Assembly (NCBI RefSeq): GCF_900215355.1
Contig: NZ_OBEA01000007.1
Span: forward strand, 62,001 to 126,000
Direction: 5' to 3'
Length of the DNA stretch: 64,000 nt
DNA from: Pseudooceanicola antarcticus
GTDB taxonomy: Bacteria > Pseudomonadota > Alphaproteobacteria > Rhodobacterales > Rhodobacteraceae
In this document: positions 1 to 64,000 of the stretch, piece by piece
Layout of the letters: each line of letters begins with the position of its first letter
How positions within the stretch are numbered: the stretch's first letter is position 1
Made by a program: the position numbers and the translations under genes
The notes under the pieces: model-generated
What the model was told of the DNA's origin: nothing
What the model saw: the letters and a program-made list of their open reading frames with translations, nothing else
Database searches by the model: none

Positions 1-219
1 ATCGGGGTCTTCGGCATGGGACTGGTGCTGGCCATCGCCGCGGCGATGATCTGGGTGCTCTCGGATCTCGGCCTGCTGGGGCTCGAGAATCGCAATTCGC
101 TGCTCTGGATCGGCATCATCTCCCTGTCGCTGGTGCTGGGCATCGGGCTCAGCTGGTCGCTGATCCGCCGGCGCCTCTCGGGCCAGGTCGATATCGACGA
201 CGTGGACGAGAACGACTGA
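1..219 (+). CDS. Small two-pass membrane protein, unknown function (N-terminus cut by window edge)
   Basis: The frame is open to the left edge and the first visible Met is at base 16, so a few N-terminal residues are probably missing. From that Met 67 residues are seen: two hydrophobic stretches (about residues 2-21 and 29-49), then a basic patch (RRR) and a very acidic tail ending in DDVDEND. This suggests an inner-membrane protein with a cytoplasmic acidic tail. I do not recognise the family. It lies about 210 bases upstream of secG on the same strand, with no terminator that I can see between them. Confidence 0.6.
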   Translation: MGVFGMGLVLAIAAAMIWVLSDLGLLGLENRNSLLWIGIISLSLVLGIGLSWSLIRRRLSGQVDIDDVDEND

Positions 220-431
220 CATCCCTGCCAGCCGCTGCCCCGCTGTTGCCGATAGGCCAGCCGCGCCTGTGCAGGCAGGGCGGCAACAGCTGCCTCGGGC
301 CATTCGGGGTTGCGGCGCGAGGCTCGGTGGCTTAGATAGCCGCCGAATGGCGCGATGGCGCCCGAAGACCCCAGACATCCCGGCGCCGACCCCCGGTTGC
401 GCGCGCCCCTCGACCGAAACGAGCTGTGTAT

Positions 432-797
432 ATGGAAAACGTCGTCCTGATCGTTCACCTGATCCTCGCGCTGGCGCTGATCGGCGTGGTGCTGCTGCAA
501 CGCTCGGAAGGCGGCGGCCTGGGCATGGGCGGCGGCGGCGGGACCCAAGGTCGTGCCGCGGCCACCGCGCTCGGCAAGGTCACCTGGGTGCTGGCGGGTG
601 CCTTCATCGTCACCTCGCTGGCCCTGACCATCGTCGCGGCCGAGAAATCCTCGGGCTCGTCGGTCCTCGACCGTCTGGCCCCCGCCCCCGAAGTGCAGGA
701 GGGTGCCGAGGAGGCGCCCGCCGCAGAAGGTGGCGACCTGCTGCCCCCGCCCTCGGGCGCCTCGGGCACCGACAACCTGACCCCCTCGGCCGACTGA
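432..797 (+). CDS. secG: Preprotein translocase subunit SecG
   Basis: SecG is the small accessory subunit of the SecYEG channel in the inner membrane. The 121-residue product has the family layout: a first membrane segment (about residues 1-20), the conserved QRSEGGGLGMGGG loop, a second membrane segment (about 48-70), then a low-complexity Ala/Pro/Glu tail typical of alphaproteobacterial SecG. An in-frame GTG lies two codons upstream (426). The ATG at 432 gives the usual N-terminus MENVVLIVHL. There is no clear Shine-Dalgarno sequence at either start. It is followed by pyrG on the same strand after 242 bases. Confidence 0.93.
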   Translation: MENVVLIVHLILALALIGVVLLQRSEGGGLGMGGGGGTQGRAAATALGKVTWVLAGAFIVTSLALTIVAAEKSSGSSVLDRLAPAPEVQEGAEEAPAAEGGDLLPPPSGASGTDNLTPSAD

Positions 798-887
798 CGG
801 ATCCGAGGCAGAACCGGAATGACACGTCCGGGCGCCCCCCGCGCCCGGTACGAAAACTTCCCCCCAGAACCCACAACACCTTGATGT

Positions 888-904
888 AGTGACGTGAAGT
901 CACT
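888..904. promoter_or_regulatory. Inverted repeat upstream of pyrG, possible operator or hairpin
   Basis: AGTGAC (888-893) and GTCACT (899-904) form a perfect six-base inverted repeat around a five-base spacer, 136 bases before pyrG. It could be a regulator site or a small hairpin in the secG-pyrG intergenic region. Nothing else identifies it. Confidence 0.25.
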
Positions 905-1039
905 CAGCATCTAGCGGCTGGCTGTTGCCAGATCCGAGCGAATCTGCTATCGCTCAAATCCCGTGATGCTGCGGCCTTTTGGCCGTCAGGGTGATCTATT
1001 GCGCGTTCGCGCTGAGTAATCCACGGGAGCCCCAGATCC

Positions 1040-2683
1040 ATGGCGAGATATGTTTTCATTACCGGCGGTGTTGTGTCGTCGCTTGGCAAGGGGCTGGCCT
1101 CTGCCGCCCTTGGCGCGCTGCTTCAGGCGCGTGGTTTCTCGGTGCGCCTGCGCAAGCTGGACCCCTACCTGAACGTCGATCCGGGCACCATGTCGCCCTT
1201 CGAGCACGGCGAGGTCTTCGTGACCGATGACGGCGCCGAGACCGACCTGGACCTTGGCCACTACGAGCGCTTCACCGGCGTTGCCGCGCGCAACACCGAC
1301 AGCGTTTCCTCGGGCCGGATCTATTCCAACGTGCTCGAGAAGGAGCGCCGCGGCGACTACCTGGGCAAGACCATCCAGGTGGTTCCCCACGTCACCAACG
1401 AGATCAAGGATTTCCTTGCCGTCGGTGACGACGAGGTGGACTTCATGCTCTGCGAGATCGGCGGCACCGTCGGCGATATCGAAGGCCTGCCCTTCTTCGA
1501 GGCGATCCGCCAGTTCAGCCACGACAAGCCGCGCGGCGAATGCATCTTCATGCACCTGACCCTGCTGCCCTACCTGGCCGCAAGCGGAGAGCTGAAGACC
1601 AAGCCGACGCAGCACTCGGTCAAGGAGCTGCAGTCGATCGGCATCGCGCCCGATATACTGGTCTGCCGTTCCGAGCAGCCGATCCCCGAGAAGGAGCGCG
1701 AGAAGATCGCCCTCTTCTGCAACGTGCGCAAGGAAGCGGTCGTGGCCGCCTATGACCTGGGCTCGATCTACGAGGCGCCGCTGGCCTACCACCGCGAGGG
1801 TCTCGACCAGGCGGTCCTGGATGCCTTCCAGATCTCGCCCGCGCCCAAGCCCGACCTGACCACCTGGCAGGACGTGCAGGACCGCATCCACAAGACCGAC
1901 GGCGCGGTGAAGATCGCCATCGTCGGCAAGTACGTTCAGCTCGAAGACGCCTACAAGTCGATCAAGGAAGCCCTAGTGCACGGTGGCATGGCCAACCGCA
2001 TCAAGGTGCAGGTCGAATGGGTCGACGCCGAGGTCTTCGACCACGAGGACGCCGCCCCCCATCTCGAGGGCTTCCATGCCATCCTGGTGCCCGGCGGCTT
2101 CGGCGAGCGTGGCACGGAAGGCAAGATCAAGGCCGCCGAATTCGCCCGCACCCGCAAGATCCCCTACCTCGGCATCTGCCTCGGCATGCAGATGGCGGTG
2201 ATCGAGGCCGCGCGCAACCTCGCCAAGATCGAGGCCGCGGGCTCCGAGGAATTCGACCACGAGGCGGGCCAGAAGCGGTTCGAGCCGGTGGTCTATCACC
2301 TCAAGGAATGGGTGAAGGGCAACCACGCCGTGAAGCGCAAGGTCGATGACGACAAGGGCGGCACCATGCGTCTTGGCGCCTATACCGCGCATCTGGCCGA
2401 AGGCTCCAAGGTGGCCGAGGTCTATGGCACGACCGAGATCGAGGAACGCCACCGTCACCGCTACGAGGTCGACATCAAGTACCGCGAGAAGCTTGAGGAA
2501 TGCGGGCTGACCTTCTCGGGCATGTCGCCCGACGGCCGCCTGCCGGAGATCGTCGAGGTCAAGGACCACCCCTGGTTCATCGGCGTGCAGTTCCACCCCG
2601 AGCTCAAGTCCAAGCCCTTCGCGCCGCATCCGCTGTTTGCCGATTTCGTGCGCGCCGCAAAGGACGTGTCGCGGCTGGTGTGA
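1040..2683 (+). CDS. pyrG: CTP synthase (glutamine hydrolysing)
   Basis: Cytoplasmic CTP synthase makes CTP from UTP with ATP and glutamine, the last step of pyrimidine nucleotide synthesis. The 547-residue length is normal. The N-terminal amidoligase domain opens with the P-loop-like [13 protein letters not shown] (about residues 6-18). The C-terminal class I glutaminase domain (about 290-540) carries the nucleophile Cys380 in GICLGMQ and the His/Glu pair in QFHPE. The ATG at 1040 is preceded by GGGAGCCCC. A strong hairpin terminator follows at 2729. Confidence 0.98.
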
Positions 2684-2728
2684 TCCGGCGACAGCGCCGG
2701 CCTGACAGAGGCTCGGCACCAAGATCCG

Positions 2729-2767
2729 ATGGCCGCCACGGGAGAGATCCCTGGCGGCCATTTCTTT
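2729..2767 (+). terminator. Rho-independent terminator after pyrG
   Basis: ATGGCCGCCA (2729-2738) pairs perfectly with TGGCGGCCAT (2752-2761), with an inner GGGA/TCCC pairing, followed by TTCTTT. It sits 45 bases after the pyrG stop. A smaller hairpin, CCGGCG-ACAG-CGCCGG, lies at 2685-2700. Confidence 0.8.
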
Positions 2768-3045
2768 GCGCAAAGGACTCGCAGGGCCGGAGGCGACAAG
2801 CGGTTTCGGGTCACTGTCGGACGGCACGGCAAAGGCGCTGCCGGCAAGGCTGGCGAAAGGCGGGGGAAGATAGGCGCGACCTGGCTGCTGCAACGGCTGG
2901 GACCACCGGCCGCGACCTTGATCCGAGGCCCCTAACTGCGCCTGCCCTTGGGTCAAGTGAACCGGGCCGTCACCCGCGCGCGGGAACCCGTTGGCCCCGG
3001 CCGCCGTTATCCTAGCAGAACCCGTGTTCCGCAAAGGAGAAAGAA
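2768..3045. other. Intergenic stretch, no gene seen
   Basis: About 280 bases of GC-rich sequence between the pyrG terminator and a tiny membrane peptide gene. I see no coding pattern beyond chance open frames. The last bases hold the strong ribosome site AAAGGAGAAAGA for that peptide. Confidence 0.4.
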
Positions 3046-3114
3046 ATGAACGCCATCATCTATCTGGTCGGCCTGATCGTCATCGTCCTGGCCATCGTGC
3101 AATTCGTGCTCTGA
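3046..3114 (+). CDS. 22-residue single-pass membrane peptide
   Basis: A very short ORF, MNAIIYLVGLIVIVLAIVQF followed by VL and a TGA stop. It is almost entirely a single hydrophobic helix. The ribosome site AAAGGAGAAAGA just before the ATG is one of the best in the window, which argues for real translation. The product would be a bitopic inner-membrane peptide; its role is unknown. It is convergent with the next gene, whose stop codon lies five bases away. It is too short for routine gene callers. Confidence 0.65.
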   Translation: MNAIIYLVGLIVIVLAIVQFVL

Positions 3115-3118
3115 GCGC

Positions 3119-3490
3119 CTAGTCGCGTACCATCTGCACGTTGTCGAAGCGGAACATCCCATCGTCATTGCTGCCCCACATCCGGTCGCCTGCCACCTTC
3201 AGGTGGAAGCTGTCCGGCCGCCAGTTCCAATTGGTGGTCTCGACCAGCTCACAGGTGAGCCAGAGCTCACCCTCTCCCTCGGTGATGCGGCAGGTTTGCA
3301 GGGTTTCGTTGCGCGAGGAGTTGAGCTCCAGCCGGGCACGACAGAGCGGGGGCGCGAAGCTGATGCGGCCCTCGTATTCGCCTCCGAAGTTCATCTGCCA
3401 GGTGCCGCCGGTGAAACAGGCAGGCAGCCCGGCCTGGGCTGACAGGGGCAGAACGGCAAACAGCAAGGCGGGAAGAACGAGACGAAACAT
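3119..3490 (-). CDS. Secreted protein of unknown function
   Basis: The chosen start MFRLVLPALLFAVLPLSAQA gives a clean Sec signal peptide cleaved after AQA, leaving a mature domain of about 100 residues. An in-frame start 14 codons upstream would put a hydrophilic stretch before the signal. The mature part has paired cysteines (LPACF, PLCRA, LQTCRI, LTCEL) and many Trp/Asn residues (WQMNFGGEYEG, NWNWRPDSF), suggesting a small disulfide-bonded beta-rich periplasmic domain that may bind carbohydrate or lipid. The family is not recognised. It ends convergently against the 22-residue peptide gene. Confidence 0.72.
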   Translation of the reverse strand: MFRLVLPALLFAVLPLSAQAGLPACFTGGTWQMNFGGEYEGRISFAPPLCRARLELNSSRNETLQTCRITEGEGELWLTCELVETTNWNWRPDSFHLKVAGDRMWGSNDDGMFRFDNVQMVRD

Positions 3491-3627
3491 CCGGGTCCGG
3501 TAATCTGAAATGTGAATTAAGTAATGCTTCAAGCCTATGCGGACCGTCCCTCAACGCCAGTGCCAATGTGCATGGCGCCCGCTCCTGACAGGTACGAATG
3601 GCAATTCTGCCACTGATGACAGCAATC

Positions 3628-3651
3628 GGGCCGCCCAGAGGCGGCCCTTTT
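3628..3651 (+). terminator. Plus-strand terminator without an obvious plus-strand gene
   Basis: GGGCCGCC (3628-3635) and GGCGGCCC (3640-3647) form an eight-base stem with a four-base loop, followed by TTTT. Read on the minus strand there is no U-tract. Both neighbouring genes are on the minus strand. Confidence 0.6.
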
Positions 3652-3692
3652 CAATGTGAGCAAACGGGTTGCGCCCAACCCGCCGGCAGGGC

Positions 3693-4457
3693 CTAGACCA
3701 GCGGCAACCCGACCAACGCCCGCCCCTCGGCGGTCTTCAGCGAGAAGTCGGTGCCCCGGTAACCATCCGCCGCCGGCGTGGTCAGCCACGCGATGGACTG
3801 CGCCACCCAGTCGGCGGGGATATGGGCCGACCAGTCCAGCTGGCTGACCGGATTGACCCCCGATGCGCGGATCTGCTCCTGCATCCCCGTGGCCACTGTG
3901 CCGGGGCTCAGCCCGAAGACCCGAAGGCCCTGGTCCCGATACTCGTGATCGGCCAGGCGGGTCAGCGAGAGCACCGCGGCCTTCGTGGCGCAATAGTGGC
4001 TCCAGCCCTCCAGCGCAGAGGTGGCCGCCCCCGAAGAGATGTTGACGATGGTGCCGCGCCCACGTGCGGCCATGGCCGGGATGGCGTATCGCAGGCCGTG
4101 GTAAACCCCCTTGAGGTTCACATCGACCACCCTGCCCCAGGCTTCGGGCGCGCTGTCGCCCAGCCTTGCGATCGGGTCGATGAGGCCCGCGTTGTTGACC
4201 AGCAGGTCGATGCCCCCGGTCTCTTCCAGCGCCGCCTCCACCAGGGCCCTGACCTGCGCGGGATCGGCCACATCAGTGGGCCAGACACAGGCGCTGGCGC
4301 CTCGGTCCGCGAGATCACCGGCAATCACGCGCAGACGCGCTTCGTCGCGGGCCGCCAACACCACGTGGGCGCCAAGTGCCGCGAAATGCCGGGCGGTTGC
4401 CTCTCCGATGCCACGGCTGGCGCCGGTGACGATCACTGTTTTGTCCTTGAAACTCAT
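3693..4457 (-). CDS. Short-chain dehydrogenase/reductase (SDR), NAD(P)-dependent
   Basis: A classical SDR of 254 residues. It has the Rossmann glycine motif TGASRGIG (residues 11-18), NNAG (88-91), the active-site Asn114 in DVNLKG, Ser141/142, and the catalytic YxxxK pair Tyr155/Lys159. It would oxidise or reduce an alcohol/carbonyl in the cytoplasm; the substrate cannot be told. It is divergent from a LysR gene, its likely regulator. Its ATG overlaps the stop of a 14-codon ORF (4454-4498) that carries the only good ribosome site, so translation may be coupled. Confidence 0.9.
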   Translation of the reverse strand: MSFKDKTVIVTGASRGIGEATARHFAALGAHVVLAARDEARLRVIAGDLADRGASACVWPTDVADPAQVRALVEAALEETGGIDLLVNNAGLIDPIARLGDSAPEAWGRVVDVNLKGVYHGLRYAIPAMAARGRGTIVNISSGAATSALEGWSHYCATKAAVLSLTRLADHEYRDQGLRVFGLSPGTVATGMQEQIRASGVNPVSQLDWSAHIPADWVAQSIAWLTTPAADGYRGTDFSLKTAEGRALVGLPLV

Positions 4458-4498
4458 GCGGGCACCCCCGAACGGGTGTAGCGGGTGATATCGGGCAT
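4454..4498 (-). CDS. 14-residue mini-ORF coupled to the SDR gene
   Basis: Reading MPDITRYTRSGVPA and then TGA, this tiny frame starts with ATG right after GCAAGGAGGCACAG, a near-perfect ribosome site. Its stop overlaps the SDR start as ATGA. The SDR start itself has no comparable site. This looks like a leader ORF that delivers ribosomes to the SDR gene, or the remaining head of an upstream gene that was lost. I cannot decide between these. Confidence 0.4.
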   Translation of the reverse strand: MPDITRYTRSGVPA

Positions 4499-4601
4499 CT
4501 GTGCCTCCTTGCTGACCATTGCCGGTGCGGAAGGGTTTATTGCCGGGACAATCCGCAATAAATTACGTGATGAACCGGATACTCATGCACAGATTGCACG
4601 A

Positions 4602-5516
4602 ATGAACCTGAAAGACCTCGCCCTGATCCAGGACATCGCCCGGCTGGGGAGCTTCGCCGCCGTCGCGCGCACGCGCGGGGTCGATCCCTCGTCGGTCGGG
4701 CGGCTGGTGGCCGGGATCGAGACCGAGCTGGGACTGCGGCTCTTCTCGCGCACCACCCGCCGGATGGAGCTGACCGAGGCGGGCGCGCTCTACCTGTCAC
4801 GCATCGCCCCGCTGACGGAAGAGCTGGAGCGCGCCAGGGAAGACGCCAGGGCGATCCAGTCGGAACCGCGCGGCACCCTGCGCCTCTCTGCCTCGGCCAG
4901 CTTCGGGCAACAGGTCATCGTCCCGCGCCTGGCGGGGTTCCGGGCGGCCTACCCCGAGGTGGCGATAGAAGGGATCTTCTCGGACGGGCAAAGCGACCTC
5001 GTGGCCGACCGGATCGACCTGGCCATCCGCCTCGCCCCGGAGGTCGAGGGCGATTACGTGGTGAGCAAGCTGATGGATACCCGCTACCGGGTCGTGGCCT
5101 CGCCAGAGTACCTGGCAAAGGCCCCGCCCCTTGTGCGGCCAGGGGACCTGGCCGATCACCGTGCGATCCTCTTTCCCCTGCGCGACTATCGCTCTCGCTG
5201 GCTGTTCCGCGACGAGGCGGGCCGGGTGACAGAGCAGCCGGTCGCCGGAGACATGCTGCTGTCCCCTGCCGGAGCGATCCGCGATGCCGCCGTGGCGGGC
5301 CTGGGCCCTGCCCTGCTTCCCGGCTGGCTGATCGCCGGGGACCTGGCGGCGGGGGCCCTCTGCCCCTGCATCGAGGGTTGGCAGGTCACCGCTACGACCT
5401 TTGAAACGGCCGCCTGGCTGGTCTACCCCAGCCGCAGCTACGTGCCGGGCAAGGTGAGGGCGATGATCGATTACCTGAAAGAAGAGATGCGGCGCAGCCA
5501 GACGACCAGGGGCTGA
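4602..5516 (+). CDS. LysR-family transcriptional regulator
   Basis: The 304-residue protein begins MNLKDLALIQDIARLGSFAA. The N-terminal winged helix-turn-helix (about residues 1-60; RGVDPSSVGRLVAGIETEL) is followed by the substrate-binding domain (about 90-290). The frame is open 39 codons further upstream, but the ATG at 4602 matches the family N-terminus. It is divergent from the SDR dehydrogenase at 3693-4457, with 144 bases between their starts, so it most likely controls that gene. The inducer is unknown. Confidence 0.9.
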   Translation: MNLKDLALIQDIARLGSFAAVARTRGVDPSSVGRLVAGIETELGLRLFSRTTRRMELTEAGALYLSRIAPLTEELERAREDARAIQSEPRGTLRLSASASFGQQVIVPRLAGFRAAYPEVAIEGIFSDGQSDLVADRIDLAIRLAPEVEGDYVVSKLMDTRYRVVASPEYLAKAPPLVRPGDLADHRAILFPLRDYRSRWLFRDEAGRVTEQPVAGDMLLSPAGAIRDAAVAGLGPALLPGWLIAGDLAAGALCPCIEGWQVTATTFETAAWLVYPSRSYVPGKVRAMIDYLKEEMRRSQTTRG

Positions 5517-5541
5517 CCCAAGCGTCGCGGCTGTGATGCAA

Positions 5542-5575
5542 GGGGCCGCTCTCGGGCGGCCCCCTGCCTTGTTCC
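5542..5575. terminator. Hairpin terminator between convergent LysR and MFS genes
   Basis: GGGGCCGC (5542-5549) pairs with GCGGCCCC (5556-5563) across a six-base loop, followed by a short T-containing run (CTGCCTTGTT). It lies between the stops of two convergent genes and may serve both. Confidence 0.55.
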
Positions 5576-5584
5576 AGGGTGGTT

Positions 5585-6880
5585 TCAGACCTTGTCGCGG
5601 CCCATGGCCAGCACGCAGAGCAGCGTGATCGCGGCGGCCAGCAGCATGTAATAGCCCACGTATTCCATGCCGTAGCTCGATTGCAGCCAGGTGGCGATAT
5701 AGGGGGCCAGCGAGGCGCCGACGATACCGGCGAAGTTGAAGGCCAGCGACGAGCCCGTGTAGCGCACCGAGGTCGGGAAAGGCGCGGCCAGCACGGCTCC
5801 GATGATGCCGTAGGAGAAGCCCATGAGCGCCATGCCGATGGTCACGAAGCCGTAGACACCCGCCAGCGAACCCGACAGCAACGGCGCCAGCGCAAAGGAG
5901 AAGGCCCCGATGGCCACGGTCACCCAGAGCAGCAGCGTGAAGCGGCTGATCCGGTCGGCCAGCTTGCCCGCCACCGGGATGAAGGCCCCGAAGACCACCG
6001 CACCCCAGAGCTGCACCCGCAGCGCCTCGGGCAGGGACATTTCCAGCACCTTGACGTTGTAGCTCAGCAGGTAGGCCGAGCCGATGTAGAACAGCACGAA
6101 GGTCGAGAGCGCCACGAAGGTACCCAGGAAGAGGCTGCGCTTGTGGTTGCGGAAGATCTCGACGAAGGGCACGGCGACGCGCTCTTCCTTGTCGATGGCC
6201 TTCTGGAAGGCAGGCGTTTCCGCCAGCGACAGGCGCACCCAGAGGCCGATGGCAATCAGCAGCATCGAGAACAGGAAGGGGATGCGCCAGCCCCAGGCCA
6301 GCAGGTCATCGCGGCTCATGAAGGCCAGCAGGATCGAGAACAGCCCCGACGACAGGAAGAGACCCACCGGCGCGCCGAGCTGCGGGAACATGCCGTACCA
6401 GGACTTCTTGCCCTCGGGCGCGTTCTCGGTGGCGATCAGCACCGCGCCGCCCCATTCACCGCCCAGGCCGAAGCCCTGGCCGAAGCGGCAGAGCGCCAGC
6501 AGCGCGGGCGCCGCGACGCCGATCTGCGCATAGGTCGGCAGGAGGCCGATGATGACGGTCGAGATGCCCATGGTCAGCAGCGCCGCCACCAGCGTCGCCT
6601 TGCGGCCCACCTTGTCGCCGAAGTGGCCGAAGACCACCGCGCCCAGGGGACGGGCGAAGAAGGCGATCGAGAAGGTGGCGAAGGAGGCCAGCAGCGCCGT
6701 GGTCGGGTCCTCTCCGGGGAAGAAGAGCGCCGGGAAGACCAGCACGGCCGCGGTGGCATAGATGTAGAAGTCGAAGAATTCGATGGTGGTGCCGATCAGG
6801 CTGGCCAGCAGCACCCGCGAAGGCTTGTTCAGGGGCGCCGCCTCGGTCGCCGTGGCAGGCGTGGAGGTCATGTCAGTCAT
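5585..6880 (-). CDS. MFS transporter, metabolite:H+ symporter (MHS) type
   Basis: The 431-residue protein has about 12 hydrophobic segments and the MHS-subfamily signatures: LIGTTIEFFDFYIYA in the first helix (about residues 28-42), RPLGAVVFGHFGDKVGRK in the loop between helices 2 and 3 (about 78-95), and WGGAVLIATENAPEGKKSWY in the middle of the N-half. Relatives such as ProP, KgtP and ShiA import small organic acids or osmolytes with protons; the substrate here cannot be read. It is convergent with the LysR gene and divergent from ppk2. Confidence 0.9.
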   Translation of the reverse strand: MTDMTSTPATATEAAPLNKPSRVLLASLIGTTIEFFDFYIYATAAVLVFPALFFPGEDPTTALLASFATFSIAFFARPLGAVVFGHFGDKVGRKATLVAALLTMGISTVIIGLLPTYAQIGVAAPALLALCRFGQGFGLGGEWGGAVLIATENAPEGKKSWYGMFPQLGAPVGLFLSSGLFSILLAFMSRDDLLAWGWRIPFLFSMLLIAIGLWVRLSLAETPAFQKAIDKEERVAVPFVEIFRNHKRSLFLGTFVALSTFVLFYIGSAYLLSYNVKVLEMSLPEALRVQLWGAVVFGAFIPVAGKLADRISRFTLLLWVTVAIGAFSFALAPLLSGSLAGVYGFVTIGMALMGFSYGIIGAVLAAPFPTSVRYTGSSLAFNFAGIVGASLAPYIATWLQSSYGMEYVGYYMLLAAAITLLCVLAMGRDKV

Positions 6881-7145
6881 CAGTTTGTCCGTTTCAATGC
6901 GTCACGCCCCCTCCTCCCCCAGGCGGCGAACCCGGCGCCTAGCGCAACAAAGCTGCCGCCAAAAGCCGAAACGGGTAACTTTCGGCCCTCACATGGCGGG
7001 TTTGACGGAATCGCATATCTGTTGACAGCCACAACTGCTCAAAGCGCGCCCTATCGCCGCTGCCAAAGAACCGTTACAATCTCGTGATTTAAGAGGCACC
7101 CAGCATCCGTTCCGGCCCCTTCCGCCCCCGTTTACAGAGGATCTC

Positions 7146-8078
7146 ATGACCAAGGACATTCCTTCCCCCGACAATTCCACCGATGCCGAAGACTGGCTGG
7201 AGGCGGAGCTGCGGGACACGCTCGACGAGGACTACGAGATCGAGCTGGAAGATGCCGTGCTGTCGATGAAGATCCGCGAGATCTACCGCAATGCCCATGG
7301 CCCCTCGATCCCGCGACCGCAGTACTTCCACGACCTGCTGCGCCTGCAGTCCGAGCTGATCAAGCTGCAGGACTGGGTGGTGCACAACAAGCAGAAGGTC
7401 GTGGTGATCTTCGAGGGCCGCGACAGCGCCGGCAAGGGCGGGGTGATCAAGCGCATCTCGCAGCGACTCAACCCGCGGGTGGTGCGCACCGTGGCCCTGC
7501 CCGCTCCCTCCGAGCGCGAGAAGTCCCAGTGGTACTTCCAGCGCTACGTGCCGCATCTGCCCGCGGCCGGTGAAATCGTCCTCTTCGACCGCTCCTGGTA
7601 CAACCGTGCCGGTGTCGAGCGCGTCATGGGCTTTGCCAGCGAAGACCAGGTGCAGCAATTCTTCGACGATGTGCCGGAATTCGAGCGCATGCTGGTGCGC
7701 TCCGGCATCCGGGTGGTGAAATACTGGTTCTCGGTCAGCGATGAAGAGCAGCAGATGCGCTTCCTGATACGCATCCACGATCCGCTGAAGCAATGGAAGC
7801 TTTCGCCAATGGATTTGCAAAGCCGCATCCGCTGGGAGGATTACACCAAGGCCAAGGAAGAGATGTTCGAGCGTACCAATATCCCCGAGGCGCCCTGGTA
7901 CATCGTGCCCGGCAATGACAAGAAACGCGCACGGCTGAACTGCATGGATCACCTGCTGACGCTCTTCCCCTACGAGGACGTGCCCCAGGAAGAGATCAAC
8001 CTGCCGGAACGGATCTACAACTCCGATTACGAGCGCTCGGTGCTTCCGCCCGAGCTCTACGTGCCGTCGAAATACTGA
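7146..8078 (+). CDS. ppk2: Polyphosphate kinase 2 (PPK2, one-domain)
   Basis: PPK2 enzymes transfer phosphate between polyphosphate and nucleoside diphosphates or monophosphates. The 310-residue product is one P-loop kinase domain with Walker A GRDSAGKGG (residues 91-99) and the Walker B/lid signature LFDRSWYNRAG (146-156). It also has the family's FLIRIHDPLKQWKLSPMDLQ region. The N-terminal 45 residues are acidic. The single-domain length fits class I, which mostly phosphorylates NDPs; that is inferred. Its presence next to a PHB region in the same genome suggests polyphosphate storage. Confidence 0.95.
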   Translation: MTKDIPSPDNSTDAEDWLEAELRDTLDEDYEIELEDAVLSMKIREIYRNAHGPSIPRPQYFHDLLRLQSELIKLQDWVVHNKQKVVVIFEGRDSAGKGGVIKRISQRLNPRVVRTVALPAPSEREKSQWYFQRYVPHLPAAGEIVLFDRSWYNRAGVERVMGFASEDQVQQFFDDVPEFERMLVRSGIRVVKYWFSVSDEEQQMRFLIRIHDPLKQWKLSPMDLQSRIRWEDYTKAKEEMFERTNIPEAPWYIVPGNDKKRARLNCMDHLLTLFPYEDVPQEEINLPERIYNSDYERSVLPPELYVPSKY

Positions 8079-8214
8079 AAAATGGCAAAACCGGCGCGAT
8101 TTCCCGAATCAAGGCGCGGCTATTTCCGCAGATGACCGGACAATAAAGAGCGCCTACCGGCCATTCAAATGCAGGACGAATCTCTTTTGCCCCATTGCAA
8201 TTGGCCGGCGAATT

Positions 8215-8742
8215 TCAGGCAAATAGCGGAGAGATCAGCTTGCCCAAAAGGCTCTTGTTGTTTTTCTGGACCCGGCGGCGCCCCTTGTGGGTGCCGGTGG
8301 TCATCATCGGAGACACCACGGCGGCATTCAGCTGCCAGCGGCCCGGGGTGCCGCGCTTGATGTCCTCGCCCTGGGCGTCCATCCAGGCCACAAGGCGCTC
8401 GGCGCCGATCATCTGACGGGTGGGGTCGGGAAGGTAGAAACCCGCGTTAATGCGCTGACATAGCGCATCCAGCTGGGCACAGCGCCCCTGGGCGGGTCCG
8501 GCGACGTTCTGCCTTGGAATCTTGTTGAAATGCTCGGGTTCGGCATTCATGAAAAGGGTCAGGGCAGAGCCCAGGTCGACGCAGATCTGGGCGGAAATCC
8601 AGCCGATGACCTCGTGGGACTCCTGGTCCCATTCCACCGCTCGGGCCATGGCGCAAACCTGTCGACCGGTGGCGCGACGCATGGCTTCCAACCGCTCTGC
8701 AGCGGAGGATTCGACCCAGTCAATCCGAGCTAATGAGGGCAT
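8215..8742 (-). CDS. Conserved-looking protein of unknown function
   Basis: Starting at MPSLARIDW (GGGAG ribosome site upstream), the product has 175 residues, no signal peptide and no membrane segment. The first 90 residues are helical and mixed in charge. There are scattered cysteines and a basic C-terminus (HKGRRRVQKNNKSLLGKL). I do not recognise a family. It is divergent from the TerB-like gene, and the region between them holds three palindromes. Confidence 0.6.
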   Translation of the reverse strand: MPSLARIDWVESSAAERLEAMRRATGRQVCAMARAVEWDQESHEVIGWISAQICVDLGSALTLFMNAEPEHFNKIPRQNVAGPAQGRCAQLDALCQRINAGFYLPDPTRQMIGAERLVAWMDAQGEDIKRGTPGRWQLNAAVVSPMMTTGTHKGRRRVQKNNKSLLGKLISPLFA

Positions 8743-8801
8743 TCTGCACACTCCCGGTCCCACACGATGACCCGCTTCTTCTCAGGACATTGGGAAGGAA
8801 C

Positions 8802-8821
8802 TTGGTCACAATTATGACCAA
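8802..8821. promoter_or_regulatory. 20-base near-perfect palindrome, likely operator
   Basis: TTGGTCA (8802-8808) and TGACCAA (8815-8821) are perfect inverted repeats around CAATTA; 18 of 20 positions are symmetric. The site lies 60 bases upstream of the minus-strand unknown gene and 126 bases upstream of the TerB-like gene. The half-site GGTCA recurs at 8878-8890. Confidence 0.55.
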
Positions 8822-8862
8822 TGCGGGACATTACCCGGTTACAAATACAAAATCCCTCAACG

Positions 8863-8890
8863 CCCCCCGTAACGGGGGGTCACAATGACC
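8863..8890. promoter_or_regulatory. Two further palindromes in the same divergent region
   Basis: CCCCCCGTAACGGGGGG (8863-8879) is a perfect 8+1+8 palindrome. Directly adjoining it, GGTCA-CAA-TGACC (8878-8890) repeats the half-site of the 8802-8821 palindrome with a shorter spacer. This may be a cluster of sites for one or two repressors. Confidence 0.4.
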
Positions 8891-8946
8891 TTACCCATGA
8901 TAATAACCGCATTGGCGGCCCCTGTCGCGCAGATTATACGGGGTCC

Positions 8947-9447
8947 ATGTTCGCTGACTTCCTCTCCCGCCTCACCGCGCCCCGACCCGCTCCGCTGGGT
9001 GAAGGCGATGCAAGACTTGCCCTGTCGTCCCTGCTGGTGCGCGTGGCCCGCGCCGACGGCACCTATGATGCCGGCGAACGCCGGACCATCCATCGCATCC
9101 TGATGACCCGCTATGGCCTCGACACGACCGAGGCAGAGGGTCTGCAACAGCAGGCCGAGGCGCTCGAGGGCGAGGCCCCCGATACCGTGCGCTTCACCCG
9201 CGCCATCAAGGACGCCGTGCCCTACGAGAACCGTCTCGAGGTGGTGCGCGCGCTCTGGGAGGTGGTGATGGCCGATGGCACCCGCGATCCCGAAGAGGAT
9301 GCCCTGCTGCGCCTTGTCACCTCGCTTCTGGGGATCACCGACCAGGACAGCCACCGCGCCCGGCTGCAAGCCAGGGACAAGGCCGCCTCGCGCGCGGATG
9401 ACGCAGGCGAGGCCCCCGCCGCCAAGGCCCCCGGCCCCTGGAGCTGA
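8947..9447 (+). CDS. TerB-like (tellurite resistance TerB family) protein
   Basis: The 166-residue product starts MFADFLSRLTAP and shows the TerB all-helical repeat. A first acidic motif, RVARADGTYDAGERRTIHRIL (starting near residue 36), is followed by a second, VVMADGTRDPEEDALLRLV (near 103). Asp/Glu side chains in these motifs bind metal in known TerB. The Ala/Pro-rich tail is not conserved in the family. The role outside tellurite operons is poorly defined. No ter operon is present here. Confidence 0.8.
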   Translation: MFADFLSRLTAPRPAPLGEGDARLALSSLLVRVARADGTYDAGERRTIHRILMTRYGLDTTEAEGLQQQAEALEGEAPDTVRFTRAIKDAVPYENRLEVVRALWEVVMADGTRDPEEDALLRLVTSLLGITDQDSHRARLQARDKAASRADDAGEAPAAKAPGPWS

Positions 9448-9633
9448 GACGCGACCGCGCGACCGGCCCCGCCCTTCGGCGCCCGTTCATGCATCGCGGA
9501 GCGGCACCGCCCCGGCCCAAGCCAAGGTGCCCTGGCCGCGGGGCCAGTTTCTGCTTGGACGACAGGCCAACACTTGGCATTCGGTCCCTTGGGACCGCAA
9601 CTCGGGGGCCTTAATTCAGGGAACGGGGTGAAG

Positions 9634-10431
9634 ATGACGCAAGACCGGACAGACCCGACCGCGGGCACGGCAATGATCGCGACCTTTCCCATGTATCTGG
9701 GCCCGCTCACCCGCGCCCCGCTGCAGGAGCTCTGGCATCAGACCCGCGCCGCCCTGGGCCATGGCCCGCAGAGGCTGACGCAGGACGCCCCTGACCTCTT
9801 CACGCTCTGGGAAAGCCCCGACCTGCTGATCGGCCAGACCTGCGGCCTGCCCTTCCGCAGCCGACTGAAGCAACGTGTGGGCTACGTCGGCACCACCGAC
9901 CCCGCCCTGCCCGACACGCCGCCCGGTCACTATCGCTCTGTCATCGTGGTGCGCCGCGACGACCCGGCGCGGCACCTGGAAGAGCTCGCAGGCCGTCCCG
10001 CCGCCGCCAATGAGCCCCTCAGCCAGTCCGGCTGGGCCGCGCTGGCCGACCATTTCGCGCGCGCTGGCGTGCCCCTCGGGCGGCTGCGTTTCACCGGCGC
10101 GCACAGGGCCTCGGCCCAGGCCGTCGCCCGGGGACTGGCGGATCTGGCGGCAATCGACATGGTGACCTGGAATCTCATGTGCTCTGAAGGGGATAGCACC
10201 GCCGCGCAGCTGCGCGTGCTGGACCGCACCCGGCCCACCCCGGCGCATCCGATCATCACCGCCAGGGCCCGCGATCCGCAGCCCCTGGCCCGCGCGCTCT
10301 CCTCCGCGCTCGAGGGAATCCGCCCGGACCAGGCGCGCGCCTTCGGCATCACCCGCCTGATCCCCCTCTCGGAAGCCGAATATTTCGCCGTTCCGCTGCC
10401 ACCGGCCCCAGAGAAGGTCGCGGTGTCGTGA
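9634..10431 (+). CDS. PhnD-like phosphate/phosphonate-type solute-binding domain protein, cytoplasmic
   Basis: A 265-residue protein starting MTQDRTDPTAG at the ATG after GGGGTGAAG. The sequence fits the PhnD-like periplasmic-binding fold: a first beta strand (IATFPMYLGPL), SVIVVRRDD in the middle, DMVTWNLM near the switch region, and PIITARARD in the second lobe. It has no signal peptide and no lipobox, so it is predicted to stay in the cytoplasm, unlike a transporter receptor. It precedes a histidine-type ABC cassette by 85 bases on the same strand; whether it belongs to that operon is unclear. Confidence 0.6.
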   Translation: MTQDRTDPTAGTAMIATFPMYLGPLTRAPLQELWHQTRAALGHGPQRLTQDAPDLFTLWESPDLLIGQTCGLPFRSRLKQRVGYVGTTDPALPDTPPGHYRSVIVVRRDDPARHLEELAGRPAAANEPLSQSGWAALADHFARAGVPLGRLRFTGAHRASAQAVARGLADLAAIDMVTWNLMCSEGDSTAAQLRVLDRTRPTPAHPIITARARDPQPLARALSSALEGIRPDQARAFGITRLIPLSEAEYFAVPLPPAPEKVAVS

Positions 10432-10516
10432 AGTCATTCATCACACGTGTTGATTTCCCCCGCGGTTTCGAGTCCTAATCCCCTTCAATCCAAGGAAAAG
10501 GCGCCCAGGGGGACAT

Positions 10517-11311
10517 GTGATCCAGAACCCGCCGGTCATAGAAATCCGAGATCTTCACAAGGCCTATGGCGCGCTCGAAGTGCTCAAGGGCGTCTCTCTG
10601 ACGGCCCACAGGGGCGATGTGATCTCGCTCATCGGGTCCTCGGGCTCGGGCAAGTCGACGCTTCTGCGCTGCGCCAACCTGCTGGAAGACAGCCAGCAGG
10701 GCGAAGTGCTGTTCAAGGGCGAGGCGGTGCGCTGGAAAGGCGAGGGGCACCACCGCCGTCCGGGCGATGCCAAGCAGGTGCTGCGCATCCGCACCAACCT
10801 TTCCATGGTCTTCCAGCAGTTCAACCTCTGGTCCCACATGACGATCCTGCAGAACGTCATGGAAGCGCCGCTGACCGTCATGGGCCGCGACCGCGCCGAG
10901 GTCGAACCCAAGGCACGCGCCTATCTGGAAAAGGTCGGCATCGGCGACAAGGCCGACGCCTGGCCGGCGCAGCTTTCCGGCGGCCAGCAGCAGCGCGCGG
11001 CCATCGCCCGCGCCCTCTGCATGGAACCCGAGGCGCTGCTCTTCGACGAGCCGACCTCGGCGCTCGATCCCGAGCTGGAACAGGAAGTCGTCAAGGTGAT
11101 CAAGGACCTCGCAGCCGAGGGCCGCACCATGCTGCTGGTCACCCATGACATGCGCCTCGCGGCCGACGTGTCGGACCAGGTGGTCTTCCTGCACCAGGGC
11201 AACCTGATCGAGCAGGGCCCGCCGGCCGAGCTCTTCGGCGCGCCCAAGACCGAGCGTCTGCGCCAGTTCCTCAGCGCCACCACCAGCGACCTTGCGGCAC
11301 AGGGCAGCTGA
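10517..11311 (+). CDS. ABC transporter ATP-binding protein, polar amino acid/amine (HisP) family
   Basis: A 264-residue ATPase of the HisP/GlnQ family that powers a polar amino-acid or amine importer. Visible are Walker A GSSGSGKST (about residues 40-48), the Q-loop FQQFN, the ABC signature LSGGQQQR, Walker B LLFDEPTSALDPE and the H-loop THDM. It starts with GTG at 10517; the ATG two bases upstream is out of frame and stops at once. It leads an operon with a binding protein and two permeases. Confidence 0.93.
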   Translation: MIQNPPVIEIRDLHKAYGALEVLKGVSLTAHRGDVISLIGSSGSGKSTLLRCANLLEDSQQGEVLFKGEAVRWKGEGHHRRPGDAKQVLRIRTNLSMVFQQFNLWSHMTILQNVMEAPLTVMGRDRAEVEPKARAYLEKVGIGDKADAWPAQLSGGQQQRAAIARALCMEPEALLFDEPTSALDPELEQEVVKVIKDLAAEGRTMLLVTHDMRLAADVSDQVVFLHQGNLIEQGPPAELFGAPKTERLRQFLSATTSDLAAQGS

Positions 11312-11393
11312 CTTCAGCCTTTCCGAGCTCGGGCAAACCGGGCCGGTTCTCAGTGGCGGCCAGACCGCCTGACACTTCACCGGGAGAGATCCA

Positions 11394-12113
11394 ATGAACA
11401 AGATTATCCTCAGCACCGCGCTTCTGGCGCTTACCGCCTCCGGCGCCCTGGCTCAGGACGTGATCCGCATGGGCACCGAGGGCCAGTACCCTCCGTACAA
11501 CATGATCGGCGACAGCGGCGAGGTCGAAGGCTTCGAAATCGACCTCGGCAACGAGCTTTGCGAGCGCGCCGGCCTGACCTGCGAATGGGTCATCAACGAT
11601 TGGGATTCGATCATCCCGAACCTGGTCTCGGGCAACTACGACACCATCATCGCCGGCATGTCGATCACCGCCGAGCGTGACGAAGTCATCGACTTCACCC
11701 AGGACTACTACCCGCCCACCGGCTCGATCTACATCGCGCTCGAGGACGGCGTGGACCTGGAAGGCGGCGTTGTCGCAGCCCAGACCGGCACCATCCAGGC
11801 CGGCTACGTGGCCGAGACCGGCGCCACCCTGCTGGAATTCGCCACCCCCGACGAGACCATCGCCGCCGTGCAGAACGGTGAAGCCGATGCGGTCTTCGCC
11901 GACAAGGACTTCCTGCTACCCTACACCGAAAGCGGTGAGCTGATGGTCGTGGGCGAAGAAGTGCCCCTCGGCGGCGGCGTCGGCATGGGCCTGCGTGAAT
12001 CCGACACCGAGCTGAAGGCCAAGTTCGACGCGGCCATCACCTCGATGAAGGAAGACGGCACCCTGAACACCCTGCTCGACGAGTACTTCGGCGAAGGCAC
12101 CGGCACCTACTAA
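11394..12113 (+). CDS. Periplasmic substrate-binding protein, HisJ/ArgT-type
   Basis: The 239-residue protein has a signal peptide (MNKIILSTALLALTASGALA, cut before QDVIRMG) and the family-3 binding domain: GTEGQYPPYN, GFEIDLGNELCERAG, the NDWDSIIPNLVSG segment and GGVGMGL near the end. It would capture a polar amino acid or diamine in the periplasm and pass it to the two permeases downstream. A GC-rich double hairpin separates it from the permease gene, a common way to keep binding-protein mRNA more abundant. Confidence 0.93.
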   Translation: MNKIILSTALLALTASGALAQDVIRMGTEGQYPPYNMIGDSGEVEGFEIDLGNELCERAGLTCEWVINDWDSIIPNLVSGNYDTIIAGMSITAERDEVIDFTQDYYPPTGSIYIALEDGVDLEGGVVAAQTGTIQAGYVAETGATLLEFATPDETIAAVQNGEADAVFADKDFLLPYTESGELMVVGEEVPLGGGVGMGLRESDTELKAKFDAAITSMKEDGTLNTLLDEYFGEGTGTY

Positions 12114-12139
12114 GGGCTCCGGGGCCCCATGGCCCCACC

Positions 12140-12203
12140 GCCGGGGGCTTGCCCCCGGCACCCGAGAGACCGGCGGGGGGCGGGGCAAGCCCCGCCCCCC
12201 GCC
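12140..12203. other. Two GC hairpins between binding-protein and permease genes
   Basis: GCCGGGGGC-TT-GCCCCCGGC (12140-12159) is followed by a second stem with perfect 15-base arms (12172-12186 and 12189-12203) and an AA loop. There is no U-tract. The likely role is a transcript-stabilising or polarity element in the operon that shields the upstream mRNA from 3' exonucleases. Confidence 0.6.
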
Positions 12204-12248
12204 TCACACCCCCGGACCCACCACCGCCAAGCCCCCAGGAGGATCGCC

Positions 12249-13136
12249 TTGTTCGACTTCTGCGCCGATCCCGACCTCCTCGAAGGAGGCCGCTGGCTGA
12301 GTTGCTACCTGACGACGCCCAAGCACATGATGTTCTACCAGAGCTTCCTGGTGGTCATCGTGCTGATGCTCATTACCGCGCCCATCGCGCTCGGCGTGGG
12401 CTTCCTGGGCGCCCTGGCCACGCGCTCTCACCTGGCGCCGCTGCGCTGGCTGGGCCGCGGCTATACCTCGCTGGTGCGCGGCGTGCCCGACATCGCCTTC
12501 TTCCTCTTCGTGCCGCTGGCGCTCGACCAGGGCCTGGAATACCTGCGCCACAAGGCGAAATGCCCCGACTGGACAGATGCGATCCGCCAGGGCAGCGATT
12601 TCGTCGTCTGCTCCGAGGCCAAGTTCCCGCTCTCCTCCACCCCGCAGATCTGGCACGAGCTTTACGGCGTGGCCCTGGCCATCATCGCCTTCGCCTTCGT
12701 CTTCGGCGCCTTCGCGGCCTTCGTGCTGTCGGGCGCGATGAACGCCGTGCCCCGCGCCCAGCTCGAGACCGCCGAGGCCTATGGCATGACCCGCGGCCAG
12801 GTCACCCGGCGGGTGCTGGTGCCGCAGATGTGGACCTATGCCCTGCCCGGCCTGTCGAACCTCTGGATGATCCTCATCAAGGCCACCCCGCTGCTCTTCC
12901 TGCTGGGGGTCGAGGACGTGGTCTACTGGGCCAGGGAGCTCGGCGGCTCCAAGACCTCGGCCTACAGCTATCCGCACCCTGACTGGCGGATCTGGTACTT
13001 CCTGGCGCTGCTGGTCTTCTACCTGCTGGTGACCAAGCTTTCCGAGGTGGGCTTCGCCCGCCTCACCCGCCGCCTGTCGCGCGGCCAGGCCACGGCGCAT
13101 GGCATGAATGAAGCCCGCAAGGGAGCCCAGGCATGA
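12249..13136 (+). CDS. Amino acid/amine ABC transporter permease (HisM/HisQ type), first of pair
   Basis: The frame is open upstream through the GC hairpins. The best start is TTG at 12249, six bases after CAGGAGG, giving LFDFCADPDLLEGGRW and 295 residues. Several membrane segments (about residues 35-60, 80-105, 150-180, 215-240, 260-285) and the family motif ETAEAYGMTRGQVTRRVLVPQ (EAA loop, about 173-193) contact the ATPase. The central insert around residues 100-140 (KAKCPDWTDAIRQGSDFVVC) is larger than in the usual HisM. The stop overlaps the next permease start. Confidence 0.88.
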   Translation: MFDFCADPDLLEGGRWLSCYLTTPKHMMFYQSFLVVIVLMLITAPIALGVGFLGALATRSHLAPLRWLGRGYTSLVRGVPDIAFFLFVPLALDQGLEYLRHKAKCPDWTDAIRQGSDFVVCSEAKFPLSSTPQIWHELYGVALAIIAFAFVFGAFAAFVLSGAMNAVPRAQLETAEAYGMTRGQVTRRVLVPQMWTYALPGLSNLWMILIKATPLLFLLGVEDVVYWARELGGSKTSAYSYPHPDWRIWYFLALLVFYLLVTKLSEVGFARLTRRLSRGQATAHGMNEARKGAQA

Positions 13137-13975
13137 TGAGCTGCATCGACACCATCCAGGCCTACGGGCTGCGCGCCATCGGCCTCGGCGAGCGGCTGCT
13201 GCCGCGCTCGGATTTCACGCTCTGCGACCAGTTCGTGCTGATCGGCTCGGGCATGATCTGGAACCTCTACTTCGGTCTCGGCGCTCTCCTGCTGGGCTTC
13301 TGGGCCGCGATCGGCATGGCCCTGGCGCGCAACTCCGACAACTGGATGCTGCGCAAGCCGGCCGAGTGGTTCATCTTCATCTTCCGCGGCTCGCCGCTCT
13401 TCATCCAGTTCTTCTTCTTCTACGCGCTCTTCACCCAGCTCCCGCGCGAGGGCATCCCGATCAACCTCGGGGTGGTCTCCTTCACCGCCGAGACCTCCTG
13501 GCTGACCCGTGCCTGGGGCGGCGCGCTGGTCACCCTGTTCCTCAACACCACCGCCTACGCCGGAGAGATCTTCCTCGGCGGCCTGCGCTCGGTGCCGAAA
13601 GGGGACCTCGAGGCGGCGGATGCCTATGGGTTCTCGGGCTGGAAGAAGTTCCGCCGCATCACCTTCCCGACCATGCTGCGCCTGGCCTGGCCCGCCTATA
13701 CCAACGAGGCGATCTTCCTCTTCCACGCCACGACGCTGGTCTACTTCAGTTCCTTCCCGGCGCGGCAGCAGAAGGGCGATGCGCTCTACTACGCGGATTA
13801 CTTCGCCTCGAAGACCTTCAACCCCTTCATCCCCTACCCCATCCTGGCGATGTACTTCATCCTGCTGACCCTGGCCGTGGTCTTCATCTACGGGGCGATC
13901 TACCGGCGCCTGAACCGGCACCTGCCCTCGAACCAGAGGACCCGCCTGCGGCCGCGCCCCCAGATCGTGCGCTGA
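13133..13975 (+). CDS. Amino acid/amine ABC transporter permease, second of pair
   Basis: A 280-residue permease whose ATG overlaps the previous stop by four bases (ATGA), so translation is coupled. It shows the HisM/HisQ family FIFRGSPLFIQFFFFYALFT segment (about residues 82-101) and the EAA loop DLEAADAYGFSGWKKFRRI (about 158-176). With 12249-13136, 11394-12113 and 10517-11311 it makes a complete importer. The downstream glutamine-synthetase-like ligases suggest the cargo may be an amine or polar amino acid that is then gamma-glutamylated; this is inference. Confidence 0.9.
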   Translation: MMSCIDTIQAYGLRAIGLGERLLPRSDFTLCDQFVLIGSGMIWNLYFGLGALLLGFWAAIGMALARNSDNWMLRKPAEWFIFIFRGSPLFIQFFFFYALFTQLPREGIPINLGVVSFTAETSWLTRAWGGALVTLFLNTTAYAGEIFLGGLRSVPKGDLEAADAYGFSGWKKFRRITFPTMLRLAWPAYTNEAIFLFHATTLVYFSSFPARQQKGDALYYADYFASKTFNPFIPYPILAMYFILLTLAVVFIYGAIYRRLNRHLPSNQRTRLRPRPQIVR

Positions 13976-14053
13976 AGTGCCTGTCCCCGCAGGGGCCGGG
14001 GATGCCCGAGGCGCACAGGCCGCAAGGGGCCGGACGCCAGCCCCTTGCCCGCA

Positions 14054-14094
14054 GCGCCTCGGCGCGGGCATATTTTGGGCAAACGCGATGGATG
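14054..14094. repeat. Diverged copy of the GTATTTT intergenic repeat
   Basis: GCGCCTCGGCGCGGGCATAT followed by TTTGGGCAAACGCGATGG resembles the arm consensus (GCCTCCGGCGGGAGTATTTT, then a GATG end) seen at 17791, 24399, 42550 and 56588. It lies between the permease gene and the first ligase gene. A GC-rich upstream partner (around 14000-14013) can pair with part of it. Confidence 0.4.
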
Positions 14095-14121
14095 CCCCCC
14101 TGCTTCTGGTGGTCAGCGATT

Positions 14122-14191
14122 AAATTTGATCATTTTCTCACTTCCGCTCTGGGGGCAGATGGGTCACAATACCCGTGATTTGATCATATTT
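14122..14191. promoter_or_regulatory. Two ATTTGATCAT direct repeats, candidate operators
   Basis: AAATTTGATCATTTT (14122-14136) and ATTTGATCATATTT (14178-14191) share the core ATTTGATCAT, each centred on the palindrome TGATCA. The cores are 54 bases apart, about five helical turns, just upstream of the glutamine-synthetase-like gene at 14224. The local AT-rich stretch is unusual here. This suggests a dimeric regulator binding on one face of the helix. The regulator is not identified. Confidence 0.45.
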
Positions 14192-14223
14192 CGATGGTGG
14201 CCTACCGGCCACGAGGGGTTTCG

Positions 14224-15540
14224 ATGAACTTCGGGCAATACCGCACCTTCCGGGTGGCGGCAGCAGATCTCAACGGGCAGATGCGCGGCAAACGAGTGCC
14301 GGTGGCCTCCTACGACAAACTGGGCACCGAAGGCGCCCGCATGCCGCTCTCGGTGCTCAACGTCGATATCTGGGGCGCGGATATCGAGGACAGCCCGCTG
14401 GTCTTCGAGACCGGCGACGAGGACGGGGTGCTGAAACCCACCGAACACGGGCCGGTGCCCATGCCCTGGCTCGACAGCCCCTCGGCGCTGGTGCCCATGT
14501 GGATGTTCCACGATGACGGCACCCCCTTCGCCGGCGACCCCCGCCACGCCCTGCGCGCCGTGCTCGACCGCTACGCCGAACGCGGCTGGTCCGTGCAGGC
14601 CGCCGTTGAGATGGAGTTCTACCTGGTCGACGACACCGGACACCAGCTCTCGGCGCCGCAGAACCCGATCTCGGGGCGCCCCGTTTTCGGCAATGCCATC
14701 CTGTCGATCCGCCAGCTGGATGCCTTCGACAGCTTCCTGACCGATCTCTACGACGCCTGTGACGCCATGGAGATCCCCGCCGACAGCGCCTCCTCCGAGG
14801 CCGGGCTGGGCCAGTTCGAGATCAACCTCGATCACCGCGACGCCATGGCGGCCGCCGACGACGCCTGGCTCTTCAAGGCCATGGTGCGCGGCATGGCACG
14901 CAAGCACGACATGGCGGCCACCTTCATGGCCAAGCCCTTCCCCAATGACGCGGGCAGCGGGATGCATGTGCATTTCTCGGTGCTGGACGAGAACGGCGAC
15001 AACATCTTCGACAATGGCGGCCCCGAGGGCACGCCGCTGCTGAAGAACGCCGTCGCCGGCTGTCTTGCCGGCCTTGCCCCCGGCACCCTGGTCTGGGCGC
15101 CCCACGGCAACAGCTACGAGCGCTTCACCCCCGGCGCCCACGCCCCCACGGGCGCCTGCTGGGCCTACGAGAACCGCACCGCCGCCATCCGCATCCCCTC
15201 GGGGCCGGCCAAGGCGCGGCGGATCGAGCACCGCGTGGCCTGTGGCGACATCAACCCCTACCTGGTGCTGGCCACCATCCTCGGCTCGGCGCTGGTCGGC
15301 ATCGAGGACGGCTTGCAGCCCCCCGCGCCCATCACCGGCAATGCCTACGAGCTGGACCTGCCCGGCGTCATGCCCGACTGGGCCAGCGCGCTGGAGCGCT
15401 TCGAGACCGATCCGATGATCAAGCGCATCTTCACGCCCGAGCTGATCTGCAACTACGCCATGACCAAGCGGCAGGAGATCCGCCGCCTGGCGGAGCTGCC
15501 GGAAGAGGAACACTGGAAGGTCTACCTCGAGACGGTCTGA
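14224..15540 (+). CDS. Glutamine synthetase family ligase, gamma-glutamyl-amine type (first copy)
   Basis: The 438-residue product starts MNFGQYRTFRVAAADLNGQM after GAGGGG. The GS catalytic domain is complete: VEMEFYLV (metal Glu), GLGQFEINL, HVHFSVL (His ligand), NSYERF, ENRTAAIRIP and RRIEHRVA. Like PuuA and GlnA3/GlnA4 types it lacks the adenylylation loop of true GlnA, so it probably joins glutamate to an amine or amino acid rather than to ammonia. It leads the ligase-amidotransferase-ligase set and has paired TTTGATCA sites upstream. Confidence 0.88.
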   Translation: MNFGQYRTFRVAAADLNGQMRGKRVPVASYDKLGTEGARMPLSVLNVDIWGADIEDSPLVFETGDEDGVLKPTEHGPVPMPWLDSPSALVPMWMFHDDGTPFAGDPRHALRAVLDRYAERGWSVQAAVEMEFYLVDDTGHQLSAPQNPISGRPVFGNAILSIRQLDAFDSFLTDLYDACDAMEIPADSASSEAGLGQFEINLDHRDAMAAADDAWLFKAMVRGMARKHDMAATFMAKPFPNDAGSGMHVHFSVLDENGDNIFDNGGPEGTPLLKNAVAGCLAGLAPGTLVWAPHGNSYERFTPGAHAPTGACWAYENRTAAIRIPSGPAKARRIEHRVACGDINPYLVLATILGSALVGIEDGLQPPAPITGNAYELDLPGVMPDWASALERFETDPMIKRIFTPELICNYAMTKRQEIRRLAELPEEEHWKVYLETV

Positions 15541-15663
15541 CCCCCATCCTGCCCGAAACCGCTCCCGCCGCAGGCATCGCGGCCGGCGGGCGCGATATCT
15601 GCGCGGGCCTCTTGCCGCCTCGCACGGGCTCCATTACCTTCGCGGTGCAACAGACGGTGTTTC

Positions 15664-16344
15664 ATGAAAATCGGCATCCTCCAGACCGGACATGCGCCCG
15701 AGAAAATGCTTGATGACATGGGGGATTACCCCGGTTTCTTCGAGCAGCTTCTCGCGGGCAACGACTTTACCTACGAGACCTACGCAGTGGTGGACGGGAT
15801 CTTCCCGGAAGGGGCGCGCAGCTGCGACGGCTGGATCATCACCGGCTCGCGCCACGGGGCCTATGAAGAGCACGCCTGGATTCCCCCGCTCGAGGACCTG
15901 ATCCGCCAGATCTACGCCGAGGGGGTGCCCCTGGTGGGTGTCTGCTTCGGCCACCAGATCATCGCCCAGGCGCTTGGCGGCCATGTCGAGAAATTCTCCG
16001 GCGGCTGGTCCGTCGGTGCCACCCGCTATACCGGCGAGGCGGGCAGCAAGACGCTCAACGCCTGGCACCAGGACCAGGTGACGATGCTGCCGCCCGGCGC
16101 GCGGGTCCTGGCCTCCTCGCCCTTCTGCCAATATGCGGCGCTGGCCTATGGCGACCATGTCTATACCATCCAGCCGCATCCCGAATACGGCGCCCGCGCC
16201 ATCGAGATCCTGCTGGAAACCCGCGCCCCCGGCGTGGTGCCCGCCTACCTGATCGAGGATGCCACCCAGCGCCTCGAAACGCCGACAACCGAACTGGACG
16301 AGGCCGCCCGCATCGCGGCGGTGCTGAAAGGAACTCCCGCATGA
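15664..16344 (+). CDS. Class I glutamine amidotransferase-like hydrolase
   Basis: A 226-residue stand-alone class I amidotransferase domain with nucleophile Cys94 in GVCFGHQ and the His172/Glu174 pair in QPHPEY. Beside GS-like ligases, such proteins hydrolyse gamma-glutamyl amides (as PuuD does to free GABA) or donate nitrogen. The context favours a gamma-glutamyl hydrolase; that is inference. The ATG at 15664 opens MKIGILQTGH. Its stop overlaps the next ligase start (ATGA, 16341-16344), so the two are made together. Confidence 0.88.
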   Translation: MKIGILQTGHAPEKMLDDMGDYPGFFEQLLAGNDFTYETYAVVDGIFPEGARSCDGWIITGSRHGAYEEHAWIPPLEDLIRQIYAEGVPLVGVCFGHQIIAQALGGHVEKFSGGWSVGATRYTGEAGSKTLNAWHQDQVTMLPPGARVLASSPFCQYAALAYGDHVYTIQPHPEYGARAIEILLETRAPGVVPAYLIEDATQRLETPTTELDEAARIAAVLKGTPA

Positions 16345-17714
16345 GCGGCGACATCCCCAAGAACTGGACCGACAACCTCCCCGAGGCCGCCCGCGCCTAC
16401 CTGGAGAACCGCCGCCTCGACGAGGTGGAATGCATCATCGCCGATGTCCCCGGCATCGCGCGCGGCAAGGCCGTGCCGGCGTCGAAATTTGCCCGGCAGA
16501 AGAACTTCCACCTGCCGAATTCGATCTTCTTCCAGACCATCACCGGCGATTGGTCCGACGCCGCCGGCGAAGAGGGCTTCATCGAGCCCGACATGATCCT
16601 GGAGCCCGATCTCTCGACCGCCACCGCCGCGCCCTGGACCGGCGACTGGACGCTGCAGGTGATCCACGACGCCTATGACCGCAAGGGCCAGCCCATTCCC
16701 TTCTCGCCCCGCAACGTGCTCAAGCGCGTCTGCAAGCTCTACGAGGAACAGGGCTGGAAGCCGGTCGTCGCCCCCGAGATGGAATTCTACCTGGTCGCCC
16801 GCAACGTCGACCCGGCCAAGCCGATCTCTCCGATGATGGGCCGCTCGGGCCGCCCCGCCGCCGCCCGGCAGGCCTATTCGATGACCGCCGTCGATGAATT
16901 CGGCCCGGTGATCGACGACATCTACGACTTCGCCGAGGCCCAGGGCTTCGAGATCGACGGCATCACCCAGGAAGGCGGTGCCGGGCAGCTGGAAATCAAC
17001 CTGCGCCACGGCAACCCGGTGAAGCTGGCGGACGAGGTCTTCTATTTCAAGCGCCTGATCCGCGAAGCGGCCCTGCGCCACGATTGCTTCGCCACCTTCA
17101 TGGCCAAGCCGATCAGCGACGAGCCCGGCTCGGCGATGCATATCCACCACTCGGTGCTGGATATCGAGACCGGCAAGAACATCTTCACCGGCCCCCAGGG
17201 CGGCGAGACGGATGCCTTCTACTACTTCATCGGCGGCCTGCAGAAGCACCTGCCGGAATGTATCCCGCTGCTGGCCCCCTACGTGAACTCCTACCGCCGC
17301 TACGTGAAGGACCACGCCGCGCCCATCAACCTGGAATGGGGCCGCGACAACCGCACCACGGGCATCCGGGTGCCGATCTCGGGCCCCGATGCGCGCCGGG
17401 TCGAGAACCGCGTGGCGGGCATGGACTGCAACCCCTACCTCGGCATCGCCGCCTCTCTTGCCGCGGGCTACCTCGGCCTGATGAACGAAGAGCGCGCCGA
17501 GAAGCAATTCCGCGGTGATGCCTACGAGGGCGAGGGCGACTTCCCCCGCACCCTGGGCGAGGCGCTGGACACGATGGAGGGCGCCACGGCGCTGGCCGAG
17601 GTCCTGGGCCCCGAGTTCCTGCGCGTCTATTCGGTGGTAAAACGCACGGAATACGAGGAATTCCTCTCGGTCATCTCCCCCTGGGAACGCGAGCACCTGC
17701 TGCTGAACGTCTGA
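16341..17714 (+). CDS. Glutamine synthetase family ligase, gamma-glutamylputrescine synthetase-like (second copy)
   Basis: A 457-residue GS-family enzyme with all catalytic motifs: APEMEFYLV, AGQLEINLRHG, MHIHHSVLD, NSYRRY, DNRTTGIRVP and RRVENRVAG. The N-terminal beta-grasp part (about residues 25-110) carries GIARGKAVPASKF, typical of the PuuA subfamily. It would gamma-glutamylate putrescine or a related amine with ATP. It overlaps the amidotransferase gene by four bases and is followed by a strong terminator. The two ligases differ clearly from each other, so they may act on different amines. Confidence 0.88.
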   Translation: MSGDIPKNWTDNLPEAARAYLENRRLDEVECIIADVPGIARGKAVPASKFARQKNFHLPNSIFFQTITGDWSDAAGEEGFIEPDMILEPDLSTATAAPWTGDWTLQVIHDAYDRKGQPIPFSPRNVLKRVCKLYEEQGWKPVVAPEMEFYLVARNVDPAKPISPMMGRSGRPAAARQAYSMTAVDEFGPVIDDIYDFAEAQGFEIDGITQEGGAGQLEINLRHGNPVKLADEVFYFKRLIREAALRHDCFATFMAKPISDEPGSAMHIHHSVLDIETGKNIFTGPQGGETDAFYYFIGGLQKHLPECIPLLAPYVNSYRRYVKDHAAPINLEWGRDNRTTGIRVPISGPDARRVENRVAGMDCNPYLGIAASLAAGYLGLMNEERAEKQFRGDAYEGEGDFPRTLGEALDTMEGATALAEVLGPEFLRVYSVVKRTEYEEFLSVISPWEREHLLLNV

Positions 17715-17736
17715 TCCGGGTTCCACCGGCGCACGA

Positions 17737-17775
17737 ACGGGCCTCCGCCGCACTGGCGGGGGCCCGTGTCGTTTC
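17737..17775 (+). terminator. Terminator after the second ligase gene
   Basis: ACGGGCC (17737-17743) and CCGCC (17745-17749) pair with GGCGG (17755-17759) and GGCCCGT (17761-17767), followed by GTCGTTTC. It lies 22 bases after the stop codon. Confidence 0.7.
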
Positions 17776-17790
17776 GGGCCTGCGGCCCGA

Positions 17791-17870
17791 GCCTCCGGCG
17801 GCAGTATTTTCGGCCATCGGATAGGGAAAGGGCCGCATCCCCCCATCCGATGGCCAGAAATACTGCGGGG
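17791..17870. repeat. Foldback intergenic repeat, short form
   Basis: The arm at 17801-17822 (GCAGTATTTTCGGCCATCGG plus AT) pairs with 17845-17866 at 20 of 22 positions. The left arm is preceded by GCCTCCGGCG, as in the other copies. It sits between the ligase terminator and the aminotransferase gene. It belongs to the family described at 24398, 42550 and 56588, with a different arm end (CATCGGAT instead of TGGTGATG). Confidence 0.7.
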
Positions 17871-17994
17871 GGAGCCGCAGGCGGGGGGCAGAGCCCCCTC
17901 CTCCACCCGGCCCTCAGTTACATACTTTTCACTTTGCCCGCGCCGCCTCTTCCGTTAGGTTTCCCGAAAGAGAGTTTCAGGAAAGCCGAAGATC

Positions 17995-19212
17995 ATGACC
18001 CTGCCGCCGAATGTCTACGACGCCGAACCGATCCCCGAGGCCGCCCGCGCCGAGGTCGAACGTCTGCTCTCTTCCGGTGATCTCTTCCGCTACACCGCCC
18101 CCGAGAACGCCCCGGTCACCCTGCTGGAAACCGAATTCGCCGAGATGATGGGCACGAAGTACGCCCTGGCGGTCTCTTCCTGCTCGGCCGCGCTCTTCCT
18201 GTCGCTGAAGGCGCTGGACCTGCCGCGTGACGCACGCGTGCTGATCCCCGGCTTCACCTTCGCCGCCGTGCCCTCTTCCGTCGTTCATGCGGATTGCCAG
18301 CCGGTGCTCTGCGAGGTCGGCGCGAACTACCGCATCGACATGGCGGATTTTGCCGCCAAGCTGCCCTCCTGCCAGGCGGTGATCATCTCCCACATGCGCG
18401 GCCATACCTCGGACATAGATGCCATCATGGCGCTCTGCGACGAGGCCGGCATCCCGGTGATCGAGGACGCCGCGCACAGCCTGGGCACCACCTGGCATGG
18501 GCGCAACATCGGCACCATCGGCCGCATCGGCTGTTTCTCGTTCCAAAGCTACAAGCTGCTGAACTCCGGCGAGGGCGGCATCCTGATCACCGATGACGCC
18601 GACCTGGTGGCCCGCGCCATCATCATGTCCGGCGCCTATGAGCACATGTGGAAGAAGCACAAGGCGCGCCACGGAGAGAACTCCAACGACCTCGTCGAAG
18701 CGCTGGAGCGCTGGCAGAACCAGCTGCCGCTCTACAACCTGCGCCTGTCGAACCTCTCGGCCACGCTGATCCGCGCCCAGATCCCCGAGGTCCCGCGCCG
18801 GGTACGTGATGGCCGCCGCAACCACGACCACACCGCCGCCGCCATCTCGGCCAGCCCCTGGATCGAGGTGCCCGCCAAGCTGGCGCCCGAAGAGCGCGCA
18901 CCCGACTCGCTGCAGTTCAACCTGGTCGGTCTGTCTGACGCCCAGACCCTGGCCTTCCAGCAGGCGGCGGCGCGCCGTGGCATCAAGGTGCAGGTCTTCG
19001 GCATGTCCACCGACAATGCCCGCGCCTTCTGGAACTGGCAGTTCATCAAGGACCTGCCCGAGCTGCCCCAGACCCGCACCATGCTGATGCGCGCCTGCGA
19101 CTGCCGCCTGCCCGCGCGCCTGACCCTGGCCGAATGCGATCTCATCGCCCAGGCGCTGACCGGCGCGGCAGAGGATGTGATGGGCGAAGACGTCACCCAC
19201 GCCGCCGAGTAA
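17995..19212 (+). CDS. DegT/DnrJ/EryC1/StrS-family PLP aminotransferase
   Basis: A 405-residue PLP enzyme of the sugar/amine aminotransferase family. It shows the cofactor-site segment GTKYALAVSSCSAALFLSLK (about residues 53-72), VIEDAAHSLG with Asp158 and His161, and the Schiff-base lysine Lys187 in QSYKLLNSGEGG. Members transaminate keto-sugars or other carbonyl substrates. It is transcribed alone between two hairpins, but its place after the gamma-glutamylation genes suggests a possible role in amine catabolism; the substrate is unknown. Confidence 0.87.
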   Translation: MTLPPNVYDAEPIPEAARAEVERLLSSGDLFRYTAPENAPVTLLETEFAEMMGTKYALAVSSCSAALFLSLKALDLPRDARVLIPGFTFAAVPSSVVHADCQPVLCEVGANYRIDMADFAAKLPSCQAVIISHMRGHTSDIDAIMALCDEAGIPVIEDAAHSLGTTWHGRNIGTIGRIGCFSFQSYKLLNSGEGGILITDDADLVARAIIMSGAYEHMWKKHKARHGENSNDLVEALERWQNQLPLYNLRLSNLSATLIRAQIPEVPRRVRDGRRNHDHTAAAISASPWIEVPAKLAPEERAPDSLQFNLVGLSDAQTLAFQQAAARRGIKVQVFGMSTDNARAFWNWQFIKDLPELPQTRTMLMRACDCRLPARLTLAECDLIAQALTGAAEDVMGEDVTHAAE

Positions 19213-19242
19213 GCCGGCACCAAGATCACCTGATCAAGGCAA

Positions 19243-19270
19243 ACGGGCCCGTCGACGCGGGCCCGTTTCT
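19243..19270 (+). terminator. Terminator after the aminotransferase gene
   Basis: ACGGGCCCG (19243-19251) pairs perfectly with CGGGCCCGT (19258-19266), followed by TTCTCG. It is 30 bases after the stop and lies before a convergent gene. Confidence 0.75.
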
Positions 19271-19336
19271 CGTTCGATATCCTCATCGGGAGGGCGGGCG
19301 GAGCGGCGAGGCCGGGACCTCGCCCTGCCTCCGGCC

Positions 19337-20293
19337 TCACCCGTTGGCGGCGGCGAATTTCCCCATCAGGTAGGGCCCCGAGGTCACGGTCTCGCCGCCC
19401 TCGCCCGCAAGGGGCTTCACCTCCGCATGCCAGTTCGGCTGGTGGAAGAAGGCCAGCGACATCCGCCGCCGCGCCGCCCATTCGGGCGGCGTCACCACGC
19501 GGTGCAGGGTCGAGACCCAGCGGCCGCCGGTCCACAGCGTCATCAGGTCACCGATATTGATCACGAAGGCACCGGGCACCGGCGGCACGGCGCGCCAGTC
19601 TCCTTCCGGCGTCAGGATCTCGAGCCCCCGCGAGCCCGGCTCCGGCAGCAGGATGGTCAAAGAGCCGTAGTCCGTATGCGCCCCGGCGCGCAGCTGCCCG
19701 GTCTCGGGCGGGCGGTCCTGCGCCGGGTAGTTCAGCGCCCTGAGCGCCGAGATCGGCTGGTCGATGACGCTTTCGAAATGATCTTCCGGCAGGCCCAGGG
19801 CCACGGCGAAGGCCTGCATGATGCGCGCGGCCAGGCGCTCCATCTCGCGGTAATAGGCCTCCCAGGCCTCGCGGAAGCCCTGCGGAGCCTCGGGCCAGGG
19901 GGTCGGCGCATAGCAGAAGGCCAGCGCGTCGGGGTCGGTCTCGCCCGGCGGCACCGCCAGCGGGCCGCCGTTGAAGCTCTCCTTCAGGTCCGGCGGGGTC
20001 TCTTCACCGCGCGACCTGGCCAGCGCCTCGGTGCCGGGGCCCAGGTAGCCATAGGGCGCACCGGGTGCCGGGGCCAGCGCGTGCTTCACCTCCGGGCTCT
20101 GGTCGAAGAAGTCGGTCAGCTTGCTCCAGAGGCCCTCGATCACCGCATCGGGCACACCGTGGTTGCCGACCGCCAGGAAGCCCGTCTCGCGGCAGGTCCG
20201 GTCCAGCTCGGCCCCGATGGCGGCCCGGCCGGCGGCATCGGCGCGGGCGAAGGCCGCGAGGTCGAGAATGGGAAAGGCGGGCTGATCGGACAT
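19337..20293 (-). CDS. 2-oxoglutarate/Fe(II)-dependent oxygenase, isopenicillin-N-synthase-like
   Basis: The start MSDQPAFPILDLAAFARADA (AAGGAG ribosome site) gives 318 residues; the longer open frame upstream lacks family character. The N-terminal DIOX domain is followed by the double-stranded beta helix with the metal triad His206/Asp208 (HTDYGS) and His264 (TLHRV), and the 2-oxoglutarate-binding Arg277-x-Ser279. Relatives hydroxylate or desaturate amino acids and other small molecules. The substrate is unknown. It is convergent with the aminotransferase gene and lies 194 bases downstream of truA on the same strand. Confidence 0.9.
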   Translation of the reverse strand: MSDQPAFPILDLAAFARADAAGRAAIGAELDRTCRETGFLAVGNHGVPDAVIEGLWSKLTDFFDQSPEVKHALAPAPGAPYGYLGPGTEALARSRGEETPPDLKESFNGGPLAVPPGETDPDALAFCYAPTPWPEAPQGFREAWEAYYREMERLAARIMQAFAVALGLPEDHFESVIDQPISALRALNYPAQDRPPETGQLRAGAHTDYGSLTILLPEPGSRGLEILTPEGDWRAVPPVPGAFVINIGDLMTLWTGGRWVSTLHRVVTPPEWAARRRMSLAFFHQPNWHAEVKPLAGEGGETVTSGPYLMGKFAAANG

Positions 20294-20470
20294 GGGAGGG
20301 CTCCTTCGGAAGTTCGCCCAGACGCTCCGACGATGCGGCCGCGCTGTCAATCCGCACCGGCACGATGCGGCCCCGCAGGCCGGGGCAAGGCCCAAGCCCG
20401 AGGCAGGCCTATCGGCAAAGCTGCGGGACGGCGGGCGGGGCGTCGAGGCCACGGCCTCGCGCGCCGCCTG

Positions 20471-20491
20471 GCGTCAGGCGTCAGGCGTCAG
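20471..20491. repeat. Heptamer tandem repeat at the end of truA
   Basis: GCGTCAG occurs three times head to tail (20471-20477, 20478-20484, 20485-20491). It begins in the intergenic space and runs through the truA stop codon (TGA at 20488-20490 on the minus strand). Copy-number change would alter only the extreme end of the gene. Confidence 0.6.
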
Positions 20492-21255
20492 GCGAAGGGA
20501 TCGTCCGCGTAGCCCACCCCGGCCAGGTAAAGACCATCCGGCGGACAGACCGGCCCGCAGGCCGCACGATCCCGCGCCTCGAGCGCATCGCGCACCTGCT
20601 CGGGCGCCCAGGCCCCGGCGCCGACGCGCTCCAGCGTGCCGACGATGGAACGCACCTGGTTGTGCAGGAAACTGCGCGCCCTGAGGTGGAAGCGCAGCTC
20701 GGGCCCCGAGGGCCCCTCGATGGGCTCGATGCGGATCTCGTCCAGGGTCTTCACCGGGCTTGCCGCCTGGCAGATCGAGCTGCGGAAGGTGGTGAAGTCG
20801 TGATGCCCCACGAGGAAGGCCGCCCCCGCCCGCATCGCCTCCACGTCCAGCGCCTGCTTCACCTGCCAGACCAGACCGGCCTCGAAGGTGGCAGGGGCCC
20901 GCCGCATCAGCAGCCGGAAGAGATAGCGCCGCTCGCCGGCCGAGAACCGCGCATGCCAGTCGTCGGCCACCCGTGCGCAGGCGCGGATCGCCACCGGTTG
21001 CGGCTTCAGGTGGTAGTTCAGCGCCTCGGACAGGCGGAACGGGTCCCAGTCGCGGGTGAGATCGCAATGGGCCACCTGCGCCGTCGCATGGACACCTGCA
21101 TCGGTGCGCCCGGCGGCGGCGATCGTGTGTTCGCCCGGCTGCAGCCTGGCCAGCGCCGCCTCGATGGCCCCCTGCACGGAGGGCACGTCGGCCTGCCTCT
21201 GCCAACCGGCAAAGGGGGCTCCGTTGTATTCGACCTGCAAAGCATACCTGGGCAT
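20488..21255 (-). CDS. truA: tRNA pseudouridine(38-40) synthase
   Basis: TruA converts uridines 38-40 in the tRNA anticodon arm to pseudouridine. The 255-residue product starts [21 protein letters not shown] and has the catalytic Asp52 in [12 protein letters not shown], with the family's [13 protein letters not shown] and [13 protein letters not shown] segments. The length is normal. It is divergent from ycjX, and the 171 bases between them contain nested repeats including two TTTGCAAA octamers. Confidence 0.97.
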
Positions 21256-21290
21256 GGGGCGCGGCTTATCCCATCGGGCGCGCCTTCGGC

Positions 21291-21379
21291 AAGCCGGAGC
21301 GCCGCGCTCCGGCGTGGGAAATTTGCAAATTCAGGGCTTTGCAAATTCGCCCGGGACCACAAGCGCGCCGCTCCGGCTT
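21291..21379. repeat. Nested inverted repeat with two TTTGCAAA octamers
   Basis: The outer arms AAGCCGGAGCG (21291-21301) and CGCTCCGGCTT (21369-21379) are perfect inverted repeats; the left arm also folds locally with CGCTCCGGC. Inside are two TTTGCAAATTC copies (21322-21332 and 21338-21348). TTTGCAAA pairs are known operators of the short-chain-acyl regulator family (PccR/ScfR) in related bacteria, though there I recall a shorter spacing. Here they could be operators or simply part of a repeat. Confidence 0.5.
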
Positions 21380-21426
21380 GGAAACCGGCCCCCTCGGCTC
21401 TATCTTGGTCTGGCAGGCAAAAGGAT

Positions 21427-22863
21427 ATGGCAGTGACGGCAGGCATTTCGCGCTTCGGCATCACCTCTCTGGCGGATGGCGTCTCCCGCCAGGTCGAGGC
21501 CGCCTCGGACAGCCTTTCCGCGGCCTTCTTCGAGCCGGTGATCCGCCTGGGCGTGACCGGCATGGCACGGGCCGGCAAGACCGTCTTCATCACCTCGCTG
21601 GTGGCCAACCTGCTGAACCGGGCCCGCATGGCCGGCCTGACCGCCGAGGCCGAGGGCCGCATCACCACAGCCTTCCTGCAGCCCCAGCCCGACGTGACCC
21701 TGCCCCGTTTCGACTACGAGGCCCACCTGGCCGCGCTCACCGGCCCCGCTCCGCATTGGCCCGAGAGCACCCGCACGATCTCGGAGCTGCGGCTGTCGTT
21801 CCGCATTCGCCCCACCGGGCTCCTGGGCGGCATGGCCGGCCCGCGCATCCTGCACCTGGATATCGTCGACTACCCCGGCGAATGGCTGCTCGACCTCGGG
21901 CTGATGAGCCAGAGCTACGCCACCTGGTCCGCCCAGGTCCTGTCGCGGATGGAGCCCCGCCCCGAGGCCGCCGCCTTCCTGGCCGCGGCCCGCGACGCCA
22001 CCGGCCTGGCCGAGCTCGACGAGAGCCGCGCCCAGGAGCTGGCCCGCCTCTACACCACCTACCTGACCGAGGTCCGCGCGCGCGGCTTCTCGGACGTGAC
22101 ACCGGGCCGCTTCCTGCTGCCGGGCGACCTGGCGGGGTCGCCGGTGCTGACCTTCGCCCCCCTGCCCCCCGAGGAGCGCGCGCCGCGCCGGGGTCTCTGG
22201 CGCGAGATGGAGCGCCGTTTCGAGGCCTACAAGGCCCGCGTCGTCAAACCCTTCTTCACCGAGCATTTCGCCCGCATCGACCGCCAGGTGGTGCTGGTCG
22301 ATGCGCTCTCGGCGATCCATGCGGGCCCCGCCGCGGTCGAGGACCTGGGCCGCGGCATGGAGGCGGTGCTGCAGGCCTTTCGCCCCGGCCGCAACGCCTG
22401 GCTGTCGCAAGTGCTCTTCGGCAAGCGGGTCGAGAAGATCCTCTTTGCCGCCACCAAGGCCGACCACCTGCACCATTCCCAGCACCCCCGCCTGACCGCC
22501 GTGCTGGACGAGTTGTTGTCATCGGCCATCCGCCGCGCCGATTTCGCCGGGGCGAAGACCGGCTCGATGTCCATCGCCTCGCTGCGCACCACGGTCGAAG
22601 AGACCCTGCGCCACGAGGGCCGCATGCTCGACTGCGTGCGCGGCAGGCTGGCCGGAGGGCGCGAGGCCTCGCTCTTTCCCGGCGAACTGCCGCAGGATCC
22701 CTCGCGGATCACCCGTGGCCACCAGGCCGGAGACAGCTGGCTCGACGGCGACTACCAGATCATGAACTTCCAGCCCGCAACGCTGAACCTGCGCCCCGGA
22801 GAAGGCCCGCCGCATATCCGTCTCGACCGCGCGGCGGAGTTCCTTCTGGGGGACAGGCTTTGA
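21427..22863 (+). CDS. YcjX family P-loop protein (DUF463)
   Basis: The 478-residue product is a YcjX-type GTPase-like protein with Walker A GMARAGKT (residues 45-52), IVDYPGEWLLDL as the probable Walker B/switch segment (about 150-161), and ILFAATKADHLHHSQ, which resembles a base-recognition motif. The family is stress-associated in enterobacteria and usually paired with the membrane protein YcjF. The ATG at 21427 follows AAAGGAT. The last codons overlap a GNAT gene, and ycjF follows, so the three form one operon. Confidence 0.9.
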   Translation: MAVTAGISRFGITSLADGVSRQVEAASDSLSAAFFEPVIRLGVTGMARAGKTVFITSLVANLLNRARMAGLTAEAEGRITTAFLQPQPDVTLPRFDYEAHLAALTGPAPHWPESTRTISELRLSFRIRPTGLLGGMAGPRILHLDIVDYPGEWLLDLGLMSQSYATWSAQVLSRMEPRPEAAAFLAAARDATGLAELDESRAQELARLYTTYLTEVRARGFSDVTPGRFLLPGDLAGSPVLTFAPLPPEERAPRRGLWREMERRFEAYKARVVKPFFTEHFARIDRQVVLVDALSAIHAGPAAVEDLGRGMEAVLQAFRPGRNAWLSQVLFGKRVEKILFAATKADHLHHSQHPRLTAVLDELLSSAIRRADFAGAKTGSMSIASLRTTVEETLRHEGRMLDCVRGRLAGGREASLFPGELPQDPSRITRGHQAGDSWLDGDYQIMNFQPATLNLRPGEGPPHIRLDRAAEFLLGDRL

Positions 22864-23318
22864 GACCGCGCCGCGCCTTCCCCTGGCACCTGCCCGGCCT
22901 CGCCCGCGTGCTCTGGTCGCATACCCGCGCGCCGGGCCACCCCCGCGCCCGCAGCCGGTTCCAGGACCTGGGGCTGCTCATGCGGCTGGTCCGGCGCGGT
23001 GAGCTGCGCCTGATCCGGCACCGGGGGCGGGTGGTGGCCTTCCTCGCCCGGCGCGAGGCGCTGATCCTTGCGCTCTACGTCCACCCCTCCGCGCGGCGGC
23101 AGGGCCTGGGACGGATGCTGCTCGCGGAGGCGCAGCGCCAGAGCCCGGCTCTGTCGATCTGGACCCCGCAGGCCAACGAGGCCGCGCGCCGCTTCTATGC
23201 CGCCTCGGGGTTCGTCACCATGGGCTACGGCGATGGCGCCGGCAATGACGAGGCCCTGCCCGAGGTCCTCATGGTCTGGTCCGCCACGCCCCACCGCCCC
23301 AAGAGAGATGCCGCATGA
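22860..23318 (+). CDS. GNAT-family N-acetyltransferase within the ycjX-ycjF operon
   Basis: The likely start is TTG at 22860, overlapping the ycjX stop as TTGA; it gives 152 residues. The next Met codon (22980) would remove 40 residues. The acetyl-CoA site is visible: ILALYVHPSARRQGLGRMLL (about residues 69-88) and the C-terminal NEAARRFYAASGFVTMGYG. The stop overlaps the ycjF-like start by four bases. The substrate is unknown; tight coupling to two conserved membrane-stress genes suggests a related role. Confidence 0.8.
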   Translation: MRPRRAFPWHLPGLARVLWSHTRAPGHPRARSRFQDLGLLMRLVRRGELRLIRHRGRVVAFLARREALILALYVHPSARRQGLGRMLLAEAQRQSPALSIWTPQANEAARRFYAASGFVTMGYGDGAGNDEALPEVLMVWSATPHRPKRDAA

Positions 23319-24349
23319 CAGAGCCCTCCAGCCCCAACCGTGATGCCATCAAGCCGGTGCTGATCGAACGCCCCGATGACAGCGCGCGGGTCGATCCCGC
23401 CAGCGCGCCGCCGGTGCCCGACAGCCTGCCGCTTGCCCCCGAGGCCGGCCTTGCGCGCTCGGCCCGGCTGATGGCGAGACGCCCCTCGCGGCTGGCGCGC
23501 TGGTTCTGGGGCTTGGCGGGCGCACTGCTGACCGTGTCGATCAGCACGGCGGCCTGGAACGCGGTCACCGGGCTCATCGCCTCGACCCCCTGGCTGGGCT
23601 GGGCGGTCACCGCGCTGCTCGGCGCCTTCGGCCTCGTTCTGCTGGCGATCATCCTGCGCGAGCTCACCGCCTTCGCCCGCCTGTCGCGGATCGAGCATCT
23701 GCACCACGCCCTGCGCGAGGCCCGCGCCAGCGAGGACCTCTCGGAGGCCCGCGCCACGGTGAAACAGCTGACCAGGCTCTACCGTGGCCGCGCCGACATG
23801 CGCTGGCCGCTGGAGCGTTTCGACGAACGCGCGCCCGAGCAATTCGACACCCCCGCCCTCTTCTCGCTGGCCGAACAGGAACTCATGCGCCCCCTCGACC
23901 GCGCCGCCCGCGCCGAGGTCGAGGCCGCCGCCCGCCAGGTCGCCACGGTCACGGCGCTGGTGCCCCTGGCCTTCGCCGACGTGGCCGCGGCGCTGACCTC
24001 GAACATCCGCATGATCCGCCGCATCGCCGAGATCTACGGCGGCCGCTCCGGCACCCTGGGATCCTGGCGGCTCCTGCGCGCGGTGATGACCCACCTGGTG
24101 GCCACCGGAGCGGTGGCCATGGGCGACGACATGCTGGGCTCGATCCTGGGCGGCAACCTGCTGTCGCGGCTGTCGCGCCGCTTTGGCGAAGGCGTGGTCA
24201 ACGGCGCGCTCACCGCCCGTGTCGGCGTCGCCGCCATGGAGGTCTGCCGTCCGATGCCCTTCAGCAAGAAGACCCGCCCCAAGGTCACCGCGATCATCCA
24301 GAGCGCGCTGACCGGGCTCTTCGCCAAACCCGACAGGTCCGGGGGCTGA
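23315..24349 (+). CDS. YcjF family membrane protein (DUF697/TIGR01620)
   Basis: The 344-residue inner-membrane protein has a Pro-rich N-terminal cytoplasmic part (1-60), two membrane segments (about residues 63-83 and 93-113), and a C-terminal DUF697 domain with AALTSNIRMIRRIAEIYGG (about 228-246) and further hydrophobic helices. It is the standard partner of YcjX. The ATGA overlap with the GNAT gene shows the three genes are translated together. A foldback repeat follows about 50 bases after the stop. Confidence 0.9.
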   Translation: MTEPSSPNRDAIKPVLIERPDDSARVDPASAPPVPDSLPLAPEAGLARSARLMARRPSRLARWFWGLAGALLTVSISTAAWNAVTGLIASTPWLGWAVTALLGAFGLVLLAIILRELTAFARLSRIEHLHHALREARASEDLSEARATVKQLTRLYRGRADMRWPLERFDERAPEQFDTPALFSLAEQELMRPLDRAARAEVEAAARQVATVTALVPLAFADVAAALTSNIRMIRRIAEIYGGRSGTLGSWRLLRAVMTHLVATGAVAMGDDMLGSILGGNLLSRLSRRFGEGVVNGALTARVGVAAMEVCRPMPFSKKTRPKVTAIIQSALTGLFAKPDRSGG

Positions 24350-24397
24350 ACCCTGGCGGGTCGGGGGGCTCCGCCCCCATCGCCTGCGGCTCCCCCC

Positions 24398-24552
24398 CGG
24401 AGTATTTTCAGCCTGGTGATGGAACAGGTTTGCGGAAGAATGGCTCCCTCCTTTTCAGCTGAGAGCTTGCACGCTCTCCATGGCGAAAGGAGGCCGCCTT
24501 TCCGGGCCCTGTCCCGCATCATCACCAGGCTGGAAATACTCCCGCCGGAGGC
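24398..24552. repeat. Foldback intergenic repeat, full-length copy
   Basis: The left arm 24399-24420 (GGAGTATTTTCAGCCTGGTG plus AT) pairs with 24521-24542 at 21 of 22 positions; the right arm continues with CCCGCCGGAGG. The 100-base interior contains further short inverted repeats (CTCCTTT/AAAGGAG). Its right half matches the copy at 42550-42701 nearly base for base from CTTTCCGGGC onwards. It sits between ycjF and ileS. Confidence 0.85.
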
Positions 24553-24560
24553 CTCCTGCA

Positions 24561-24761
24561 TCGGCAACAGGAACAGGCGCCTGATCCACTGGACGCCCCC
24601 TGCCGCCACGTGTACATAAGCCCCATGATGACAAGAGCCTTCGCCATCATCATTCGAATTACATGCCCGGCGCTCTGAACGCGAGCCGCCGGGACAAGGC
24701 GTATGGGATACCGCGCCGACCTTTCACAGACATTGCGACTTCCTGAAACGGATCACGACAT
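24561..24761. other. ileS upstream region
   Basis: Two hundred bases between the foldback repeat and ileS. The central part is less GC-rich (CATCATCATTCGAATTACAT) and could hold the ileS promoter. I see no small gene, and no T-box would be expected in this group. Confidence 0.4.
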
Positions 24762-27700
24762 ATGTGCGCCGAGACGCCTGACTACAAAGACACCCTGAAC
24801 CTTCCGAAAACCGATTTCCCCATGCGCGCGGGACTGCCCAAGCGCGAGCCGGCCTGGCTGGCACGCTGGGAAGACATCGGGGTCTATGACCGCCTGCGCG
24901 AGAAAGCCAAGGACAGCGGAACCTCCCGCACGCCCTTCACGCTGCATGACGGCCCCCCCTATGCCAACGGCCACCTGCACATCGGCCACGCGCTGAACAA
25001 GACGATCAAGGACATGATCGTCCGCTCCCACCAGATGATGGGCCATGATGCGCGCTATGTGCCGGGTTGGGATTGCCATGGCCTTCCCATCGAGTGGAAG
25101 ATCGAAGAGCAGTACCGCAAGAAGGGCAAGAACAAGGACGACGTGCCGATCGTCGACTTCCGCCAGGAATGCCGCAAGTTCGCCGAGGGCTGGGTCGATA
25201 TCCAGCGCGAGGAGTTCAAGCGCCTGGGCATCACCGGCAACTGGGCCGATCCCTACCTGACCATGAACTTCCATGCCGAGCGGGTCATCGCCGAGGAATT
25301 CATGAAGTTCCTGATGAACGGCACGCTCTACCAGGGCTCGAAGCCGGTCATGTGGTCTCCGATCGAACAGACCGCCCTGGCCGAGGCCGAGGTCGAGTAC
25401 CACGACAAGGAAAGCTTCACCATCTGGGTGAAGTTCAAGGTGGCCGACTACGGCACCGGCGAGACCGATCGCGCCGGCGAAGAGGAATCCGACGCGGCCT
25501 CGCAGGCCGTGCTGGAAGCCGCGCAGGCCGCCCGCGAGACCTTCCTGGGCGCCTACGTGGTGATCTGGACCACCACCCCCTGGACCATCCCCTCCAACAA
25601 GGCCGTGGTCTTCGGCGCCGACTATGACTACGGCCTCTACGAGGTCACCGGCACCCCCGAGGACTGCTGGCTGAAGGTGGGCGAGAAATACCTGCTGGCC
25701 GACAAGCTGGCGGCGGCGACCTTCGCCAAGGCCCGTCTGAGCGACGATCAGTGGACCCGCGTCAGCGACGTGACCACCGCCCAGCTTTCCGCGATGAAGC
25801 TGACCCACCCGCTTGCCGGCACCGAAGGCTCGAACGGCGAATGGGACGATTACCGCGATTTCCGCGCCGCCCCCTTCGTCACCGACGAGGAAGGCACGGG
25901 CTTCGTCCATTGCGCTCCCAGCCACGGCATGGACGAATACGAGCTCTACCGCGACCTGGGCATGCTCGACCAGGTGATCACCTACAACGTCATGGACGAC
26001 GGCGGCTTCCGCGCCGACCTGCCCTTCTTCGGCGGCAAGCATATCCTGTCGCGCAAGGGCGGTGAGGGCGACGCCAACAAGGCGGTGATCGACAAGCTGG
26101 TGGAAGTCGGCGGGTTGATGGCGCGCGGCAAGATCAAGCACTCCTACCCGCATTCCTGGCGCTCCAAGGCGCCGGTCATCTACCGCAACACGCCGCAGTG
26201 GTTCGCCGCCATCGACCGCAAGGTCGGCGACGGCCAGGACCAATACGGCGAGACGATCCGCGAACGCGCGCTGAAGTCGATCACCGAGCTGGTGAAGTTC
26301 ACCCCCATCTCGGGCCGCAACCGCCTGCATTCGATGATGGAGAGCCGCCCCGACTGGGTGCTGTCGCGCCAGCGCGCCTGGGGTGTGCCGCTGACCTGCT
26401 TCGTGAAGAAGGGCGCCCTGCCCACCGACGAGGGCTTCCTGATGCGCGACCCGGCGGTCAATGCCCGCATCAGTGAGGCCTTCGAGGCCGAGGGCGCCGA
26501 TGCCTGGTACAAGGAGGGCGCCAAGGAGCGCTTCCTGGCCGATGACTACGATCCCGCCGAATGGGAGCAGGTCTTCGACATCCTCGACGTCTGGTTCGAC
26601 TCTGGCTCGACCCACGCCTTCGTGCTGCGCGACCGCGAGGACGGCACCGAGGACGGTATCGCAGATGTCTACATGGAGGGCACCGACCAGCACCGCGGCT
26701 GGTTCCACTCCTCCCTGCTGGAGGCCTGCGGCACCCTTGGCCGCGCGCCCTACCGCAACGTGGTCACCCATGGCTTCACGCTGGACGAGAAGGGCAACAA
26801 GATGTCCAAGTCGCTCGGCAATACCGTGGCGCCCGAGGACGTGGTGAAGCAATACGGCGCCGACATCCTGCGCCTCTGGGTGGCCCAGGCCGATTACACC
26901 GCCGACCAGCGGATCGGTGACACCATCCTGAAGGGCACCGCCGACAGCTACCGCCGTCTGCGCAACACCCTGCGCTTCATCCTGGGCTCGCTCGGTGACT
27001 TCACCGAAGCGCAGCGGGTCGCCCCCGCCGACATGCCCGAGCTCGAGCAATGGGTGCTGCACCGCCTGGCCGAACTGGACGAGACCGTCCAGCAGGGCTA
27101 CCGCGCCTTCGACTTCCAGGGCGTCTTCCAGGCCGTGTTCAACTTCGCCACGGTGGAACTGTCGTCCTTCTACTTCGACATCCGCAAGGATGCGCTCTAC
27201 TGCGACGGCGAGACCCTGCGGGCACACGCCTGCCGCACCGTGCTGGACATCCTCTTCCACCGCCTGACCACCTGGCTGGCGCCGGTCCTGGTCTTCACCA
27301 TGGAAGAGGTCTGGCTGGAGCGTTTCCCCGGCGAGGACAGCTCGATCCACCTGCAGGACTTCCCCGAGACGCCCGCAGAGTGGAAGAACGACGCCCTGGC
27401 CGAGAAATGGGCCCGCGTCCGCCGCGCCCGCCGCGTGGTCACCGCCGCGCTCGAGGTGCAGCGTGTCGAGAAGGTCATCGGCGCTTCGCTGGAAGCCGCG
27501 CCGGTGGTCCATGTCGAGGATGCCGAGACCCTGGCCGCGCTGAAGTCCGTCAACTTCGACGACATCTGCATCACCTCCGGTCTCTCGCTCACCGCCGACC
27601 CGGCGCCGCAGGAGGCCTACCGCCTGCCCGAGATCGCCGATATCTCGGTGGTCTTCGAGAAGGCCGAGGGCGAGAAGTGCCAGCGCTGCTGGAAGATCCT

Positions 27701-27764
27701 GCCGGACGTGGGCACCCACGCCCATGCAGGGGTCTGCGGCCGCTGCGACAGCGCCCTCGACTAA
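24762..27764 (+). CDS. ileS: Isoleucyl-tRNA synthetase
   Basis: A class I aminoacyl-tRNA synthetase that charges tRNA-Ile, 1000 residues. It has HLHIGH (HIGH motif, residues 71-76), KMSKS (680-684), the editing domain between them, and a C-terminal zinc-binding end (CQRCW ... CGRC, about residues 970-995). The N-terminus MCAETPDYKDTLNLPKTDFP is typical. It is followed within 40 bases by an excellent terminator, so it is transcribed alone or as the last gene. Confidence 0.98.
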   Translation: MCAETPDYKDTLNLPKTDFPMRAGLPKREPAWLARWEDIGVYDRLREKAKDSGTSRTPFTLHDGPPYANGHLHIGHALNKTIKDMIVRSHQMMGHDARYVPGWDCHGLPIEWKIEEQYRKKGKNKDDVPIVDFRQECRKFAEGWVDIQREEFKRLGITGNWADPYLTMNFHAERVIAEEFMKFLMNGTLYQGSKPVMWSPIEQTALAEAEVEYHDKESFTIWVKFKVADYGTGETDRAGEEESDAASQAVLEAAQAARETFLGAYVVIWTTTPWTIPSNKAVVFGADYDYGLYEVTGTPEDCWLKVGEKYLLADKLAAATFAKARLSDDQWTRVSDVTTAQLSAMKLTHPLAGTEGSNGEWDDYRDFRAAPFVTDEEGTGFVHCAPSHGMDEYELYRDLGMLDQVITYNVMDDGGFRADLPFFGGKHILSRKGGEGDANKAVIDKLVEVGGLMARGKIKHSYPHSWRSKAPVIYRNTPQWFAAIDRKVGDGQDQYGETIRERALKSITELVKFTPISGRNRLHSMMESRPDWVLSRQRAWGVPLTCFVKKGALPTDEGFLMRDPAVNARISEAFEAEGADAWYKEGAKERFLADDYDPAEWEQVFDILDVWFDSGSTHAFVLRDREDGTEDGIADVYMEGTDQHRGWFHSSLLEACGTLGRAPYRNVVTHGFTLDEKGNKMSKSLGNTVAPEDVVKQYGADILRLWVAQADYTADQRIGDTILKGTADSYRRLRNTLRFILGSLGDFTEAQRVAPADMPELEQWVLHRLAELDETVQQGYRAFDFQGVFQAVFNFATVELSSFYFDIRKDALYCDGETLRAHACRTVLDILFHRLTTWLAPVLVFTMEEVWLERFPGEDSSIHLQDFPETPAEWKNDALAEKWARVRRARRVVTAALEVQRVEKVIGASLEAAPVVHVEDAETLAALKSVNFDDICITSGLSLTADPAPQEAYRLPEIADISVVFEKAEGEKCQRCWKILPDVGTHAHAGVCGRCDSALD

Positions 27765-27798
27765 GCGCCTCGGGCCATTTCCGCCCAGCAATTGATCA

Positions 27799-27827
27799 GC
27801 CCCCGCGCCCCAGCGCGGGGGCTTTTT
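27799..27827 (+). terminator. Terminator after ileS
   Basis: GCCCCCGCGC (27799-27808) pairs perfectly with GCGCGGGGGC (27813-27822), four-base loop, followed by TTTTT. This is one of the clearest terminators in the window. Confidence 0.93.
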
Positions 27828-27876
27828 GCTGCCGGCACCTTTCCGCGCGCGTCATGGGCAAAGGCCTGCCGGTGCT

Positions 27877-27897
27877 GATTTGAACTTTACTCAAATC
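27877..27897. promoter_or_regulatory. GATTTGA/TCAAATC palindrome upstream of CHAP gene
   Basis: GATTTGA (27877-27883) and TCAAATC (27891-27897) form a perfect seven-base inverted repeat around ACTTTAC; GC on each outer flank also pairs. It lies 57 bases before the lipoprotein gene. It may be an operator overlapping its promoter. Confidence 0.4.
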
Positions 27898-27953
27898 GGC
27901 GCTATCAGCCCGCGTCGGCTTGGGGAGCCGACGGGGAACTGACGACCCGAGGG

Positions 27954-28475
27954 ATGAAATTGCGCTTCACCATTCTTAACCGCCGCGGGCTCTCTCTGCT
28001 CGCACTGATGGCCCTCGGGGCCTGCGCCCAGCCGCCCGAAGAGGGCCTCCCGCCCGAGCGGATGGCCTTCGCCATGGCCGAGGTCGAGGCGCTGCAGGAT
28101 CGCGGCGCGCGTGTCTGGTGCGTGCCCTTCGCCCGCAACCTCTCGGGCGTCGAGATCCGCGGCAATGCCCGCACCTGGTGGTCGCAGGCGCAGGAAGAAT
28201 TTCCCGTGGGCCACGAGCCCAGCCTTGGCGCCGTGATGGCCTTCGCGCCGACGGCGAGCATGCCGCTTGGTCACGTGGGCGTCGTCTCGGGCATCGAAAG
28301 CCCGCGTCGCATCACCATTGACCACGCCAATTGGCACCGCAACCAGGTGTCGCTGGGGATGGCGGTGATCGACGTGTCGAAGCACAATGACTGGAGCCGC
28401 GTGCGGGTCGAGACCTACCCCGGTGCCTTCGGCAGCGTCTATCCGATCAAGGGCTTCATCCAGCCCACCGGCTGA
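27954..28475 (+). CDS. CHAP-domain lipoprotein (probable cell-wall amidase/peptidase)
   Basis: The 173-residue product has a lipoprotein signal ending in the lipobox LGAC (about residues 20-25). The rest matches a CHAP domain: the nucleophile Cys in RVWCVPFARNLSG (about residue 56), His in GHVGVVSGI (about 104), and the acidic/Asn part in ITIDHANW. CHAP enzymes cut peptidoglycan peptide bonds. It would be anchored in the outer or inner membrane, facing the periplasm. It is convergent with the next gene. Confidence 0.82.
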   Translation: MKLRFTILNRRGLSLLALMALGACAQPPEEGLPPERMAFAMAEVEALQDRGARVWCVPFARNLSGVEIRGNARTWWSQAQEEFPVGHEPSLGAVMAFAPTASMPLGHVGVVSGIESPRRITIDHANWHRNQVSLGMAVIDVSKHNDWSRVRVETYPGAFGSVYPIKGFIQPTG

Positions 28476-28483
28476 TCCGAGCT

Positions 28484-28924
28484 TCAGGCCGCAAGCTCCA
28501 ACTCTGACTGCACGAGTTGCGACAGCTGCTGCACCAGCGCGTAGATATGCATCGAGGTGCCGGGCACATTGACGCCCGAGCGCGTGGCCTCGGCCAGCAT
28601 CCCCTGGAAGAGGCTCATCGCATCCAGCCGCGAGGGCGCGACAGGGGCCTCGGCCAGCGCTGCGCCGGGCAGCGCGATGGCCCCTTCCGGGTTTGCCTCG
28701 CCCGCTGTTTCGACCTGCGGCTGCGCCTGTTCCTCGGCCACGGGGGCGGGCTCGGGCAGCGGCGCGGGTTGCAGGTCGACGGCTTCGCCTTGCGCCGGTT
28801 CCGGCAGGGGATGCTCTTCGGTCGGCGGGCGATGCGACGACGGCCGCTCGGCCTCTGTCTCAACCGGGTTGTGGCGCATTTCAGGCGCGAAGAGCGGGCG
28901 GGCCTGGGTCGGCATTTCCAACAT
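28484..28924 (-). CDS. Pro/Glu/Ala-rich protein of unknown function
   Basis: A 146-residue protein with a strong ribosome site (GGAGAGAGAC) before its ATG. The first 95 residues are low-complexity, rich in Pro, Glu and Ala (disordered). The last 45 form a probable amphipathic helix region (SRLDAMSLFQGMLAEATRSG and MHIYALVQQLSQLVQSELEL). No family is recognised. The architecture, a disordered linker plus a helical end, would suit an adaptor or granule/surface-associated protein, but that is a guess. Confidence 0.62.
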   Translation of the reverse strand: MLEMPTQARPLFAPEMRHNPVETEAERPSSHRPPTEEHPLPEPAQGEAVDLQPAPLPEPAPVAEEQAQPQVETAGEANPEGAIALPGAALAEAPVAPSRLDAMSLFQGMLAEATRSGVNVPGTSMHIYALVQQLSQLVQSELELAA

Positions 28925-29154
28925 GTCTCTCTCCTTCGCTCAGCCGTAATCGGCGCCATGGGGGAACAGTCCCACCCTGCCGCGCAAACCTTTCCACCGC
29001 CTTTACCGAGGTTAAGATCTCCGCCCCTGGGCGCGCGCAGTGGTCACCATGGATCAACCTCCGGCGCATTCTGCACTGCGGCGCGGATGCAGGCTCAACC
29101 GGATCTTCACATCTGTCTGCTGCGCGGCGAACAGAGCGGCCAGCGGTGCCCGAC

Positions 29155-29184
29155 ACCGACGTAATACCGACGTAATACCGACGT
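29155..29184. repeat. 11-base tandem repeat upstream of ogt
   Basis: ACCGACGTAAT occurs at 29155-29165 and 29166-29176, followed by a partial third copy ACCGACGT (29177-29184). It lies 65 bases before ogt, in a 324-base region (28925-29248) with no gene seen. Each copy carries an ACGT core, so it could be a set of regulator half-sites or a slippage-prone tract. Confidence 0.55.
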
Positions 29185-29248
29185 GGTGCAGACCGGGTGC
29201 CGACCGGATTTTCCTGTCCTCATAGCGATTCCCTGCTAGGCTCCCTGA

Positions 29249-29704
29249 ATGCCCAGCATGTCCCTCGACACCCCCACCGGCCGCTTCTGGATCTTCGAGG
29301 AGGACGGCGCCATCACCCGCGCCTCCTGGCGCGAGCTGGGGCCTGAAGAGCCCACCGAGGTGCTGGAGCGGGCCGTGGATCAGCTGGGTGCCTATTTCGA
29401 CGGCAGCCGGGAAGAGTTCGACCTGCCGCTCAAGGTTGCCGGCGGCGATTTCCAGGCACGTGTCTGCGACGCCATCGCCGCGATCCCCTATGGGCGCACC
29501 CGCACCTATGGCCACCTGGCCCGAGACCTCGGCGCGCCGCCGCAGGCGGTTGGCCAGGGCTGTGGCGGCAATCCGATCCCCGTGATCATACCCTGTCACC
29601 GGGTCCTGGCCGCAACCGGGCTGGGTGGTTTCTCGGGCGAAGGCGGGATCGAAACCAAGGTCTGGCTGCTCAGGCACGAGGGCGCGGCCTCGCTCCTGAT
29701 CTGA
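29249..29704 (+). CDS. ogt: Methylated-DNA--protein-cysteine methyltransferase
   Basis: This suicide enzyme moves alkyl groups from O6-alkylguanine in DNA to its own cysteine. The 151-residue product has the active-site motif IIPCHRVL with Cys116, the helix-turn-helix-like FQARVCDAIAAIPYGRTRTYG (about residues 68-88), and GGFSGEGG with the usual Gly turn near 128-133. A second Met at residue 4 is an alternative start. It is convergent with phaZ, with a shared hairpin between. Confidence 0.94.
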   Translation: MPSMSLDTPTGRFWIFEEDGAITRASWRELGPEEPTEVLERAVDQLGAYFDGSREEFDLPLKVAGGDFQARVCDAIAAIPYGRTRTYGHLARDLGAPPQAVGQGCGGNPIPVIIPCHRVLAATGLGGFSGEGGIETKVWLLRHEGAASLLI

Positions 29705-29710
29705 CGAAAA

Positions 29711-29738
29711 ACCCCGGCGCAGCAGGCTGCACCGGGGT
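29711..29738. terminator. Hairpin between convergent ogt and phaZ
   Basis: ACCCCGG (29711-29717) and GCAGC (29719-29723) pair with GCTGC (29726-29730) and CCGGGGT (29732-29738). AAAA precedes the stem on the plus strand, which reads as a TTTT tail after the stem for minus-strand phaZ. The plus-strand tail is weaker. Confidence 0.7.
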
Positions 29739-29762
29739 CTCCAAAGTCTTTGAATTCTTACC

Positions 29763-31040
29763 TCAGACGGCGGCCAGCTTGGCCCCGCCAGAGGGCTTCT
29801 CGCCCTTGTCACCGGCGTTCTGGTCAATGAAGTCCAGCACCAGCGGGCGGATGTTGTTGCGCCAGGACGAGCCGGCGAAGATGCCGTAGTGACCCGCGCC
29901 CGGCTCCAGGTGCTGCGACTTCATCTTGTCGGGCACCCCGGTGCAGAGATCCAGCGCCGCGACACATTGGCCGGGGGCCGAGATATCGTCGTTCTCTCCC
30001 TCCACGGTCTTCACCGCGACATTGGTGATCTTGCCGATATCGACCTGGTGGCCGTTGACGGTGAAGGTATTGCTGGCGATCTCGGAGTTCTTGAAGATCC
30101 GCTCGACGGTGGACAGGTAGAACTCGGCGGTCATGTCCATAACTGCCAGATATTCATCATAGAAACGGTTGTGGCGATCGTGGTCGCCAGCCTCGCCGCG
30201 GGCCACGCGCATGATCTGGTCGGTGAAGGACTGGGCGTGGGTGTCGAGGTTCATCGAGATGAAGGAGGTCAGCTGCAGCAGTCCAGGATAGACCTTGCGA
30301 CCGATGCCCTTGTACTTGGCGCCGACGCGCTGGATCATCATCTGCTCGAGTTGGCCCATCGAGACGCGGTTGCCGAAGTCGGTGACCTCGGTGGGCGTGG
30401 CATCGGGGTCGATGGGGCCGCCGATCAGGGTCAGGGTCTTGGGCTGTGCCTCGGGGAAGATCTCGGCCAGGTAGGCAGTGGCCACCAGGGTCAGCGGAGC
30501 CGGCTGGCAGACCGCGATGACGTTAACATCGGGGCCCAGCTCTTTCATGAAATCGACAAGGTAGAGGGTGTAATCCTCGACATCGAACTTGCCTTCGCTG
30601 ACGGGAATGTCGCGGGCATTGTGCCAGTCGGTGATATAGACCTCGCAGTCGGGCAGCAGCGAGACCACGGTCGACCGCAGGAGCGTCGCGTAATGGCCAG
30701 ACATGGGCGCCACCAGCAGCACCTTGCGCGACTTTTCCGCGCGGCCCTGGACCTCGAAGTGGATCAGGTCGCCGAAGGGGCGCTCCACCACCTTGGCAAT
30801 CGAGACCAGGTGATCGCGCCCGTCCTCGCAAGGCACCGAGTAGATACCCCAGTCAGGCTTGGCCACCATGCGCTTGTAGGCCCGTTCCGTCACCTCGCCC
30901 CAGGCCGCCATCATGGTCAGCATCGGGTTCGGCACCAGCGCGAAGGCCGGGTAGGACGCGAGACTCAGCGCACTGGCCCCCATCCACTGCTGGGTATTGC
31001 GTACGGTCTCCATAAGGTCGTAGCTTGCCATATAGCGCAT
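29763..31040 (-). CDS. phaZ: Intracellular polyhydroxybutyrate depolymerase
   Basis: PhaZ hydrolyses stored PHB granules inside the cell. The start MRYMASYDLMETVRNTQQWM follows GAGAAGGAGATACCG; the open frame 96 codons further upstream overlaps phaC and is not real. The product has 425 residues in an alpha/beta-hydrolase fold. The lipase-like elbow uses cysteine, VIAVCQPAPL (Cys178), with the conserved C-terminal LEPGAGHYGIFAGSSWRNNI carrying the His. It is divergent from phaC, and the 162 bases between them contain a PhaR-like palindrome. Confidence 0.95.
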   Translation of the reverse strand: MRYMASYDLMETVRNTQQWMGASALSLASYPAFALVPNPMLTMMAAWGEVTERAYKRMVAKPDWGIYSVPCEDGRDHLVSIAKVVERPFGDLIHFEVQGRAEKSRKVLLVAPMSGHYATLLRSTVVSLLPDCEVYITDWHNARDIPVSEGKFDVEDYTLYLVDFMKELGPDVNVIAVCQPAPLTLVATAYLAEIFPEAQPKTLTLIGGPIDPDATPTEVTDFGNRVSMGQLEQMMIQRVGAKYKGIGRKVYPGLLQLTSFISMNLDTHAQSFTDQIMRVARGEAGDHDRHNRFYDEYLAVMDMTAEFYLSTVERIFKNSEIASNTFTVNGHQVDIGKITNVAVKTVEGENDDISAPGQCVAALDLCTGVPDKMKSQHLEPGAGHYGIFAGSSWRNNIRPLVLDFIDQNAGDKGEKPSGGAKLAAV

Positions 31041-31170
31041 CGGTATCTCCTTCTCGCGGGGCAGGGCCCGGTCTGTCTCCGTCCACGGGGTCTTCCGGGC
31101 AGCGCGGCTGAGACAAGGCCTGCGCCTGTCCCTGGGACCAGGGATCACCGGCGGTCGCGGCGCCACATGC

Positions 31171-31181
31171 TGCAGTGCAGA
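31171..31181. promoter_or_regulatory. Candidate PhaR operator upstream of phaC
   Basis: CTGCAGTGCAG fits the CTGC-N3-GCAG form reported for PhaR in Paracoccus/Rhodobacter. It sits 21 bases upstream of the phaC ATG and 130 bases upstream of phaZ. The same word recurs before phaP (33089-33099 and 33115-33125). Confidence 0.65.
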
Positions 31182-31202
31182 AGATAGGGGGGAATCGTTT
31201 AC

Positions 31203-33011
31203 ATGACAACACAAGATACCTCTGACGCCGGGGAATCCGGCCAGGAAAACCTCGAAAAACTCAAGGCAAACCTGACAAGAGTAGAAGAGCTCTCTCAGAG
31301 ATTCATCCAGGCGTTGAAAGAACGGCATGCCTCGCCCCCCGGCCTGCAGGGGCCGGCCCCCACCCTTTTCGCCCAGGCCGCCGGCGCCTATTGGTCAGAG
31401 ATGATGCAGAACCCGGCGCGGATCTTCGAGCACCAGCTGGAATACTGGGGCAAGTCGGTGACCCATTTCCTGGAGGCGCAAGAGGCGCTGGCCAAGGGCA
31501 AGCTGCAGGCGCCCGAGGATGACGGCACCGACGATCCGCGCTTCACCAACCCGCTGTGGAAGACCCATCCCTACTTCAACTACGTCAAGCAGCAGTACCA
31601 GCTGAACACCGATGCCATGACCAAGGCAGTCGAGGACGTCGAGGGGATCTCGGAGGTCGAGAAGGCCCGGCTGCGCTATTTCACCGGCCAGATCGCCGAC
31701 ATGATGGCACCGACCAATTTCCTGGCGACCAACCCCGATGCCCTTGAACGCGCGCTCGAGACCGACGGCGAAAGCCTCGTGCAGGGGCTGGAGAACCTGG
31801 TCCGCGACCTCGAGGCCAATGGCGGCGAGATGCTGGTGCGGCTGGCCGATGCCAGCGCCTTCAAGCTGGGCGAGAACGTCGCCACGGCACCCGGCAAGGT
31901 GATCTGGCGCAATCACCTGCTGGAGCTGATCCAGTACAGCCCCTCAACCGAGAAGGTGCACGACACCCCGCTGATCATCTTCCCGCCCTGGATCAACAAG
32001 TTCTATATCCTCGACCTGAAAGAGCAGAACTCCTTCATCCGCTGGGTGGTCGACCAGGGCTATACGCTTTTCGTGGTCTCTTGGGTGAACCCCGATGCAG
32101 CCTACCGCGAGATCGCGTTGGATGACTACGTCGAGGATGGATTCATCGCCGCCATCGAGCAGGTGAAGCAGATCTGCGGCGTGAAGACGGTGAATGCCAT
32201 CGGCTATTGCATCGGCGGCACGACGCTGAACCTGACGCTGGCCCTGCTGAAGAAGCGCAAGGACCGCTCGGTCAAGTCGGCCACTTTCTTCACCACGCTG
32301 ACGGATTTCTCGGACCAGGGGGATTTCACCCCCTTCCTGCAGGATGATTTCGTCGATGCCATCGAGGACGTCGTGCAGGCCGACGGCATCCTGCGCAGTC
32401 ACATCATGGCGCGGACCTTCTCTTTCCTGCGTTCCAACGACCTGGTCTATCGACCGGCCATCCGCAGCTACATGCTTGGCGAACAGCCCCCCGCCTTCGA
32501 TCTGCTCTATTGGAACGGCGATGGCACCAACCTGCCCGCGACCATGGCGGTGCAGTACCTGCGCGAGCTCTGCCAGGGCAACAAGCTGACCACCGACGGG
32601 ATCGAGATCTGCGGCGAACTGCTGAAGATCTCGGATGTCACCTTGCCAATCTGCGCCATCACCTGCGAGACCGATCACATCGCCGCTTGGCGGGCCGCCT
32701 ATCGCGGCTTCCTGATGACCGGTTCCAAGGATCGCACCTTCATCGTCTCGCAGTCGGGCCATATCGCCGGGATCGTGAACCCGCCGTCGAAGAAGAAGTA
32801 CGGCCACTACATCAACGAGGCCCTGCCCGACACGCCCGAAGCCTTCATGGAGGGCGCCACCTTCACCGAGGGCTCATGGTGGCCCCGCTGGGAAGGCTGG
32901 CTGGCGAAACGGTCGGGCAAGATGGTGCCCGCCCGCGAGCCCGGAGATTCGACTCACCCCGCACTTTGCGACGCACCCGGTACTTATGTCGCAGCCCCCC
33001 TGCCGCTGTGA
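31203..33011 (+). CDS. phaC: Class I polyhydroxyalkanoate synthase
   Basis: PhaC polymerises (R)-3-hydroxyacyl-CoA, usually 3-hydroxybutyryl-CoA, into PHB on the granule surface. The 602-residue length fits class I. The N-terminal domain (1-230) is followed by the alpha/beta-hydrolase core with the catalytic triad Cys336 (GYCIGGTTL), Asp491 (TCETDHIA) and His520 (SQSGHIAG). It lies divergent from phaZ and upstream of the phasin gene, as in other Rhodobacterales. Control by PhaR is suggested by the palindrome just upstream of the start. Confidence 0.97.
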   Translation: MTTQDTSDAGESGQENLEKLKANLTRVEELSQRFIQALKERHASPPGLQGPAPTLFAQAAGAYWSEMMQNPARIFEHQLEYWGKSVTHFLEAQEALAKGKLQAPEDDGTDDPRFTNPLWKTHPYFNYVKQQYQLNTDAMTKAVEDVEGISEVEKARLRYFTGQIADMMAPTNFLATNPDALERALETDGESLVQGLENLVRDLEANGGEMLVRLADASAFKLGENVATAPGKVIWRNHLLELIQYSPSTEKVHDTPLIIFPPWINKFYILDLKEQNSFIRWVVDQGYTLFVVSWVNPDAAYREIALDDYVEDGFIAAIEQVKQICGVKTVNAIGYCIGGTTLNLTLALLKKRKDRSVKSATFFTTLTDFSDQGDFTPFLQDDFVDAIEDVVQADGILRSHIMARTFSFLRSNDLVYRPAIRSYMLGEQPPAFDLLYWNGDGTNLPATMAVQYLRELCQGNKLTTDGIEICGELLKISDVTLPICAITCETDHIAAWRAAYRGFLMTGSKDRTFIVSQSGHIAGIVNPPSKKKYGHYINEALPDTPEAFMEGATFTEGSWWPRWEGWLAKRSGKMVPAREPGDSTHPALCDAPGTYVAAPLPL

Positions 33012-33088
33012 AGCTTACCCAGCGTCAGGGATATTCTGCCCAAACCTTTGGCAGCATTGGTTAATCCATACGCTCACGCGCATTTTCG

Positions 33089-33125
33089 CCGCAGTGCAGA
33101 AAAATCTTGATTTGCTGCAGCGCAG
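33089..33125. promoter_or_regulatory. Two candidate PhaR operators upstream of phaP
   Basis: CCGCAGTGCAG (33089-33099; one mismatch to CTGC-N3-GCAG) and CTGCAGCGCAG (33115-33125; perfect) lie 26 bases apart, 69-95 bases before the phasin ATG. This agrees with strong PhaR repression of phasin genes in known systems. Confidence 0.65.
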
Positions 33126-33193
33126 CATCCATACTCTCCCCAAGATTGATTGAAGGGCCAGCACACGGCCCACAACCAGAAGAGGATGGAACA

Positions 33194-33637
33194 ATGGCCA
33201 AGACGCAGGACTTCTCCGCTATCATGAAGGACTTCATGGGCGCTTTCCCCGTCGACACTTCGGCAATGGAAGATGCTTTCAAGACCCAGGCCACCCTGGG
33301 CGAAAAGCTCTCGGCAGTTGCCATCGACGCGGCCGCCAAGTCGACCGACCTGTCCACCAAGTGGACCAAGGACACGCTGACCAAGATGGCTGAAATGTCC
33401 AAGGCCAAGACCGAGCCCGCGGACTACGCCAAGTCGATGACCGACTTCGCCTCGGCCTGCGCCGAGATGTCGGCCGAGCACATGGCCGCTTACGCCGAGA
33501 TCGCCAAGAAGGTCCAGGCCGACACCGTCGAGCTGATGATGGCCGCCGGCAAGGACATGACCGAGGAAGCCTCGGCCGCGGTTCAGAAGGCCACCAAGGA
33601 CGCAACCGCCGCAGCCAAGAAGGCCGCCGCGAAGTAA
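33194..33637 (+). CDS. phaP: Phasin, PHB granule-associated protein
   Basis: Phasins coat PHB granules and set their size. The 147-residue product is almost entirely helical and rich in Ala, Lys, Met and Thr, with repeated KSMTDF/AEMSAEHMAAY segments and an Ala/Lys-rich C-terminus ([10 protein letters not shown]). The start MAKTQDFSAIMKDF follows AGAGGATGGAACA. It lies 180 bases downstream of phaC with its own upstream operators and is closed by a strong terminator. Confidence 0.94.
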   Translation: MAKTQDFSAIMKDFMGAFPVDTSAMEDAFKTQATLGEKLSAVAIDAAAKSTDLSTKWTKDTLTKMAEMSKAKTEPADYAKSMTDFASACAEMSAEHMAAYAEIAKKVQADTVELMMAAGKDMTEEASAAVQKATKDATAAAKKAAAK

Positions 33638-33700
33638 TCTCCCCTCCCAAGGGATTTTGCGCCTCCAGTGCTCCTCCCCAAATCGGGGGCGCGAAGAAGA

Positions 33701-33734
33701 AGGGCGGGTCCGAAAGGACCCGCCCTGTTCTTTT
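33701..33734 (+). terminator. Terminator after phaP
   Basis: AGGGCGGGTCC (33701-33711) pairs perfectly with GGACCCGCCCT (33716-33726) over a GAAA tetraloop, followed by GTTCTTTT. Confidence 0.92.
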
Positions 33735-33753
33735 GCGTCAATGCCGCAAGAGC

Positions 33754-34338
33754 TTAGAAGTGGTAGGCGCCACGGATCAGCAGCGAACCCGCCGACATGC
33801 TCCAGTCGGACATGCCGAGGTATTCGTCGTTGAACTCCGAGTAGCGGTACTCTGCACCCAGGGTGAACTTTTCCGAGACCTTCAGGTCGGCGCCGATGCC
33901 GATCGACACGCCGGGCTCCGCGGGAGTATCCGGCAGCTCAAGGCGGGCAACGCCCAGAGAGACATAGGGCTGGACCTGGCCCAGGTCGTAGCCGGCGCGG
34001 ACGACCAGGTCATAGCGATCCAGGTCCTCGAAGCTGTCGACGGACACCCGTTCGTAAGAGATCTCGGCAGACAGGACGATGTCGCCCATGTCGTGGGAAT
34101 AGCCCGCGAAGGCGCCGTAGATGCCGTGATCCAGCGTCAGGCGGAAGCCGTCGAAATCGGTGGTGGAATCGCCGGTGCCCAGGATCAGACCGGCATAGGC
34201 GCCGGACCAGTCAGAGATGGGTTCGGCCACGGCGGGGGACGGGGTCGGCGCGGGGGCATCCATGCTCCCTGCGACCGCGGCCGCAGGCGCAACAAGCGCG
34301 ACGAGAGCAATGGCACTGGCAAAAACGGACTTTTTCAT
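33754..34338 (-). CDS. Small outer-membrane beta-barrel protein (opacity/OmpA-like barrel)
   Basis: The 194-residue product has a signal peptide (MKKSVFASAIALVALVAPAA, cut near AVAG), a short Pro/Ala linker, then alternating hydrophobic strands (SGAYAGLILGTG, YGAFAGYSHDMGDIVLSAEI, LVVRAGYDLGQVQPYVSLGV, FTLGAEYRYSEF) ending in the barrel-assembly signal GAYHF with C-terminal Phe. An eight-stranded barrel is likely. It interrupts the pha cluster on the opposite strand; no functional link to PHB is evident. Confidence 0.85.
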   Translation of the reverse strand: MKKSVFASAIALVALVAPAAAVAGSMDAPAPTPSPAVAEPISDWSGAYAGLILGTGDSTTDFDGFRLTLDHGIYGAFAGYSHDMGDIVLSAEISYERVSVDSFEDLDRYDLVVRAGYDLGQVQPYVSLGVARLELPDTPAEPGVSIGIGADLKVSEKFTLGAEYRYSEFNDEYLGMSDWSMSAGSLLIRGAYHF

Positions 34339-34548
34339 CTGGATTCCATGTTCTGATGCAGGTGCGCTCCAGTATCACGACAACCTACGCGACCGTATAA
34401 AAACTTTTCACCCGCGCGCGCCCTGCCAATGACTGTTGATTTTCCGTCATTGCGAATTGCCCGCCCCGCCATGCCGACAGCGCTTTCTTTTTTCCAAACA
34501 GTACTCTAGGCTTTGCTGCAACGCTGCATAAACGGGGGAGGAAATCCG

Positions 34549-35109
34549 GTGGCAGACAGTGACTCTCCACTTCTGATAAAGCGCTACGCATCGCGTCGTC
34601 TCTATAATACCGAGACCAGTGATTACGTGACGCTAGAGGATATCGCCGGGTTTATCCGGGACGGCCGCGAAGTGCAGATCATCGACCTGAAATCGGGCGA
34701 CGACCTGACCCGGCAATACCTGCTGCAGATCATCGCCGAACACGAAAGCCGTGGCGAAAACGTGCTGCCGCTGAACGTGCTCACCGACCTCGTGCGCTCC
34801 TACACCTCCTCTGCCGGCTCCATGGTGCCGCAGTTCCTGGCCGCCTCTTTCGAGATGCTGCAGAACGGGCAGTCGAAGATGCTGGAGAACATGGAGAAGG
34901 TGAACCCGATGATGGCCAACATGCCCGGCATCGAGGCGATGCAGGCGCAGCAGGCGGCCTTCCTCAAGGCGATGACCACGGGCTTCGGCTCCAACTGGTC
35001 CGGCCCCTCGCCCGAGGGCGAGACCGCGCCGTCGGAAGGCGGGGACGATCTCGAGCAGATCAAGAAGCAGCTCGCCGAGCTGCAGACCAAGCTGTCGAAA
35101 CTGAGCTGA
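34549..35109 (+). CDS. phaR: Polyhydroxyalkanoate synthesis repressor
   Basis: PhaR binds PHB granules and, when PHB is scarce, represses phasin and other pha genes. The GTG at 34549 follows GGGGGAGGAAATCC and gives 186 residues; the open frame upstream is not needed. The N-terminal PHB/PHA accumulation domain is clear: LLIKRYASRRLYNTETSDYV (about residues 8-27), then EDIAGFIRDGREVQIIDLKS and GDDLTRQYLLQIIAEHES. The C-terminus is a Met/Gln-rich helical part and a coiled-coil end. A CTGCAACGCTGC word 30 bases upstream may allow self-control. Confidence 0.95.
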   Translation: MADSDSPLLIKRYASRRLYNTETSDYVTLEDIAGFIRDGREVQIIDLKSGDDLTRQYLLQIIAEHESRGENVLPLNVLTDLVRSYTSSAGSMVPQFLAASFEMLQNGQSKMLENMEKVNPMMANMPGIEAMQAQQAAFLKAMTTGFGSNWSGPSPEGETAPSEGGDDLEQIKKQLAELQTKLSKLS

Positions 35110-35125
35110 GACCCAGCCCCAACCC

Positions 35126-36115
35126 ATGGCCGACAAATCTGCCACCGCATCCCCCGGAAGGATCACCCTCTGGGGGATAGAGGTCTTTGTGGCCACGGCG
35201 GAAGAGCGCTCGATCTCGGCCGCCGCGCGGCGCCTGGGCGCCAGCCCCTCGGCGGTGTCGCAACAGCTGACCAACCTGGAAACCGCGCTTGGGCGCACGC
35301 TGCTGATGCGGCAATCGCGACCCGTGACCCTGACCCGCGCCGGAGAGGCTTTCCGCCGCCGCGCCGAGGCGATCCTGACCGAGGCCGCACAGGCCCGTGC
35401 CGAAATGTCGGTCAGCGATGACGCGCCGCAGCTGACCCGGCTACGCCTTGGCGTGATCGAGGACTTCGAGGCCGACGTCACCCCCGACCTGCTGACCCGC
35501 CTGTCCCGCGATCTGACCGGCTGCCGTTTCCTGCTGGAAACCGGCGCCTCGCATTACCTGCATGACCAGCTGGATGCCCAGGCCCTGGACGTGGTGATCG
35601 CCGCCGAGATGGGCGTGCCCGAGGATTGGGCCGAAGTGCATGACGTGCTGCGCGAGGGCTTCGTGGTCGCCATCGGCAAGGGCCGCATCGACCGCTCCGC
35701 CGACCTGCTGGACCAGCTCAAGGCGCAGACGATGATCCAGTACACCACCCGGCACTACATGGGGCGGCTGATCTCGACCCACCTTGCCCAGCAGAACCTG
35801 CGGCTGGATCACCGCTTCGAGCTGGACAGCTACCACGCCATCCTGGCGCTGGTCTGCGCCGGTGCCGGCTGGACCATCCTGCCGCCGCTGGCACTGCTGC
35901 GCGCGCGCCGCCTGATGCCCGAGCTCGAGATCTTCCCCCTGCCCTTCGCGCCGCTGTCGCGCCATATCGTGCTGACGGCCCGCAAGGAGATCCTGGGAGA
36001 CGTGCCCTCGCGCATCGCCGCCGAGCTGCGCTCCCTGCTACGCGATCTGGGCCGCGATGCCCGGCCCGAGGACTACCCCTGGCTGGAAACCTCGGTCTCC
36101 GTGGCCGAGGATTGA
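35126..36115 (+). CDS. LysR-family transcriptional regulator
   Basis: A 329-residue LysR regulator with the helix-turn-helix SISAAARRLGASPSAVSQQL (about residues 29-48) and a LysR substrate domain (about 103-310). It starts 16 bases after phaR. Its 3' end overlaps the convergent dppF-like gene by 43 bases, so the two transcripts are antisense to each other there. No divergent partner exists, so its target cannot be deduced from position. Confidence 0.88.
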   Translation: MADKSATASPGRITLWGIEVFVATAEERSISAAARRLGASPSAVSQQLTNLETALGRTLLMRQSRPVTLTRAGEAFRRRAEAILTEAAQARAEMSVSDDAPQLTRLRLGVIEDFEADVTPDLLTRLSRDLTGCRFLLETGASHYLHDQLDAQALDVVIAAEMGVPEDWAEVHDVLREGFVVAIGKGRIDRSADLLDQLKAQTMIQYTTRHYMGRLISTHLAQQNLRLDHRFELDSYHAILALVCAGAGWTILPPLALLRARRLMPELEIFPLPFAPLSRHIVLTARKEILGDVPSRIAAELRSLLRDLGRDARPEDYPWLETSVSVAED

Positions 36116-37062
36116 TCCAGCGGATGGTGGCAGGCCGCCCGATGCCCCTGCCCCGACAATTGCGGCACCTCTTTCGCACAGATCTCTGACGCATGGGGAC
36201 AGCGCGCCCGGAAGGCACAGCCCGAGGGTGGGTTGAGCGGGTCCGGCAGCTCTGTCTCGCGCCCCTCGGGCGCGGTAAGCGCCCGGCCCACCACCGGCGC
36301 GGAATTGGCCAGCAGCTGCGTGTAGGGGTGGCGGGGCGCGCGGAAGATCTCCTCGGCCCGCCCGACCTCGACCACCGCGCCGAAATAGAGCACCGCGACC
36401 CGGTCCGAGACCGCCTCGACCACCGCCAGGTCGTGGCTGATGAAGAGATAGGTCAAACCCAGCTCCTTCTTCAGATCCGCCAGCAGGTTCAGCACCTGCG
36501 CCTGCACCGAGACATCCAGCGCAGAGACCGGCTCATCCAGGATCAGGATGCTGGCCTCAGCCGCCAGGGCCCGCGCGATGCCGATCCGCTGCGCCTGCCC
36601 GCCCGAGAATTCATGCGGATAGCGATCAAGGAATTCCTCGCGCAGGTTCACCGATGCGAAGATCTCGGCGATGCGCTTGTCGCGCGCGGCTCGGTTCATG
36701 CCGTGCAACCGCTTCAGCGGCGCTTCCATCACCTGCCGGATCGTCTTGCGCGGATTGAGCGAAGAGATCGGATCCTGGAAGACATATTGGATCTTCTTGC
36801 CGAACTCCGAAGGGTCGGCATTGTCGAGCGGCGCGCCGTTGATCTCGATGGAGCCATCCGTGGGCGGCAGCAGGCCGACCAGCATCCGCGCCAGGGTGGA
36901 CTTGCCGCAACCGGATTCGCCGACGATGCCAAGGGTCTCGCCCTGCTGCACCTCCAGGTCCACAGGCTGCACCGCATGGACCACGCCGCGCGGCTTGCCC
37001 AGCAGACGCTTGCCGACGGGGAAGCTCTTGGTGAGCCCGTCGAGTTTCAGAACCGTGCTCAT
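36073..37062 (-). CDS. Dipeptide/oligopeptide ABC transporter ATP-binding protein (DppF/OppF)
   Basis: A 329-residue ATPase with Walker A GESGCGKST (about residues 48-56), signature FSGGQAQR, Walker B ILILDEPVSALDVS, the H-loop FISHDLAVV and the C-terminal oligopeptide-family zinc/iron-like segment CAFRARCPHASEIC. It is the last gene of the minus-strand dipeptide operon; its ATG overlaps the preceding stop by four bases. It pairs with the ATPase half of the fused protein upstream. Its tail overlaps the convergent LysR gene. Confidence 0.93.
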   Translation of the reverse strand: MSTVLKLDGLTKSFPVGKRLLGKPRGVVHAVQPVDLEVQQGETLGIVGESGCGKSTLARMLVGLLPPTDGSIEINGAPLDNADPSEFGKKIQYVFQDPISSLNPRKTIRQVMEAPLKRLHGMNRAARDKRIAEIFASVNLREEFLDRYPHEFSGGQAQRIGIARALAAEASILILDEPVSALDVSVQAQVLNLLADLKKELGLTYLFISHDLAVVEAVSDRVAVLYFGAVVEVGRAEEIFRAPRHPYTQLLANSAPVVGRALTAPEGRETELPDPLNPPSGCAFRARCPHASEICAKEVPQLSGQGHRAACHHPLDQSSATETEVSSQG

Positions 37063-38942
37063 GCCACGCCCTCCTCCAGCTCGGCCTCGGGGTGGATACA
37101 GCGCACCGCCCGCGCGCCGGGGCCTTCCAGCGCGATATCGCCCTCGCGGCAGGCTGCGGAGGCCTTCAGGCAGCGGGGCGCGAAGGCGCAGCCAGGCTCC
37201 AGCCGGTCGACCGCCGGGGGCAGACCGGGGATGGCCTCCAGCCGCCGTCGCCCGCCGCCCAGCTCGGGCACGCAGGCGATGAGACGCGAGGTATAGGGAT
37301 GCGCCGGGGCGCGCAGCACCGCCGCAGTCGGGCCGGTCTCGACGATGCGGCCAGCGTACATGACGGCGACGCGGTCGCAGAGCTGGGCCACCACGCCGAA
37401 GTCATGGGTGATGAAGATGATCGCCAACCCGCGCTCGCGGCGCAGGTCATCCAGCAGCGACAGGATCTGCGCCTGCACGGTGACGTCGAGCGCCGTTGTC
37501 GGCTCGTCCGCGATGATCACCTCGGGGTCATTGGCCAGCGCCATGGCGATGCCGACACGCTGGCGCATGCCGCCAGACATCTCGTGCGGGTAGCTGTCGA
37601 TGCGGCTTTCGGCATTGGGGATACGCACCTGTTTCAGCAGGGCCACGGCCCGCGCACGGGCCTCTGAGCGGCTGACGGGATGATGCACCCGGATCGCCTC
37701 GACCAGCTGGTCGCCCACCTTGTAGAGCGGATGCAGCGTCGCCAGCGGGTCCTGGAAGATATAGGCCACCTTGTCGCCGCGCAACGCGCGCAGACGCTCG
37801 TAGGGGGCGCCCACCAGGTCCTGGCCCTGGAAGTAGACTGCGCCGCCGGTGATCACACCGGGCGGAGAGGCGACCAGCCCCATGACCGAGAGCGCCGTGA
37901 CGGATTTCCCCGACCCGCTTTCCCCGATCACGCCCAGGCATTCGCCCGGCGCAACCTTCAGGTCGACACCCCCGACGGCCTTGTAGATGCGGTTCTTGAC
38001 GTGGAATTGGGTCTGCAGCTGGCGCAGGTTCAGCACCGCGCCGCCCTCTCCCTCGGCGGGGATCGTGCCCTTGCGCTCGACCCGCGTCGCCGGCATCGGC
38101 CGGGTCAGCGCGCCCGAGCGCAGGCGCGGGTCCAGCGCGTCCCGCACCCCGTCGCCCAAGAGGTTGATGCTCATCACGATGACCAGGATCATCGCGCCGG
38201 GGACGACGGAGGTATGGGGGTTGGTGATCAGCGCCCCCCGCGCCTCGCCCAGCATGCTGCCCAGGTCCGCCTGCGGCGGCTGGGAGCCCAGCCCCAGGAA
38301 GCTGAGGCCGGCAGTCTCGAGGATCATCCAGCCGATGGTGGTGGACATGGCGATGACGATGACGGGGATCACGTTGGGCAGGATCTCGGTCAGGATGATG
38401 CGGGTGTGGCCGAGGCCCGCGAGACGGGCGGCATCGACGAACTCCTTGTGTGCCAGGCCCACGGTCACGCCGCGGATGTTGCGGGCGAAGAAGGGCACGT
38501 TGACAGCGGCCACGGCGATCAGCGCATTGGTCAGGCCGGGCCCCAGGGCGGCGACGATGGCAAGCGCCAGCAAGATGTAGGGAAAGGCCATCAGCATATC
38601 GACCCCCCGCATGATCAGGTTGTCCGTGCGACCACCGAAATAGCCCGCGATGATGCCGATGGCGGCGCCGAAGAAGGCGGCGAAGAAGGCCGCGGCAAAG
38701 CCGACCGCAAGCGAGAGCCGCGTGCCATGCAGCAGCCGCGCCAGCAGGTCGCGGCCCAGGTGGTCGGTGCCCAGCCAGTGCCCCTGCTCTCCGGGCATCA
38801 GGAAGCGGTTGGCGGTGTCGGTGACATCGGGGTTGGCAAGCGGCAAGAGCGGCGTGACCAGCGCCAGCAGCAACACGAGGCTCAGCACCACGCCCCCGGC
38901 GGCGGCGAGGCGGTTGCGAAGAAGGAGGCTCAGGAATTGCAT
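37059..38942 (-). CDS. Fused dipeptide ABC permease (DppC) and ATP-binding protein (DppD)
   Basis: One 627-residue chain contains two normally separate subunits. Residues about 1-285 form a DppC-type permease: N-terminal membrane segment, [20 protein letters not shown], and the EAA-type loop [21 protein letters not shown]. Residues about 300-627 form a DppD-type ATPase with [34 protein letters not shown] and a C-terminal Cys cluster. No stop, frameshift or start codon with ribosome site separates them. A GAGGAGG site precedes the ATG within the end of dppB. Confidence 0.92.
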
Positions 38943-38952
38943 TGCGGCCTCC

Positions 38953-39900
38953 TCAGGTCTTGATGCGGGGGTCGAGCAGGCTTTGCGCCACGTCGACCGC
39001 GATGTTGAAGAGCACGTAGCAGGCGGCGACGAAGACTACCCCGCCCTGCACCAGCAGGATGTCGCGCTTGAGGATGGCATCAACCAGCATCCGGCCCACG
39101 CCTGGCCACTGGAAGACCATCTCGATATAGACCGCGCCCGAGAGCACGAAGCCCGCCTGGATACCCAGGACCGGGATGATCGAGACCATGGCCGCGCGCA
39201 GGGCATGGCCCCAGACCACGCGGCCTTCGCGTACGCCCTTGGCGCGGGCGGTGCGGATGAAGTCCTGGCGCAGCACCTCCAGCATGGCCGAGCGCGACAG
39301 GCGCGCGACGACGCCGGTGGCGACGACGGCCAGCGCGAAGGCGGGCATCACCAGGTGGTTGGCCACATCGGCGAAGCCTCCGCCGCCATAGGCCATCTTC
39401 ATGCCCGAGACCGGGAACCAGCGCAGCTCGACCGCGAAGATCAGGATCATCATCATGCCGAGGAAGAAGGAGGGGATCGAGATCCCCAGGAGCACCGCGA
39501 AGGTGATGCCCTTGTCGGCCCAGCCATATTGCTTCGCCGCGCTGATGACCCCGGCGGCAATGCCCAGCACGGAACAGAGGACGAAGGAGGTCCCCGCCAG
39601 CAGCAGCGTGGCGCTGAAGCGGTCCAGAACCTCGTCGATGACGGGGCGGTTGAGGCTGAAGGATGTGCCGAAGTCGCCGGTCAGCATATTGCCGAGCCAG
39701 ATGAAATAGCGCGCCACCAGCGGCGCATCGAGGCCGAGGTCCCGGTTGATCTTGGCCACGTTCTCGGGCGTGGCATAGGCACCGAGGATGGCCAGCGCCG
39801 GATCACCGGGGATCATCGCCATGATCAGGAAGACGATCACGGTGATGCCCAGAAGGACGGGCACCGCCGAGAGGAGACGCTTGAGGATATAGCCGGTCAT
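38953..39900 (-). CDS. Dipeptide/oligopeptide ABC transporter permease (DppB)
   Basis: A 315-residue permease with the DppB N-terminus (MTGYILKRLLSAVPVLLGIT), IPGDPALAILG after helix 1, and the EAA loop EVLRQDFIRTARAKGVREGRV. About six membrane segments. GGAGGCAAGGC precedes the ATG. It follows the binding-protein gene after a 181-base gap that carries a foldback element, and precedes the DppC-DppD fusion by 10 bases. Confidence 0.94.
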   Translation of the reverse strand: MTGYILKRLLSAVPVLLGITVIVFLIMAMIPGDPALAILGAYATPENVAKINRDLGLDAPLVARYFIWLGNMLTGDFGTSFSLNRPVIDEVLDRFSATLLLAGTSFVLCSVLGIAAGVISAAKQYGWADKGITFAVLLGISIPSFFLGMMMILIFAVELRWFPVSGMKMAYGGGGFADVANHLVMPAFALAVVATGVVARLSRSAMLEVLRQDFIRTARAKGVREGRVVWGHALRAAMVSIIPVLGIQAGFVLSGAVYIEMVFQWPGVGRMLVDAILKRDILLVQGGVVFVAACYVLFNIAVDVAQSLLDPRIKT

Positions 39901-39952
39901 GCCTTGCCTCCGCTGTGTCGGGTCGTGGGTCGGGACGAAGGTGGATTGTCAT

Positions 39953-40037
39953 CCACCCTACGCGGTTTCGCCCTCCGCGCTCAAATTGGCGGGCGGCGGG
40001 ATCATCGTCCCGCCGCCTGCCTTCGGGCGTAGGGTGG
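39953..40037. repeat. Foldback element between binding-protein and permease genes
   Basis: The outer arms CCACCCTACGC (39953-39963) and GCGTAGGGTGG (40027-40037) are perfect inverted repeats. Nested inside are GGCGGCGGGA/TCCCGCCGCC (39992-40001 and 40008-40017). Local hairpins flank it (GGTGGAT-TGTC-ATCCACC on the left, GGGTG-CG-CACCC on the right). It lies inside the transcript and may stop exonucleases or reduce permease expression. Confidence 0.75.
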
Positions 40038-40081
40038 GTGCGCACCCATCTTCCCACGCCACGGGCATCACGACCCGCAGG

Positions 40082-41671
40082 TCAGTTCTTCACCACGTCC
40101 TTCAGCAGCAGGAAGAACGAGGGCTCAAGCGCGAAGTCCTCGACCGCCGAGGAGGTCACGGCGTTCTGCTTCCAGTTCGCCACGAAGACCCAGGGGGCGT
40201 CTTCCTGCACGATGGCCTGCATCTCCTGGTAGAGGCTGGCGCGCTCTTCCTGGCTGGTCGAGACGCGGGCCTTCTCCAGCAGTTCGTCCACCTCGGGGTT
40301 GGAGTAATAGCCCGAGTTGAAGCCGCCCTTGTCGGGCCAGGCATCGGTGCGCAGCGCCAGGTAGGGCAGCGTGTCGGGGTCGTTGGTCATCCAGGCCATC
40401 TCGGCCATGTCTGCCTTGCCTTCGAGGCCGGGGTTCACTTCGCCGAGGAAGGTGTTCCATTCGTAGGTCTCGATGGTGACGTCGAAGCCGACGGCTTCCA
40501 GGTCCGCCTGGATCGCGGTGCCCATGGCCACCGGATCGAGCATGCCCGAGCCACCTTCGGTGACGTAGAAGGTCACCTCGGGCGCCTCCATCCCGGCTTC
40601 GGCCAGCAGTTCCTTGGCCTTCTCGGGGTCGTAAGGATAGGGCTCCAGCGACTCGTTGTAGGCCCAGGCGAAGGCGGGCGGCGTGGGGCCTGCGGCCACG
40701 TCGGCGGTGCCCTCCAGCACATTCTCGACCAGCGCGGTCTTGTTGACAGCGTAGTTCGCCGCCTGGCGCACGGCCTTCTCGGCGAAGGGGCCTTCCTTGG
40801 CGTTCAGGATCAGGAACCAGACGTGCGGGCCTGCCTGCTCGACCACGGTGAAATCATCGCCCTCGAACTCCGACAGCGCGACGGGGGGCACCTCGACCAT
40901 CAGGTCGATGCCTCCGGCCAGCATCTCGGCAGTGCGGGTGTTGGCATCGGTGATCGGGCGGAAGACGACCGTTTCCAGCTCGGGCGCGCCATCCCAGTAG
41001 TCGGCATTGGCGTTCAGGATCACATGGGTGTTGGATTCCCACTCGGCGAAGGTGAAGGGCCCGGTGCCCGAGGGGTGACGGTCGTAGTCGGCGCCGTATT
41101 CCTCGACCGCGGAGGGCGAGACGATGAGGCCGGTGGGATAGGCCAGGTTCGACAGGAAGGGCGCATAGGGGGCGTTCAGCTGGAACTCCACCGTCAGCGG
41201 ATCGACCACGGTGACCTCCTCGACGGAGGAGAAGAAGAAGGCCAGCGGGAAGGGGCCGGTGTCGTGGTAGGGGTGATCCTCCTTCAGCATGCGGTCGAAG
41301 TTGAACTTCACCGCCTCGGCATCGAAGGCCGAGCCGTCGTGGAAGCTCACGCCCTCGCGCAGCTTGAAGGTATAGGTGGTGCCGTCCTCGCTGATCTCCC
41401 AGCTTTCGGCCAGGGCCGGTTCGACCTCCAGCGTGCCGGACTTGTAGCGTACCAGACCGTCATAGACGTTCATCAGGATGCGGAAGTCGTTCACGGCGGT
41501 GACCGCAGCGGGGTCCAGCGCTTTCGGCTCGGCGATCTGGCCGACAATCAGCACGCCGGGAGGCGTCTGCGCCCCCGCCTGCCCCGCCAGACCCAGCGAC
41601 ATCGCCAGGCCAAGCGCGGTCCCGGCACCAAGAACCCCTCGGCGGGTCCAGTTGAGAATTCCCTGTTTCAT
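40082..41671 (-). CDS. Peptide/dipeptide ABC transporter substrate-binding protein (SBP_bac_5)
   Basis: The start MKQGILNWTRRGVLGAGTAL (GAGGAGAG ribosome site) gives 529 residues; a longer frame starts 13 codons upstream. The signal carries a twin-arginine-like TRRGVLG, so Tat export is possible, with cleavage after GQAGA. The mature part has the family-5 layout with LAESWEISEDGTTYTFKLRE near the start. It captures peptides in the periplasm for the downstream permeases. It is divergent from a DUF1028 gene, with paired CATGATAAATT sites between. Confidence 0.93.
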   Translation of the reverse strand: MKQGILNWTRRGVLGAGTALGLAMSLGLAGQAGAQTPPGVLIVGQIAEPKALDPAAVTAVNDFRILMNVYDGLVRYKSGTLEVEPALAESWEISEDGTTYTFKLREGVSFHDGSAFDAEAVKFNFDRMLKEDHPYHDTGPFPLAFFFSSVEEVTVVDPLTVEFQLNAPYAPFLSNLAYPTGLIVSPSAVEEYGADYDRHPSGTGPFTFAEWESNTHVILNANADYWDGAPELETVVFRPITDANTRTAEMLAGGIDLMVEVPPVALSEFEGDDFTVVEQAGPHVWFLILNAKEGPFAEKAVRQAANYAVNKTALVENVLEGTADVAAGPTPPAFAWAYNESLEPYPYDPEKAKELLAEAGMEAPEVTFYVTEGGSGMLDPVAMGTAIQADLEAVGFDVTIETYEWNTFLGEVNPGLEGKADMAEMAWMTNDPDTLPYLALRTDAWPDKGGFNSGYYSNPEVDELLEKARVSTSQEERASLYQEMQAIVQEDAPWVFVANWKQNAVTSSAVEDFALEPSFFLLLKDVVKN

Positions 41672-41707
41672 TGCGAGCCTCTCCTCTGCAAAGCGGCCTT
41701 TATTGAT

Positions 41708-41747
41708 CATGATAAATTGCAGTCAGGCAAATTCTCATGATAAATTC
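41708..41747. promoter_or_regulatory. Two CATGATAAATT sites, candidate GntR operators
   Basis: CATGATAAATT occurs at 41708-41718 and 41736-41746, 28 bases apart, between the divergent peptide-binding and DUF1028 genes. The second is part of AATTCTCATGATAAATTC (41730-41747), which closely matches AATTCTCATGATGATTAG (43551-43568) upstream of the GntR gene. One regulator may therefore bind all three sites. Confidence 0.6.
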
Positions 41748-41773
41748 AAGAGGCAAGAACGACAGGAGCAGCC

Positions 41774-42493
41774 ATGACCTTTTCGATACTCGTCCGTGAC
41801 GCGGAAACAGGCAGGATCGGTGGCGCGGCGGCGACGGGCTCGCTTTGCGTCGGTGGCTGGGTGCTGCGCGGGCGGATCGAAGCGGGGATGTCGGCCAGCC
41901 AGGGCACAGCGCCCTCGACCCTCTGGGGCGAGGCGGTGCTGGACGCCATGCAGGAGGGCCGCTCGGCCGCTCAGGCGGTGCAGGACGTGACCAACCCAGA
42001 TGTAGGCAAGGCGCATAGACAGCTTTCTGCATTGGACCTGACGGGGGGCACCGGCGATTTCACCGGCGAGGCCTCCGTGCCCGCCTGCGCGGCGCGGCAT
42101 GCGCCTGGAATCGTGATTGCGGGCAACATGCTGGCCTCGGAGGCGGTGCTCGATGCTGTGCTCGCGGCCTACCAGGCGAGCGAAGGGTCGATGGACCAGA
42201 GGCTGCTTGCCGCGCTGAAGGCCGGAGAGGCCGCAGGTTCGGATAGCAGGGGGCTTCTATCCGCCGCCCTGCTCTGCCTCGGGCCCGACATGGCGCCGCT
42301 GAGCCTGCGGATCGACGCATCCGATTCGCCCTTGGCGGACCTCGAGGCGCTGCATCGGCGTGCCACCACCGGGCTCTATGCGGAATGGGCCGATCTGGTG
42401 CCTACGAAAGAGGCACCCTTCCGGGCCCCGACGGAGGCCGACTTCCGGCGTCTGGACCGAGAGCCACAAGCGGACGGGCCTGCGCCCGACTGA
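41774..42493 (+). CDS. DUF1028 family protein
   Basis: A 239-residue DUF1028 protein: MTFSILVRDAETGRIGGAAA at the N-terminus (Ntn-hydrolase-like fold), GMSASQGTAPSTLW, and the middle HAPGIVIAGNMLASEAV. AGGAG precedes the ATG. DUF1028 genes often travel with dipeptide transporters and GntR regulators, as here, which suggests processing of an imported peptide or conjugate; the reaction is unknown. No signal peptide, so cytoplasmic. Confidence 0.87.
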   Translation: MTFSILVRDAETGRIGGAAATGSLCVGGWVLRGRIEAGMSASQGTAPSTLWGEAVLDAMQEGRSAAQAVQDVTNPDVGKAHRQLSALDLTGGTGDFTGEASVPACAARHAPGIVIAGNMLASEAVLDAVLAAYQASEGSMDQRLLAALKAGEAAGSDSRGLLSAALLCLGPDMAPLSLRIDASDSPLADLEALHRRATTGLYAEWADLVPTKEAPFRAPTEADFRRLDREPQADGPAPD

Positions 42494-42549
42494 CCCGCAG
42501 GCAGGGGGCGCTGCCCCCTCTTGAGCCCTTGCGGGCCCAATTCACCCCC

Positions 42550-42701
42550 GGAGTATTTTCAGCCTGGTGATGATGATGAGCCGCTGACAGAAAGGCGGCC
42601 TCCTTCTCCATGATGAGCGTGCCACGCGCGCAGTGGGAAAGTAGCGTGCCTTTCCGGGCATTGTCCCGCTTCATCACAAGGCCGAAAATACTCCCGCCGG
42701 A
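42550..42701. repeat. Foldback intergenic repeat, full-length copy
   Basis: The left arm GGAGTATTTTCAGCCTGGTG (42550-42569, continuing ATGA) pairs with 42671-42694, which ends GAAAATACTCC and then CCGCCGGAGGC. The interior (about 100 bases) shares its right half with the copy at 24398-24552. It lies between the convergent DUF1028 and GntR genes. Confidence 0.85.
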
Positions 42702-42748
42702 GGCATGGCCCGCAGGGGTGAAAAGGCAGGCCGGCGAGGCGCTGTTAC

Positions 42749-43462
42749 TCAGTGGTTGAGAAAGCGCTTCAGCATCAGAGCTTCCTGCCCCTCCATCAGC
42801 GCTTCCGCCGTGGCCATGTGATCCCCCATGACCAGCCGCGCGCGATCCGGGTCGCCGTCGCGCAGGGCGGCCAGAAGCTCCAGCTGATAGGCGCGGCCCT
42901 TGGCCCAGAGCTCGGGGTTGGCGGGCTCGTAGAGGCGGCGATAGACCGTCAGGTCGCTGAGGATCTGCGCCATGAAGCCGATGATGAAGCCCAGAAGCTC
43001 ATTGCGGGAGAACTCGGCCAGGAGCTGGTGGAAGCGCAGCGAGGCAACATGCTGTTCGCGCTCTTCCTCGATATCCGCCGAGGGGTGGTCGTAGCTTTGC
43101 ACCACGGCCTCGAGTTGGCTCAGCTGATCGGCGTCGAGATTGCCGGCCAGCGAGGCCGCGAGCTCGGGCTCAAGCAGGCGGCGCATCTGGTAGATGTCCT
43201 TCAAGGTCAGGTCGCGGAAATAGAAGTAGTTGCCCAGCAGGGCGCGGGCGCGTTCGCGGCTGACTTCATGAACGAAAGAGCCGCCACCGGGTCCGGTGCG
43301 GGTCTTCACCAGCCCCTGGGCTTCGAGGATGCGCATCGCCTCGCGGATGGTCCCCTTGGACATGCCGAAACGCGCCATCATCTCGGCCTCGCCGGGCAAC
43401 CGGTCGCCCATGCGCAGCCCCTCTTCGACCACGTAGTCCTTGATCGCATCGGCAACCAGCAC
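42749..43462 (-). CDS. GntR-family regulator, FadR subfamily
   Basis: The winged helix-turn-helix (RLPGEAEMMARFGMSKGTIR) is followed by the all-helical FCD domain (about residues 85-225). The only in-frame start codon of the usual kinds is GTG at 43462 (237 residues), which has no ribosome site and leaves just a short lead into the DNA-binding domain. An ATG at 43559 is out of frame by one base. The real start may be a rare codon or the frame may have shifted. It probably controls the peptide transporter and DUF1028 genes, sharing the CATGAT motif. Confidence 0.85.
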   Translation of the reverse strand: MLVADAIKDYVVEEGLRMGDRLPGEAEMMARFGMSKGTIREAMRILEAQGLVKTRTGPGGGSFVHEVSRERARALLGNYFYFRDLTLKDIYQMRRLLEPELAASLAGNLDADQLSQLEAVVQSYDHPSADIEEEREQHVASLRFHQLLAEFSRNELLGFIIGFMAQILSDLTVYRRLYEPANPELWAKGRAYQLELLAALRDGDPDRARLVMGDHMATAEALMEGQEALMLKRFLNH

Positions 43463-43550
43463 CGGGCGCGAGCGCCGGGGCGCCGGTTCGGCGCGCTCAG
43501 GTTTCCGGGTCTCGTCCTTCAGAGGGGGCCTCGCTTTTCCGCCCTGGCGG

Positions 43551-43568
43551 AATTCTCATGATGATTAG
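43551..43568. promoter_or_regulatory. Third AATTCTCATGAT site, upstream of the GntR gene
   Basis: AATTCTCATGATGATTAG matches the site at 41730-41747 in its first 12 bases. It sits about 90 bases upstream of the annotated GntR start and on the ATG at 43559, suggesting self-repression. Confidence 0.5.
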
Positions 43569-43576
43569 GCAGGCTG

Positions 43577-43609
43577 CATGAAAAAGGGCCGGGACGCAAT
43601 GCCCGGCCC
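43577..43609 (-). terminator. Terminator of the pyrimidine operon
   Basis: On the minus strand a GGGCCGGG/CCCGGCCC stem (43586-43593 and 43602-43609) is followed by TTTTT. It lies 23 bases after the stop of the binding-protein gene, the last gene of the operon. Confidence 0.88.
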
Positions 43610-43631
43610 CTCTCAGGTTCCAGCCAGAAGA

Positions 43632-44624
43632 TCAGTCCAGAGCGGCGTCGGTGATCTCGTGGGTCCAGGCGCCCTCGGGCTCCTTGGTGATGGCGGGGTT
43701 GTCCGGGCTGACGGCAGAGAGCAGCGTGGCCACGGTCTGCTCGTAGTCAGCCGGGTCCAGCGCACCGTTGGAGCCGGCGGTCAGCTTGGCCACTTCGCCC
43801 ATCATGTAGATCTGGTGCTCAAGCGTCTGAGCGCCGGTCTCGTCGAATTCCAGGACGATCTCGGCGGCTTCCTCGGGGTTGGCTTCCGCGTACTTCCAGC
43901 CTTCCATCGAGGCGGCGACGAAACGGACCATCTTGTCCTTGAAGGCCTCGTCGGCCAGGTCTTCCTCGAGCACGTAGAGACCGTCCTCGAGCATGCCGAA
44001 GCCTTCCTCGAGGTAGTTGAAGGTCACCAGTTCGTCTTCGGTGATGCCCGCATCGAGGATCTGCTTGTACTCGTTGTAGGTCATGGTCGAGATGCAGTCG
44101 GCCTGGCCCTGGATGATTGGATCGGCCGAGAAGGCCTGCTTGATCACCGTCACGCCGTTCTCGTCCGCGCCGTCGGTCTCGATGCCGAGGGCGGCCATCC
44201 AGGCGTAGAAGGGATACTCGTTGCCGTAGAACCAGACGCCCATGGTGTGGCCGGGGAAGTCCTCGGGGGACTCGATGCCGGCTGCCTTGAGGCAGTTGAC
44301 CTGCAGACCGCCGGTCTTGAAGGGCTGGGCGATGTTGACGAGGCTGACGCCACGCTCACGCGCGGCCAGGCCCGCGGCCATCCAGGTGGTGATGACATCG
44401 GCACCGCCGGCGGCGATCACCTGCTCGGGCGCGATGTCGGGGCCACCGGCCTTGATGGTCACGTCGAGGTCGGCCGCGTCGTAGAAGCCCTTGGCCTCGG
44501 CGACGTAATAGCCTGCGAACTGGGCCTGGGTGACCCACTTCAGCTGCAGCGTCACCTCGTCGGCGGCCAGAGCGCCCGAGGCGGTCGCACCCAGGGCGAC
44601 GGCCCCTGCGATCAGATGTTTCAT
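43632..44624 (-). CDS. ABC transporter substrate-binding protein, NMT1/THI5-like (pyrimidine-type)
   Basis: A 330-residue periplasmic protein with signal peptide MKHLIAGAVALGATASGALA. The NMT1/THI5 fold is seen in LQLKWVTQAQFAGYYVAEAK, GFYDAADLDVTIKAGGPDI, and the end ANPEEAAEIVLEF. Relatives bind hydroxymethylpyrimidine, pyrimidines or related rings. Its operon also encodes dihydropyrimidinase and carbamoyl-beta-alanine amidohydrolase, so uracil, thymine or dihydropyrimidines are the likely cargo. It is the last gene before a clear terminator. Confidence 0.9.
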   Translation of the reverse strand: MKHLIAGAVALGATASGALAADEVTLQLKWVTQAQFAGYYVAEAKGFYDAADLDVTIKAGGPDIAPEQVIAAGGADVITTWMAAGLAARERGVSLVNIAQPFKTGGLQVNCLKAAGIESPEDFPGHTMGVWFYGNEYPFYAWMAALGIETDGADENGVTVIKQAFSADPIIQGQADCISTMTYNEYKQILDAGITEDELVTFNYLEEGFGMLEDGLYVLEEDLADEAFKDKMVRFVAASMEGWKYAEANPEEAAEIVLEFDETGAQTLEHQIYMMGEVAKLTAGSNGALDPADYEQTVATLLSAVSPDNPAITKEPEGAWTHEITDAALD

Positions 44625-44666
44625 TTTGTAACTCCCTGTTTGGTCTTCATATTATGACGCGCCTTG

Positions 44667-45509
44667 TCAGCGCTGAGAGGGGTGCCAATAGGTCACCCAG
44701 CGTTCCACCAGGGCGATGCCCCCGTAGAACAGCGATCCCGCCAGAGCGGCGACGACGATCTCGGCCCAGACCATGTCCAGCGCCAGTTGCCCCACCGATG
44801 TTGAGATACGAAAGCCCATGCCCGCAATCGGAGACCCGAAGAATTCCGCAACGATCGCGCCGATAAGCGCAAGGGTCGATGAAATCTTCAGCCCGTTGAA
44901 GACGAAGGGCATGGCGGCAGGCAGGCGCAGCTTCCACAGCCCCTGCCAGTAGCTCGCGGCCCAGGTCTTGATCTGGTCCCGCTGCATTTGCGTGGTCTCC
45001 TGCAGCCCGGCGGTGATGTTCACCAGCATCGGGAAGAAGACCATGATGGTCACCACGGCGGCCTTCGACTGCCAGTCGAAGCCGTACCACATGACGAGGA
45101 TCGGCGCAGTGCCGACGATGGGCAGCGCGGCGACGAAAGAGCCCACGGGCAGGATGCCCCGGCGCAGGAAATCGCTGCGGTCGACGAGGATGGCGACGAA
45201 GAAGGCCGCCAGGCCGCCGATGGCAAAGCCCGAGAGCGCGCCCTTGACGAAGGTCTGCACAAAGTCCGTCCAGAGCGTCGGGATCGAGGTCGCAAAGCGC
45301 GCGCCGATCATCGAGGGCGCCGGCAGGATGACCATGGGCAGGGCGAGGCCGCGCACGATGAGCTCCCACATGGCGACCAGGGTCAGCCCGAAGATCACCG
45401 GCACCGCGAGGCGCACCGCGCGGGTGTCGGCACCGCGGCCATTGGCCAGTTGCACATTCAGGAACCAGGCCCCGGCCCAGAGCAGAAAGGCTGCGATTAC
45501 AAGGGGCAT
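44667..45509 (-). CDS. ABC transporter permease (SsuC/ThiX type), first of pair
   Basis: A 280-residue BPD-type permease with a strong AAGGAGG site. Membrane segments occur throughout, with MVILPAPSMIGARF after helix 1 and the EAA-type loop TWAASYWQGLWKLRLPAAMP (about residues 180-200). It forms a heteropair with the permease encoded immediately upstream (45607-46524), giving an importer for the NMT1-like binding protein. Confidence 0.9.
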   Translation of the reverse strand: MPLVIAAFLLWAGAWFLNVQLANGRGADTRAVRLAVPVIFGLTLVAMWELIVRGLALPMVILPAPSMIGARFATSIPTLWTDFVQTFVKGALSGFAIGGLAAFFVAILVDRSDFLRRGILPVGSFVAALPIVGTAPILVMWYGFDWQSKAAVVTIMVFFPMLVNITAGLQETTQMQRDQIKTWAASYWQGLWKLRLPAAMPFVFNGLKISSTLALIGAIVAEFFGSPIAGMGFRISTSVGQLALDMVWAEIVVAALAGSLFYGGIALVERWVTYWHPSQR

Positions 45510-45606
45510 GAGGGCCCTCCTTCAAGTGCCACCCGGTCGTGCATTGCGCCGGCGGATCGTGCCGGGGTGAGGCCCGGTGCCCGGTTGAACGAAGCTCTCT
45601 TCTCCA

Positions 45607-46524
45607 TCATGCCAGCCCCATGCGTTTCAGCACACCGCGCTCGACCGCACCGATGGTGGCGACGAGGCAGGCGGCAAGGATTGCCGTGGCGAAGAGCGCC
45701 GACCAGATCTGCACCGTCTGCCCGTAGTAGCTGCCGGAAAGCAGGCGGAAGCCCAGACCCTGGCCGGTGCCCGAGGGCAGCTCGCCCACGATCGTTCCGA
45801 CGAGGCTGGAGGCCACGCCGATCTTCAGCGAGGCGAAGAGATAGGGGGCCGAAGCGGGCAGCCGCAGCTTCCAGAAGCTCTGCGCCTTGGTCGCGCTCCA
45901 GGTCTTCACCAGGTCGAGGTCCATCGGAGAGGGGCTGCGCAGCCCCTTCACCATGCCCACGACCACGGGGAAGAACGACAGGTAGGCCGAGATCACGGCC
46001 TTGGGGATAAGCCCCTGCAGCCCAACGGAATTCAGCACCACGATGATCATCGGCGCAATGGCCAGGATCGGAATGGTCTGGCTGGCGATGGCCCAGGGCA
46101 TCACCGACATGTCCATGGCGCGGCTATGCACGATCCCCACGGCCAGCACGATGCCCATCCCGGCGCCGATGACGAAGCCCAGAAGCGTCGCCGAGAGCGT
46201 GACCCAGCCATGGAAGACAAGGCTGCGCTTCGAGGTGGGCTTGACCTCCATGGTGGATTTCCACAGCTCGGTCACCACCTGGTGCGGTGCCGGCAGACGC
46301 GGCTTGGCCTGCACCCAGGTGTCACTCCATTGCGCCGGGTTCTTCACCGAAAGCACCAGCGCCGACATGTCGCGGCGGGCCATCATCCCCTCGGGCGAGA
46401 CGATCTCTCCCTGCCGCTCGGCGGTCATCAGGGCGAACTTGATGTTCATCGGCACGCAGGCGGCATACCAGAAGGCCATGATGGTAGCGACAACAGTGAT
46501 GACTGGAATCAACACCTGTTTCAT
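45607..46524 (-). CDS. ABC transporter permease (SsuC/ThiX type), second of pair
   Basis: A permease of 305 residues from the ATG at 46524 (MKQVLIPVITVVAT); an in-frame GTG three codons upstream lies inside the GNAT gene. After helix 1 there is a long periplasmic insert (about residues 25-85), then the core with TLLGFVIGAGMGIVLAVGIV and the EAA loop TWSATKAQSFWKLRLPASAP. Its start overlaps the GNAT stop by four bases, showing operon coupling. Confidence 0.9.
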   Translation of the reverse strand: MKQVLIPVITVVATIMAFWYAACVPMNIKFALMTAERQGEIVSPEGMMARRDMSALVLSVKNPAQWSDTWVQAKPRLPAPHQVVTELWKSTMEVKPTSKRSLVFHGWVTLSATLLGFVIGAGMGIVLAVGIVHSRAMDMSVMPWAIASQTIPILAIAPMIIVVLNSVGLQGLIPKAVISAYLSFFPVVVGMVKGLRSPSPMDLDLVKTWSATKAQSFWKLRLPASAPYLFASLKIGVASSLVGTIVGELPSGTGQGLGFRLLSGSYYGQTVQIWSALFATAILAACLVATIGAVERGVLKRMGLA

Positions 46525-46946
46525 CGTTTCCACTCCATGCGCATTTCCATCACCAGTTCTGGCGGAACCGGCATCCGGCGTCCCGTCTCGACGAAACCTT
46601 CGCGGGCGTAGAAGCGCTGCGCGGCGTCATTGGGCACATGGGTATCAAGGCTGAGACTGTCCCGCCCCTCCTTGGCCTTGTCGAGAAAGGCCTTGCCCCA
46701 GCCCTGCCCGCGTTCGCGGCAGTAGAGCGCGCCGATATGGCCCGCTTCCGGATCGACCGACATATAGGCCTGCGCAGGCTGGCCGATCACCCAGATCTCG
46801 CGGTCGGAAAAGGCCGAGCGGATATGCCCTTCCAGTTCTTCGCGCGAGTGGATGCGGGGCATCCAGCCGGTTTCGTCGATCCAGTCGCTGGCAACGGCGG
46901 CACAGGCGGGGATGTCCGCCTCGGTGGCGCGGCGAAGGTCAGTCAT
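46521..46946 (-). CDS. GNAT-family N-acetyltransferase inside the pyrimidine transport operon
   Basis: The start MTDLRRATEADIPACAAVAS at 46946 overlaps the ATPase stop by eight bases and gives 141 residues; the longer frame upstream is inside the ATPase gene. The acetyl-CoA site is GALYCRERGQGWGKAFLDKA and the C-terminal NDAAQRFYAREGFVETGRRM is typical. Genes on both sides overlap it. Beta-alanine or beta-aminoisobutyrate, the pathway end products, are plausible acceptors, but that is inference. Confidence 0.85.
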   Translation of the reverse strand: MTDLRRATEADIPACAAVASDWIDETGWMPRIHSREELEGHIRSAFSDREIWVIGQPAQAYMSVDPEAGHIGALYCRERGQGWGKAFLDKAKEGRDSLSLDTHVPNDAAQRFYAREGFVETGRRMPVPPELVMEMRMEWKR

Positions 46947-47721
46947 AGGCATGGCCCGCCCGCAGCCCTTCCCGGACTCTATGCGCGATTTCAAGGAATT
47001 CAGGGCTGTCCCGGATGTCCAGCGGGCGCTCCTTGGGCAGCGGGCTTTCGATCACGTCGGTGATCCGTCCCGGCCGCGGAGACATCACGACGATCTTGGT
47101 CGAGAGGTACACCGCCTCGGGGATCGAATGGGTGACGAAGCCGATGGTCTTCTCGGTCCGCGCCCAGAGCTTCAGCAGCTCTTCGTTCAGGTGGTCGCGC
47201 ACGATTTCATCAAGCGCGCCAAAGGGTTCGTCCATCAGCAGGATATCGGCATCGAAAGCCAGCGCGCGGGCGATCGAGGCCCGCTGCTGCATGCCGCCCG
47301 AGAGCTGCCAGGGGAACTTCTTGCCGAAGCCGGCAAGATCCACCAGCTCCAGCACCTTTTCCACCTTCTCGGCCTGCTCGGCCTTGGAAAAGCCCATGAT
47401 TTCAAGCGGCAGCTTGATGTTGCCCGCGATGGTGCGCCAGGGATAGAGCCCCGCCGCCTGGAAGACATAGCCATAGGCGCGGGCCTTGCGGGCCTCCTCC
47501 GGGCTCATGCCGTTCACCGACAGGCTACCGCCAGTGGGCTCTTCCAGCGCCGCGATGCAGCGCAGGAAGGTGGTCTTGCCGCAGCCCGAGGGGCCGATGA
47601 AGCTGACGAAATCCCCCTTGGAGATCTGCAGGTTCACGTCGCGCAGTGCTTGCACCGGCCCGTCATTGGTCTGGAAGGTCAGATCGAGGTGTTTGGCCTC
47701 GATCACAGGGAGTTGCGTCAC
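46939..47721 (-). CDS. ABC transporter ATP-binding protein (SsuB/TauB/ThiZ type)
   Basis: A 260-residue ATPase with Walker A GPSGCGKTT (about residues 42-50), Q-loop YVFQAAGLYPW, signature LSGGMQQRASIARAL, Walker B LLMDEPFGALDE and the H-loop FVTHSIPEAVYLS. It powers the permease pair 44667-45509 and 45607-46524. It begins 10 bases after the dihydropyrimidinase stop and overlaps the GNAT start. Confidence 0.93.
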   Translation of the reverse strand: MTQLPVIEAKHLDLTFQTNDGPVQALRDVNLQISKGDFVSFIGPSGCGKTTFLRCIAALEEPTGGSLSVNGMSPEEARKARAYGYVFQAAGLYPWRTIAGNIKLPLEIMGFSKAEQAEKVEKVLELVDLAGFGKKFPWQLSGGMQQRASIARALAFDADILLMDEPFGALDEIVRDHLNEELLKLWARTEKTIGFVTHSIPEAVYLSTKIVVMSPRPGRITDVIESPLPKERPLDIRDSPEFLEIAHRVREGLRAGHAYD

Positions 47722-47731
47722 GTAGCTAACC

Positions 47732-49192
47732 TCAGATACCGGCCGGAATGTTCAGCGGATCGCGCTCGACCGAGCGCGGAGAGTTCAACTCTTTCCACTT
47801 AGAGAGGGCCGCATGGGCCGAGGGGAAGGCAGGACGCGGCACGAAACGGCCCCGGCCCGGCTGCGGCTGGGAGTTCTGCCCCCAGGCCCAGATGACCTCG
47901 CCGCGCGACAGGGTGTAACGCGCCTGGGCCTTCACCTCGTAGCCCTCGAAGACGTTGTAATCGAGGATCGAGTGATGGTTCGCCGCCGATATCGTCTTCG
48001 AGATCTTCGGATCCCAGACCACGATATCTGCATCCGCCCCCGGCACCAGCGCGCCTTTCTTGGGGTAGATGTTCAGGATCTTCGCAATGTTGGAGGAGGT
48101 CACCGCGACGAATTCCTCGGGCGTCAGGCGCCCGGTCTCGACACCGGCGGTCCAGAGCACCGCGAGACGCTCTTCCAGGCCGTTGGTCCCGTTGGGAATC
48201 TTGGTGAAGTCCTCGAGACCCATCTTCTTCTGCTCGGAGCTGAAGGCGGCGTGGTCGGTTGCCACCACCTGCAGGGAGCCCGACTGCAGACCGGCCCAGA
48301 GACCGTCCTGATGTTCCTTGCCGCGGAACGGCGGCGACATCACGCGACGCGCGGAATGCAGCCAGTCCTTCGAGAGATACTCGTCATCATCCAGCGTCAG
48401 GAATTGCGCCAGCGGTTCGCCATAGACGCGCATGCCCTTCTGGCGGGCCCGGCGGATGGCCTCATGCGCCTGCTCGCAGGAGACATGCACGATATAAAGC
48501 GGCACGCCGGCGGCATCGGCGATGGTGATGGCGCGGTTGGCGGCTTCGCCCTCGAACTCGGGCGGACGCGAGCGTGCGTGCCATTCCGGCCCCGTCTTGC
48601 CCTCGGAAAGGAACTTTTTCTGCATCAGGTCGACGAGGTCGCCGTTCTCGGCATGGACCATGGGCAGCGCGCCCAGCTCCTTGCAGCGGTTGAACGAGGC
48701 GAACATCTCGTCGTCCTCGACCATCAGCGCGCCCTTGTAGGCCATGAAATGCTTGAAGGAATTGACGCCAGCATCGACGGCATCCTTCATTTCCTCGAAG
48801 ATCAGCTCGTTCCAGCCGGTGATCGCCATGTGATAGCCGATGTCCGAGCAGATCTGCGGCGCCGACTTGCGGTGCCATTCCTGGATCGCGTTCTTGATCG
48901 AGCCATCCGCACCGGGCAGGCAGAAGTCGATCAGCATCGTGGTGCCGCCGCAGGCGGCCGCCCAGGTGCCGGTCTCGAAGGTCTCGGCGGCGGTGGTTCC
49001 CATGAAGGGCATTTCCAGGTGGGTATGCGGGTCGATACCGCCGGGGATCACGTAAGCCCCTTCGGCGTCAATATATTCATCGCCCTTCAGGTCCTCGCCG
49101 ATCTCCTTGATGGTCTCGCCCTCAATGGCGATATCGGCCTTCCACTGACGGTCTGCGGTCACCACGGTGCCGCCCTTGATCACCTTGATCAT
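47732..49192 (-). CDS. hydA: Dihydropyrimidinase (D-hydantoinase family)
   Basis: This enzyme opens the ring of 5,6-dihydrouracil/dihydrothymine to N-carbamoyl-beta-amino acids, step two of reductive pyrimidine degradation. The start MIKVIKGGTVVTADRQWKAD follows CAGGGAG and gives 486 residues. The binuclear metal site is visible: His56/His58 (DPHTH), the carboxylated Lys153 (AYKG), His180 (MVHAE), a His in VHVSCE, and Asp in ATDHAAF. It sits between the amidohydrolase gene and the transporter genes. Confidence 0.96.
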   Translation of the reverse strand: MIKVIKGGTVVTADRQWKADIAIEGETIKEIGEDLKGDEYIDAEGAYVIPGGIDPHTHLEMPFMGTTAAETFETGTWAAACGGTTMLIDFCLPGADGSIKNAIQEWHRKSAPQICSDIGYHMAITGWNELIFEEMKDAVDAGVNSFKHFMAYKGALMVEDDEMFASFNRCKELGALPMVHAENGDLVDLMQKKFLSEGKTGPEWHARSRPPEFEGEAANRAITIADAAGVPLYIVHVSCEQAHEAIRRARQKGMRVYGEPLAQFLTLDDDEYLSKDWLHSARRVMSPPFRGKEHQDGLWAGLQSGSLQVVATDHAAFSSEQKKMGLEDFTKIPNGTNGLEERLAVLWTAGVETGRLTPEEFVAVTSSNIAKILNIYPKKGALVPGADADIVVWDPKISKTISAANHHSILDYNVFEGYEVKAQARYTLSRGEVIWAWGQNSQPQPGRGRFVPRPAFPSAHAALSKWKELNSPRSVERDPLNIPAGI

Positions 49193-49289
49193 GTTAGTCT
49201 CCCTGTTCCATTGCCCCGTTTCCCTTTCGGAAATCTGTCGGGGGGTCCGCACCTTCAGGCGCGGGGGGCGGGGGCAGAGCCCCCTTTTG

Positions 49290-50540
49290 TCATTCCACGA
49301 TCTCAGCGGTTTCCAGCACCGCATGCAAGAGAACATCCGCCCCGGCGGTCGCCCATTCCTTGCTGATCTCTTCTGCCTCGTTGTGGCTGAGGCCATCCAC
49401 GCAGGGGCACATCACCATGGCCGTCGGCGCCACCTGGTTGATCCAGCAGGCATCATGCCCGGCGCCCGAGATGATGTCGCGGTGGCTGTAGCCCAGACGC
49501 TCCGAGGCGTCGCGCAGGCGGCCCACCAGGGTCTCGTCGAACTTCACCGGATCGAAGCCGCCGACCTTCTCGAATTCGACCGACAGGCCCATCTCGTCGC
49601 AGATCTCTTGCGCCCCCGCCTTCAGGCGGGCCTCCATGTCCTCAATCACCGACAGTTCGGGGCTGCGGAAGTCGACAGTGAAGACCACCTTGCCGGGGAT
49701 CACGTTGCGCGAGTTGGGGTAGACGTCGATATGACCCGCCGCGCCGACCGCGTGCGGGGCGTGCGACCAGGCGATCTCGTCCACCAGCTGCAGCACCTTG
49801 GCCATGCCCAGACCCGCGTTCTTGCGCATCGGCATCGGGGTCGAGCCGGTGTGGCTGTCCTTGCCGGTGATGGTCACCTGCGTCCAGCTCAGGCCCTGGC
49901 CATGGGTCACGATGCCCACGTCCTTGCCCTCGGCTTCCAGGATCGGGCCCTGCTCGATGTGCAGCTCGAACATGGCGTGCATCTTGCGTGCGCCCACGGG
50001 TTCATCACCTTCCCAGCCGATGCGCTTCAGCTCGTCGCCGAACTTCTTGCCTTCGGCATCGACGCGGTCCTTGGCCCATTCTTCCGTATGCACCCCGGCA
50101 AAGACGCCGGAAGAGAGCATGGCGGGGGCGTAGCGGGTGCCCTCTTCATTGGTCCAGTTGGTGACCACGATCGGGTGCTTGGTCTTCACGTCCAGGTCAT
50201 TCAGCGTCCGCACGACCTCGAGCGCGCCGAGCACACCCAGCACACCGTCATACTTGCCGCCCGTCGGCTGCGTATCCAGGTGGCTGCCCATGTAGACCGG
50301 CAGCGCCTCGGGATCGGTGCCGGGCCGCATGGCGAACATGTTGCCCATGGAGTCGAGACCCATCGAGCAGCCGGCGGCCTCACACCAGCTCTGGAACAGG
50401 GCGCGGCCTTCCGCATCGGCGTCGGTCAGGGTCTGGCGGTTGTTGCCACCGGCCACGCCGGGCCCGATCTGCGCCATCTCCATGAGGCTGTCCCACAGCC
50501 TCTCCCCGTTGATTTTAAGGTTTTCTCCGGGTGCGGCCAT
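49290..50540 (-). CDS. N-carbamoyl-beta-alanine amidohydrolase-like Zn-dependent hydrolase
   Basis: A member of the M20 family (allantoate/N-carbamoyl amino acid amidohydrolases), 416 residues from MAAPGENLKINGERLW (GGAGG site). Metal ligands are in GSHLDTQPTGGKYDGVLG, NEEGTRYAP, and HIEQGPILE; the C-terminal SGAGHDACWI carries the last His. Next to dihydropyrimidinase it should release beta-alanine, CO2 and ammonia from N-carbamoyl-beta-alanine. It is the first gene of the operon; a RutR-type palindrome lies 31 bases upstream of its start. Confidence 0.94.
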   Translation of the reverse strand: MAAPGENLKINGERLWDSLMEMAQIGPGVAGGNNRQTLTDADAEGRALFQSWCEAAGCSMGLDSMGNMFAMRPGTDPEALPVYMGSHLDTQPTGGKYDGVLGVLGALEVVRTLNDLDVKTKHPIVVTNWTNEEGTRYAPAMLSSGVFAGVHTEEWAKDRVDAEGKKFGDELKRIGWEGDEPVGARKMHAMFELHIEQGPILEAEGKDVGIVTHGQGLSWTQVTITGKDSHTGSTPMPMRKNAGLGMAKVLQLVDEIAWSHAPHAVGAAGHIDVYPNSRNVIPGKVVFTVDFRSPELSVIEDMEARLKAGAQEICDEMGLSVEFEKVGGFDPVKFDETLVGRLRDASERLGYSHRDIISGAGHDACWINQVAPTAMVMCPCVDGLSHNEAEEISKEWATAGADVLLHAVLETAEIVE

Positions 50541-50570
50541 GATCTTGCCTCCAAAGCTTGCTGCATTCCT

Positions 50571-50588
50571 TTTGACCTTTTGGTCAAA
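50571..50588. promoter_or_regulatory. RutR operator
   Basis: TTTGACC-TTTT-GGTCAAA is a perfect inverted repeat. The published RutR consensus is TTGACCA-N2-TGGTCAA; this site differs only at one of the two inner consensus positions. It lies between the divergent amidohydrolase gene and the RutR-like gene. Confidence 0.85.
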
Positions 50589-50785
50589 GCGGAGGCTAGC
50601 AGAGCCCTGTGACCAGTCAAGAAAACGCCATCCGCCAAAGGATCGAACAGAGCCGCCGCTGGCCGCTCTGCCTATTCGATCAGCGCTGGACATCTCTGTC
50701 CGCCCGGTCAAAAATCGACGCCCGGACAAGAAGTCCATGACAAGGGATAAAGGGGCGCCCCGCGCCCTGGGAGCAGAATCACCTG

Positions 50786-51400
50786 ATGACGAAGCCGGTC
50801 ACCCGCACAAGAATTCAGCGCAAGAACATCGCCCTGATCTCGGAGGCCGCCCTTTCGGTCTTTTCGACCTATGGTTTTCGCGGCTCGACCGTCGACCAGA
50901 TCGCCCGGGAAGCGAACCTGTCGAAACCGAACCTGCTCTATTACTTCCCGTCCAAGGAGGCGATCCACGGTCACCTGCTGTCAACCCTCATGGAAACCTG
51001 GCTGGCGCCGTTGCAGGACATGAAGGATGACGGCGAACCGCTGGAAGAGATCCTGACCTACATGCGGCGCAAACTGCAAATGAGCCGCGATCACCCCCGT
51101 GAAAGCCGCCTTTTCGCCAACGAGATTGTCCAGGGCGCGCCGCGCATCATCGAGATGCTGGAGACCGAGCTGAAGGACCTGGTGGACGAGAAGGCAAAGG
51201 TCATCGAAGGCTGGATGGACGACGGCAGGCTGGCCAAGTCCGACCCCTACCACCTGATCTTCTCGATCTGGTCGCTGACCCAGCACTACGCCGATTTCGA
51301 CGTGCAGGTCCGCGCTGTCCTGGGACCGGAAAACGATGACCCCTTCCCCGCCGCGGAACGCTACCTGACCACGCTCTTCACCCGGCTTCTGGCGCCCTAA
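50786..51400 (+). CDS. rutR: RutR-type TetR-family regulator of pyrimidine catabolism
   Basis: A 204-residue TetR regulator. The helix-turn-helix (GSTVDQIAREANLSKPNLLY, about residues 33-52) and the ligand domain with YYFPSKEAIHGHLLSTL and WSLTQHYADFDVQ match RutR, which senses uracil/thymine. It is divergent from the pyrimidine degradation operon, and a near-consensus RutR site lies between. Uracil binding would release repression. Its stop overlaps the convergent YigZ-like stop. Confidence 0.88.
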   Translation: MTKPVTRTRIQRKNIALISEAALSVFSTYGFRGSTVDQIAREANLSKPNLLYYFPSKEAIHGHLLSTLMETWLAPLQDMKDDGEPLEEILTYMRRKLQMSRDHPRESRLFANEIVQGAPRIIEMLETELKDLVDEKAKVIEGWMDDGRLAKSDPYHLIFSIWSLTQHYADFDVQVRAVLGPENDDPFPAAERYLTTLFTRLLAP

Positions 51401-51771
51401 CCTTCCGGGGTGACCCCGATTTCTTCCATGTAGGCGCGCACGCAGCTTTGCACGTGGCGGAACCTGTCGCCGCCCAGATGGGTGCCGCCGAACCAGCGGG
51501 TGACGACGATCACGTGCCCCTCGAGGCCCGCGCGCTCGAGCATCCGCAGGATGACCATGCCGGCGCCGGCTTCCCCGTCGTCGGCTTTCACCGGCTCTCC
51601 CGGCAGCAGCAATGCCCAGGTGTTGTGCGTGGCCTTGGCGAATTTCTTCTTCCGCTTCAGCGCCTTTACCAGCGCCTCGGCCTCGGCCCGGCTGCCTGCG
51701 GGCCCGCCCGCCACGGCATACTTAGAGCCCCGGTCACTGAGCACGCCATCAAGTATCAGTAGATCGCTCAT
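51397..51771 (-). CDS. YigZ/IMPACT (UPF0029) N-domain protein
   Basis: A 124-residue single-domain member of the IMPACT/YigZ family: AKATHNTWALLLPG, DDGEAGAGMVILRMLERAG and VIVVTRWFGGTHLGGDRFRH match the N-terminal UPF0029 domain. The C-terminal DUF1949 domain of YigZ (about 80 residues) is absent. The role is unclear; IMPACT-family proteins are linked to translation control. It is convergent with rutR, the two stops overlapping (CTAA at 51397-51400). Confidence 0.85.
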   Translation of the reverse strand: MSDLLILDGVLSDRGSKYAVAGGPAGSRAEAEALVKALKRKKKFAKATHNTWALLLPGEPVKADDGEAGAGMVILRMLERAGLEGHVIVVTRWFGGTHLGGDRFRHVQSCVRAYMEEIGVTPEG

Positions 51772-52034
51772 GGCCCCCAGAGACCCGAGCCCGCGCAGAA
51801 GGACAACCCCCCGCCTTTACGCGGAGGGAAAAATCCCACCCGCCCCGCTCGACCATCATCTCGATGAAATGAAGGCGCCGCCCTCGCAGGCGGCGCCTTC
51901 GCAGGCCCTTCACGGGTGGGGATCAGGGCCCGCTTTTGTGCCGTGCGCCCTATGGCAACTGGAACATTGGGATGTGTGATCCAGTTGGCAGTGAGCGTCA
52001 CGGTCTCGACGATGTGCGCGTCAGACGCGCCCAT
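51768..52034 (-). CDS. Doubtful 88-residue ORF upstream of the YigZ-like gene
   Basis: It starts MGASDAHIVETVTLTANWIT after GAGGAACAGACC, a fair ribosome site, and its stop overlaps the yigZ-like ATG (ATGA). The first 28 residues look protein-like. The rest is basic and Pro/Gly-rich, and a 12-base-pair hairpin (51871-51900) lies inside it. It could be a real leader gene, the head of a decayed gene, or chance. Confidence 0.25.
   Translation of the reverse strand: MGASDAHIVETVTLTANWITHPNVPVAIGRTAQKRALIPTREGPAKAPPARAAPSFHRDDGRAGRVGFFPPRKGGGLSFCAGSGLWGP
51871..51900. terminator. Strong hairpin in the yigZ upstream region
   Basis: GAAGGCGCCGCC (51871-51882) pairs perfectly with GGCGGCGCCTTC (51889-51900), six-base loop. 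On the minus strand it is followed by ATTTCATC, a weak U-tract. It may end a minus-strand transcript starting near 52200, before the YigZ-like gene. Confidence 0.5.
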
Positions 52035-52355
52035 GGTCTGTTCCTCATGTGAATGGCAGCCCTCCCTCTGATCTTGCTTGAGCAAGGAGGGCCAGAGCGG
52101 CAGCACCTGCCGCCAGGACGGCACGCGACCGCGGCTGCATGCCCCGACGTGTCTGTGCGCTGTCCAATCCGGCCTCCCCTTGAAACCTTGTTGAAACCAG
52201 CTTGGCACAGGTCGTTTTTTTATCAAACGGTAAATTTTGATCAAATAGTAAAAAATTCGATGGCACGCCCTCTCAGCGCGGATTTCGTCCATATTTTGGG
52301 CATCAAATGCGGATTTCTTGCGCAACGCTCCGGCAGCCCCTGGGGGCCGGGCACG
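52035..52355. other. Intergenic stretch with structured and AT-rich parts
   Basis: No convincing gene. It holds small inverted repeats (CTTGCT-TG-AGCAAG at 52073-52086; CGGCAG-CAC-CTGCCG near 52100) and an AT-rich patch at 52205-52260 with ATTTTGATCAAAT, unusual for this genome and likely a promoter area. Confidence 0.4.
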
Positions 52356-52380
52356 AAAAAAGGGCCCGAAGGCCCTTTTC
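52356..52380 (-). terminator. Terminator after the H-NS family gene
   Basis: GGGCC/GGCCC (52362-52366 and 52371-52375) extended by AAAA/TTTT pairing gives a hairpin with T-runs on both strands. On the minus strand it lies 69 bases after the H-NS-like stop and ends in TTTTTT. Confidence 0.8.
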
Positions 52381-52448
52381 ACCCGCAGCAGCGGGAGATC
52401 ATGACGCAGACGGACCGAGTGAGGCCCGCCCGCTTCATGCCATATGGA

Positions 52449-52769
52449 TCACTTGACGATCAGGAACTGGTCCAGGGATTCGCCACGTGCCAGAGCTTCC
52501 TTGATCCAGGCCGGCTGACGGCCACGGCCGCTCCAGGTCTGGGTCGCGTCGGCGGTATTGCGGTACTTCGGGGGATTCACCTTGGCTTTGCGGCCACCCT
52601 GGCCGGTCAGATCGGAGAGGCTGAAACCCATTTCGGCAGCCTTCGCTTCCAGCTCGGCCAGCGCCGCTTTGCGCTGACGATCTTCAAAGGTCTTGATTGC
52701 CGTCGCAACCTGCGCCTGCAGCTTCTTCAGATCACTAAGGGACATTTCGTCCAGATCAAAGTCCAACAT
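52449..52769 (-). CDS. H-NS family nucleoid protein (HvrA-like)
   Basis: A 106-residue small DNA-binding protein. The N-terminal coiled coil (SLSDLKKLQAQVATAIKTFE, then a charged helix to about residue 48) mediates oligomerisation. The C-terminal module KYRNTADATQTWSGRGRQPAWI is the H-NS DNA-contact motif. In Rhodobacter, HvrA controls light and nitrogen genes. The ATG at 52769 (AAAGGA site) is preferred to a GTG two codons upstream. The promoter region (52776-52946) is notably AT-rich. Confidence 0.92.
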   Translation of the reverse strand: MLDFDLDEMSLSDLKKLQAQVATAIKTFEDRQRKAALAELEAKAAEMGFSLSDLTGQGGRKAKVNPPKYRNTADATQTWSGRGRQPAWIKEALARGESLDQFLIVK

Positions 52770-52946
52770 AATCACACGTCCTTTACTCTAGGGAAAGACT
52801 ACTGCGTTCCCACATTCGGCTCATATACCAGCATCTTTGGAATGAGCAACAGCAATGGAAGAAATACTCATTACGAATTCATTTATTTCCCACCTTGGGA
52901 AGAACGGCAAGTGTCTGAGCATTCAGTAGCGACATGAACAGGCAAA

Positions 52947-52980
52947 AAAACGCCGAGCAGGTTAACCTGCCCGGCGTTTT
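52947..52980. terminator. Bidirectional terminator downstream of trpE(G)
   Basis: AAAACGCCG (52947-52955) plus GCAGGT (52957-52962) pair with ACCTGC (52965-52970) plus CGGCGTTTT (52972-52980). It has A- and T-runs on both sides and lies 48 bases after the trpE(G) stop. Confidence 0.9.
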
Positions 52981-53028
52981 CCTCATCAATACGTGTAAAT
53001 GATTAGACGCCCATTAGCGCCAGATCAC

Positions 53029-55185
53029 CTATTTGTTATTCGACCCCAAACGTTCCACCACATTTTCGATCATCCGCATACCCGCATCCTGGCCGAGGGA
53101 CATGATGGATTCAGGGTGGAACTGAACCGCTGCAATGGGCAGGTCCCGGTGCTCGATCCCCATGACGATCCCGTCCGAAGAGCGCGCCGTGACACGGATT
53201 TCCGGCGGCAGGGTCTCCTCTGCTGCATACAGGGAGTGGTAGCGTCCGATGGTCACCTCCTCGCCCAGCCCGTCGAATACAATCCCCGGATCGGTGATCT
53301 TAATCCTGGAGGGCTTGCCATGCATTGGATCGTCCAACTGACGCAATTCAGCGCCAGAAAATTCACAAATGGATTGCAAGCCGAGACAGACGCCGAATAG
53401 CGCCATTCCGCGATCCAGAGATTTCCGGATCGTGTCCGCGGTCGAGAAATCCGACGGGCTGCCGGGGCCGGGAGAAAGCACAACAAGGTCCGGGGCGAAT
53501 TCGTCCAGAAGTTCCTCGGCGACCGGAGTCCGGGTGGTCATGACTTTCGCCCCGGTCTGGCGGAAATAATTCGCCAGGGTATGGACGAAGGAATCCTCGT
53601 GATCGACCAGAAGAATGCGCCGCCCGAGGCCGCGTTTCAGCCGGAAGTCATCGGAAGAGATGTCATTTTCTCCGTGATCGCCGCGAATGGCCGCGCGCAT
53701 TGCGCTGGCCTTCAATTCGGTCTCGGCCTCTTCCGCATCCGGGTCGCTGTCATTCAGCAATGTGGCCCCGGCGCGCACTTCCGCGACACCGTTCTTGATC
53801 CGGATGGTGCGCAGGGTAAGGCCGGTGTTCATGTCGCCGTTGAACTGCACGGCACCAACGGCCCCGCCATACCATTTGCGCGTCGACTTCTCGTGCTTCT
53901 CGATGAAACGCATGGCCCAGAGCTTGGGCGCGCCGGTCACCGTCACCGCCCAGGCGTGGGACAGGAAGGCGTCCATGCTGTCCATGCCCTCGCGCAGCCG
54001 ACCCTCGATATGGTCGACCGTGTGGATCAGCCGTGAATACATCTCGATCTGGCGGCGCCCGATGACGCGAACGGAGCCCGGCTCGCAGACGCGGCTCTTG
54101 TCGTTGCGGTCCACGTCCGAGCACATGGTCAGCTCGCTCTCGTCCTTCTTGGACTGCAGCAGCGCCAGGATCTGCTCGCTGTCCTCGATCGCATCGCGGC
54201 CGCGCTTGATGGTGCCCGAGATCGGGCAGGTCTCGACCCGGCGCCCCGTCACGCGCACGAACATCTCGGGGCTGGCGCCCACCAGGTATTCCTGCTCGCC
54301 CAGGTTCATGATGAAACCGAAGGGGGCGGGGTTAATCTTCTTCAACCGCTCGTAAATGGCCGAGGGGCTGTCCTTGCAGGGCTCGTAGAAGACCTGGCCG
54401 GGCACCACCTCGAAGAGGTCGCCACGGCGGAAGCTTTCCTTCGCATCGACCACCAGCTTGGCATATTCGCCGGGCACATGGTCGCCGCGCGGCAGATCCT
54501 CGGGGCCCTTGACGAAGGGCTCGGCGGGCGTGCCGCCGGCCAGCCCCTCGGTGCTGAGATCGCCGGCAGAAAACTCGTAGCGGTAACGCATCGTGGCGGT
54601 GGAATAGTGGTCGCTGACGATGATGTCATCGGCGAGGAAGAGCACGAGATCGCGTTGCTCTTCGGGACGTTCCAGCGTGAATTCAATGGGTTCAAACTGG
54701 AATGCCAGGTCGTACCCGAAGGCACCGTAGAGACCCAGGTGGCCGTCCTCATCGGTGAAGAACAGATCCACCAGCGCCCGCAGGACCGAGAAGACCGAAG
54801 GCGCACGGGAGCGCTCTTCTTCGCTGACCACACGGTCGGGGGCGCGGATCACCATGGCGATCTCGTCTTCGGCGATACGGGTGTCCGACAGGGCCTCCAG
54901 CCCGTCGAGCGCCGGCGCGATGATCTGCAGCAGGACCTTGCCGCGCCCGTTCAGCGCCTTGATCCGCATGTCGCGGCCCCGTGCCTCGACCAGGATGGGC
55001 GGCTCGGAAAAGCCGAAGTCCCAACGGGTATAGCGGCCCGGATATTCATAATTCGACGACAGAAGTACGCCATGGTGGGAATCGAGCCGCCGGGCCAGGG
55101 CCTCGGTATCCGTGGGATAGGTGCCGCGCATCTCGCGCCGGGTGACGTTTACGCCCCCCTTGGTTCGGAAGGTAAGGTCAGTCAT
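53029..55185 (-). CDS. trpE(G): Anthranilate synthase, fused component I and II
   Basis: The enzyme makes anthranilate from chorismate and glutamine, the first step of tryptophan synthesis. One 718-residue chain holds both subunits: the TrpE domain (about 1-510) with the chorismate-binding [32 protein letters not shown] and [16 protein letters not shown], then the TrpG class I glutaminase (about 520-718) with Cys in FGVCLGLQS and His/Glu in VQFHPES. The Rhizobium-type TrpE(G) has the same fusion. A Trp-rich leader ORF lies about 100 bases upstream (55284-55331), pointing to attenuation. Confidence 0.96.
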
Positions 55186-55283
55186 TTCAATGTCTCTTGG
55201 CAGGGGCGGCAGGCTGGGGGGCTTGCTTGTGCCATCCGGGGCGGGCCGCCTGGATCGGGGAAAGGGTCAACGGGGCGATGGTT

Positions 55284-55331
55284 TCACCATCGCCAGGAAA
55301 GCGGCTGCCACTGCCATCGCTTCCCGAGCAT
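55284..55331 (-). CDS. trpL: Tryptophan leader peptide
   Basis: A 15-codon ORF reads MLGKRWQWQPLSWRW and stops; four of 15 residues are Trp (positions 6, 8, 13, 15). AGAGGACAGGGC precedes its ATG. The last Trp codons lie in GGCGATGG, which pairs with CCATCGCC just after the stop; that CCATC can instead pair with GGATGG further down (55237-55232). This is the layout of a Trp attenuator. I do not see a clear U-tract terminator, so the end of the switch is unclear. Confidence 0.85.
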   Translation of the reverse strand: MLGKRWQWQPLSWRW

Positions 55332-55428
55332 TGCCCTGTCCTCTCCCATGGGCCCCGAGGGGCCGGATTGCAGCTATCGCCCTGCCCGGCGCCGGAAACG
55401 GCGCGGCAATTGACGCGACAGCCCCCTG

Positions 55429-55457
55429 TAAATCCGCGCTCGCCGGGCAAGTGTCAA
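55429..55457 (-). promoter_or_regulatory. Candidate trp promoter
   Basis: On the minus strand a perfect -35 hexamer TTGACA (55457-55452) is followed, after 17 bases, by GATTTA (55434-55429), a weak -10. It lies about 100 bases upstream of the leader ORF, so its transcript would include the attenuator. Confidence 0.45.
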
Positions 55458-55545
55458 GAGACTTGCCGCTGTGGCCGGGCTGCGGCCTTGCCCCTGCCGC
55501 CACAGCGTGCAACCTGATTGGCGGTTTCGCAAACAGGATACTGCC

Positions 55546-56568
55546 ATGACTGCCCCGCTTCCGCCGCTCCCCGAAGGTCCCCTCTCTGTCTGCGTCGTGG
55601 GCGCCGGCGCAATCGGCGGCACGATTGCCGCCCACCTGGCGGGCGCAGGTCCCGAGGCCGGGCTGGGAGAGGTCTCTGTCGTGGCGCGAGGCGCACATTT
55701 GCAGGCAATCCAGGCCCAGGGGCTGCGTTTGCAAACACCCGAGGGTTTGCAAAGCTACCGGGTCACCGCCACGGATGACCCCGGCAGCCTGCCGCCGCAG
55801 GACCTGGTGATCACCGCGCTCAAGGGCCACCAGGTGCCGCCCATGGCTGAGGCCCTGTCGCGGCTTCTGGCCCCGCACGGGCGCATTCTGCCCGTGGTGA
55901 ACGGGGTGCCCTGGTGGTACCCGATCTCGGATGGTCAGGGCGGTGTCAAGGGCGCCGAGGAGGTCGATCCGGGCGGTGTGCTCTGGGACAAGGTCGGCGC
56001 GGCGCGCGCCATCGGCTGCATCGCAGTGATGGGGGCCTCGGTGCCCGAACCGGGGCTGATCGACCTGGGCCTGCCCGGCTACCTCGACATCGGGCGCCTG
56101 CCCGGAGAGGACCGTGCGGATGTCGCCCGCGTGGCGGCGCTTCTCTCGGCGGCGGGACTGAAGATCCGACAGACCGAGCCCTTCCAGAACGCCCTCTTTT
56201 CAAAGCTTTACGCCAACTGCGGCTTCAACTCCGTCTGCGCATTGGCGCGGGCTCCGATGAACCGGATGCTGGCCGACCCGGTGCTGGCGGAGCTGACCGC
56301 CGGGATCATGGCAGAGGTCGGAGAGATCGCCGCCGCCGAGCACGCCAGGCTGCTGGAGGACCCCGCGCAGCGCATCGAGCGCGCCAGGGGCGGGGCAGCC
56401 TTCAAGCCCTCGACGCTGCAGGATCTGGAAAAGGGCCGCCCGATGGAGATCGAGCCGATCTTCGGCGCCACGCTCTCGGTCGCGCGCAGCCATGCGATCG
56501 AGGCACCGAAGCTGTCCTTGGTCACCGCCATGCTGCGCTCCATCGATCGCGAGATGGGCGAGACCTAG
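55546..56568 (+). CDS. Ketopantoate reductase family protein (PanE-like)
   Basis: The 340-residue product starts MTAPLPPLPEGPLSVCVVGA with the Rossmann GAGAIGG (about residues 19-25), VVNGVPWWY (nicotinamide-side loop, about 117-125), and the C-terminal ApbA domain with LYANCGFNSVCALARAPM and PSTLQDLEKGRPMEIEPIFG. It reduces a 2-keto compound with NADPH; ketopantoate is the family substrate, but the NGVPWWYP-type subgroup may use another. It is divergent from the trp leader. Confidence 0.87.
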   Translation: MTAPLPPLPEGPLSVCVVGAGAIGGTIAAHLAGAGPEAGLGEVSVVARGAHLQAIQAQGLRLQTPEGLQSYRVTATDDPGSLPPQDLVITALKGHQVPPMAEALSRLLAPHGRILPVVNGVPWWYPISDGQGGVKGAEEVDPGGVLWDKVGAARAIGCIAVMGASVPEPGLIDLGLPGYLDIGRLPGEDRADVARVAALLSAAGLKIRQTEPFQNALFSKLYANCGFNSVCALARAPMNRMLADPVLAELTAGIMAEVGEIAAAEHARLLEDPAQRIERARGGAAFKPSTLQDLEKGRPMEIEPIFGATLSVARSHAIEAPKLSLVTAMLRSIDREMGET

Positions 56569-56587
56569 GCGAGCAGTGCCGTCGGGG

Positions 56588-56623
56588 CGCCTCCGGCGGG
56601 AGTATTTTCAGCCTGGTGATGAG
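56588..56623. repeat. Single arm of the foldback repeat
   Basis: CGCCTCCGGCGGGAGTATTT then TCAGCCTGGTGATGAG is identical in its core to the right arm of the copy at 24398-24552 in reverse. No matching partner arm follows, so this is a lone or truncated copy. TTTGCAAA-type words follow at about 56633-56664. Confidence 0.75.
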
Positions 56624-56715
56624 ATTGGGTGATTTGCAAACTGGCCGCTGGCGCTTGCAAAATTGACCCGAAGCTGCGCGCGGCTTTGCAGGCGCGCGCA
56701 GCGGGGTACGCAAAG

Positions 56716-57297
56716 TCAGCGCAGCCCGTCGAACTTGCTGATCTGGTCGGCAGCGAGGCCACCGAGGCGCGAATGGATGCGCGGGCCCTTGGCCATGGTC
56801 AGCACGTAGAGCAGCTCATCGGCGCGTGGGCCTTCGGGCAGGCCGACTTCCATGGCATCGAAGTGCGAGCGCACATAGGCCGCGTTGGTATGACCCATGG
56901 GCACATCAAGACGGGTGCCGGGGCCGCCCTGCTTCTTCGACGAGGGCACGATGGCCAGGGATTCGCCCAGCACTTCGCGCATCGAGTAGCCGCCCGCCAC
57001 GTGCCAGAGCGCGGCATGTTCAAGCTCTCCGGCCTCGCCGGCGATACCGCCCTTGCCGTAGGAGTCGATACCCTCGGCGCCGCCCATGGCGTCAACGAGC
57101 TTCTGCGCCATCAGCAGGCCGACCGGCTTCAGGTCTTCCAGCGCCTGGGTCAGATCCGCCTGGTAGACACCCGCGTAGGGGTTCTTGACCAGTGCCAGGA
57201 CCGCGCCGCGCAGCCGCGGGGTCTCGGCCTGGGGACCTCCGTCGTGGTAGATCTCTTCCAGGATGATTTGCGTCTTGCGCAGTGTAAATTCGGCCAT
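56716..57297 (-). CDS. AA_synth (DUF1185) family protein
   Basis: A 193-residue member of the 'amino acid synthesis' family (PF06684): AEFTLRKTQIILEEIYHDGG at the start, LVKNPYAGVYQADLTQALED, GKGGIAGEAGELEHAALWHV and PMGHTNAAYVRSHFDAMEV. The biochemical role is not established. GGAGGGGCCG precedes the ATG. It is the last gene after the Hnr-like and UPF0280 genes and probably acts in the same pathway. Confidence 0.87.
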   Translation of the reverse strand: MAEFTLRKTQIILEEIYHDGGPQAETPRLRGAVLALVKNPYAGVYQADLTQALEDLKPVGLLMAQKLVDAMGGAEGIDSYGKGGIAGEAGELEHAALWHVAGGYSMREVLGESLAIVPSSKKQGGPGTRLDVPMGHTNAAYVRSHFDAMEVGLPEGPRADELLYVLTMAKGPRIHSRLGGLAADQISKFDGLR

Positions 57298-57354
57298 CGG
57301 CCCCTCCGTTCATTGTCCCGCATGGGCTCTTGCCCGATGCGCCGTCCCAAAGTC

Positions 57355-58209
57355 TCAGCCCGCGACGGGGCCCTTCCCCGGCGACCCTGCCCGAGGCTGG
57401 CCGCCAGCCGCAAGCGCCGGATCGGGCGCCTGGGGTGCCACCATGCGCCCCTGCCCTGCCAGCCAGAGCTGAGCGGCACCGATCAGGCCCCGCGCCAGCA
57501 GCATCTCGGCGTGTGTCGCTCCGCGTTCCAGCGCCTCCAGCGCCTCCTCGACCGAGATCTCTCCCAGCCCGGTGGTGACCAGACGTGAGCCCAGATCGCT
57601 GTCTGGGGAAAGCTCGCAGGCCGGCTGTCGCTCGACCGCGGGGTGGCCCGGCAGATCGACCATGTTGGCGATCATCGTCGCCGCCGCATCCGCCTGGGCC
57701 GCGCCGCTGGCGAGAACCGTCACCGTATCGGCGATGCCCAGCGAATGGCTGCGTCCGCCACGCCCAGAGGTGGCACAGCCGCGGAAGGGCATCTCTGCCG
57801 GTACCTCGATGGTGCCACCGGGCATGGCCAGGCGGAAGGGCTCGTCACCGGGACGCCAGGCGATATCGCCGCCGTTGTTGACCCATTGCTTGCCCTCGGG
57901 CACGGCCGCGCCCATCACGGCAAGGATCTCTTCCGCGACCGAGCCCGCGACAGCGGCCATGGGGGTGATGAACTGCGGCGCGTGGGGGGCGGTGGCGGCG
58001 GCCATGCGACGGCCCACCGGGCTTTGCGGCTGGCCGCCCTCGCGGCGCAGCTCGGCAAGTTCGCCCGTGAGCTCGAGCAAGAGCCCCTCGAAACGCCGAC
58101 AGGCGGCATCATATGCCGCCTTCCGCTCCGTCTCGGCATAGACGATCAGGTCAATGGGGCCGTCGTGCAGGTGCAGGCGCACCCCGTCAGGCATCATCGC
58201 CGCCTGCAT
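57355..58209 (-). CDS. UPF0280 family protein (ApbE-like fold)
   Basis: A 284-residue UPF0280 protein: GRRMAAATAPHAPQFITPMA and AAVAGSVAEEILAVM near the start, VNNGGDIAW in the centre, CATSGRGGRSHSLGIADTVTVLAS in the ApbE-like core. The fold is related to the flavin transferase ApbE, but the activity is unknown. Its ATG overlaps the Hnr-like stop by one base, so the two are co-translated. This raises the possibility that it acts on that protein; see findings. Confidence 0.85.
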   Translation of the reverse strand: MQAAMMPDGVRLHLHDGPIDLIVYAETERKAAYDAACRRFEGLLLELTGELAELRREGGQPQSPVGRRMAAATAPHAPQFITPMAAVAGSVAEEILAVMGAAVPEGKQWVNNGGDIAWRPGDEPFRLAMPGGTIEVPAEMPFRGCATSGRGGRSHSLGIADTVTVLASGAAQADAAATMIANMVDLPGHPAVERQPACELSPDSDLGSRLVTTGLGEISVEEALEALERGATHAEMLLARGLIGAAQLWLAGQGRMVAPQAPDPALAAGGQPRAGSPGKGPVAG

Positions 58210-59699
58210 CAGCAGGCCTTCTTGGCCGTTCCCGGAAAGGGGGTCACATTGCCGCCCTCCGGCTTGTCTCGGCCGAGCGCCCGGAACGGGTTGTGATAGG
58301 CCCCGCCGGTCTCGAGCACATCGCGCAGCGGCCGGATCGAGGCATCGTGACCGCCGAGGCCGACGTAGAGATCGCGCGGCATGGTGAACTCCAGCGGTGC
58401 CACCAGCGCTGGCGTCGGCACGTAGCCGAAGCTCTGGTCGGGCATGTCCAGCACGTTGACCATCACCGTGATGCCGCCACCGGGCCAGAGGAAGGCCTCG
58501 GCACCGCCAAGGGTCACCTTGGCCTCGCCCGCCTGGACGGCGCGGGTCAGGCGCACAGGGTTCCTGGTCACGCCCGACCTTAGCGAGCCCCCGGCCCCGG
58601 CGCAGAAAAGCACGGTGCAAAGCGCGGGCTCGCAGTTTTCCTCGATCAGACGCACCGAAGCCTGAAGCGGCTCGGGCATCGTGGCGGGCTGAGGCACCAG
58701 GTCCTCGTCCAGCACGAAATAGCCCGCGTGTTCGCCGGTGGTCGAGACCATGAGCAGGGTCAGGCCGGGCTTCGCGCCCTTCTTTTCCTGCCAGTCGCCA
58801 AGGATGGTCAGCGGATCCTCGATATCGGTGCCGCCCCAGCCAAGGCCCGGCTCGGCCACCTGGAAGTAGCGTCCGGGGGTGGAGCGGCGGCCCTTGATGC
58901 GGATGCCGGTATCGGCCCAGCCGATCTCCTTGCCCGCCTGGTGTTCCGAGACGACGCCGGTGATGTGGTCATCGACCACGACCACCTCGTCCACGTGGCC
59001 CTGCCACTGGGTGGCGAACATGCCGATGGTGGCCGATCCGCAGCCGACCCGCATCCGGGTCTCGGCCTTGCCGTCGACGATGGGGGCCTGACCCGCCTGG
59101 ACGACCACCTTTGAGCCGCCGTCGATCTCGAGCTCGACCGCCTCACCGTTGCAGAGCGCCATCAGGCTGTCGCAGGTGGCGCGGCCCTCGGGCTTGGAGC
59201 CGCCCGTCAGGTGGTCCACCCCGCCCAGCGACAACATATGGGAGCCGTATTCGCCGGTGGTCACATGGCCGATCGCCTCGCCTCTGGCGCGGACCACGGC
59301 GGTCTCGTCGCCCAGGTGGCGGTCGGTGTCGATCTTCACCTTGACGCCGCAGTAGGAATAGATGGCCTCGGTCACCACGGTGACCGTATCCACGCCCTCG
59401 ACCTCGCGCGAGACGATGAAGGGGGCAGGCTTGAAGTCCGGATAGGTCGTCCCCGCGCCAACGCCCGAGACGAAAAGCTCACGTCCCGGCACCATGGCGC
59501 CGTCCCAGTCCTCGGCGGCGGTCAGGAAGGGGCGCACCTCTTCCCCGGCCGCCAGCCGCCGGTCCAGCACCGTGACCGGGTCACAGCGGACGATCTTGCC
59601 GTTTTCATTGGCATATCTGTCACATGCGCCCGTGCGACCCTCGGCCACATAGCACATGACCGGGCAGGCATCGCATCTGATCTTGTCTACCGGCGCCAT
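58209..59699 (-). CDS. 6-hydroxynicotinate reductase-like iron-sulfur protein
   Basis: The start MAPVDKIRCDACPVMCYVAE at 59699 has an AGAGGA site at good spacing; an ATG three codons upstream is too close to it. The 496-residue product has an N-terminal Cys cluster (residues 9, 12, 16, 26) suited to an Fe-S cluster and resembles Hnr of nicotinate fermenters, which reduces 6-hydroxynicotinate. The segment VGCGSATIG (around Thr224) resembles a covalent-flavin site. It leads the Hnr-UPF0280-AA_synth operon and is divergent from a MarR gene. The true substrate is uncertain. Confidence 0.75.
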   Translation of the reverse strand: MAPVDKIRCDACPVMCYVAEGRTGACDRYANENGKIVRCDPVTVLDRRLAAGEEVRPFLTAAEDWDGAMVPGRELFVSGVGAGTTYPDFKPAPFIVSREVEGVDTVTVVTEAIYSYCGVKVKIDTDRHLGDETAVVRARGEAIGHVTTGEYGSHMLSLGGVDHLTGGSKPEGRATCDSLMALCNGEAVELEIDGGSKVVVQAGQAPIVDGKAETRMRVGCGSATIGMFATQWQGHVDEVVVVDDHITGVVSEHQAGKEIGWADTGIRIKGRRSTPGRYFQVAEPGLGWGGTDIEDPLTILGDWQEKKGAKPGLTLLMVSTTGEHAGYFVLDEDLVPQPATMPEPLQASVRLIEENCEPALCTVLFCAGAGGSLRSGVTRNPVRLTRAVQAGEAKVTLGGAEAFLWPGGGITVMVNVLDMPDQSFGYVPTPALVAPLEFTMPRDLYVGLGGHDASIRPLRDVLETGGAYHNPFRALGRDKPEGGNVTPFPGTAKKAC

Positions 59700-59760
59700 G
59701 AAAGCCATCCTCTTGGTGTTGCCCTCCGCTTCCTTGAAGCTTGGGCAGCAGGTGAAGCGG

Positions 59761-59840
59761 TACGTTACGTGGCTGTCACGTTACGTCATTTTCGTTAGTA
59801 CACAAACAGTATTGACGGAATCAGGGCGCGAATGTCAATA
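59761..59840. promoter_or_regulatory. MarR-type control region with repeats
   Basis: TACGTTACGTGGCTGTCACG then TTACGTCA (59761-59788) holds two CGTTACGT copies and ACGTG-GCTGT-CACGT symmetry. Further along, TATTGAC (59810-59816) and GTCAATA (59834-59840) are perfect inverted repeats 17 bases apart, about 46 bases before the MarR ATG. The region separates the divergent Hnr-like and MarR genes. Confidence 0.55.
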
Positions 59841-59886
59841 GCTTCTCCAGTCGCCCGATGATTGAAACCACGAGAGATTATTTTCG

Positions 59887-60324
59887 ATGCACTATGACTT
59901 CGCGGATGCCCGCGCCGCCAGCTACCGTCTTGATGAGCAGGTAGGTTTCCTGCTCCGGCGGGCCAGCCAGCGCCATCTTGCGATCTTTGCGCAGCGCCTT
60001 GGTGCCCTGACCGCAACGCAATTTGCTGCACTGGCGAAGCTCTGCGAGCTGGGCCCGACTTCGCAGAACGCCCTGGGACGGGCAACCGCCATGGATGCGG
60101 CCACGATCAAGGGGGTGGCAGACCGCCTGCGCGCCCGTGGTCTGGTCGAAGCCAAACCCGATACGGACGACCGGCGGCGGCACTACCTGATTGCGACGGA
60201 TGAAGGCCGGGCGCTTTACGAAAACGCAGCCATCGCGGCGGTGGATATCTCGGCGGAAACGCTGGCTCCCCTGACGGCGACGGAACGCGAGACTTTCCTC
60301 AACCTGCTGAGCAAGCTTGGTTGA
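59887..60324 (+). CDS. MarR-family transcriptional regulator
   Basis: A 145-residue MarR protein with the winged helix: TATQFAALAKLCELGPTSQN, LGRATAMDAATIKGVADRLR (recognition helix, about residues 63-82) and KPDTDDRRRHYLIATDEGRA (wing, about 90-109). It is divergent from the Hnr-like gene and likely represses that operon until its aromatic or N-heterocyclic substrate is present, as many MarR proteins do. The ATG at 59887 is chosen; the gene ends in the palindrome TTGATCACTGATCAA. Confidence 0.9.
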   Translation: MHYDFADARAASYRLDEQVGFLLRRASQRHLAIFAQRLGALTATQFAALAKLCELGPTSQNALGRATAMDAATIKGVADRLRARGLVEAKPDTDDRRRHYLIATDEGRALYENAAIAAVDISAETLAPLTATERETFLNLLSKLG

Positions 60325-60389
60325 TCACTGATCAAGACAAATAGACCGGCGTCGCTCCAGCGGCCCGGATGTGAATTTCCCGAGGTGTG

Positions 60390-60677
60390 TGTCGGGCCTC
60401 CCCTGAACTTATTTCCGGGGTCAAAGAGGCCGTGACGGGGTCCGTCCGGAGCATTTCTGCTCCGGACGGCTACTCAAGACAGGATACCGGGGGCCTCCCC
60501 GGCAAAGACCCTTCCGGCGCCCGTGGCACCGGGAGCGAAGAAGTAGTTGGTTGCAGCCAGGGCCGTCCCCGAGCCAGGGCTGAATGGTTTTGTTCAGGGG
60601 TGTGCCGGCGCGGAGGCTCGCGCCGGATGTTAACGAGTGCTGAGAGGGGCCGGGTCTTTGATCCGGCCCCTTTCTTT
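60390..60677 (+). ncRNA. Possible structured non-coding RNA or long structured 3' UTR
   Basis: Between the MarR stop and livF, about 290 bases contain a series of stems: GGCCTC/GAGGCC (60395-60400, 60426-60431), a perfect 11-base stem (60442-60452 with 60459-60469, ATTTCT loop), CCGGGG/CCCCGG (60487-60492, 60497-60502), CCGGCGCG/CGCGCCGG (60605-60612, 60619-60626), and a terminator with U-tract on the plus strand. No coding pattern is seen. I could not match it to 6S, SRP, RNase P, tmRNA or a known riboswitch. Confidence 0.4.
60646..60677 (+). terminator. Plus-strand terminator before livF
   Basis: GGGGCCGG (60646-60653) pairs perfectly with CCGGCCCC (60663-60670), followed by TTTCTTT. On the minus strand there is no U-tract, so it serves the plus-strand MarR/structured transcript, not livF. 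Confidence 0.88.
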
Positions 60678-60720
60678 GTCCTCGCATGCGGGCCCGCGCA
60701 GCAGCCCCGCGCATGAAGGT

Positions 60721-61414
<694 letters not shown>

Positions 61415-61428
<14 letters not shown>

Positions 61429-62161
61429 CAGCGGTCTCCGTTCCAAGGTAGGCGGCCTGCACCGCCGGATTGGCGTGGATCTCGGCGGCCGTACCATGGG
61501 CCAGGATCTCGCCGAAGTTCAGCACGGTGATCTCGTCGGCCAGCTCCATGACCACCGACATGTTGTGCTCGATCAGCAGGATGGTCGTCTCTGAGGAAAG
61601 CTCGCGGATCAGCGCCTTGAAGGCGGCGATCTCGCTTTCGGCCAGGCCCTGTGTCGGCTCGTCGAGGATCAGCAGACGCGGCATCGAGGCCAGACCCATG
61701 GCGATCTCCAGCAGGCGCTGATGCCCGTAAGAGAGATCGCCCGCCACCTCTTCCGCACGTTCGCCAAGTCCCACCCGGCCCAGGGCGCGGGCCACGGCCT
61801 CATCCACGGCGGCGCGGTTGCGGCCAAGGCGGCGGCGGGCGGCCAGCGCCACGTTCTCGTGGCACGACAGCCGTGCGAAGACGCTGGTGATCTGGAAGGT
61901 ATAGCCCATGCCCTGCGCGACCCGTCGGTGCGCGGGCATCTCGGTCACGTTCTTTCCGTCGAACCAGATCGCGCCATCGGTGGGCTCCAGCCGACCGATC
62001 AGCATGGACACGAAGGTGGTCTTGCCCGCCCCGTTAGGTCCGATCAGCGCATGGACGCGGTTCTTCTTCAGGGTGAAGTTGATGTCGTTGTTGGCCCGGA
62101 GCCCGTCAAAGCTCTTGCCCAGGGCCTCGGTGGTCAGGATCACGTCGCTTGCATGTCTCAT
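61415..62161 (-). CDS. livG: Branched-chain-type ABC transporter ATP-binding protein
   Basis: The 248-residue LivG ATPase starts MRHASDVILTTEALGKSFDG (an open frame upstream overlaps livM and is not used). Walker A is GPNGAGKTT, LivG-type FQITSVFARLSCHENVALAA follows, the signature is LSYGHQRLLEIAMGLA and Walker B LLILDEPTQGLAE. It overlaps livM by four bases and livF by 14, so all are one operon. Confidence 0.93.
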
Positions 62162-63096
62162 GGCAGGTCCTTCCACAGGCGGCGGCGGATCTCGCCCACG
62201 ATGCCCTGCGGCGCGAAGAGCGTCAGCAGCACCAGGGCCACGCCCGCGATCAGCATGTAGGCCTCGGTCACCTCGGTGGCGAGGTCGATCAGGTAGAACA
62301 TGAAGAGCGTGCCGATAAAGGGGCCAAGCACTGTGCCCGCCCCGCCCAGAAGCACCCATAGAAGCGCGAAGATCGAATATTGCACGCCCGCGAAGCTGGC
62401 ACCCACATAGCCGAAGAGCCCGGCATAGGCCGCCCCCGCCGCGCCCGAGATCGTGCCCGAGATGACCAGCGAGGCCAGCTTGCGCCGGCCGGTGTCATAG
62501 CCCAGCAGACGCGCGCGCTCTTCGTTTTCGCGCAGGGCCACGAGGACGCGGCCGAAAGGCTGGCGCACCAGCCAGAGCGAGATCATCAGCGCGCCCGAGA
62601 AGAGGATCAGCGCGACGATGTAGCGGGTGCTCTCGTCCGACAGGTCCCAGGGACCGATGGCACGCATGTCGCTGGGAACGACGAAGCCATCGTCTCCGCG
62701 GGTGAACTCCGAGAAGTAGAGGATGATCAGGTAGGCCGCCTGCGCGAACATCAGTGTCACGATCATGAAGCTGACGTCCTGGGTGCGCAGGGCCAGCAGG
62801 CCCACGACCAGCGACAGGAGCGCCGCGCAACCGACCCCGATGAGCCAAGCGGGCAGCGCGGGAATGGCGAAGTGGTAGGCGGCCAGCCCCATGCCGTACA
62901 TGCCGGCACCAAAGAACATGGCATGGCCAAGGGACAGAAGGCCGGTGTAGCCGAAGGCGATATTGTAGCCGATCGCATAGACCGCCAGCACCATCACGCG
63001 GGCGAAGATACCGTGGTGGTAGGTGGGCAGCAGGAAATGCAGCGCAAAGAGCACGGCGATGAGGCCGAGGTGGGTAATCAGGTCCTTGCGGGTCAT
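62158..63096 (-). CDS. livM: Branched-chain-type ABC transporter permease
   Basis: A 312-residue permease with about nine hydrophobic segments and the LivM signatures GYNIAFGYTGLLSLGHAMFF (about residues 43-62), ALRENEERARLLGYDTGRRK (about 187-206, the ATPase-contact loop) and LFMFYLIDLATEV near the end. It overlaps livG and livH by four bases each. Confidence 0.93.
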   Translation of the reverse strand: MTRKDLITHLGLIAVLFALHFLLPTYHHGIFARVMVLAVYAIGYNIAFGYTGLLSLGHAMFFGAGMYGMGLAAYHFAIPALPAWLIGVGCAALLSLVVGLLALRTQDVSFMIVTLMFAQAAYLIILYFSEFTRGDDGFVVPSDMRAIGPWDLSDESTRYIVALILFSGALMISLWLVRQPFGRVLVALRENEERARLLGYDTGRRKLASLVISGTISGAAGAAYAGLFGYVGASFAGVQYSIFALLWVLLGGAGTVLGPFIGTLFMFYLIDLATEVTEAYMLIAGVALVLLTLFAPQGIVGEIRRRLWKDLP

Positions 63097-64000
63097 CGGC
63101 TCTTCACTCCGAAGAGGCCCTGGGGCCGGAAGACCAGCACCAAGGCGACGGCCAGGGTGGCGATGATCTTGGCCAGCGTGGGCGTGAAGAAGACCGAGAT
63201 GATGCCGTCGGACATGCCGATGATCACCGCGGCGACCACGGTGCCCGCAAGGCTGCCGAGGCCGCCGATGATCACCACGATGAACGACAGCAGCAGCGCA
63301 TCGCCGCCCATCAGGTAGTGGGCCTGCTGGATCGGCACGATGAGCACGCCGGCGAGGGCCGCCAGGGCCGCTCCCGCACCGAAGACGATGGCGTAGACAC
63401 GTTCAACCGGGATGCCGAAGGCGGTGGCCATCTCGCCGTCAAGCTGGGTGGCGCGCATGATCAGACCGGCACGAGACCGGGTCATGAAGAGACGCAACGC
63501 AAAGAGCAGCACCACCGCAGCCACGATGACGAAGAGCTTGTAGCTGGTGGTCGACAGCCCCCAGGGGAAGTAGATCTGGAAGCCCTCTTCCCCGAACTCG
63601 AACCAGGGCAGCGCGATGCGGCTGTTGAAGGGCGCGATGACCGGCTTGGCATCCGGGCCATAACCCATGAGGGAGGCCTGCTGGATGATGTAGAGCACAC
63701 CGATGGTGGCGACGATGACCCGCTCGGGGTCGTAGTCCAACCGTTTCAGGATTGTGATATCGGCGGCGGCGGCGATGGTGCCCACGATCAGCGGGGCCAG
63801 CACGGCGGCGGCGATGAAATTGACGGCAGCGCCTCCGCCCAGGCCGGCCATGAACTGGGTCACGACCCAGGCCATCACGGCGCCCAGCATGTAGAACTCG
63901 CCATGGGCCACATTGACCACGCGCATCACCCCGAACACGAGGCTGAGGCCGCTGGCCATCAGCGCGAGGACAGCCGCCAGCACGGCGCCCTCCAGCATGG
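63093..64000 (-). CDS. livH: Branched-chain-type ABC transporter permease (N-terminus at window edge)
   Basis: A LivH permease of which 301 residues are seen from an ATG at 63998, two bases inside the window edge. The visible N-terminus MLEGAVLAAVLALMASGLSL already lies in the first helix (LivH usually has a further 10-20 residues before it), so the true start is probably outside. Signatures are FGVMRVVNVAHGEFYMLGAV and MRATQLDGEMATAFGIPVER. The binding protein gene expected upstream is not in the window. Confidence 0.9.
   Translation of the reverse strand, partial: MLEGAVLAAVLALMASGLSLVFGVMRVVNVAHGEFYMLGAVMAWVVTQFMAGLGGGAAVNFIAAAVLAPLIVGTIAAAADITILKRLDYDPERVIVATIGVLYIIQQASLMGYGPDAKPVIAPFNSRIALPWFEFGEEGFQIYFPWGLSTTSYKLFVIVAAVVLLFALRLFMTRSRAGLIMRATQLDGEMATAFGIPVERVYAIVFGAGAALAALAGVLIVPIQQAHYLMGGDALLLSFIVVIIGGLGSLAGTVVAAVIIGMSDGIISVFFTPTLAKIIATLAVALVLVFRPQGLFGVKSR

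Follow-up and report, generated by a model that had tools for sequence, protein, structure and literature searches.

Reductive catabolism of nicotinate was found in E. barkeri and later reported in the aerobe Azorhizobium caulinodans (PMC3511419). The earlier note on this DNA had suggested a route not yet described for the group; the Azorhizobium report speaks against such novelty. The route passes through 1,4,5,6-tetrahydro-6-oxonicotinate, and its gene cluster was drawn in 2012 for Azorhizobium, Bradyrhizobium and Rhodopseudomonas (PMC3511419, Fig. 4 legend). The E. barkeri pathway (nicotinate dehydrogenase, Hnr and enamidase) has an Hnr homologue in common with the locus described here, and presumed-anaerobe loci (L087–L091, enamidase 60–75% identical to 2vun) also have UPF0280 and AA_synth. 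E. barkeri has an enamidase, whereas here HyuAB is found instead and the operon holds no hydroxylase gene. The published description of the Azorhizobium/Bradyrhizobiaceae cluster places the genes for steps one to three together (PMC3511419); in the present case those for steps one and three are outside the operon, and step three is assigned to a different type of enzyme. A further parallel is the COG2122/UPF0280–DUF39–NIL/ferredoxin system of homocysteine synthesis (PMC5764234), where UPF0280 is likewise tied to one enzyme. The partner in that system is DUF39, whereas here it is Hnr, in a genome lacking DUF39.

The window, that is, the whole 64,000-nucleotide stretch of Pseudooceanicola antarcticus DNA analysed (NZ_OBEA01000007.1, positions 62,001 to 126,000), carries near its end a minus-strand operon of AA_synth, UPF0280 and an Hnr-like gene (Table 1). 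Open reading frames and sequence confirm the layout given for 56716–60324 in the earlier note, including the tight coupling of the genes: the start codon (ATG) of UPF0280 overlaps the stop of Hnr by one base (58209), and 57 bases separate UPF0280 from AA_synth. The MarR gene is divergent from the operon, as had been stated, and for the branched-chain-type importer placed about 400 bases beyond it, the livF stop lies at 60721, 396 bp past MarR. The frames of AA_synth, UPF0280 and Hnr are all intact.

Table 1. Features of the Hnr operon and its surroundings
Feature	Position	Strand	Details	Basis
AA_synth (PF06684, DUF1185)	56716..57297	-	193 aa	ORF, Pfam
UPF0280 (COG2122)	57355..58209	-	284 aa, ATG at 58209	ORF, NCBIfam, predicted fold
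Hnr-like 6-hydroxynicotinate reductase	58209..59708	-	499 aa	ORF, sequence comparison
Divergent promoter region, putative operator	59709..59886		178 bp, Hnr to MarR	
MarR-family regulator	59887..60324	+	145 aa	
livF-type ATPase	60721..61497	-	open frame; start probably internal	
livG-type ATPase	61415..62359	-	open frame; start probably internal	
livM-type permease	62158..63096	-		
livH-type permease	63093..63998	-	ATG at 63998; frame open until 70 bases past window end	
livK, membrane protein, HyuA, HyuB	G000:C14:126183-133097		after livH, outside window	

The promoter region contains a putative operator, with a repeat of ACGTTACGT at 59762 and 59778 and an inverted repeat, TATTGAC-17-GTCAATA, at 59810–59840. 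There is also a TTCGTT-GTACACAAA box, which is conserved in part among seven genus relatives. A MarR relative lies close to Hnr in many other loci.

The likeness of the lead protein to 6-hydroxynicotinate reductase, claimed at the outset, is borne out by comparison. With proteins encoded at Oscillospiraceae and Oscillibacter loci (L087, L088) it shares 43% identity, and the enamidase of those loci is 75% identical to that of PDB 2vun. Identity to L087–L092 is 42–46%, compared with 57–67% to the 27 other rows of the Hnr alignment; a homologue in SG-6C is given as 42% identical to E. barkeri Hnr in PMC3511419. In other bacteria, relatives of Hnr are often neighbours of a molybdenum hydroxylase, of a MarR gene, of a Liv importer and of either enamidase or HyuAB. 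The proposal of reductive N-heterocycle degradation is well supported.

At E 0.001 neither Pfam nor NCBIfam has a family that the Hnr-like protein matches. Nor does its predicted model clearly resemble any PDB structure; the highest Z, 4.9, covers 64 residues and is to the C-terminal barrel of GcvT. Pfam GCV_T_C matches 29 of 34 Hnr members at E up to 5, the best at 4.8e-4. In the 34-row alignment an N-terminal CxxCxxxC-x9-C motif (C12, C15, C19 and C29) is nearly invariant, while C223 and C359 are invariant; these cysteines could ligate iron–sulfur clusters. E. barkeri Hnr carries a covalent flavin. The sequence CGSAT at 223–227 was considered as an ApbE-type flavinylation site, which is unlikely, as Ala replaces Thr in several rows. 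Kinship of Hnr with DUF39, which would unite both UPF0280 partners, is a guess: the Hnr fold was set against PDB structures only, and Pfam gave no HcyBio match among the 34 Hnr members at E up to 5.

For ring opening, enamidase and HyuA are mutually exclusive across 110 Hnr loci (59 with enamidase, 25 with HyuA and 26 with neither in the stretch examined). On a quick Hnr tree of 98 rows there are at least 10 switches between the two types, as expected if enamidase and HyuAB act on one intermediate. The enamidase-like neighbour gene matches 2vun at E 7e-109. An enamidase orthologue is absent from the genome studied here (97% complete), which yields just one 65-codon match at E 1.5e-4, and HyuAB is encoded directly outside the window. 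The missing enamidase counts against nicotinate breakdown of the E. barkeri/Azorhizobium type; in the proposed version of that route HyuAB, a pair of the ATP-dependent hydantoinase/oxoprolinase family, would replace enamidase as the lactam opener.

Clusters of the HyuAB type might instead have a different pyridine carboxylate as their substrate, such as picolinate, homarine or trigonelline, leaving nicotinate to the enamidase type only. The HyuAB family acts on hydantoins and lactams, a VanA-type Rieske oxygenase present in some clusters could demethylate, and this genome has no enamidase, all of which would fit such a substrate. In addition, the reference list of PMC13390433 names a publication on a homarine pathway conserved among environmental bacteria. 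However, enamidase and HyuAB clusters are intermingled on the Hnr tree and have the same types of hydroxylase, MarR and importer; a replacement of the fused hydroxylase by NicAB is seen alongside HyuAB (L053, L186) as well as alongside enamidase (L055). A different substrate is considered unlikely.

The operon has no hydroxylase gene, which likewise counts against a route of that type, and the genes designated FADM and MOH are absent in the window lineage. A fused molybdenum hydroxylase elsewhere in the genome was sought and rejected, the best match being 29% identical. A NicAB-like pair is present at G000:C16:118372-122225 (50/48% identical to a Neorhizobium pair annotated nicA/nicB). Fused hydroxylase and NicAB are exclusive by locus: among 109 loci, 59 have the fused form, 17 have NicAB, 33 have neither and none has both. 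Within the genus, NicB occurs in all eight genomes without a hydroxylase in the Hnr operon and in none of the seven with one; since those eight form one clade, the match may reflect a single event. One genome (G250) has NicB and lacks Hnr.

Loss of FADM and MOH from the lineage, together with the missing enamidase, could also mean that the module is a remnant, in which Hnr is no longer part of a full pathway. This is very improbable, given the three intact frames, the presence of HyuAB and of a NicAB candidate, and an Hnr 80–92% identical in seven sister genomes of the same type (one of which, G623, has a TGA inside the matched stretch).

Of the two unexplained helper genes, UPF0280 accompanies the reductase almost without exception. 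In the class to which the window belongs, 38 of 240 genomes have Hnr, a count that leaves out one weak Hnr row (G097, E 6.3e-4, 67 residues); exactly those 38 have UPF0280, and neither gene occurs in the other 202; this co-occurrence exceeds chance. In the phylum they occur in the identical 32 of 398 genomes, two weak UPF0280 matches apart. Of the 38 genomes of the class, 36 have both genes on the same contig and strand, with 2–197 bp between the matched stretches; in the remaining two, the matches chosen are on separate contigs. The members used for the UPF0280 profile are linked to Hnr (of 31 rows, L154 alone has no Hnr in the stretch examined), so remote relatives unlinked to Hnr could be missed. 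Among the best 80 of 304 loci with an enamidase 45–75% identical to that of E. barkeri, 50 have Hnr and 50 have UPF0280, L087–L091 among them, and 49 of the 50 Hnr loci have UPF0280. At one locus (L103), an Hnr fragment has no UPF0280 in the 5.5 kb downstream. The three families, AA_synth included, do occur together in other genomes; had they not, the idea of the earlier note would have been refuted by its own terms.

The UPF0280 protein scores 302.2 bits against NCBIfam NF003322 (cut-off 290) with a 286 aa query that includes two residues upstream of the ATG. Its predicted model matches structures of ApbE flavin transferases (PF02424) with Z 13.8–15.4 and rmsd 2.8–3.7 over 192–207 aligned residues, and the ApbE motifs GGD, ATSG and ADxxAT are kept. 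Profile alignment with ApbE reaches 96.1% probability over 92 columns, with a gap at the SHxIDPxTG loop; this loop, with the ApbE histidine, is absent from UPF0280, the N-terminal half of ApbE remains unaligned, and the window protein has no Pfam ApbE match. UPF0280 is not classed here as an ApbE transferase; it is proposed to be a dedicated Hnr maturation factor with an ApbE fold.

Alternatively, UPF0280 may handle sulfur or Fe–S for Hnr rather than flavin, a role of the kind suggested for COG2122/MA1715 together with DUF39 in the making of homocysteine. The missing SHxIDPxTG loop would accord with this, as would the nearly invariant cysteine quartet and the two invariant cysteines of Hnr; furthermore, COG2122 has a genetic tie with DUF39 in Desulfovibrio, and in Methanosarcina it has been connected with sulfide assimilation (PMC5764234, PMC12068725). 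Against it stand the predicted ApbE fold with its retained motifs and the UPF0280 columns that are invariant or nearly so, none of which holds a cysteine. DUF39/HcyBio (PF01837) is also absent from this genome, in a search in which 3 of 14 controls were positive. A sulfur role is possible but on balance doubtful. A wider reading is tentative and rather speculative: maturases of ApbE fold that lack the histidine loop might make up a class of their own, represented by UPF0280, which would install or hold a cofactor of Hnr, flavin or other, by a non-ApbE mechanism, with the same family serving DUF39 enzymes in anaerobes. In this reading the clusters with HyuAB instead of enamidase might form a branch of reductive pyridine degradation that depends on ATP, has not yet been described and is common across proteobacteria.

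AA_synth matches PF06684 at E 4.1e-63 (212.4 bits, gathering cut-off 27) and is related to BB2672 (3byq) and SPO0826 (2qtp). It is the loosest of the three: counted at any location, it is present in 34 of the 38 genomes that have Hnr, but also in 15 genomes without Hnr. A role as a deaminase needed by HyuAB clusters was rejected as a simple rule: the AAS2 type is found in 49 of the 50 Hnr loci among the best 80 of 304 enamidase loci, and the AAS type in 7 of 16 HyuAB loci of the class set.

From gene order, family assignments, co-occurrence, the exclusivity of the alternatives and the folds as predicted models, we infer the substrate, the individual reactions and the maturase role of UPF0280 as follows. 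The operon would form the ring-reducing part of a gene cluster for the breakdown of a pyridine carboxylate, most likely nicotinate, as in E. barkeri and Azorhizobium; MarR would de-repress it, and uptake would be through the Liv-type ABC importer. A molybdenum hydroxylase, in this lineage probably the NicAB-type enzyme encoded elsewhere, would yield 6-hydroxynicotinate. Hnr, probably an Fe–S flavoenzyme, would reduce the pyridone ring to 1,4,5,6-tetrahydro-6-oxonicotinate, and HyuAB, not enamidase, would open the lactam. UPF0280 would act specifically in the maturation of Hnr, perhaps by positioning the flavin or attaching it, and AA_synth would be an accessory protein. Taken as a whole, this reading is considered probable.

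Among titles and the opening lines of abstracts in a library with few subscription papers, no publication was found on HyuAB in the reductive nicotinate route or on the UPF0280–Hnr pair, and UPF0280 is unmentioned in the literature found on 6-hydroxynicotinate reductase. The pathway itself is already known; the interest lies in the pairing with a proposed maturase and in the HyuAB/NicAB variant. The enzyme that ends the aromaticity of the pyridone ring, Hnr, matches no Pfam or NCBIfam model at E 0.001, and its predicted model has no clear match among solved structures. Its strict partner comes from a family needed for homocysteine synthesis in anaerobes, which makes the function of UPF0280/COG2122 testable in another host and another pathway. 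The exchanges of enamidase for HyuAB and of one hydroxylase for another suggest that a single route of ring breakdown has been rebuilt from interchangeable parts.

The three genes read in the earlier note, encoding a 6-hydroxynicotinate reductase-like protein (Hnr), a UPF0280 protein and an AA_synth protein, were confirmed from ORFs, sequence and Pfam/NCBIfam matches, together with the gene order, the overlap by a single base, the divergently oriented MarR gene and the liv genes of a branched-chain-type ABC importer. AA_synth is a PF06684 member, and among solved DUF1185 proteins it matches 3byq and 2qtp; for UPF0280 the matches are NF003322 and, among solved structures, the Desulfovibrio protein 2o34. 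The BB2672/SPO0826 paper (PMC2954203) describes genes for branched-chain amino-acid ABC transport near SPO0826. No family was found for Hnr in Pfam and NCBIfam at E 0.001. A CxxCxxxC-x9-C motif is nearly invariant across 34 members, in which two other cysteines and several glycine-rich stretches are invariant. The predicted Hnr model (mean pLDDT 82.6) has no clear match in the PDB (best Z 4.9 over 64 residues), which does not imply a new fold. An extra N-terminal CxxCxxxCP stretch, absent from the window protein, occurs in Hnr of loci L087 (1547) and L092 (4591), and two members of the Hnr alignment give weak Fer4 matches.

In the 178-bp divergent region, ACGTTACGT is repeated and there is an inverted repeat, TATTGAC/GTCAATA. 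Seven sister intergenic regions retain, in part or in full, a box around TTCGTT-GTACACAAA and a TGTCAA element. These features form a putative operator. A scan of 56500–61000 for sigma-70 type promoters detected none; eight terminator-like sites were present in the scanned region, against 2.0 in shuffles.

Of 240 class genomes, 38 carry Hnr, leaving out a 39th (G097) whose match is weak and covers 67 residues. Neighbourhoods were mapped by tblastn in the window and 35 of the 37 other class genomes, 5 of 26 plasmid records, 19 family and genus loci and 80 enamidase loci. Hnr and UPF0280 recur with MarR and with either an FAD subunit and fused 2Fe-2S/Mo-hydroxylase or NicAB, and most neighbourhoods contain a ring-opening gene; one or two AA_synth genes (many loci), a Liv importer (many) and a ferredoxin-NADP reductase (some) are variable. 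Existing annotation already calls the match 6-hydroxynicotinate reductase in 17 of the 26 plasmid records, and a neighbouring gene in some clusters matches the Eubacterium barkeri enamidase structure 2vun (E 7e-109). Among the best 80 of 304 loci in an enamidase-alignment scan of genomes, from which E. barkeri itself is absent, Hnr and UPF0280 each occur in 50 and the AA_synth type AAS2 in 57; the top five include Oscillospiraceae, Oscillibacter, Bacillota and Clostridiales Family XIII bins. Window Hnr is 42–46% identical to the proteins of L087–L092. According to PMC3511419, Azorhizobium and others share a conserved cluster with a homologue of E. barkeri Hnr (42% identical), and the aerobe A. 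caulinodans has the route via tetrahydro-oxonicotinate. The suggestion that such a reductive route was undescribed in this group is therefore not upheld, as it is already known in alphaproteobacteria (PMC3511419).

The ring-opening genes appear to be exchangeable. Scored at ≥38% identity to the query, 110 Hnr loci comprise 59 with enamidase, 25 with HyuA, 26 with neither within the stretch covered and none with both; L150 has a HyuA relative at 31%, below this threshold. As 50 loci from the enamidase scan carry the enamidase by choice, the unbiased figure comes from the other 60: nine enamidase, 25 hydantoinase-type, 26 neither and none both. L034 and L124 share an identical Hnr and could be a double count of a single species. 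Fused hydroxylase is found in 59 of 109 loci, NicAB in 17 and neither in 33, never both in one locus. A quick tree built from 98 Hnr rows shows at least 10 changes of the ring-opening label and at least five of the hydroxylase label; 25 of its 94 inner branches have weak support, and the program gave a long-branch warning for the outgroup rows.

Beyond the liv genes, the window's own contig continues with livK, a membrane protein, HyuA and HyuB. Searches of the own genome found neither an enamidase orthologue nor anything closely related to the fused Mo-hydroxylase of other clusters. A membrane protein of about 450–490 aa recurs by livK in L034, L035 and L043 (cluster 12). Within the genus, Hnr occurs in 16 of 22 genomes; hydroxylase genes are absent from the operon in eight of the 15 examined, including the own genome, and present in seven. 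A full-length NicB orthologue is found in all eight of the former and none of the seven latter (Fisher p 1.6e-4), and is 64–88% identical to the own NicB candidate in the other seven hydroxylase-less genomes. The own candidate has Mo-cofactor and cytochrome c domains. The eight form one clade, so the pattern may reflect a single replacement of the hydroxylase by NicB. NicB also occurs in G242, which is outside the 15 operons and has Hnr split over contigs, and in G250 (63% identity), which lacks Hnr.

The amidohydrolase, carbamoylase-type, regulator and importer-like genes lie a few kb away from the pyridine module and look like a reductive pyrimidine degradation cluster. The second AA_synth gene (L201) lies with alpha/beta hydrolase-like and aldehyde dehydrogenase-like frames, a set reminiscent of the trigonelline genes. 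TgnF is a homologue of the DUF1185-like protein HcdD (PMC7913881).

Features of the window, its genome (G000) and a related Hnr locus (C, contig; L, locus)
Feature	Location	Remarks
HyuA	G000:C14:129227-131278	Pfam Hydantoinase_A
HyuB	G000:C14:131364-133097	Pfam Hydantoinase_B
Frame after livK	G000:C14:127685-129046	resembles L034/L035/L043 membrane protein by eye
ABC importer-like frames	window 43632-47721	
Amidohydrolase	within window 47732-51400	Pfam Amidohydro_1; dihydropyrimidinase-like by eye
Carbamoylase/allantoate amidohydrolase-type enzyme	within window 47732-51400	
RutR-like TetR regulator	within window 47732-51400	divergent; score below RutR cut-off
Fused anthranilate synthase	window 53029-55185	chorismate-binding domain and glutamine amidotransferase
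Terminator-like stem-loop	window 60642-60674, + strand	strong; between MarR and convergent liv genes
Locus L201, with second AA_synth gene	G000:C12:75425-78283	40% to AAS2
Hnr of L070	G028:C1:2969811-2971258	spread over two reading frames; frameshift or broken gene

UPF0280 and Hnr form a close to obligate pair. UPF0280 (profile A3) is present in exactly the same 38 of 240 class genomes as Hnr, set equality having been checked (Fisher p 4e-45, relatedness ignored), and across 398 genomes of the phylum both occur in the same 32, with two further UPF0280 rows of 32 and 42 residues (E 4.0e-5 and 1.3e-5). AA_synth is above the cut-off in 49 of the 240, 34 of them with Hnr. The source rows of A3 come from Hnr clusters (in 30 of the 31, Hnr lies inside the stretch covered), and the profile could therefore miss remote unlinked relatives; it does detect 2o34 (E 7e-19). 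Exceptions to tight linkage are L148, where the two genes share a cluster but are non-adjacent, L103, whose Hnr fragment lacks an adjacent UPF0280, and L154, with UPF0280 but no Hnr within the stretch covered. L069 and L072 stop at Hnr or shortly after it, the latter with a UPF0280 fragment.

The predicted UPF0280 model is confident (mean pLDDT 92.2) and resembles 2o34 (Z 20.3) and ApbE flavin transferases (Z 13.8–15.4 over 192–207 residues; next rows 7.8). With Pfam ApbE at E up to 5, 22 of 31 UPF0280 members match (best 1.4e-5), and the window protein itself does not. In the profile alignment the GGD, ATSG and ADxxAT motifs of ApbE are kept, whereas a gap falls at the SHxIDPxTG loop. E. barkeri Hnr reportedly carries covalent flavin and Fe-S clusters.

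The kind of pathway is already known, and the novelty lies in the gene content of the variant. UPF0280 is the strict genetic partner of Hnr; the best reading of such an obligate, ApbE-like partner is that it is a candidate Hnr maturation factor, which would handle either flavin or sulfur.
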